From: Bolinopsis microptera
Lineage: Eukaryota; Ctenophora; Tentaculata; Lobata; Bolinopsidae
Length of the DNA: 64,000 nucleotides
Reading direction: 5' to 3'
Assembly: GCF_026151205.1 (NCBI RefSeq)
Contig: NC_087076.1
Coordinates: 23,058,828 to 23,122,827 of the forward strand
The notes under the pieces were generated by a model. The model was not told where the DNA came from, did no database searches, and worked only from the letters and a program-made list of their open reading frames with translations. Shown here piece after piece: positions 1 to 64,000 of the stretch. Each line of letters starts with the position of its first letter. Within the stretch, counting starts at the first letter, position 1. The translations under genes were made by a program, and so were the position numbers.

Positions 1-1369
1 TATACCCCTTTACTATTTTTTATTACGTTTGGAATCATCAGAAGGTTTACTAATTATACTGGGCCGCGCTCAGCCTGTCAATCCGCCGAATCTTTATGTT
101 TATGAACATAATAGCCTGAGGTCCCCAGGTAACAGAAGGTTTACTTTTAGTTCAAAATATTCTAATTCAATGTTGAAGATGACATTGACAGTAATAAATA
201 ATAGCTTATATATGGAATTGTGTGTTATAATAACTAAAACTAATTCTAAGTACCTGAGGTTGTAGAGAGGAAATCGTTTACATCCTGTGACAGGAACGTT
301 ATCAATGAAGGAAAAAGCACACAAATTTCACAGTCCCGATTGCTGCTAGCTGCGGTTCCTCGCTCGATTTTACTATCACTGCGACCACTTAGCAATCAGG
401 ACCATCTATATATTATGCTATTAATAACTCTGCATCTTTAAAAGCAAGTTTTACTCTTCTCTAGTCTCGCTGCGAGGAGTTGATGGGATCCATTGTCAAC
501 ACGACGTTATATCCACATGCTTTTGTTAATAAGATTGGGTAGCGAAGCCCCTTCAATAAGCTGCTATTTCAAGCTGCTATAACAAGTGCGCATTAGTGGG
601 GGACAGGAGTAGAGACACTTCCTTTTGCTCTAAGAGCTATGTTTCAGTTACTTTAAAGGCACAGTAAAATTAAATTTACAGAGTTTGAGGCAGAAAATCA
701 ACGATATCATAGATTCATAAAATTATAAATACTATAACTAAGTTACATCCAAATTCAATTGTTAAACAAAATAAATTACTTAATAAAATGCTTCAATTTT
801 TCCTAATTTACTGGAAAGAAAATTGTTTTTGGTTCCAAGATCTTGGAAACAGCTTTTTTTTAAATAAAAAAAAGCTTTTTAAAGCGATTTTTGTGTCATT
901 AAAGTAGACATTTACATTAAAGATATAGCTCTTTCTGCTGAGTCATTTATATGTTATAGTTGCCATGATGCCTGATAGGTTTCCTAGAAAGGAGTTCAGC
1001 TACTTGAACTGTGCTGTCAGGTACCAGTCTTCTTTCTCTAGGAACCCTGTGCTAACTTCTACAAGGTCAAAGAGTAATCTAGAACGAGGTCAGCTAGAGT
1101 TGAGGGATTGTTTATTTCATCCAGCTCTGGTTTCCTCACTTCGAGTTTTGCTTTTTCGTCGTTCTCACGATTGCCGCAGCCAGCTTTTCTCGTACACGAA
1201 TTGGAAGTTTCTCATCAAACAGGGAGAATGAGATAGCCTCTTCCATTGAGTACCAGATGTGTCTCTGAAATACTTTGTTGCAGCTATCTGCTAGTCAGCT
1301 AGTGCTACCATCTTGTCAATCTTCTTGTAGACTGTCACATTCCTGGTAATTTTGTCAATTAATATCAAA
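1..1369. other. Left flank without recognisable gene
   Basis: Apart from the short MITE at 47-132 I see nothing here that I can name. Open frames of 60-90 codons on both strands have no recognisable domain and no codon pattern that separates them from chance. The right edge runs into the minisatellite at about 1370. On the minus strand the last array unit reads into an unrelated tail with stop codons, which could be the end of an ancient exon, but I cannot support a gene. Confidence 0.5.
47..132. mobile_element. Tiny hAT-like MITE, copy 1
   Basis: An 86-bp unit starts TTACTAATTATACTGGG and ends CCCCAGGTAA, so its ends form an imperfect terminal inverted repeat (TTAC/GTAA followed by TGGG/CCCA). 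It is flanked by the direct repeat CAGAAGGT at 39-46 and 133-140. Eight-base target duplications are typical of the hAT superfamily. The body shares the core CTCAGCCTGTCA and the closing AGCCTGAGGTCCCC with four other copies in the window. It has no coding capacity. The superfamily assignment is inferred from the duplication length only. Confidence 0.7.
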
Positions 1370-2061
1370 CATTCTGTAGTTCTCCTTGTAGTCCTCCTCG
1401 GTCCTCCTTGTAGTCCTACTTGTAGTTCTCCTTGTAGTTCCCCTCGGTCCTCCTTGTAGTCCTCCTTGTAGTTCCCCTCGGTCATTCTTGTAGTTCTCCT
1501 TGTAGTCCTCCTTGTAGTTCTCCTCGGTCCTCCTTGTAGTTCTCCTTGTAATCCTCCTTGTAGTCCTCCTCGGTCCTCCTTGTAGTTCCCCTCGGTCCTC
1601 CTTGTAGTCCTCCTTGTAGTTCCCCTCGGTCATTCTTGCAGTTCTCCTTGTAGTCCTCCTCGTAGTTCTCCTTGTAGTCCTCCTCGGTTCTCCTTGTAGT
1701 CCTCCTCGGTCCTCCTTGTAGTCCTCCTTGTAGTCCTCCTCGGTCCTCCTTGTAGTCCTCCTTGTAGTTCTCCTCGGTCCTCTTTGTAGTCCTCCTTGTA
1801 GTCCTCCTCGGTCCTCTTTGTAGTCCTCCTCGGTCCTCCTTTTAGTCCTCCTTGTAGTCCTCTTCGGTCCTCCTTGTAGTCCTCCTTGTAGTTCTCCTTG
1901 TAGTCCTCCTTGTAGTCCTCCTTGTAGTCCTCCTTGTAGTTCTCCTTGTAGTCCTCCTTGTAGTTCTCCTTGTAGTTCTCCTTGTAGTTCCCCTCAGTCA
2001 CCTTGTAGAGTTGCAGTTAAAATTGTATATAAAATAAAGCAGAAAATTGCAATCAAAATGG

Positions 2062-5000
2062 TTAGGTAGTAGGCAGATTACCTTGGCAAGTTCTAGTAAT
2101 TCCTTGTAGTTCCCCTCGGTCCTTCTTGCAGTCCTCCTCGGTCCTCCTTTTAGTCCTCCTTGTAGTCCTCCTCGGTCCTTCTTGTAGTCCTCCTTGTAGT
2201 TCCCCTCGGTCCTCCTTGTAGTCCTCCTTGTAGTCCTCCTCGGTCCTCCTTGTAATTCTCCTTGTAGTTCCCCTCGGTCCTTCTTGTAGTCCTCCTTGTA
2301 GTCCTCCTCGGTCCTCCTTGTAATTCTCCTTGTAGTCCTCCTCGGTCCTCCTTGTAGTCCTCATCGGTCCTCCTTGTAGTCTTCCTCAGTCCTCCTTGTA
2401 GTCCTTCTCGGTCCTCCTTGTAGTCCTCCTTGTAGTCCTCCTCGGTCATCCTTGTAGTTCTCCTTGTAGTCCTCCTCGATCATCCTTGTAGTCCTCCTTG
2501 TAGTCCTCCTTGTAGTTCTCCTTGTAGTCCTCCTTGTAGTTCTCCTTGTAGTCCTCCTTGTAATTCTCCTTGTAGTCCTCCTTGTAGTCCTCCTTGTAGT
2601 TCTCCTTGTAGTCCTCCTTGTAGTTCTCCTTGTAGTCCTCCTTGTAATTCTCCTTGTAGTCCTCCTTGTAGTCCTCCTTGTAGTCCTCCTCGGTCATCCT
2701 TGTAGTTCTCCTTGTAGTCCTCCTCGATCATCCTTGTAGTCCTCCTTGTAGTCCTCCTTGTAGTTCTCCTTGTAGTCCTCCTTGTAGTTCTCCTTGTAGT
2801 CCTCCTTGTAATTCTCCTTGTAGTCCTCCTTGTAGTCCTCCTCGGTCCTCCTTGTAGTCCTCCTTGTAGTTCCCCTCAGTCCTCCTTGTAGTCCTCCTTG
2901 TAGTCCTCCTCGGTCCTCCTTGTAGTCACCTTGTAGAGTTGCAGTTAAAATTGTGTATAAAATAAAGCAGAAAATTGCAATCAAAATGGTTAGGTAGTAG
3001 GCAGATTACCTTGGCAAGTTCTAGTAGCTCCTTGTAGTTCTCCTCGGTCCTTCTTGTAGTCCTCCTCGGTCCTCCTTGTAGTCCTACTTGTAGTTCTCCT
3101 TGTAGTTCCCCTCGGTCCTCCTTGTAGTACTCCTTGTAGTTCCCCTCGGTCATTCTTGTAGTTCTCCTTGTAGTCCTCCTTGTAGTTCTCCTCGGTTCTC
3201 CTTGTAGTTCTCCTTGTAGTCCTCCTTGTAGTTCTCCTCGGTCCTTCTTGCAGTCCTCCTTGTAGTCCTCCTTGTAGTCCTCCTCGGTCCTCCTTGTAGT
3301 TCTCCTTGTAGTCGTCCTCGGTCCTTCTTGTAGTCCTCTTCGGTCCTCCTTGTAGTCCTCCTTGTAGTCCTCCTCGGTCCTCCTTGTAGTCCTCCTTGTA
3401 GTTCCCCTCGGTCATTCTTGTAGTCCTCCTTGTAGTCCTCCTCGGTCCTCCTTGTAGTCCTCCTTGTAGTTCCCCTCGGTCATTCTTGTAGTCCTCTTCG
3501 GTCCTCCTTGTAGTCCTCCTTGTAGTCCTCCTCGGTCCTTCTTGTAGTCCTCTTCGGTCCTCCTTGTAGTCCTCCTTGTAGTCCTCCTCGGTCCTCCTTG
3601 TAGTCCTCCTTGTAGTTCCCCTCGGTCATTCTTGTAGTTCTCCTTGTAGTCCTCCTTGTAGTTCTCCTCGGTCCTCCTTGTAGTTCTCCTTGTAATCCTC
3701 CTTGTAGTCCTCCTCGGTCCTCCTTGTAGTTCCCCTCAGTCCTCCTTGTAGTCCTCCTTGTAGTTCCCCTCGGTCATTCTTGTAGTTCTCCTTGTAGTTC
3801 TCCTTGTAGTCCTCCTTGTAGTTCTCCTTGTAGTTCTCCTTGTAGTCCTCCTTGTAGTCCTCCTTGTAGTCCTCCTTGTAGTTCTCCTTGTAGTCCTCCT
3901 TGTAGTTCTCCTCGGTCCTCCTTGTAGTTCTCCTTGTAATCCTCCTTGTAGTCCTCCTCGGTCCTCCTTGTAGTTCCCCTCGGTCCTCCTTGTAGTTCCC
4001 CTCGGTCATTCTTGTAGTTCTCCTTGTAGTTCTCCTTGTAGTCCTCCTTGTAGTTCTCCTTGTAGTTCTCCTTGCAGTCCTCCTTGTAGTCCTCCTTGTA
4101 GTCCTCCTTGTAGTTCTCCTTGTAGTCCTCCTTGTAGTTCTCCTCGGTCCTCCTTGTAGTTCTCCTTGTAATCCTCCTTGTAGTCCTCCTCGGTCCTCCT
4201 TGTAGTTCCCCTCAGTCCTCCTTGTAGTCCTCCTTGTAGTTCCCCTCGGTCATTCTTGTAGTTCTCCTTGTAGTTCTCCTTGTAGTCCTCCTTGTAGTTC
4301 TCCTTGTAGTTCTCCTTGTAGTCCTCCTTGTAGTCCTCCTTGTAGTTCTCCTTGTAGTCCTCCTTGTAGTTCTCCTTGTAGTTCTCCTTGTAGTTCCCCT
4401 CAGTCACCTTGTAGAGTTGCAGTTAAAATTGTATATAAAATAAAGCAGAAAATTGCAATCAAAATGGTTAGGTAGTAGGCAGATTACCTTGGCAAGTTCT
4501 AGTAATTCCTTGTAGTTCCCCTCGGTCCTTCTTGCAGTCCTCCTCGGTCCTCCTTTTAGTCCTCCTTGTAGTCCTCCTCGGTCCTCCTTGTAGTTCTCCT
4601 TGTAGTCCTCCTTGTAGTCCTCCTCGGTCCTCTTTGTAGTCCTCCTCGGTCCTCCTTTTAGTCCTCCTTGTAGTCCTCTTCGGTCCTCCTTGTAGTCCTC
4701 CTTGTAGTTCTCCTTGTAGTCCTCCTTGTAGTCCTCCTTGTAGTCCTCCTTGTAGTCCTCCTTGTAGTTCTCCTTGTAGTCCTCCTTGTAGTTCTCCTTG
4801 TAGTTCTCCTTGTAGTTCCCCTCAGTCACCTTGTAGAGTTGCAGTTAAAATTGTATATAAAATAAAGCAGAAAATTGCAATCAAAATGGTTAGGTAGTAG
4901 GCAGATTACCTTGGCAAGTTCTAGTAATTCCTTGTAGTTCCCCTCGGTCCTTCTTGCAGTCCTCCTCGGTCCTCCTTTTAGTCCTCCTTGTAGTCCTCCT

Positions 5001-8000
5001 CGGTCCTTCTTGTAGTCCTCCTTGTAGTTCCCCTCGGTCCTCCTTGTAGTCCTCCTTGTAGTCCTCCTCGGTCCTCCTTGTAATTCTCCTTGTAGTTCCC
5101 CTCGGTCCTTCTTGTAGTCCTCCTTGTAGTCCTCCTCGGTCCTCCTTGTAATTCTCCTTGTAGTCCTCCTCGGTCCTCCTTGTAGTCCTCATCGGTCCTC
5201 CTTGTAGTCTTCCTCAGTCCTCCTTGTAGTCCTTCTCGGTCCTCCTTGTAGTCCTCCTTGTAGTCCTCCTCGGTCATCCTTGTAGTTCTCCTTGTAGTCC
5301 TCCTCGATCATCCTTGTAGTCCTCCTTGTAGTCCTCCTTGTAGTTCTCCTTGTAGTCCTCCTTGTAGTTCTCCTTGTAGTCCTCCTTGTAATTCTCCTTG
5401 TAGTCCTCCTTGTAGTCCTCCTTGTAGTTCTCCTTGTAGTCCTCCTTGTAGTTCTCCTTGTAGTCCTCCTTGTAGTCCTCCTTGTAGTCCTCCTCGGTCA
5501 TCCTTGTAGTTCTCCTTGTAGTCCTCCTCGATCATCCTTGTAGTCCTCCTTGTAGTCCTCCTTGTAGTTCTCCTTGTAGTCCTCCTTGTAGTTCTCCTTG
5601 TAGTCCTCCTTGTAATTCTCCTTGTAGTCCTCCTTGTAGTCCTCCTCGGTCCTCCTTGTAGTCCTCCTTGTAGTTCCCCTCAGTCCTCCTTGTAGTCCTC
5701 CTTGTAGTTCTCCTTGTAGTTCTCCTTGTAGTTCCCCTCGGTCATTCTTGTAGTCCTCCTTGTAGTCCTCCTCGGTCCTCCTTGTAGTCACCTTGTAGAG
5801 TTGCAGTTAAAATTGTGTATAAAATAAAGCAGAAAATTGCAATCAAAATGGTTAGGTAGTAGGCAGATTACCTTGGCAAGTTCTAGTAGCTCCTTGTAGT
5901 TCTCCTCGGTCCTTCTTGTAGTCCTCCTCGGTCCTCCTTGTAGTCCTACTTGTAGTTCTCCTTGTAGTTCCCCTCGGTCCTCCTTGTAGTACTCCTTGTA
6001 GTTCCCCTCGGTCATTCTTGTAGTTCTCCTTGTAGTCCTCCTTGTAGTTCTCCTCGGTTCTCCTTGTAGTTCTCCTTGTAGTCCTCCTTGTAGTTCTCCT
6101 CGGTCCTTCTTGCAGTCCTCCTTGTAGTCCTCCTTGTAGTCCTCCTCGGTCCTCCTTGTAGTTCTCCTTGTAGTCCTCCTCGGTCCTTCTTGTAGTCCTC
6201 TTCGGTCCTCCTTGTAGTCCTCCTTGTAGTCCTCCTCGGTCCTCCTTGTAGTCCTCCTTGTAGTTCCCCTCGGTCATTCTTGTAGTCCTCCTTGTAGTCC
6301 TCCTCGGTCCTCCTTGTAGTCCTCCTTGTAGTTCCCCTCGGTCATTCTTGTAGTCCTCTTCGGTCCTCCTTGTAGTCCTCCTTGTAGTCCTCCTCGGTCC
6401 TTCTTGTAGTCCTCTCTGGTCCTCCTTGTAGTCCTCCTTGTAGTCCTCCTCGGTCCTCCTTGTAGTCCTCCTTGTAGTTCCCCTCGGTCATTCTTGTAGT
6501 TCTCCTTGTAGTCCTCCTTGTAGTTCTCCTCGGTCCTCCTTGTAGTTCTCCTTGTAATCCTCCTTGTAGTCCTCCTCGGTCCTCCTTGTAGTTCCCCTCA
6601 GTCCTCCTTGTAGTCCTCCTTGTAGTTCCCCTCGGTCATTCTTGTAGTTCTCCTTGTAGTTCTCCTTGTAGTCCTCCTTGTAGTTCTCCTTGTAGTTCTC
6701 CTTGTAGTCCTCCTTGTAGTCCTCCTTGTAGTCCTCCTTGTAGTTCTCCTTGTAGTCCTCCTTGTAGTTCTCCTCGGTCCTCCTTGTAGTTCTCCTTGTA
6801 ATCCTCCTTGTAGTCCTCCTCGGTCCTCCTTGTAGTTCCCCTCGGTCCTCCTTGTAGTTCCCCTCGGTCATTCTTGTAGTTCTCCTTGTAGTTCTCCTTG
6901 TAGTCCTCCTTGTAGTTCTCCTTGTAGTTCTCCTTGCAGTCCTCCTTGTAGTCCTCCTTGTAGTCCTCCTTGTAGTTCTCCTTGTAGTCCTCCTTGTAGT
7001 TCTCCTCGGTCCTCCTTGTAGTTCTCCTTGTAATCCTCCTTGTAGTCCTCCTCGGTCCTCCTTGTAGTTCCCCTCAGTCCTCCTTGTAGTCCTCCTTGTA
7101 GTTCCCCTCGGTCATTCTTGTAGTTCTCCTTGTAGTTCTCCTTGTAGTCCTCCTTGTAGTTCTCCTTGTAGTTCTCCTTGTAGTCCTCCTTGTAGTCCTC
7201 CTTGTAGTCCTCCTTGTAGTCCTCCTTGTAGTTCTCCTTGTAGTCCTCCTTGTAGTTCTCCTTGTAGTTCTCCTTGTAGTTCCCCTCAGTCACCTTGTAG
7301 AGTTGCAGTTAAAATTGTATATAAAATAAAGCAGAAAATTGCAATCAAAATGGTTAGGTAGTAGGCAGATTACCTTGGCAAGTTCTAGTAATTCCTTGTA
7401 GTTCCCCTCGGTCCTTCTTGCAGTCCTCCTCGGTCCTCCTTTTAGTCCTCCTTGTAGTCCTCCTCGGTCCTCCTTGTAGTTCTCCTTGTAGTCCTCCTTG
7501 TAGTCCTCCTCGGTCCTCTTTGTAGTCCTCCTCGGTCCTCCTTTTAGTCCTCCTTGTAGTCCTCTTCGGTCCTCCTTGTAGTCCTCCTTGTAGTTCTCCT
7601 TGTAGTCCTCCTTGTAGTCCTCCTTGTAGTCCTCCTTGTAGTTCTCCTTGTAGTCCTCCTTGTAGTTCTCCTTGTAGTTCTCCTTGTAGTTCCCCTCAGT
7701 CACCTTGTAGAGTTGCAGTTAAAATTGTATATAAAATAAAGCAGAAAATTGCAATCAAAATGGTTAGGTAGTAGGCAGATTACCTTGGCAAGTTCTAGTA
7801 ATTCCTTGTAGTTCCCCTCGGTCCTTCTTGCAGTCCTCCTCGGTCCTCCTTTTAGTCCTCCTTGTAGTCCTCCTCGGTCCTTCTTGTAGTCCTCCTTGTA
7901 GTTCCCCTCGGTCCTCCTTGTAGTCCTCCTTGTAGTCCTCCTCGGTCCTCCTTGTAATTCTCCTTGTAGTTCCCCTCGGTCCTTCTTGTAGTCCTCCTTG

Positions 8001-8735
8001 TAGTCCTCCTCGGTCCTCCTTGTAATTCTCCTTGTAGTCCTCCTCGGTCCTCCTTGTAGTCCTCATCGGTCCTCCTTGTAGTCTTCCTCAGTCCTCCTTG
8101 TAGTCCTTCTCGGTCCTCCTTGTAGTCCTCCTTGTAGTCCTCCTCGGTCATCCTTGTAGTTCTCCTTGTAGTCCTCCTCGATCATCCTTGTAGTCCTCCT
8201 TGTAGTCCTCCTTGTAGTTCTCCTTGTAGTCCTCCTTGTAGTTCTCCTTGTAGTCCTCCTTGTAATTCTCCTTGTAGTCCTCCTTGTAGTCCTCCTTGTA
8301 GTTCTCCTTGTAGTCCTCCTTGTAGTTCTCCTTGTAGTCCTCCTTGTAATTCTCCTTGTAGTCCTCCTTGTAGTCCTCCTTGTAGTCCTCCTCGGTCATC
8401 CTTGTAGTTCTCCTTGTAGTCCTCCTCGATCATCCTTGTAGTCCTCCTTGTAGTCCTCCTTGTAGTTCTCCTTGTAGTCCTCCTTGTAGTTCTCCTTGTA
8501 GTCCTCCTTGTAATTCTCCTTGTAGTCCTCCTTGTAGTCCTCCTCGGTCCTCCTTGTAGTCCTCCTTGTAGTTCCCCTCAGTCCTCCTTGTAGTCCTCCT
8601 TGTAGTTCTCCTCGGTCATTCTTGTAGTTCTCCTTGTAGTTCTCCCTGTAGTTCTCCTTGTAGTCCTCCTTGTAGTCACCTTGTAGAGTTGCAGTTAAAA
8701 TTGTGTATAAAATAAAGCAGAAAATTGCAATCAAA
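2062..8735. repeat. Higher-order repeat A, ~2.85-kb period
   Basis: Blocks starting at 2062, 4890 and 7764 translate identically over at least 300 bp, giving periods of 2828 and 2874 bp. Further landmarks repeat at 2926/5788, 2990/5852 and 3626/6488, all offset by 2862 bp. Differences are mainly gains or losses of whole 12-bp units, as expected from unequal exchange or replication slippage. The third unit is incomplete and gives way to repeat B near 8.9 kb. Confidence 0.85.
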
Positions 8736-8939
8736 ATGGTTAGGTAGTAGGCAGATTACCTTGGCAAGTTCTAGTAGCTTCTTGTAGTTCTCCTCGGTCC
8801 TTCTTGCAGTCCTCCTTGTAGTCCTCCTTGTAGTCCTCCTCGGTCTTTCTTGTAGTCCTCTTCGGTCCTCCTTGTAGTCCTCCTTGTAGTCCTCCTCGGT
8901 CCTCCTTGTAGTCCTCCTTGTAGTTCCCCTCGGTCATTC

Positions 8940-11900
8940 TTGTAGTTCTCCTTGTAGTCCTCCTTGTAGTTCTCCTCGGTCCTCCTTGTAGTTCTCCTTG
9001 TAATCCTCCTTGTACTCCTCCTCGGTCCTCCTTGTAGTTCCCCTCAGTCCTCCTTGTAGTCCTCCTTGTAGTTCCCCTCGGTCATTCTTGTAGTTCTCCT
9101 TGTAGTCCTCCTCGTAGTTCTCCTTGTAGTCCTCCTCGGTTCTCCTTGTAGTCCTCCTCGGTCCTCCTTGTAGTCCTCCTTGTACTTCTCCTTGTAGTTC
9201 CCCTCGGTCCTCCTTGTAGTCCTCCTTGTAGTCCTCCTCGGTCCTCTTTGTAGTCCTCCTCGGTCCTCCTTTTAGTCCTCCTTGCAGTAGTCCTCCTCGG
9301 TCCTCCTTGTAGTCCTCCTTGTAGTCCTTGTAGTCCTCTTTGTAGTTCCCCTCGGTCCTCCTTGTAGTTCTCCTTGTAGTTCTCCTTGTAGTCCTCCTTG
9401 TAGTTCTCCTTGTAGTTCTCCTTGTAGTCCTCCTTGTAGTTCCCCTCAGTCCTCCTTGTAGTCCTCCTTGTAGTTCTCCTTGTAGTTCCCCTCGGTCCTC
9501 CTTGTAGTCCTCCTTGTAGTCCTCCTCGGTCCTCCTTGTAATTCTCCTTGTAGTTCCCCTCGGTCCTTCTTGTAGTCCTCCTTGTAGTCCTCCTCGGTCC
9601 TCCTTGTAATTCTCCTTGTAGTCCTCCTCGGTCCTCCTTGTAGTCCTCCTCGGTCCTCCTTGTAGTCTTCCTCAGTCCTCCTTGTAGTCCTCCTCGGTCC
9701 TCCTTGTAGTCCTCTTTGTAGTCCTCCTCGGTCATCCTTGTAGTTCTCCTTGTAGTCCTCCTCGATCATCCTTGTAGTCCTCCTTGTAGTCCTCCTTGTA
9801 GTTCTCCTTGTAGTCCTCCTTGTAGTTCTCCTTGTAGTCCTCCTTGTAATTCTCCTTGTAGTCCTCTGTAGTCCTCCTTGTAGTTCTCCTTGTAGTCCTC
9901 CTTGTAGTTCTCCTTGTAGTCCTCCTTGTAATTCTCCTTGTAGTCCTCCTTGTAGTCCTCCTTGTAGTTCCCCTCGGTCCTCCTTGTAGTCCTCCTTGTA
10001 GTCCTCCTCGGTCCTCTTTGTAGTCCTCCTCGGTCCTCCTTTTAGTCCTCCTTGCAGTAGTCCTCCTCGGTCCTCCTTGTAGTCCTCCTTGTAGTCCTTG
10101 TAGTCCTCTTTGTAGTTCCCCTCGGTCCTCCTTGTAGTTCTCCTTGTAGTTCTCCTTGTAGTCCTCCTTGTAGTTCTCCTTGTAGTTCTCCTTGTAGTCC
10201 TCCTTGTAGTTCCCCTCAGTCCTCCTTGTAGTCCTCCTTGTAGTTCTCCTTGTAGTTCCCCTCGGTCCTCCTTGTAGTCCTCCTTGTAGTCCTCCTCGGT
10301 CCACCTTGTAATTCTCCTTGTAGTTCCCCTCGGTCCTTCTTGTAGTCCTCCTTGTAGTCCTCCTCGGTCCTCCTTGTAATTCTCCTTGTAGTCCTCCTCG
10401 GTCCTCCTTGTAGTCCTCCTCGGTCCTCCTTGTAGTCTTCCTCAGTCCTCCTTGTAGTCCTCCTCGGTCCTCCTTGTAGTCCTCTTTGTAGTCCTCCTCG
10501 GTCATCCTTGTAGTTCTCCTTGTAGTCCTCCTCGGTCCTCCTTTTAGTCCTCCTTGTAGTCCTCCTCGGTCCTTCTTGTAGTCCTCCTTGTAGTTCCCCT
10601 CGGTCCTCCTTGTAGTCCTCCTTGTAGTCCTCCTCGGTCCTCCTTGTAATTCTCCTTGTAGTTCCCCTCGGTCCTTCTTGTAGTCCTCCTTGTAGTCCTC
10701 CTCGGTCCTCCTTGTAATTCTCCTTGTAGTCCTCCTCGGTCCTCCTTGTAGTCCTCATCGGTCCTCCTTGTAGTCTTCCTCAGTCCTCCTTGTAGTCCTT
10801 CTCGGTCCTCCTTGTAGTCCTCCTTGTAGTCCTCCTCGGTCATCCTTGTAGTTCTCCTTGTAGTCCTCCTCGATCATCCTTGTAGTCCTCCTTGTAGTCC
10901 TCCTTGTAGTTCTCCTTGTAGTCCTCCTTGTAGTTCTCCTTGTAATCCTCCTTGTACTCCTCCTCGGTCCTCCTTGTAGTTCCCCTCAGTCCTCCTTGTA
11001 GTCCTCCTTGTAGTTCCCCTCGGTCATTCTTGTAGTTCTCCTTGTAGTCCTCCTCGTAGTTCTCCTTGTAGTCCTCCTCGGTTCTCCTTGTAGTCCTCCT
11101 CGGTCCTCCTTGTAGTCCTCCTTGTACTTCTCCTTGTAGTTCCCCTCGGTCCTCCTTGTAGTCCTCCTTGTAGTCCTCCTCGGTCCTCTTTGTAGTCCTC
11201 CTCGGTCCTCCTTTTAGTCCTCCTTGCAGTAGTCCTCCTCGGTCCTCCTTGTAGTCCTCCTTGTAGTCCTTGTAGTCCTCTTTGTAGTTCCCCTCGGTCC
11301 TCCTTGTAGTTCTCCTTGTAGTTCTCCTTGTAGTCCTCCTTGTAGTTCTCCTTGTAGTTCTCCTTGTAGTCCTCCTTGTAGTTCCCCTCAGTCCTCCTTG
11401 TAGTCCTCCTTGTAGTTCTCCTTGTAGTTCCCCTCGGTCCTCCTTGTAGTCCTCCTTGTAGTCCTCCTCGGTCCTCCTTGTAATTCTCCTTGTAGTTCCC
11501 CTCGGTCCTTCTTGTAGTCCTCCTTGTAGTCCTCCTCGGTCCTCCTTGTAATTCTCCTTGTAGTCCTCCTCGGTCCTCCTTGTAGTCCTCCTCGGTCCTC
11601 CTTGTAGTCTTCCTCAGTCCTCCTTGTAGTCCTCCTCGGTCCTCCTTGTAGTCCTCTTTGTAGTCCTCCTCGGTCATCCTTGTAGTTCTCCTTGTAGTCC
11701 TCCTCGATCATCCTTGTAGTCCTCCTTGTAGTCCTCCTTGTAGTTCTCCTTGTAGTCCTCCTTGTAGTTCTCCTTGTAGTCCTCCTTGTAATTCTCCTTG
11801 TAGTCCTCTGTAGTCCTCCTTGTAGTTCTCCTTGTAGTCCTCCTTGTAGTTCTCCTTGTAGTCCTCCTTGTAATTCTCCTTGTAGTCCTCCTTGTAGTCC

Positions 11901-12824
11901 TCCTTGTAGTTCCCCTCGGTCCTCCTTGTAGTCCTCCTTGTAGTCCTCCTCGGTCCTCTTTGTAGTCCTCCTCGGTCCTCCTTTTAGTCCTCCTTGCAGT
12001 AGTCCTCCTCGGTCCTCCTTGTAGTCCTCCTTGTAGTCCTTGTAGTCCTCTTTGTAGTTCCCCTCGGTCCTCCTTGTAGTTCTCCTTGTAGTTCTCCTTG
12101 TAGTCCTCCTTGTAGTTCTCCTTGTAGTTCTCCTTGTAGTCCTCCTTGTAGTTCCCCTCAGTCCTCCTTGTAGTCCTCCTTGTAGTTCTCCTTGTAGTTC
12201 CCCTCGGTCCTCCTTGTAGTCCTCCTTGTAGTCCTCCTCGGTCCACCTTGTAATTCTCCTTGTAGTTCCCCTCGGTCCTTCTTGTAGTCCTCCTTGTAGT
12301 CCTCCTCGGTCCTCCTTGTAATTCTCCTTGTAGTCCTCCTCGGTCCTCCTTGTAGTCCTCCTCGGTCCTCCTTGTAGTCTTCCTCAGTCCTCCTTGTAGT
12401 CCTCCTCGGTCCTCCTTGTAGTCCTCTTTGTAGTCCTCCTCGGTCATCCTTGTAGTTCTCCTTGTAGTCCTCCTCGATCATCCTTGTAGTCCTCCTTGTA
12501 GTCCTCCTTGTAGTTCTCCTTGTAGTCCTCCTTGTAGTTCTCCTTGTAGTCCTCCTTGTAATTCTCCTTGTAGTCCTCCTTGTAGTCCTCCTTGTAGTTC
12601 TCCTTGTAGTCCTCCTTGTAGTCCTCCTTGTAGTTCTCCTTGTAGTCCTCCTTGTAATTCTCCTTGTAGTCCTCCTTGTAGTCCTCCTTGTAGTCCTCCT
12701 CGGTCATCCTTGTAGTTCTCCTTGTAGTCCTCCTCGATCATCCTTGTAGTCCTCCTTGTAGTCCTCCTTGTAGTTCTCCTTGTAGTCCTCCTTGTAGTTC
12801 TCCTTGTAGTCCTCCTTGTAATTC
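8940..12824. repeat. Higher-order repeat B, 1942-bp period
   Basis: Landmarks at 9082, 9446 and 9732 recur at 11024, 11388 and 11674, each offset by exactly 1942 bp. A sub-block marked by the variant CTTGCAGTAGTCC recurs at about 9280, 10051, 11222, 11993 and 13597, so each 1942-bp unit itself contains a ~771-bp internal duplication. The absence of visible length drift between the two large copies suggests a very recent duplication, or possibly an assembly duplication. Confidence 0.85.
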
Positions 12825-13853
12825 TCCTTGTAGTCCTCCTTGTAGTCCTCCTTGTAGTCCTCCTCGGTCCTCCTTGTAGTCCTCCTCGGTCCTCCTTGTA
12901 GTTCTCCTTGTAGTTCCCCTCGGTCATTCTTGTAGTTCTCCTTGTAGTTCTCCTTGTAGTTCTCCTTGTAGTCCTCCTTGTAGTCACCTTGTAGAGTTGC
13001 AGTTAAAATTGTGTATAAAATAAAGCAGAAAATTGCAATCAAAATGGTTAGGTAGTAGGCAGATTACCTTGGCAAGTTCTAGTAGCTCCTTGTAGTTCTC
13101 CTCGGTCCTTCTTGCAGTCCTCCTTGTAGTCCTCCTTGTAGTCCTCCTCGGTCTTTCTTGTAGTCCTCCTCGGTCCTCCTTGTAGTCCTCCTTGTAGTCC
13201 TCCTCGGTCATCCTTGTAGTCCTCCTTGTAGTCCTCCTCGGTCATCCTTGTAGTTCTCCTTGTAATTCCCCTCGGTCCTCCTTGTAGTTCTTCTCGATTC
13301 TCCTTGTAGTCCTCCTCGGTCCTCCTTGTAGTCCTCCTCGGTCCTCCTTGTAGTCTTCCTCAGTCCTCCTTGTAGTCCTCCTTGTAGTTCCCCTCGGTCA
13401 TTCTTGTAGTTCTCCTTGTAGTCCTCCTCGTAGTTCTACTTGTAGTCCTCCTCGGTTCTCCTTGTAGTCCTCCTCGGTCCTCCTTGTAGTCCTCCTTGTA
13501 CTTCTCCTTGTAGTTCCCCTCGGTCCTCTTTGTAGTCCTCCTTGTAGTCCTCCTCGGTCCTCTTTGTAGTCCTCCTCGGTCCTCCTTTTAGTCCTCCTTG
13601 CAGTAGTCCTCCTCGGTCCTCCTTGTAGTCCTCCTTGTAGTCCTTGTAGTCCTCTTTGTAGTTCCCCTCGGTCCTCCTTGTAGTTCTCCTTGTAGTTCTC
13701 CTTGTAGTCCTCCTTGTAGTTCTCCTTGTAGTTCTCCTTGTAGTCCTCCTTGTAGTTCCCCTCAGTCCTCCTTGTAGTCCTCCTTGTAGTTCTCCTTGTA
13801 GTTCTCCTTGTAGTCCTCCTTGTAGTCCTCCTTGTAGTTCCCCTCAGTCCTCG

Positions 13854-14739
13854 GCTGCCAGACTTTGGGGCCGAAGTGATATGATCCACCATATACGTCA
13901 TCAAGTAATTAACATGCAAGCTTGAAGCTTGTGGCGTATAATTAGTGATGTGATCCATGGATTGAATATAATTGACCTAGAAATGGGCTAGATCTGGGGT
14001 AAAGTTCATATGACAACTCTGCACACAGAAGCTACAAATTAAGAAGTGAACATGTTTTAAATTGAGACAATGTATTGGCTGGTTATAAAATGTTAAATCG
14101 ATTAATAATATAATACTTCAGAATACAACAAATTACTCAATATTATTACCAAAGTATTTCGCAACAGCGAACAAGTACTCAATCTTTGTTGGGTATGTCG
14201 TGTAGAAGGAACAAAGGTCGTACAGAATACTGCTGGAAATCCTCTTCTTTTTGGAAGGAGTCTTTCCAACAGCAAGCCGATCCAGATGGTAATCTGTAAC
14301 AACCTGTTGCTCCTTGATAGCACGAAAATATTCTTGAACAGAGGGCTTTGGGCGATTCACTCGGGTTTTGAAACCTCTGTGAAACCCCTCCACCATGTTA
14401 GAGGTCCGAGGGAACTCCGGATCCTGAAGAATACTGGCGAAATGATTGCAAGCGTTTGACACGTACGTCTCACATCCCTTGATACGAGAACCCCCCTTTA
14501 GCAAGAGCTCCCGTCCCTTATGTGATCTACGAGTCGAGCAGTCAGATCATGTTTACTTCTTAATGAACAGCTATGTTGTACAGAATTGACATGTGAACTC
14601 TACCCAGTATCTAGCCTATTTCTGGGCCAATTAAATTCTACAGATGGATCACATCACTAATTATACGTCACTAATTGGTGACGTGATCTGACTCATCTTT
14701 GGGGGCCGGATCAGTTTTCGGCCCCAAAGTCTCCCAGTG
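13854..14739. mobile_element. MULE remnant with ~190-bp TIRs in the minisatellite
   Basis: The two ends are inverted copies. GACTTTGGGGCCGAA at the left is mirrored at 14716-14730, and similarity continues inward to about 14054 on the left and 14548 on the right. The flanks share CAGTCCTC (13845-13852 and 14740-14747), which fits the 8-9-bp duplications of Mutator-like elements, although that octamer is also a common array variant. At only 886 bp the element is internally deleted and keeps just the end of a transposase gene on the minus strand. It interrupts the 12/10-bp array, which resumes at 14740. Confidence 0.75.
14133..14504 (-). pseudogene. MULE transposase C-terminal fragment
   Basis: This 123-codon open frame carries the segment SNMVEGFHRGFKTRVNRP followed by a short helix-rich stretch with EYFRAIKEQQ, which matches the region after the catalytic domain of Mutator-like (MULE) transposases. 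The catalytic DDE residues lie upstream in intact proteins and are absent here, so the fragment cannot be an active transposase. It sits between the long TIRs of the 886-bp element. The assignment rests on motif memory, not on a database search. Confidence 0.65.
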
Positions 14740-14995
14740 CAGTCCTCCTTGTAGTTCTCCTTGTAGTTCTCCTTGTAGTCCTCCTCGGTCCTCCTTGTAG
14801 TCCTCCTCGGTCCTCCTTGTAGTCTTCCTCAGTCCTCCTTGTAGTCCTCCTCGGTCCTCCTCGGTCATCCTTGTAGTTCTCCTTGTAATTCCCCTCGGTC
14901 CTCCTTGCAGTTCTTCTCGGTTCTCCTTGTAGTCCTCCTCGGTTCTCTTTGTAGTTCTCTTCGGTCCTCCTCGTAGTCCTCCTCGGTCCTCCTTG
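14740..14995 (-). repeat. Minisatellite remainder right of the MULE
   Basis: The 12/10-bp units continue for about 250 bp after the MULE with more sequence drift, including several TTCTCGGT variants. The end of the array coincides with the start of the second hAT-like MITE copy at about 14996. Confidence 0.85.
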
Positions 14996-15168
14996 TTACT
15001 AGGCGGCCCTCAGCCTGTCATTCCGCCTAATCTCTATTAACATAATATTAACGGGTGATACTCGTAAAATATCTGTTCCATATATTAGGACCGTCGACGA
15101 GTCCAAATCGGCGCGCGTCCTGGTAGGTTGTAACCCTACAAACATAATAGCATGAGGTTCCCAGGTAA
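14996..15168. mobile_element. Tiny hAT-like MITE, copy 2, split by a nested element
   Basis: The left half (TTACTAGGCGGCCC onward) ends at 15047 and the right half resumes at 15142 with ACATAATAGCATGAGG and closes with CCCAGGTAA. Removing the 94-bp insert at 15048-15141 and one copy of ACATAATA restores the family consensus. The MITE sits at the right edge of the minisatellite. I see no clear duplication around the MITE itself. Confidence 0.7.
15048..15141. mobile_element. 94-bp nested MITE with 8-bp duplication
   Basis: The direct repeat ACATAATA flanks this segment (15040-15047 and 15142-15149). The insert begins TTAACGGGTGATACTCG and ends CCCTACAA. Its first 29 bp recur at 62838-62866, and the GGCGCGCGTCCTG motif inside it recurs next to that second copy, so it belongs to a dispersed family. 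An 8-bp duplication again fits hAT-type transposition. Terminal inverted repeats are weak. Confidence 0.6.
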
Positions 15169-15265
15169 CCAATGTTATTGTTATTCACAAAGCGGTGTTA
15201 GGACCATTTTCAAAAATATTTCGCCATCTAGACTGTCAGTGTCATGTGTCACAATATAAGTTTTT

Positions 15266-15304
15266 GTCATACGTTGTATGACCCGCCGCGCACGAGTGCG
15301 CGGC
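15266..15304. repeat. Two adjacent perfect hairpins
   Basis: GTCATAC-GTT-GTATGAC (15266-15282) is followed after two bases by GCCGCGCAC-GA-GTGCGCGGC (15285-15304). Both stems are perfect. Nothing around them identifies a gene or a known RNA. They could be the terminal hairpins of a MITE. Confidence 0.6.
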
Positions 15305-15544
15305 TCCCCTGTATCGTAGAAACTCTATAGTGAAGCGACAGTGGGGGTCACCACGTGAGACAAGTAAGTTTTACAATCAACAATGATACTTCCTCCATGA
15401 AATTTTAAGAATCCGATAAAACCCTTGAACCTAAAAGATAGGCACGCCTGGTAAAAGTAAATAAAACCCAACGGTGATACGAGTTTAATTTTATTATTTT
15501 GTACGTTCGCGTTGTAGGTTTATGAGTGATAATGTAATATATTA

Positions 15545-15630
15545 TTACTGAGCCGCACTCAGCCTGTCATTCCGCCTAATCAGTAATCACTATTTGTTTA
15601 TGAACATGATAGCCTGAGGTCCCTAGCTAA
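15545..15630. mobile_element. Tiny hAT-like MITE, copy 3
   Basis: The unit begins TTACTGAGCCGCACTCAG and ends GGTCCCTAGCTAA. It is diverged at its right end and no target duplication is visible. The middle carries a short extra stretch (CAGTAATCACTA) compared with the copy at 52007. Confidence 0.6.
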
Positions 15631-16226
15631 AACTTATTCATTATTAACGCGAGCTCTGAGTCGCTTCGCAACCCATCCACGATTTTATTTTAAATATTTC
15701 AAATAAATATAGTTTAGGTATTTGATTGATGATGTCAACCCTTCCAAATTGTTGCTTTGCAACCATCTTGTCGATGCGAAGCAAGAATGCTAGTTTGCGC
15801 GTGTATTACCTGCTATGGAGATCCACGCTTGGGAGTTTAAAATGTTTGCACAATGTATATTTTTAATTGACGATGTCAACCCTTTCAGATTGTTGCTACG
15901 TAAATTAACAAAGCAACGATCCCGTCAGATGATCTTCGATGATATGCGAAGTAAGAATGATAGTTTGCGCGGTGCGTCGTAGCGGCGAAGTTTTTGACCA
16001 TTGTTAAATATCTGGCCCGGCGCGCGCTACTTCGTAGTACGTGCCATCGGCACATTTCGAGAAAAAAGCGGCGCGCGCCACTTCGAAGAAATTTAGACGA
16101 GTAACATCCGTCGCATGGTTGCAATGTAGTTTTGTGAATTTGTATTGATCCCGACAAGGATGCATGTAAATAAGTAAACAATCGTACACTAATTTTACCT
16201 CAGATCTATGTTTTTTACATTTAGAT
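15631..16226. repeat. Dispersed GC-rich repeat modules, no gene
   Basis: A module starting GATGTCAACCCTT and ending TAGTTTGCGCG occurs at about 15731-15800 and again at 15874-15971. A second module at 16014-16118 contains GGCGCGCGCTACTTCG, then ACTTCGAAGAAATTTAGACG and AGTAACATCCGTC. Relatives of the second module lie at 53745-53815 and 53953-54058, and parts of it occur near 62550. Short open frames across this stretch are not credible genes. Confidence 0.55.
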
Positions 16227-16300
16227 TCCTGGATCTTGAACATCTCAATGAGATCTCGCAGGGTTCGTGGAGATCTCATTGAGATGTTCAAGATCCAGGA
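16227..16300. repeat. Perfect 31-bp inverted repeat, 12-bp loop
   Basis: The arms 16227-16257 and 16270-16300 are exact reverse complements. Both encode the same LINE-type peptide DLIEMFKIQE, on opposite strands. The right arm runs on into a LINE 3' remnant on the plus strand, and the left arm ends in unrelated DNA. This is what inversion during LINE insertion (twin priming) can leave behind. Confidence 0.85.
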
Positions 16301-16515
16301 AGGCTTTGTGGGTTATGGTTCCGATTTATTTGGTCGTTCTGGTAGTACCGTTGCTGCTAGATCAAAGACTCATAGATTCACCACAAATGAAACTGATTTC
16401 TTTAGCTTTGCCTAAAGTGTCTTGCGCTATTGGAACAGTGTACCACCACTTGTGAACGCTAGTGAGTCGGTTACTGGTTTCAAGAGGGGATTAGATAATA
16501 ATAATAATAATAAAT
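16263..16515 (+). mobile_element. LINE 3'-end remnant
   Basis: The plus strand encodes GDLIEMFKIQEGF, then SKTHRFTTNETDFFSFA, an in-frame stop, and after it WNSVPPLVNASESVTGFKRG. This is the typical extreme C-terminus of CR1/L2-type LINE reverse transcriptase proteins (the 'RxWNSLP' region). The stop and the lack of any upstream domain show a dead fragment. An AAT microsatellite (about 16494-16514) follows and may be its 3' tail. Confidence 0.75.
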
Positions 16516-17371
16516 TAATGTTATTTTTATACAGCACCAAATGGTTAAATAATTTAAATTTAACCCTTATGCACAGCTGTAAATGATACTTAAATTAACG
16601 AGAGTGTGCATCTTTGCCTTTAAAGACGGAGGTGGAACAAGAAACTGTTCAGAAAACAGGCGATAAAAACTGTAAAATATAACGTGACTAAATAAGGCAG
16701 ATGCACATAACAAGCAGATATCCAAGAAGGGTTAGCGGGTTTTCTAACAGAGGACTAGAGGAAAGGATAATGACTACAAGAAATTGCAGTATGAAACTCA
16801 ACAGCCTAACAAATTTAAAAATCAGGTTTATAAAAATGAAATTCCCTGACATATTAAAAATTCTATAAAAACTCAATAAAAATTCCTTAAAAAATCCATA
16901 GAAATTCTGTAGACTCCAAATATACAAACAATCTGAAGTTTCCAATATATACCTACAATAAAAATTGATTGAAGAAGTTTACTGCAGAACAGTAACTGAC
17001 GATAAAGATTATATCTGAAAATCCAATACAGTCATACCAAACAATCTGGGCAACATAAAAGTAGAGACAATAAAAAAGAGAAGAAAAAGATGCTCTAGTA
17101 CTTGAGACAAAATACAAAGAATAAGGTAGCTTTCTCCCGGGTGCCAACCCAAAAAATGTTGGTGTCCCAGGATAGAGCCTCCTTTTCCGACCTACACTAC
17201 AATTTTGTTGGCAGACACAGTGAAACGCTAAAAAAAGATTATTATCTTAAATGTTGCCCAAAAATCCTTGAAAACTAATAGCCTAAAATAATTTAATTTA
17301 AAGCGTGAAATTGACCTGCTATAAGATAAACATTTTAATTAAATTTTAACCTTCAATAAAGGATTAGTTAC
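16516..17371. other. AT-rich stretch without recognisable feature
   Basis: Only scattered short open frames are present, with hydrophobic translations expected from AT-rich DNA. I see no domain, no inverted ends and no repeat shared with other parts of the window. Confidence 0.5.
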
Positions 17372-17850
17372 TCAGTACAAATCAAAGAACTTTCTAAACA
17401 GGTGAGCTTTAAGTTTTCCCTTAAAGTCCTTGATGTTTACACATTTCGTGATTTCTTGAGGAAGATTGTTCCATAATCTTGGAGCAGATGAAGAGAAGGC
17501 TCTGGGTGGACTGTTTATGGGGCAATGAAGAGACACATCTCTTCCACCACTGGAATTGTACTTAACAGGGTTTGACAGGTATGAAGGTGCTAGCCCATGG
17601 AGCAGTTTGAAAGTTAACAGGAGTATTTTAAATTCAATACGTTCTTGTACCTTGAGCCAATGAAGTTATTTTATGTAGGGATCAACTTCTTCTCTCTTCT
17701 TTAAGCCTTTGACTAAGCGGCATGCTCTGTTTTGCAGAGATTGTAGCTGTTTCAAAACAGAATGATTAGTCCAAAGTAAAGTGCATTACAGTAGTCAAGG
17801 GAACTGATCATAAGAGATTGCACGGAATCGTTATTGATTTTAAAATTAAT
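17372..17850 (-). mobile_element. CR1/L2-type LINE 3' remnant
   Basis: On the minus strand, reading through one or more disruptions, the segments LQSLMISSLDYCNALYFG, LHWLKVQERIEFKILLL, FKLLHGLAPSYL, SSSAPRLWNNLPQEI and FKGKLKAHLF appear in that order and end at a stop at 17372-17374. That order matches the region after the reverse transcriptase palm in CR1/L2-like LINE proteins. No palm or endonuclease is present, so this is a 5'-truncated, decayed copy. Confidence 0.85.
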
Positions 17851-19374
17851 CTATAGGAATTTAAAAAGACTAATAATTTAGTAGACATAGGCAACTTTCT
17901 GCGCAGAAGGTAATGGAGAATATATTAAGGGCTGGTGGTGGTGTCATCGTTTGTCGTACTCAAAACGTTTCGCGGTTGCGAATGCCGGCCCATCGAGGAA
18001 AATCTTTTTACTTTGTTTTTTAACCATTATAAAGTATGATTAGTCGGATATAGTACTGAGTTCAAACAGTTCCCGAAACGAAAAAGCAAACATTTGATTT
18101 TTGTTTCGGCGACTGAATCGTCGATGGGCCGGCAAATATTTGTTGTCGAGTAGTGTTGAATACTCATATTAACATGATTATTGATTTAATTTAGGAATTG
18201 TATATAAATATCTTTGACCAAGTTTAATTGTCAATGAGAATGCACCCCAGCACTAGGCGCGCGCCGCGGCTTTGATGTTAGCGGCTACAAGCTAGGCAGC
18301 TGCAGAAAAATGCCGCGCGTGTTCAGCGTACGCGACGGCTTTTCGTTTTTGATCTTACAAATGACAAAGCAACTTTTAATGATTATTAATGGAATTATCG
18401 GATATTTATAATTCAATATGTATTGATTCTTCTGTTGAAAATAAAGATTGTATTTTACTTATACCAACAACAATACCAAGGACCCGAGACCCGAGTGCTG
18501 CATTGACTTTCCCGAATCAGTTTTTACCAAAGGCTCATTTACCAGTTACTCATGCTGCATGTATAGTCTGATAATACTAATTTGTTTTATTCCCTAGCAA
18601 GCATTCTGTAAATCGGAATACAAATAGTATTGTATTATGTATTAATTTTTTGCTAAATCCATACTGGTTCTTGTAAATAATTTTCTGGGACTGAAAGAAG
18701 CTATACAGTCTGATGTAAATAATTTTCTCGAATATCTTACTAATAAGACACTAAATGGGAGTAAATACAGCCCCACCAATCTCTGAGAGATAGTTGGTCA
18801 GTGATATAAAATTAATCATAATTTTAAATCAATCATGATAAGAAATCAATCATAAATACAATCAACATAATGGAGGAATAGGGAAATAGAAATAATGGTG
18901 CTCTGGAAGATTCGGAAAAGGAAAGTCTAACAATTGAATATTTTCCTGATATATGAGACTTTAATCCTAGCTGCACAAAATTTTATGTGCACATTAAACT
19001 ATTCTCTGGCGCTTGCACTTGTGGGAACTGGCGCTTGTGGCATCAGTGCACAAAAAAGGTGATAAGTCTTCATTTGAGAACTATAGGTGCAGCCTATCTT
19101 GTTAATGTCCCTTTTTGGCCAGTCAATTGGTTCCATTATGGGTTGAATAACATCTTAGGACTTCATCCTATCAAGTTCATCCTTGCAAGCTGATAGGAAT
19201 GTTTGGTGGAGAATTTGTCAAGTTTGAAACACTTTATTTCATCTGGATCTTCTTGACAACCAATTTCATTGAATGCTAAAGGATCAAGAACTCTTAAGAT
19301 CTTTTTCAGAAGTCCCAATTTTACTAAGAGCTTACTTACTTTGTTACTTTGTTGGGCTTCATAGAATCCTCTAT
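17851..19374. other. No gene seen; possible 158-bp MITE inside
   Basis: Segment 17981-17999 (AATGCCGGCCCATCGAGGA) is mirrored at about 18118-18135, which would frame a short MITE-like unit. A GC-rich patch at 18255-18350 (CGCGCGCCGCGGC and nearby) stands out from its AT-rich surroundings but has no gene attached that I can support. Open frames at 18389 and 18987 have no recognisable homology. Confidence 0.4.
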
Positions 19375-19511
19375 CGGGCCATCGAAAAAGTCGACACCCT
19401 GGACAGTATAGATATTGTTTTATCACTACTCCAATCCAGCAAGGAGTTTCCATTCCGACGGCTGTATCCTGGAGCTGGAGGCTCGTCCAGAAATGACTTG
19501 ACAAAGTTAGT
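19375..19511 (-). mobile_element. LINE 3' fragment, left of the DNA transposon
   Basis: The minus strand reads FVKSFLDEPPAPGYSRRN and then GNSLLDW, the closing motif of many CR1-like LINE proteins. It is the continuation of the fragment at 21982-22140. The two were separated when the 2466-bp DNA transposon inserted between them with a 4-bp duplication. Confidence 0.75.
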
Positions 19512-19515
19512 TAAA

Positions 19516-21981
19516 GGGCATATTTCAAAACTATAGAATGTTACGGTGTGACAATTTTACCCATTTTTTCCGAAAAATGTCCAAGAAAACAGGTTCATTA
19601 TTGGTTAAATTATGTTTCTAAGGCTTTTCAAACCTACGATTTACATATCTGCCAAAGAAAATAGTGAGAAATCAATCCGTTTTTGAGTAATTAAAAGTCG
19701 AAATTTCGTTACGGAGTGACTAGATAAATTTTCAGATTTTGGTACACCCATATTCTGACCTAATTTTTATCTCAGATATTCTTGAAAGTTGCATTTTGAC
19801 GGCTTTCAGGCACTTTTCAGACATTTTCCTTCAATAATTAATCAAGAAAAAGTGTGTATTGCCTAAGGAATAAAAAATTTGAGGCTTCAAAAGTTTTGGG
19901 GATTGTTACGGAGTGACTGTTACGGAGTGACGCATCAAACAGCCTCTCATTCCACTCGAATTTTTCATCATTTTTCATCCTGTTCCTGGCTCTAAATAGT
20001 AGAATTCTTTTCAAAATTAGATAGATAACACTTAAACAAGGTAGACACACAAATTTATTGATGTGAAATAAATCAAATCTGGTACAATTCATTAGTCTTG
20101 ATCACAATTATGAATAAAAATACGATCATGTGATAAAAAATCAACCCTGGAGCTTACAACTCTGTAAACTTCCCTTAAAATACAGCACATTTGAATCACT
20201 GTTTGAAAAATATAAACAACTGCATAAAAATCAGTCTCATTGGTTTAACTTTCTACAAATATTACTCGGTTAAGAATCTGTTACAGAGTGACATATCATA
20301 TTGAAATGTTTAAAAATCTGGGCTTATTTGTTTAAAGTTATAAACTGTACAATGTACACAGATTAACGAAAATTCAAACTTTTACACCCCACTTATAAGC
20401 AAGTTCAGGTACTTCAAACTCTATTCTTCTCCCTGTTCCCGGCAAAAGCTTCGGCATACCAATAGCTCCTTTCACGTCACTAAGTTCGTAATCATGGACG
20501 TCCTCTTTGTCAGGCCATTTCCAGATTGATCCAGGTTTTCCAGCTGGTACAAGGCACTTAACAGTAAGGTTACTGCTGTCTGGCTTGCCAATAACTTTTC
20601 CTGGGTAAAGTTCACCCTCCCAGTTAACAATCACGAATTGATCAATGTTGTAAGTTTCACAGCTGTTAGAAGATGATGGTGTTTCCTCCTCTCCAATAAC
20701 TGTTGTTGAAGTCGTCTGAGCAGATGATTCATCGGCATACTCTATCTTCTTTATCAAAGATCCATCAACTGACGTGTCCCTAAAGGTAAGGATGCAGCTG
20801 TTATCTTTGAAAGAACGGACAATGTGGTGCACTTTCAAGGTTCCTGGAACTGGTCTTGCTTTCCTTCTGCACTCCTCTTCCATACCTGAGGCTAGATCTC
20901 CAACATACACGACATTGATTGACTTGAGAAGACTGTCAGCATAGGTGGCAAACTCCTTTGGTGTATTTATGACAACCTGATTGGACAGTATCTTTCTGAA
21001 GACAGCTGACAGCATGTTTAATAGTTCCACCCACCCCGTCGCAGGCACCCTTACCATGGTTAGCCATGAAGAAATTCCACTCCAGGTCGTAGTGGGAAGG
21101 AAACTTGGATAACATGAAGAAGGTGTACTGTGACCGAAACTGAGAGGAACATCCATCTGACCAGAACTTAACCAACTTAATCTGTCCAGGAATTATTTCT
21201 TCGACTTTCTCCAGCAAGATCTTGTTCAGGCATAACGTGACATCCCCAGAGTGGTCGTTTTCTTCAGTTATCAAACCAAAGTTAGCACATTTGGCTTTCT
21301 CCCCTCTTAGTCCTCGTCTTTTGTAATATACACAAGCAGTGTAGATGGTGAACTACACCATCACTGTACGGAGACCCTAACTTCATTTTAACGTCCATAA
21401 AATAATAAAAAAATTCGTTACGGAGTGACAATGTCCCTTGAATTTGTCACTCCGTAACACAGCGTTATGGAGTGACCAAAGTTTGGATCATCATATCTCC
21501 TCTTAAATTATAATGTTATCAATCGAAAATGTTGGAAAATCTTAGTGTAAGGTCGCTGAGATACTTCAGAAAATATGGAATGCAATAGGCGTGTAGTTAA
21601 GAGAATAGATAACTTTTTGACACTTTTTTGTTACGGAGTGACAAAATTTTTTAAACCACATTTTCCCCATGTTAGCTCTTTCTCCTTGATTGGGCTTTAT
21701 ATCAGTCTGTAAAAATGAAATCTCATATACTAACACACAAAATTTGGGTTTAGTTCAAGCAAAGGCCTAATCCAGAGATGTTATGACGTAGAGCACACTT
21801 TTGAGGATTGTTTTAGTGTCGCTGATAGAATGAGCTATTTTTGCATGATAGAGTAGATTGATGTCTCCAATATTGCAGATTTTCTAAGTATAAAGTTCAA
21901 ACATTCTAAAATTTCCAAAATTGGATTGATAAAAGCATTTCTGAAATTTCCTCCAAGTGGAACCAGTTTTGAAATATGCCC
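19516..21981. mobile_element. DNA transposon copy 1 (TIR GGGCATATTTCAAAACT)
   Basis: The 2466-bp element is bounded by the 17-bp inverted repeat GGGCATATTTCAAAACT and flanked by TAAA on both sides (19512-19515 and 21982-21985). It contains about nine copies or close variants of GTTACGGAGTGAC, for example at 19540, 19708, 19905, 19919, 20280, 21417, 21446 (inverted), 21464 and 21630. These are plausible transposase binding sites. The minus strand carries a broken transposase-like gene. The 4-bp duplication narrows the possible superfamilies, but I do not assign one. It interrupts an older LINE fragment. Confidence 0.9.
20374..21300 (-). pseudogene. Transposase-like gene, frameshifted and 5'-truncated
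   Basis: Two overlapping minus frames are needed. The upstream one contains KFWSDGCSSQFRSQYTFF and then NHGKGACDGVGGTIKHA. The downstream one continues FRKILSNQVVINTPKEF and ends KWGVKV at 20374. The change of frame falls near 21010. The HGKG-DG-GG motif belongs to a family I remember only as uncharacterised repeat-borne proteins in invertebrate genomes, so transposase function is inferred from its place between TIRs. The middle part is rich in Ser and Glu and the C-terminal ~100 residues look like a small folded domain (QFVIVNWEGELYPGKV). The N-terminus is missing. Confidence 0.6.
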
Positions 21982-22140
21982 TAAAGCTGCTTTGAACTGC
22001 TTTGGGATTACATTCCATAATCGAGGTCCAGTGACTGCAAATGAGTTGTCATGTAGTCCTTGATTACGTTGACTGCTGGATTTAGCTATACTGGGCACAA
22101 CTGCTTTTTGACCATGTCTGAGAGCTTGCTGCTTAAAACT
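21982..22140 (-). mobile_element. LINE 3' fragment, right of the DNA transposon
   Basis: The minus strand reads QGLHDNSFAVTGPRLWNVIP and ends in FKAAL exactly at the transposon boundary. DNSFAVxGPRLWN is a hallmark of the C-terminal part of CR1-like LINE proteins. Upstream of about 22140 the frame is broken and the LINE cannot be followed. Confidence 0.8.
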
Positions 22141-23527
22141 GACTAAAAGTCAGCAACTACAGATAACAGACTCACAGATATAAAATATTTCTTCAGTAAT
22201 CTCTGCTTTAAGAAAGCATTTACCTAAGACCGCTACATCAGTCTGATAGTGATTTTTGTACCTGAATTTAAATTTGAAATTGTATTCAAGTCCAGTCATA
22301 TGCAGTTGTGAATTGTTTCTAATACACATATAACTTCAGGAAATGATATGATATTGTATGGATTTTCCAAAACCAGAGCTTATGGACTACTCCTCACAAA
22401 AAATCGAACAGGTATTTAATATATTGATAGACTATGTTTTGTTTGCACACAATTTTAGTCATAATAAATAGTAATATACAAGGCATAATTTTCACTTGAT
22501 CCAAACAAATAACCGCTTATTTATATTATATATACATAATGTATTATATCATTTATGTTCAACCTATAATAAGTTTAGGAATATCAAATGTTGGAGTAGT
22601 TCGCTGTTTATTAGTCTCATGATTGAAATACTGATATATCCGGTTGAAAGAGACAAGGACAAATGAAACAGATTTAATACTTTCAACACTACTATATTAT
22701 AACAAATAATTTGAGCCTAAAGATGGCGTTGACGCCGAAAATTTGTCTACATTTCTAACTTCCTGTTTTATTTGTCCTTGTCTCTTTCAACCGGATATTA
22801 TTCAACTATCAGTATAACAAGTTTATGGCTAAATAGTAAAGTTTACATGAACTATTAGAGAGTACCATCAGTATCGGCCATGAACATTTTATAATCTATT
22901 GTATAACCCTGGCCTCTGTCCTGCAATTTTAATACATAATACAATTGTACTGCATTGTTTTCCATCTTGTTGGCCCATATTTTACCATATCTCTTCTTAG
23001 CTGTATGATGACACCATTATTTCATATCCCATACACCTGTCATGTTATGGTATCATTCACATTTTAATTTAATGTTTATGAACTGGGCTGTTGCTCATCA
23101 AAATTTTAAACCTTGCAATTTTCAGGGCGGATTATCAGATGAGAATTTAAAGACTAGTCTAAAACTTAAACTTCAACTTAATGGGGACTCAGGTTATATT
23201 TTGTTGAACAATTTATTTAATGTCGAGTTGTTTAAAAAGGATTTTTTAAATCTTGACGCCTAAATTACAATGTTATTAGTAATTAGTATTCAAATTAGTT
23301 AATTTAATATCACAAGGCCATTCATTATCAGTATTATCACAATTAAACACGTGTTACAGTGTACTTCAAATTATTAAGTTACCAGGCTTTGAAAATGCTA
23401 AATTTAATATGTTCTGCTTTTAAATTATGTATTCTTTGGGCTTTGGCAATAATTACTAATTAATAATTAACTTCTAATTAATGTCTATAATCTCGTTGCC
23501 GATTACTAACACTACATATCTCATCAG
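22141..23527. other. Region upstream of the first traced CHD1 exon
   Basis: The start codon of CHD1 must lie in or beyond this region, but I could not identify an exon with a convincing ATG and donor. The open frame at 23042-23263 has an acceptor-like TTTTCAG inside it but no similarity to the CHD1 N-terminus. A MITE occupies 22636-22798. Confidence 0.4.
22636..22798. mobile_element. MITE with 36-bp TIRs
   Basis: ATATCCGGTTGAAAGAGAC at the left is mirrored by GTCTCTTTCAACCGGATAT at the right, and the inverted similarity continues for 36 bp (22636-22671 against 22763-22798). The internal region is 91 bp and non-coding. It includes GATGGCGTTGACGCCGAAAA, a short stem flanked by motifs that resemble a hammerhead ribozyme core. 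Confidence 0.8.
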
Positions 23528-51071
<27,544 letters not shown>

Positions 51072-51274
51072 TGAATGATGATTTGCCATTTGGTCAGAAT
51101 AATATTTCTTACGCGAGATGGTCCACCATGTAAATTAAAAGTGCTGCAGATGTTTTCAAGAGCGTGTTTAAATATTTATCATTTAAAGGGAGGTATTTGA
51201 ATTTTATCAAAGATGATTTCCGGTCTAGTTTAGCTGCATTTATGTTCATTCGTATAAAAAAGCCCTTTCGGGAC

Positions 51275-51280
51275 AATAAA
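51275..51280 (+). terminator. Candidate CHD1 polyadenylation signal
   Basis: AATAAA lies 204 bp after the CHD1 stop codon (context GGACAATAAACACGG). It is the first canonical signal downstream of the stop that I noticed. Cleavage would be expected 10-30 bp further on. Confidence 0.55.
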
Positions 51281-52006
51281 CACGGCGTGATTTCACGACC
51301 GGACCCTCCATAGTTGCGTCACCCATGAACTGGAGTAGGATTCTTTTTAACGACTTTTTATCTGCTAACGTATTTTTACCTGAGAAAAGATCATGCAAGA
51401 AACGTTCATAATCTTTCTATTGTTTTCTTTTTTTTCTTCACATTCCGTTTTGTGTTTTAAGTATGGCCCTGAAATATGTGAAATATGCTGAAAGTGTTTG
51501 AAAACTTGTCAGTTGCCATGACGACTTCATATAGTACAATTGATCTGAAGTATAAATAATTTCATTTTAGACTCATAAAAGCTGTCTCATTCAATTTTTA
51601 AAAATTTGTATCAGTTAAGTACAAACCAAATATCAATGAAACCACAATCGACAATAATCTGTACATTGTATGATATTGATAGTTCGGTTTTAAATCTATT
51701 CCGTGTCGAATGAAGATGTAATTGCGTGAAGTGATCGTGATCCAAGCAACTTTCCGTTTGTAAGGACGTACCAACACTATCCACTTACAACTGTCAATGA
51801 TTTGGAATCTTCCTGTAATCAGAAATGGATCATCGAAAAAGTGCATCCCATATACAGTATAGTATGGTGCAAGGTAGAGAACTTTACCGGTAGGTTTGGG
51901 CTGGATAGACTTAAATTAAGAGACTACTATTCTAAACTACCAATTAACATAGCCCTAGAATTTTCTACCTCTATGGGAAGAGTTACTTTGTCTAACGTCG
52001 CGATAC
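51281..52006. other. AT-rich spacer downstream of CHD1
   Basis: I see no domain, repeat or inverted ends here. Open frames at 51598 and 51802 have no recognisable similarity. Confidence 0.5.
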
Positions 52007-52077
52007 TAACTGGGCCGCGCTCAGCCTGTCATTCCGCCTAATCTCTATGAACATGATAGCCTGAGATCCCCAGGTAA
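52007..52077. mobile_element. Tiny hAT-like MITE, copy 4
   Basis: At 71 bp this is the shortest and cleanest copy. It starts TAACTGGGCCGCGCTCAG, ends GATCCCCAGGTAA and is flanked by CGCGATAC at 51999-52006 and 52078-52085. The ends pair as an imperfect hairpin. Confidence 0.8.
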
Positions 52078-52183
52078 CGCGATACCTGAGTTTGTTAAAA
52101 TTAAATCAATTTGAATTAAATATTGAATATGAAATAGCGTTTGCCGCGTGGAGTAATGGATACTGCCGCGATTTACCTAGCTT

Positions 52184-53146
52184 GTTTACTGGGCGGCAGT
52201 GAGTTTGTCATTCCACCGAATATCTATTGTTTATGTGTTATGAACATGATACTTATAGCCTGGGATCCCCAGTAGTAGAGGCTCTTACGGGCAAAAAGAC
52301 GTGTTTTCTGCTACGAGTTTAGAGACCTAACCGCTAATTGGACACAATAGTATGATGCCTAAGGATCGATAATATGTTAAGAAGTATAAATTTGGCCTTA
52401 TTAGTCACGTGCTATACCAATGCGCGTTTTAAACTTTGACAGTCTATTACTCTAAGGCAAATAAAGTAATTATATTCATATTTTGTCAGGAATAAGATCA
52501 CATTATTTTCTATTTGGTGTGAAAATATGAGCTAGAACGGACATAATCTCGCTGAGTTATAGCTGTTTGAAATTTATGATGAACGCGCAGGTGCCAATTG
52601 ATAACAACTAAATGCTTTTGCGCGTAGTGCGCGTCGAAAATTTGGCAAAAACGCTTGCGGAGTGACAATATTCAAATTTCGATAAAGTATATGAAGTGGG
52701 TACTTCTCGGAAAGGAAAAATTTAGGCAAACACGATGTGACTATTTTTGGGTTGATTTAATACAACTGCAAAAAATTATTCAAACTTTGAACTTCAAGCA
52801 AAAAAGTCAGAATTTTTACCACTTTTTTGGATTTTTACCCCCAAAAAAAGAGGGATTTTTCAAATTTTTATATCATCTTGTGCGGCTGTGTTTTAGCTAT
52901 CTCCATGCAAGTTTTGCCGACATGCCAACAAAATTAACTTGTTCAAAATATCAAAAAACATGGTTTTTTGGCCTATTTTTTGCCCAAAAATCGGTTTTTT
53001 TGCAATTTTACCCCCAAAAAGTCAGTCCAATCATCTTTAAACCACTTTTAATCGATTCTACGGTCAAAAATACGTCTAGTAAGGTGTATCTGGGGTCCCT
53101 AGCGTATCGAGCAAACAATGCCCGTAAGAGCCTCTACTACAGGTAA
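52184..53146. mobile_element. Tiny hAT-like MITE, copy 5, split by an 867-bp element
   Basis: The left part begins GTTTACTGGGCGGCAG, and the right part finishes CAGGTAA after the nested element. CCTAGCTT flanks the composite at 52176-52183 and 53147-53154. Taking out the 867-bp element and one CAG leaves a MITE of about 96 bp. Confidence 0.75.
52273..53139. mobile_element. 867-bp TIR element with 3-bp TSD
   Basis: TAGTAGAGGCTCTTACGGGC at the left end is mirrored exactly at the right end. CAG is duplicated at 52270-52272 and 53140-53142, and the single CAG is what the family consensus has at this point (CCCCAGGTAA). The interior is AT-rich and non-coding. The open frame at 52655-53146 crosses the element end and is not a gene. 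A 3-bp duplication is compatible with several superfamilies. Confidence 0.85.
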
Positions 53147-53154
53147 CCTAGCTT

Positions 53155-54060
53155 GCTAGTCTTTTGCAGCTCGCTAACCTAGCTTGCTAATCTATTCTTG
53201 CTTCATTCGCATTATACATATAGAATCTCGAAAAATGAACCGTGCATATTGGGATTGATGTGCCAGGTAAAAAGAGCGCCGGCCGCGCACCGGGATTGGC
53301 GTGCAATTTGGAAAGAGCGCCGGCTGCATGCGCTACACCATACACGTTTTATTTTCTTCGAAGCAGCGCGCGCCCTCTTCCAAATCTTGAAAGCTTTTGC
53401 CCAAAGCTTTTTTGCTTGCAGTTGTCTGTAGCTGTTGTAGCGCGATGCACTACTGGAAAATTTAAGACAACGTAGTTGTCTTAAATTTCCAGAATGCTAG
53501 TTTGCGCGGCACGTCGCGCGAAGCGGCGAAGTCCTCCAACGGATTTCTGTACTCTGATTGGCTGAATTGTGTTACGTGCTATAATGTATAAGCTGCTCCA
53601 ACATTGGAATGCGACATGCGTGCAAATCATGCTTAATGTCGCGCGCGAGGTCAAGCCGTCTGTTTAAATTAAACCAAGTCTAGTAGTAGTATGTACATAC
53701 TATGTAGTACCACCACCAGCCAGTAACTTTTGCTGGGCTTGTCTCGGGCCATTCCGAGAAGAAAGCGGCGTGCGCTACTTCGAAGGAATTTAAACGAGTA
53801 ACATCCGTCAACCACATTTTTGATTTTTGTTAAACTTATCTTCGTTAATCTAGATCGGCAAAATGTATCACTGGGTCACGCCGAGCTGTGAAGGATTGAC
53901 ATTGTCAATGCATTCTTCGATCTAATAAATATCGGGCTGGGTTAACGAAAATGTTGACGGATGTTACTCGTCTAAATTTCTTCGAAGTAGCTACTTCGAA
54001 GAAATTTAGACGAGTAACATCCGTCAACTTTCGTGCGCCGCTTTCTTCTCGAAATATTAG
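53155..54060. repeat. Repeat-rich spacer with hairpins and a palindrome
   Basis: Contents are a short tandem pair around AGAGCGCCGGC (53273 and 53315), a 40-bp hairpin at 53453-53492, a TTCGAA-type module at 53745-53815 and the 76-bp palindrome at 53953-54028 with its extension. I see no gene. Several of these modules match sequences near 16.0 kb. Confidence 0.6.
53953..54028. repeat. 76-bp perfect palindrome
   Basis: Arms of 38 bp (53953-53990 and 53991-54028) are exact reverse complements with no spacer, starting GTTGACGGATGTTACTCG and meeting at GTAG/CTAC. Similarity continues imperfectly for about six more bases on each side. Single-arm relatives exist at about 16072-16112 and 53785-53812, so the palindrome is two copies of one dispersed repeat fused head to head. 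Confidence 0.9.
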
Positions 54061-54499
54061 TTTTGACTGACTTAACTTGACTTAAGGCGGCTTCAGTGTC
54101 CGAGTATTGATGCGCTGTCTCCATAAAACTCTATCCGCCATAAGTCCGCCCATTTCTCCAGTGTCGTTGAGACCCGTGTCAGCTCGTAGGCTATCAACAT
54201 AGGTCATGGCTGGTCTCCCCCTACTCCGCGCCCCATGAGTTGGTTCCCAGAGTAGCAAGCGGTTTGCGATTAGTTCTGGGTGCCGGTGGATATGGCCTGC
54301 TAGTCGCATCCTGCGCTCTTGGATCTTCATGGTTGCTCTCGGTAGGTTGCCATAGACTTCTTTTATGTTTTTCGCTGCTTCCAATCCACATTAAGTGCCA
54401 TCCTTAGCATTCTAGTGTAGCAGCCATCAATGCGTTTCTTCAATGAGCCGCACTATGGCTTCTGGTATGCCATATGCTTTCAATATCTTTATGAGCAAA

Positions 54500-54629
54500 T
54501 GTTATGTTTTGGTATTCTATCTATAATTCGTGAGTTCTTCAGAGAATTGATACACTTGTTATAACTTGGACTTGAATCCTAGGCTAAGGATAGAAATGGT
54601 TAATAATCATTATATTACAATTCACAACA
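54500..54629 (-). repeat. Gypsy 3' LTR
   Basis: 130 bp, TG...CA ends, short for a Gypsy LTR. It matches the copy at 59552-59681 throughout, as far as I can read. On the minus strand it lies downstream of the gene and next to the purine tract at 54630-54642. Confidence 0.93.
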
Positions 54630-54997
54630 TTCCTCCTTCATCTTTCAATACCTCGTGTTAGATTCAAAACAGCGCGCATAAAAATACTGGACATAAATTA
54701 CTTTATAAAATTTAAAACGTTTAGCGCGTTCCATAAAATCCTTCCTCTCTCTTCTGTCATTCAAATACGTGAACATTTAAAGTTTTCGATCCCGAAATAA
54801 TCAATCAATTCTGGTTTAAAAAATGCACGATGCTTAAATTATACGAAACAAAATTATTAAAAAAAACAATGTCCTTCTCAGATTTCTTACTCTGACTTGT
54901 CAATATTCAGTTAACTGTACATATTGTATAAAAATTCACCGTATAAAATTCGTGTAATACTCGAAAACAATTGTGTGTAAAATCTTAACGTTTGATC

Positions 54998-57900
54998 TTA
55001 ACGATATTTTTCATAAGATTGTTTAGGTTTTAGAGCTAATCGCTCTGACCTGCGAGTTTGGTTAGTTTCTTGTGCTTCACCTGAACTGGGGTTATTGTTA
55101 GTTAACTCTGGTTCGTTCGTTCTGAGAGGTGTGTTAGGTAAATCAACTTCAGTTAATTGTTCTGACGACACAACCGTACTAGAATTAGGTAAAGTAAAAC
55201 ATTCAGTCTCTGGAGAATTGTCATTTTCCGACGTCTCTGCTTGTTGTAGTACCGAAACTGATCTTTGCTTGATATGGTCTGCGTGTTTAATCACGTTTCT
55301 TCCGTCAAACATAACTTCGTACATGTTAGAGTTCCCGATTCTTCGTTGAATTTCTCCTTGACTCCAAGTGTCTTTGTTTTGTGGTTGCACATATACTTTC
55401 TGCTTGTCTTCAAACTGGCGGTTTCTGATTCTGCTGGCATTCAGTATTTCCTGTTCTTTATCCACGTTCAATCTTTCAGACGTTTCACGATCTGCCGGAA
55501 ATACGTGATTCAACCTTGTTCTTACATAGAGCTTCTTAAATAGTGCTTCAGACGGTGGTATCCCAGTAACGCTGTGCGGAGTGATTCTGTAGTTAACTAA
55601 GAAATTTGCTAGATTCTTGTCGACATCTTTACAATTTTCATACATCTTTTTCATCGCGTCTTTGAATGTTCCTACAAATCTCTCACAGCATCCATTAATT
55701 TTTGGGTGATACGTTCCTGTCTTTAAGTGGTGTATGTTGTTCCTCTGCAAGAAATCTTCGAATTCCTGTGAAGTAAAGTTTGTTCCGTTGTCACTCACTA
55801 TAACAAACGGTAGTCCGAATCTACTGAAAATGGTTCTCAAAGCTCTGATCGTTGCTGATGATGTGGTGTTATTGTTCATCTTTACCACTTCAGGCCAACG
55901 TGAATGAGCGTCATAAACTACTAACCACATGCTGTTGAGAAATGGTCCAGCGTAATCAATGTGGACTCTTTGCCAAGGCATTGATGGTCTGGTCCATGGG
56001 TGTTCAATCAAACTTGGTAAACTCTTCCCATGTTTCCCACATGTTGTGCACGTGTTAGCTATTTGCTCGATCTCTGAGTTTATTAACGGCCAATATACGT
56101 AAGATCGTGCTAATGTTTTCATCCTGCTGATACCTAGGTGTGTTGCGTGTAACATCTCCAATACCGTAGTCCTTAACTTAACTGGAATGATAACTCTGCA
56201 ACCCCATGTCAAACATCCGTTTTCTATTGAAATGTCGTTTCTCCGATTCCAATAAGCGGTCATTTCATTTGTGAAATTTGTTTCTCTATCTGACCATCCA
56301 TTCTTCACGTAGTGTAGAACTTTCGATAAGACAGGGTCCTTCCTGGTATGTGATTCGATGTTTTTAGCCGTTAATCCTGTATTTTCTATATCCACACTCT
56401 GTACCCAATCGTTTTCTGTTTCCTTTTCATCTTCTGGGGTGTGTGGTCTTGGTAGTCTCGATAACATGTCAGCGTTCCCATGGGCTTTGGTTGATCTGTA
56501 GCAGATATCATAGTCGTAATCCATGAGAAATAATGACCATCTGGTTAATCTTGCTGCGGTCATGACTGACAGTTGCTTGTTTTTGCTGAAGATGTGTACT
56601 AGTGGCTGGTTGTCGGTTATCAATTTAAACTTCCTTCCATACAGGTACAAATGGAAACGTTTAACAGCCCACAAAATCGCTGCTGCTTCACGGTCGATTT
56701 GTGCGTAGTTCTTTTCCGCTGCAGTTAAAGTCCTTGAAATATACTCGATTGGACGTTCTGATCCATCGGGCATTGTATGTGACAGTACTGCACCCAATCC
56801 GGTCGGAGAGGCGTCAGTGTCAAGTTTCAGCGGTTTCTTAGGATCGTACAAAGTCAGCACTACATCCGAGCTAAGTAGTTCCTTTAAATTCTTCCAAGCT
56901 TCTTGTTGTCTCTTTGTCCACTTCCATTCTACTCCTTTCTTTCTGAGTTCATCTAATGGAGCAACAATCTGTGACATATTTGATAGATACCTCCTGTAGT
57001 AGTTCACTCCTGACAAGAATGATACTAATTCTTCTACTGATCGTGGTGCTCTCATGTTTAGCATATCTTCCACTTTCGACTTAACGGGTCTGATCCCGTC
57101 TTTGTTTACCTCATGTCCTAGGTAAATCACAGAGTCTTTCAAGAATTCTGACTTTTCCATCTTGCATCTGTATCCTTGGTTTTCCAATCGGCCAATAACT
57201 TCGTTGAGTATTCTCAGGTGTTCCTCTCTGTCCTTTCCGGAAACGAGGATGTCGTCCACTCTGCAACAACACATTGGTATCCCTGCCAATGTCTGATCTA
57301 TGGTCTCTTGAAAAATGGCTGCTGCTGGAGAAATACCGTAGGGTAAACGATTCCACAATAACTGTCCTAAATGGGTGTTAATCGTTGTCAGTATTCTGTC
57401 TTCTTTCCTGATTGGGATGTTATTGTATGCAGCTCTAACGTCTAGTTTTGTAAACTGCTGTCCTCCCGTTACTTTGTTCAGGCACTCTTCTATAGACGGC
57501 AGTGGGTACTGCTGTGCTGCCATAGCAGGATTCAAAGTAAGGTTATACGAGCCACATATACGAGTCTTTTCTCCTTTGAACACGGGGACTATAGGTGTTC
57601 CCCAAGGGCTTGCTCCCTCTACCTTGGTTAGTGTTCCCTCGTTCAACATTCTTGTCAGCTCTTTCCCTACTTGATCCTTTTTCGCGTACGGCAAAGGTCT
57701 CACACCCAACGATTTTGGTTGAGCATCTTCTTTCAGCACTAGTTTTGCCATTGCTCCTTTGATGAGCCCCAGTCCTTCTTCAAAAATAGGACTGATTTTC
57801 AGCTCGTCTAAACTTCTCAAAGGTTTCTGAACTTCTTTCTTCTGTGTGACTGTTCCCTCGTTCATGGTTCTTTGATCACCCCTCTCTGAGGGTCTTTGTT

Positions 57901-59551
57901 CACCCCTCTCTGAGGGTCTCTGACTAAGAGGTAAAAGGGACACACAGGACTGGACTTCGACAGGACTAACATGGACATTACTAACATTCACAGACTTACT
58001 TACACATGGGGAAAAATCAAAACAAGAAGAAATAGCAGTCTTTGATCTCTTCAGTGTTGTCTCCAACCAGTCATCTCCTAAAAATCTGGTTATCCAAGAT
58101 TGTCCCATTAATGATGGACATTTTCCTTCCACAATGAATAAGTCTAGTTTTGGAATCATCTTTCCATTGAATTCTACGTCGACTTGTGCTTTCGCCATCA
58201 CTGGTAGTCTCTCATTGTTCGCTGCTCTCAGTCTTTTTGCCGAAGGTATAAGAGGAAGTAAATCTAATCCTACCTTAGACAACACATTACAACTAACAAT
58301 ACTTACGCTTGATCCGGAGTCAAATTCCATGTTCAAATCTCGTCCATTTAGTTTCACTGGCACTAACAGTTTTTCTGAGGAAGTATGGTTACAATTGAAT
58401 TCAACAATCTCTTGATTGTCAATCAATTCTATAGAAGAAGAGTCATCACAAGCATCTAAATTTGAATCATCATACTCAATAACTGTGTCAAATTCAGAAT
58501 AATCATCAGAGGGTAATAACTTCGAATAATCAAATTTGTCAATTTCAATCAATTCGTTTTCACTTTCTCTCACTCTAAACATATCTACTGATTTCTCCTC
58601 AACACAAACAAAAGCTATCTCGACGTCGCTCTCGTCATTCTCATCGGTCTCGGAAGATTCTTCAACATGGTGAGATTTATCACCTTTTCTGTACTTATAG
58701 TTCTTCTTGGTACCCGTGCAGTTTCTAGCAATGTGGTACTTCTCTTTGCACTTCCTGCATACTGTTTTACAGTCCCTTGTGTTATGACTGCGCAATGTAC
58801 ACTTTTCACAGTACATTTCTCCTCTTGGTTTTAAACTACTTTCTTTTCTGAAATGCTTTGATTTCCTATCCGAAACCTTATTCACAGTTCCAGAAGTTCC
58901 ACTGTTTCTGACAGTAACACTATTTTTCGACATATATTGAGCTTCTTCCACAGATTTCTCTAAAGTTGCTACATGCTCTCTCGCTGTTGCTAATGTTAAA
59001 TCTGTTTTCTTCAGGAGTTTCGCTTTCACGCTTTCATCACTCAGTCCAGCTATGAATTGGTCCAGCATTCTCGATTCCAACTCGTTCTCAAATTCACAGT
59101 CCATGGCAGTTTCGGTTAGTCTTTCGACATATTCTGCCACACGCTCTCCTTTCACTTGAAAGATTCGGGTGAAGGCGTATCGTTGAGCGAATTTAGTTGG
59201 TTTTGGTGAGTAATGGTTACAAAGTTTCTGTTTTATTACTTTGTACTCCGTTGTGATTATATCCTCTGGTTTTGCGAAGTGGTACGCTTTTTTGAACATT
59301 GCTGCGTCCATTGATACTATCAGCATCTGAGTCCACTGTAGCTGTACATTCCGGTCGTTTCTCCTGTCTCGCTCTGTAGTCCAGGCGGTTCTTGCCTCTA
59401 CATCTGCGTTCAGGTTCTCCGGTACAACTTCAATCACTGGCTCTACGATAGCTCGCTGGTGATTAACGAACACTTCGAATTGGGTGAACCACAACCTGAT
59501 GTTGGATCCGATGTTGGTGGTCAATTTCTGGTCATACATCCGCGTCGCCAT
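54998..59551 (-). CDS. Gypsy gag-pol polyprotein, 1517 residues
   Basis: A single uninterrupted frame. Gag is at the start, followed by two CCHC knuckles at about 248-280 (CEKC and CRKC). The protease has FDSGSS with its aspartate at 411. The RT has PLPSIEECL, FTKLDVRAAYNNI and a VDD at 765-767. RNase H follows with LDTDASPTGLGAVLS. The integrase has an HHCC finger and D1199, D1254 and E1290, spaced D-35-E as usual. The residue before VDD is Arg, where most Gypsy RTs have an aromatic residue. Gag and Pol are fused with no frameshift. The start codon overlaps the probable primer-binding site. Confidence 0.95.
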   Translation of the reverse strand: MATRMYDQKLTTNIGSNIRLWFTQFEVFVNHQRAIVEPVIEVVPENLNADVEARTAWTTERDRRNDRNVQLQWTQMLIVSMDAAMFKKAYHFAKPEDIITTEYKVIKQKLCNHYSPKPTKFAQRYAFTRIFQVKGERVAEYVERLTETAMDCEFENELESRMLDQFIAGLSDESVKAKLLKKTDLTLATAREHVATLEKSVEEAQYMSKNSVTVRNSGTSGTVNKVSDRKSKHFRKESSLKPRGEMYCEKCTLRSHNTRDCKTVCRKCKEKYHIARNCTGTKKNYKYRKGDKSHHVEESSETDENDESDVEIAFVCVEEKSVDMFRVRESENELIEIDKFDYSKLLPSDDYSEFDTVIEYDDSNLDACDDSSSIELIDNQEIVEFNCNHTSSEKLLVPVKLNGRDLNMEFDSGSSVSIVSCNVLSKVGLDLLPLIPSAKRLRAANNERLPVMAKAQVDVEFNGKMIPKLDLFIVEGKCPSLMGQSWITRFLGDDWLETTLKRSKTAISSCFDFSPCVSKSVNVSNVHVSPVEVQSCVSLLPLSQRPSERGEQRPSERGDQRTMNEGTVTQKKEVQKPLRSLDELKISPIFEEGLGLIKGAMAKLVLKEDAQPKSLGVRPLPYAKKDQVGKELTRMLNEGTLTKVEGASPWGTPIVPVFKGEKTRICGSYNLTLNPAMAAQQYPLPSIEECLNKVTGGQQFTKLDVRAAYNNIPIRKEDRILTTINTHLGQLLWNRLPYGISPAAAIFQETIDQTLAGIPMCCCRVDDILVSGKDREEHLRILNEVIGRLENQGYRCKMEKSEFLKDSVIYLGHEVNKDGIRPVKSKVEDMLNMRAPRSVEELVSFLSGVNYYRRYLSNMSQIVAPLDELRKKGVEWKWTKRQQEAWKNLKELLSSDVVLTLYDPKKPLKLDTDASPTGLGAVLSHTMPDGSERPIEYISRTLTAAEKNYAQIDREAAAILWAVKRFHLYLYGRKFKLITDNQPLVHIFSKNKQLSVMTAARLTRWSLFLMDYDYDICYRSTKAHGNADMLSRLPRPHTPEDEKETENDWVQSVDIENTGLTAKNIESHTRKDPVLSKVLHYVKNGWSDRETNFTNEMTAYWNRRNDISIENGCLTWGCRVIIPVKLRTTVLEMLHATHLGISRMKTLARSYVYWPLINSEIEQIANTCTTCGKHGKSLPSLIEHPWTRPSMPWQRVHIDYAGPFLNSMWLVVYDAHSRWPEVVKMNNNTTSSATIRALRTIFSRFGLPFVIVSDNGTNFTSQEFEDFLQRNNIHHLKTGTYHPKINGCCERFVGTFKDAMKKMYENCKDVDKNLANFLVNYRITPHSVTGIPPSEALFKKLYVRTRLNHVFPADRETSERLNVDKEQEILNASRIRNRQFEDKQKVYVQPQNKDTWSQGEIQRRIGNSNMYEVMFDGRNVIKHADHIKQRSVSVLQQAETSENDNSPETECFTLPNSSTVVSSEQLTEVDLPNTPLRTNEPELTNNNPSSGEAQETNQTRRSERLALKPKQSYEKYR

Positions 59552-59681
59552 TGTTATGTTTTGGTATTCTATCTATAATTCGTGAGTTCTTCAGAGAATT
59601 GATACACTTGTTATAACTTGGACTTGAATCCTAGGCTAAGGATAGAAATGGTTAATAATCATTATATTACAATTCACAACA
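59552..59681 (-). repeat. Gypsy 5' LTR
   Basis: 130 bp, upstream of the gag-pol start on the minus strand. The next bases on that strand are ATGGCGACGCGG, so a TGG-initiated primer-binding site and the start codon appear to overlap. Confidence 0.93.
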
Positions 59682-59686
59682 GCAAA

Positions 59687-60770
59687 CCTCTATGCACACT
59701 ATCGAACGCCTTTTTGAAATCAATGAAAACCATGGTGGCCTTGAGATTTTTGGCTCTAGCACCCTCCATAATTCTTCGTAGAGCAAGGATGTGCGATGTT
59801 GTAGAGCGCCCAGGTCTAAAGCCATTCTGGTTGTCCCTTAAAACTTCCTCAAGACTTGGCTTCATCCTGTTCAGCAACATTTTGTTCAGAGTTTTACTGA
59901 CTATCGATGTCAGAGATATTCCTCTGTAGTTGTCGGTCTTAGTGAGGTCCCCTTTCTTTGGCACAGGAACAATATTGCTGAGCTTCCATTGATCGGGCAT
60001 GAGACCATCACATAATGCATCGTTGCAGAACTTCAGGATGACGTCATCGATGTCCACCCTCTTCATCACTTCAGGTGAGATACCATCATCACCATAAGCT
60101 TTGCCTTCTACTATCTGCTTTTTGGCAAGACGTAGTTCCTCAATGGTGAACGGGCCATCCTCTATATTCAGTGGAGGGTGTATATTCCTGATCGGAATGC
60201 TATTGTCAGGGACTGTGGGTGGCTGTCCAAGTAACCCAGAGAAGTGCTTCCTCCAGTTCTCAAGACGTTCTGTTGAGCTGCCCCCTTCCACGAGTCCACA
60301 GCTGGGATTTGTCCTCCCTGAAATATCGTTGACAAGCTTCCAGCTTTCCTTGTTCTTACAACGATCAGCAGTATCCTCAACTTTCCTGATCTTTCCTTTC
60401 AGGATCTCCTCCTCTACCTCTTTGTAGCAGGCCTTTAACAAATCCTTTTTAGTGGCGACTTCCTCTCTCTTCTCCTCACAAGGCTCCTGATGGTATTGGT
60501 CCTTGGCCAAGAACAGTCCCCTCCTTGCACTGTCCACTCTTGGGTCACTTGAGGGGTCAATCTGCTTTTGTCGAGTCTTCTTTGGCAGAAGGCTCTTGTT
60601 TGCCGCCTCAATAGCAACCATAAGCTTCCCGTAGCTTTCAGTGGCCCCATCATCCTTCTCTACCAGGCCAGAGAATCTATTCCGAACTTCAATTGCATAC
60701 TTTTTTTGAAGCTCACCATCCGACTTCAGGGCACTATAATCATAGTTAACTTTTTTCGGAGGCCTGTGTC
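59687..60770 (-). pseudogene. LINE RT N-terminal part, cut by Gypsy
   Basis: The frame contains the linker, EGKAYGDDGISPEVMKR, WKLSNIVPVPKKGD, NYRGISLTSIVSK, NQNGFRPGRSTTSH and MVFIDFKKAFDSVHRGL. It stops where the Gypsy 5' LTR and its GCAAA duplication begin. Reverse transcriptase motifs up to the first catalytic aspartate (FIDFKKAFD) are intact, and the second catalytic motif is missing from the whole LINE. Confidence 0.85.
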
Positions 60771-60788
60771 CTTTCCTAAAGCTAACTT

Positions 60789-61787
60789 TTATTTGATCTT
60801 ACACACTACAACTCTGTGATCAGATCCCAACGACTGAAAAGTGTTGTAAACTTCAGTGTTCTTTAATGAGTTTTTCCACTTCCGCCGTATGAGGATATAG
60901 TCAATCTGACCTTTGTTAAGTGTCCCATCGGATAAGAAGGTCCACCTCTTGTTGACCTTCTTTCTGAAGCGGATATTGGTAATTTCCATATCACACTCCA
61001 GGGCAGTGTCTCTCAGTAGCTCTCCATTCCGATTGGTACGAGTATGAAAGTACCAACGGGAATCTTCTTCACTCTCCTTTCCAAGCCGGGCGTTCATATC
61101 TCCCTCTGTGATCAGCAGGTGGTGCGCTGGCACATCATTCATAGCCTGTCTAAGGGTGTTATGGAAATCCTCCGCTTCTTCAACTAGTGCTGCCTCGGTA
61201 GGACTATAGGCAGTTATAGTTGTGAGTCTGGGATTTCCGTTGAAAGAGATAGTCAGCACCCTTGAGCCATAGGGTTTAATGAGGCTGATTGCGCTGTATG
61301 CTCTTCTAGTCAGCAGAAAGCCCACTCCACCAGTGGCTGCTCCTGCTCCATTCCTCCATGCTGAAACAGTTACCAAGCTAACCCCCTCCTTGAACTTTTC
61401 GATCTTGATCGGTTCCTGGTGGACAATCCTATGTTCTTGGATCCCAAGGATCTCCATGCCACTCTCCAGAAACTGAGTCACGAGTTCAAGGCGCTTGTAA
61501 CCTTCTCTAGCAGTTCGGACATTAAATGTCCCTACTAGAGCTACCTCACTACAAGAAACCAATGCATCCCCATCCTTTTTTTGTTGTTTTATGTTATTTT
61601 TTGTGCCGGGTGAAGGTGCCGGCATATCATCTGTCACCCCTCTCCTAGGGAGTTTTAGGGTGAGAGAGTCATCAATCCGGTCCCCTCCGACATCTAAATC
61701 AGTGGTAGGGACTTTAACCCTAGTGTTATTATAAGACATCATCAAACTTTTCAATGGCTGGTGTCTCATGCGCAGTCCCCTGCACAT
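60789..61787 (-). CDS. LINE endonuclease domain
   Basis: A 332-codon frame with TFNVRTAREGYKRLELV, ILGIQEHR, TEGDMNARLG, LNKGQIDYILIRR and SLGSDHRVVV, the ordered active-site motifs of the exonuclease-endonuclease-phosphatase fold. It ends at a stop (KIK) just before a one-base shift into the RT linker (FRKGHRPPKKVNYDYSAL). In an intact copy it would be the N-terminal half of a single protein. It is best viewed as part of a dead LINE. Confidence 0.85.
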   Translation of the reverse strand: MCRGLRMRHQPLKSLMMSYNNTRVKVPTTDLDVGGDRIDDSLTLKLPRRGVTDDMPAPSPGTKNNIKQQKKDGDALVSCSEVALVGTFNVRTAREGYKRLELVTQFLESGMEILGIQEHRIVHQEPIKIEKFKEGVSLVTVSAWRNGAGAATGGVGFLLTRRAYSAISLIKPYGSRVLTISFNGNPRLTTITAYSPTEAALVEEAEDFHNTLRQAMNDVPAHHLLITEGDMNARLGKESEEDSRWYFHTRTNRNGELLRDTALECDMEITNIRFRKKVNKRWTFLSDGTLNKGQIDYILIRRKWKNSLKNTEVYNTFQSLGSDHRVVVCKIK

Positions 61788-62837
61788 CAGGCGAAGTGAG
61801 ACACCTACTTAACGCCGGGCGCCACTTGAGCGTTAAATGACTTATCCATCTTGGCCACGTGAGTAACAACTTCCGCTAGAACACTTGTTGCTACTAATCA
61901 GTAAGAGTGGGTTTTGTGATGATGTCCTGTCGTTGTATTATTCCTTCTTTCTTCACCAATTCCAGTAAATGACTATACACTTTTGTCCCAAAGCTTAGGG
62001 AGATTAGAGTGTGAGCCAAGGCTCCACTTTTACGGGAGCTAACCTTCCCCCTGACTACCTCGTTACCCCAGGCATGGGGGGCCGATCCTGTTACCAGAGC
62101 GTGGTCCAGTTTACCTGGGTCATAGAAACAAGGTCAGAGGCAAACGGCCAATACCTCTTTAGCTACTGTTCACTCCACAGCCGGGATAGTCACTGATTCT
62201 CTGCACCTCTCTTCTCTTGAGGTTTAGAGTTAGGAGACAATTATGTGATCCAATAATTGAAATCCGCGGGGGTCAGTGAGCCTCCCGTCGCCCTTCGCTG
62301 CCTTTAGCCTGGAGATCACCACTGTTCATCCAGTTTCCAGTCTTCACCACGAGGAGGTATCAGGATAGTACTTGTTGTGGAGAGGCTTCATCTTGCTGTT
62401 CGATGTGGTACTGGAAAAGGGCACCAACGGGGTAGCCCTTTTTCGAGGTTCTGGCTGCTACAGGCAGATCCAGGGTCTCTATCCAGCGGTGACGCTTTGG
62501 GTCACCTGCGCTTCACACAACCATTGGAAGACCATTAGTTTTGGCCCGATAGCAAGTGCTACGAAGTAGCGCACGCCAGGCCAGACCATTAACAATGGTC
62601 AACGAAAATGTTTGCAGTTTCTCGCTTGCAGTATCACGCGACCGCCGAAGGCTATGTGAACGAAAATGTAGTTGCGAGAAGAATTTATATAATTGGATGC
62701 GCGGCGCAGCTCATTGCGCTGTAAGTAGTATTTGTATACTTTTACTTTATATAAACTTAAAGCGAGACGATATATATCCATGTCATTTTACTGACACCAC
62801 GGCATCAACTTTACCACGACTTTCCGCAAAAACCTTA
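61788..62837. other. Possible LINE 5' region, no other gene
   Basis: This stretch lies just upstream of the LINE endonuclease frame and may be its 5' untranslated region, though I cannot mark its end. Near 62549-62600 are pieces of the GC-rich repeat (GTGCTACGAAGTAGCGCACG) and the palindrome GACCATTAACAATGGTC, also represented near 16.0 kb. Open frames at 62011, 62372 and 62556 have no recognisable domain. Confidence 0.4.
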
Positions 62838-64000
62838 ACGGGTGATACTCGTAAAATATCTGTCGAACTCGGCGCGCGTCCTGCATGGTACGTTTTGGAC
62901 CCCAACACCAAGTGGTGTCAAAAATGCGAATTAAATAGGTAATAATTATTTTAGTCTCTTGAGTCTTGACACCATTTAGGGTTATATTATACGGGTTCCT
63001 GCTAGTATGTTTAAAGCTTAAACAAACATGGTTTAATTGTCAGTTTTAAAGGCTGTTGCTTCCAAGAGGGCTGGGATAAATTAATAAAGTTTTGAGTATG
63101 ACTAGGCAGTTTGGAGTAGTACACTCAAAGTTATGACTGCTTGACTGCTAATCTGAACAGCTCAAAACATCCACGAAATAGTACCAACCAACAAAAAAGA
63201 AATAATCATCAACTGAGTATTACTATTATATACGATTTATCTGTGTGGAAGTTTTGTTGATTCTGATAAGTAACAAGTTTAAAGGACCAGTTAACTGAAA
63301 AATTTGTAGTCTCCAATTTGGCTAAGATTTAAATCAGCTGTGACAAACTGGTAAAGAATCGTATCGCCGGAAGAACCAACTCTCTAGCGTACGTGTAACG
63401 CGTTTTATTGCAATAATAAGCTGTGGCCTCGTGACGTCATAAAGTCCCTCAGTGCGCGCTTGCATAGCGTAATTTACATTACAAATTTTTATCATCGTCA
63501 ATAAAACACGTGTAACTCACTTAAATTATAGAATTATGACTATTGTCGGCCTGTGTTCCGAGGCAATGATACTCCACTGGGTATAGTAAAAGAGTGTTCA
63601 AAGGATTAACACAAGCACATGTAGTTAACAATATATCCTGAGAGATAACAAAGTTAAGGTAACAGTATATAAGCCAAAGGTCCTATAATATAAACTAAAG
63701 GTGTAATATATAGGACTGGAAATATATAGCCTGACATTACTCTCCCCTTTAAAAAAATCTACCTCCCTTCAAAGTGAATGCATAAAAACTTTATAAGATC
63801 CTATAAGTGCTCAATATTTATATGAAATAGATATAATAAAGTCTCCCAGGATTAAATTCTCAAATATTGTCAAATAAATCAAAAAATACAAATAACCCAT
63901 GCGCATGGGAATTCAATAGTCAAAATAACTTATTTATAAAAATTGACTTAAAATTAGCAAATTCGTAGAAAAATATAAATTTCAATGATAAATCTGTTTT
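62838..64000. other. Right end: one repeat fragment, no gene
   Basis: Bases 62838-62866 match the 5' end of the nested MITE at 15048, and GGCGCGCGTCCTG follows at 62871. The rest is AT-rich with no open frame of note, no inverted ends that I can see and no RNA gene signature. Confidence 0.5.

Follow-up and report, generated by a model that had tools for sequence, protein, structure and literature searches.

The minisatellite array and its nine modules

The window, by which we mean the whole stretch of 64,000 nucleotides analysed, contains a large minisatellite at positions 1375 to 13849 (right edge approximate; 1375–13838 in TRF). Read in minus-strand sense, it is composed of 12-bp units (GACTACAAGGAG and variants) and 10-bp units (GACCGAGGAG and variants), and it offers 605 CTACAAGG sites. 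A later insertion with imperfect inverted ends (CTGCCAGACTTTGGGGCC and CTGCACTGGGAGACTTTGGGGCC), located at 13850–14741 (edges approximate), splits the array from its outer, 5′ remainder (14742–14996, minus strand), for which TRF gives a 22-bp period; the 137-residue frame of this insertion has no Pfam match. The exact 22-bp CTACAAG dimer is specific to the locus, as all 184 copies in the genome lie in the window, on the minus strand only. A first DNA search returned at least 96 matches (39 of 167 candidates were scored), and those outside the window and a related locus, L001, had 68–79% identity. We considered these dispersed arrays as possible relatives, but rejected them as unrelated low complexity: the 13 inspected of 16 such places (L003–L015) contain arrays of other units, mostly GAG/TCC-rich, and the exact dimer is absent from all sequence outside the window, including L001.

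Embedded in the minisatellite are nine minus-strand modules of 80 bp. An earlier note on this DNA had listed them, and the copies are real and lie where it placed them, all within the one array and with no more than one mismatch to the first. Comparison of all nine revealed two types that differ by a single base. Modules 2, 5, 8, and 9 (2930–3009, 5792–5871, 8680–8759, and 12988–13067) are of the ancestral type, with the base common to L001, and modules 1, 3, 4, 6, and 7 (2002–2081, 4408–4487, 4830–4909, 7294–7373, and 7704–7783) are of the derived type. Each donor is preceded by an equivalent of the peptide NYKELLELAK (2082–2111, minus strand, upstream of module 1; YKKLLELAK at module 8), a transposase exon remnant that corresponds to DYKELLELSK in a related element, L019. 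Exon end and module recur jointly within the array in nine of nine cases, and the presumed duplicated unit crosses an exon–intron boundary.

The modules at 2002 and 4830 are 2828 bp apart, those at 4830 and 7704 are 2874 bp apart, and extended exact matches within the array occur at offsets that include 2828, 2862, 2874, and 5702. Together with the two module types, this shows that the nine copies are not independent and that larger blocks were copied. Such blocks could also come from misassembly of a shorter array, as might be suspected from the extended exact matches that lie about 2.8–2.9 kb and 1.94 kb apart. We regard this as very unlikely: the window contains no N, and the copies are not all the same, as their 150-bp stretches upstream of the donor are 0.64–1.0 identical when aligned ungapped. 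Moreover, a single copy would yield the same reading of the module.

A decayed transposon copy beside the array

The array is directly adjoined by the 3′ part of a transposon (580–1374, minus strand). Blastn, tblastn, and translations identify in it the end of a second intron, a final coding exon interrupted by stops in every frame, a 3′ tail, and an inner portion of the 3′ inverted repeat, which is all that is left of the inverted repeats in this decayed copy. By blastn, the segment matches positions 2975–3723 of the L019 element at 76%. The 5′ side is lost, and searches of the window found no element sequence from upstream of the exon end.

L019 itself has inverted repeats of 460 bp (868–1327 and 4508–4967) that are 99% complementary, and it is flanked by an 8-bp target duplication. 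Eight further pairs of ends were chosen among the 40 matches listed because they are in opposite orientation and about 2 kb apart; a duplication of this length is present in six of them and absent in two (L029/L030 and L039/L040). By its long inverted repeats and its 8-bp target duplications, the parent is a DNA transposon. Transposons with target duplications of this length include the hAT elements, and the parent resembles such transposons in its long terminal inverted repeats (TAGGTTGGTTC..), in its target duplications, and in having many end copies. The transposase-like proteins match no Pfam or NCBIfam family above cut-off and have no credible PDB relative that would fix the superfamily. 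The hits to PF19920 (E 0.069) and PF10145 (E 0.0036), neither of which reaches its cut-off, and to one PDB chain (E 0.77) are at chance level.

The relatives of the element encode a transposase-like protein with the motif ..R(S/G)DYKE(L/Y)LELxK.., and in two of them a complete intron follows directly after LELxK (144 bp in L019, 142 bp in L001). Spliced, the L019 exons read SDYKELLELSK-IFLGESVSRKKGY, which is collinear with two uninterrupted relatives, L022 (DYKEYLELTK-IILGGSIDRKKGY) and L023 (DYKELLELVK-LILGGDTERKKGY). L019, L022, and L023, the three of six fetched relatives seen to cover the site, have a single, unexpanded DYKE site. Such an array was found at just one further locus, L001, where it sits at the DYKE codons between two exon parts as an in-frame insert of 369 bp. 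Both flanks of this array match the L019 element, with blastn ends that reach up to element position 2407 on one side and start from 2389 on the other; this overlap indicates tandem expansion of the segment. By comparison of these copies, the array started from codons of the exon itself (GACTACAAGGAG, DYKE).

An inherited donor and an apparent acceptor

The modules had been described as intron-like, with a minus-strand donor (CCAAG/GTAATC), a pyrimidine-rich interior, and an acceptor (CTACAAG/GTGAC). The donor is present in all nine, and in an alignment of exon end and module from three of the nine (2002, 2930, and 12988), AAG/GTAAT aligns with the real donor of L001 and L019. On this homology, the module donor is inherited from a true exon–intron boundary, YKELLELAK/GTAATC. 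The interior is also as described, with 62.5% pyrimidine in module 1.

The letters of the acceptor are likewise there, as CTACAAGGTGAC occurs nine times in the array, but they form a joint with the array unit and not an inherited splice site. Downstream of CTCTA, L001 and L019 continue to match each other (TTGTAATTTT..AACTC..TTATTCC[TC]GCAG/ATATTC), and the modules diverge; the parental acceptor GCAG/ATATTC is missing from all nine. Each module breaks off behind ..GCAACTCTA and continues as CAAGGTGAC of the array, and the switch point lies at CTA, which is common to the intron and the array unit and resembles a tandem-duplication breakpoint. The exact joint is blurred, because the match is just 3 bp long and all nine modules carry CAAGGTGAC in place of the usual array form CAAGGAGGAC. 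Aligned in this way, the modules are the first 76 bp of the transposase-like intron, minus 31 bp internally, followed by the array's CAAG, and not nine full-length introns from a repetitive gene. The module sequence was found at two loci only, nine times in the window and once at C5:10191685-10191808, where the remaining intron follows.

GT..AG ends, with AAG/GT at both boundaries, are found in nine of nine modules. One reading is that the inherited donor is spliced in vivo to acceptors in the array, which would give chimeric introns that were made and multiplied by the boundary-crossing duplication and yield no protein. The donor does come from a real intron, 605 CTACAAGG sites are on offer, and there is a precedent in potato, for which intron gain through a duplication crossing an intron–exon boundary is described in PMC4974935. 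Pyrimidines make up a share of 0.65 before the new AG (three modules), much as they do at the true acceptors (0.59 and 0.65); since this share does not separate true from apparent acceptors, it argues neither way. Against splicing stands the failure to find any upstream part of the transposase gene in the window, and we give this reading only a small chance. The same slight likelihood attaches to the array being a running intron factory, in which nine inherited donors would be spliced in vivo to hundreds of possible CTACAAG/G acceptors. If true, new chimeric introns would be made and multiplied through repeat amplification inside a dead transposon. As a caution, conserved GT..AG ends in repeated modules may copy one donor and one recombination joint, and are then no evidence of splicing.

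Coding potential of the array

The GT..AG ends would fit a functional minus-strand gene that amplifies (YKED)n exons separated by nine genuine 80-bp introns, the second of two readings proposed earlier. Splicing was expected to keep the YKE frame, which holds for five of the nine modules, where the sequence after the junction is GTG ACT GAG GGG AAC TAC (VTEGNY); the four at 2930, 5792, 8680, and 12988 read VTTRR. Among the eight inter-module stretches, which would be the exons, three are not multiples of three and six contain stops in the required frame, and the frame is shifted by the 10-bp unit. The two that are open and in phase, of 330 bp (7374–7703) and 342 bp (4488–4829), favor a gene at first sight. 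We compared them with all module-free array stretches of a given length: 2384 of 8464 (28%) and 2259 of 8355 (27%) are open in phase at those lengths, which makes the two open stretches unremarkable. For longer lengths, the open share is 123 of 4421 at 882 bp, 0 of 2857 at 1398 bp, and 0 of 2808 at 1422 bp.

An open frame through exons and junctions, as expected of a protein-coding multi-exon gene, is therefore not found. With stop codons in every frame of the 3′ exon, and with no element sequence found upstream of the exon end, a functional gene is extremely unlikely. The acceptor is an array joint and the supposed gene a truncated transposase-like pseudogene, which leaves exon amplification unsupported. 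In sum, what had been observed of module copies, donor, and acceptor letters stands, and retention of the YKE frame on splicing does not. The locus shows no sign of a working gene and the copy looks dead; most likely there is no protein product, and the locus merely behaves as an unstable repeat.

Proposed origin of the array

Very probably, judging from the sequence comparisons above, the window locus is a dead DNA transposon copy in which an array grew from the DYKE coding stretch and carried a truncated piece of intron with it nine times. This agrees with the other reading in the earlier note, a minisatellite grown across an exon–intron boundary: homology to the real intron of L019 and L001 covers the exon end, the donor, and the beginning of the intron, and the array sits at the adjoining codons.

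We infer the following order of steps. In one transposon copy, which came to two places on one chromosome, a segment of about 22 bp at the DYKE codons would have been tandemly duplicated. In the window lineage, runs of 12-bp units would then have expanded. Next, array, exon end, and intron stub may have been copied together in a tandem duplication of greater extent that was sealed at the 3-bp CTA, making the stub part of the repeat. Its rise to nine copies could reflect slippage, or unequal exchange, of blocks up to kilobases long. Finally, a deletion that took out the second exon and the true acceptor would have brought the array up against the second intron. A tandem duplication should leave one copy with array and full intron; the window has none, and a further deletion is assumed.

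Comparison with known systems

Among the best matches in the repeat and intron literature, no title names this locus. As in the intron gain by boundary-crossing duplication described in the potato study, a single splice site is inherited, and its counterpart comes from the duplication joint. There, the new intron was detected in a gene, whereas the modules here are at most putative introns and their host is a dead transposon.

Minisatellites and satellites derived from transposable elements are described in a review (PMC9659126) and in a further paper (PMC7004042). As in those accounts, a short internal transposon stretch has expanded into an array that outgrows its source. Unlike the repeats treated there, the seed is a transposase coding exon, and a truncated piece of the neighboring intron was carried into a higher-order repeat. 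The case illustrates clearly how repeats arise. From the unexpanded L019 through the intermediate L001, it offers a traceable series in which a coding stretch of a transposon turns first into a 22-bp and later into a mixed 12/10-bp minisatellite, and it shows an exon–intron boundary being swept into the repeat.

The modules within the array

Tandem Repeats Finder placed the minisatellite that holds the modules at 1375-13838. The nine 80-bp intron-like modules of the earlier note lie exactly at the positions it gave, with at most one mismatch each, and all read CCAAG/GTAATC...CTCTACAAG/GTGAC on the minus strand. A simple pattern count, covering only the seven variants named here, found 598 12-base units (GACTACAAGGAG, AACTACAAGGAG, AATTACAAGGAG, GATTACAAGGAG) and 216 10-base units (GACCGAGGAG, GACCGAGGGG, GACTGAGGGG); the 12-bp units predominate. 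All 184 genomic occurrences of the exact dimer CTACAAGGAGGACTACAAGGAG fall in the window.

The parent transposon and its relatives

Used as a DNA query against the 264.65-Mb genome, the module and its flanks returned two loci only, the window (nine copies) and L001 (C5:10191685-10191808, one copy). Both carry coding-exon remains on the minus-strand 3' side, and the protein of this shared remnant gave 36 matches elsewhere in the genome, many of them weak, among which six regions were examined. L019 (C1), an unexpanded relative, contains an intron with long open frames on either side, and L022 (C9, 507 aa) and L023 (C5, 342 aa) comprise the same stretch without the intron. Inverted repeats of 460 bp (99% complementary) flank L019, with the 8-bp duplication CTGTCGCT on each side. 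Matches to its ends occur repeatedly in the genome (at least 40, from 413 candidates), and a perfect 8-bp duplication is present in six of eight further end pairs and absent in two. Given these repeats, duplications and recurring ends, the parent of the modules is a 4.1-kb DNA transposon with a transposase-like gene. Searches with the transposase-like proteins identified neither a family in Pfam or NCBIfam nor a credible relative in the PDB that would indicate a superfamily.

Short-unit tandem-repeat frames, (LPSYPATQ)n, lie on both sides of the intronless transposase relative in L022 (1-602 and 2645-3471). In L021, a further region of this family, transposon fragments spaced about 3.3 kb apart (C5:6773645, 6776964 and 6780277) suggest tandem duplication.

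The truncated intron

In L019, the exon end GACTACAAGGAGCTACTGGAACTTTCCAAG is followed by a 144-bp intron running from GTAATG to CCTGCAG. Once spliced, the product reads SDYKELLELSK-IFLGESVSRKKGYEY, collinear with DYKEYLELTK-IILGGSIDRKKGYTY in L022 and DYKELLELVK-LILGGDTERKKGYSY in L023, neither of which is interrupted; this supports both splice sites. The L001 intron (142 bp) has matching ends. Modules 2002, 2930 and 12988, three of the nine, were aligned to L001 and L019; they match the exon end, the donor and the L001 intron over its first 107 bp, minus 31 bp absent from them. Past ..CTCTA, L001 and L019 continue alike (TTGTAATTTT..) to the acceptor, another 35 bp in L001; the modules continue with CAAGGTGAC instead. 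Since this joint is common to all nine modules, their apparent acceptor is, judged from the alignment, the array's own CTACAAGG (605 occurrences in the array), joined to the intron at the common CTA. In its pyrimidine content the new acceptor resembles real ones, so the spliceosome might use it, a point against the modules being no more than intron remnants.

The seed of the array

The 22-bp array of L001 (L001 4811-5191) has a 5' flank matching the L019 element up to position 2407 and a 3' flank matching from 2389. It sits at the ..R(S/G)DYKE.. codons, which occur once in L019, L022 and L023. Between its two DYK sites L001 has a 369-bp insert, a length divisible by three, which is stop-free in the frame of the exon and would lengthen the transposase by 123 repeat residues. 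This is less remarkable than it might seem, because none of the three frames of the 22-bp unit (12 + 10) contains a stop; all encode the same 22-residue repeat. Near the array, L001 exon 2 has extra bases relative to L019.

Coding potential in the window

Splicing had been proposed to keep the YKE frame, which follows the joint in only five of the nine copies. If the modules were spliced, two of the eight inter-module exons would be open and in phase; six contain stops and three have lengths that are not divisible by three. For comparison, array segments of 330 bp that lack a module are open in 2384 of 8464 placements, and such segments of 342 bp in 2259 of 8355. By tblastn, the window yielded only the 3' exon, which has stops in every frame, and the exon end with its stub, corresponding to residues 450-486 of the L019 frame. 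A blastn search of the window for the part of the element that precedes the exon end gave, in the rows outside 1990-13200, only an inverted-repeat cross-match. The stops in six inter-module exons and in the 3' exon speak against the exon-amplifying gene suggested earlier, and the array is predicted to hold no gene.

Growth of the array

The other proposal, a minisatellite grown across an exon-intron boundary, agrees with the match of exon end, donor and intron start to L001 and L019 and with the L001 array at the DYKE codons. One base divides the modules into two types: 2930, 5792, 8680 and 12988 share it with L001, and 2002, 4408, 4830, 7294 and 7704 have a derived one. Together with long exact matches within the array at offsets 2828, 2862, 2874, 5702 and 1942, this pattern along the array shows that blocks up to kilobases in size were copied. 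Growth probably began with a tandem duplication at the DYKE codons, followed by a larger duplication spanning the exon-intron boundary and sealed at CTA, after which blocks were amplified. A deletion that took the remainder of the intron and the second exon would explain why the array now borders on the last part of the second intron (1374/1375). A later insertion (about 13850-14741) split the array. Two observations count against this course: the array plus full intron, expected as a single copy, is absent from the window, so that the deletion must be assumed, and the joint is slightly altered in all nine modules (CAAGGTGAC for CAAGGAGGAC).

Other features of the window

A 19-bp unit (CTACCTCCTCCCCCCTCTG) forms two arrays, one at 36796-40779 (209 copies) and the other at 50193-50799 (32 copies). 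They are open in all three plus-strand frames, over 1338-1372 and 233-246 codons, respectively; the frames cycle because 19 is not divisible by three. The interval 24314-24825 holds nested tandem repeats of 20/70/90/110/140 bp based on CACTACACGTGGTGTGACGT. An LTR retroelement (54998-59572, minus strand) has a frame of 1524 residues that matches gag, protease, reverse transcriptase, RNase H and integrase. Further reverse transcriptase frames lie at 42043-45528 (plus strand, with a LINE-like endonuclease domain), 47788-48804 (minus) and 59674-60798 (minus).

Comparison with known systems

Transposon-born tandem repeats are well described (PMC9659126, PMC7004042), and the window locus resembles them in the transposon origin of its array. 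It also resembles an intron gain in potato (PMC4974935) through a tandem duplication crossing an intron-exon boundary, an event that here would be the second step of growth. The locus combines transposon-born repeats with a probable boundary-crossing duplication and is no new kind of system.
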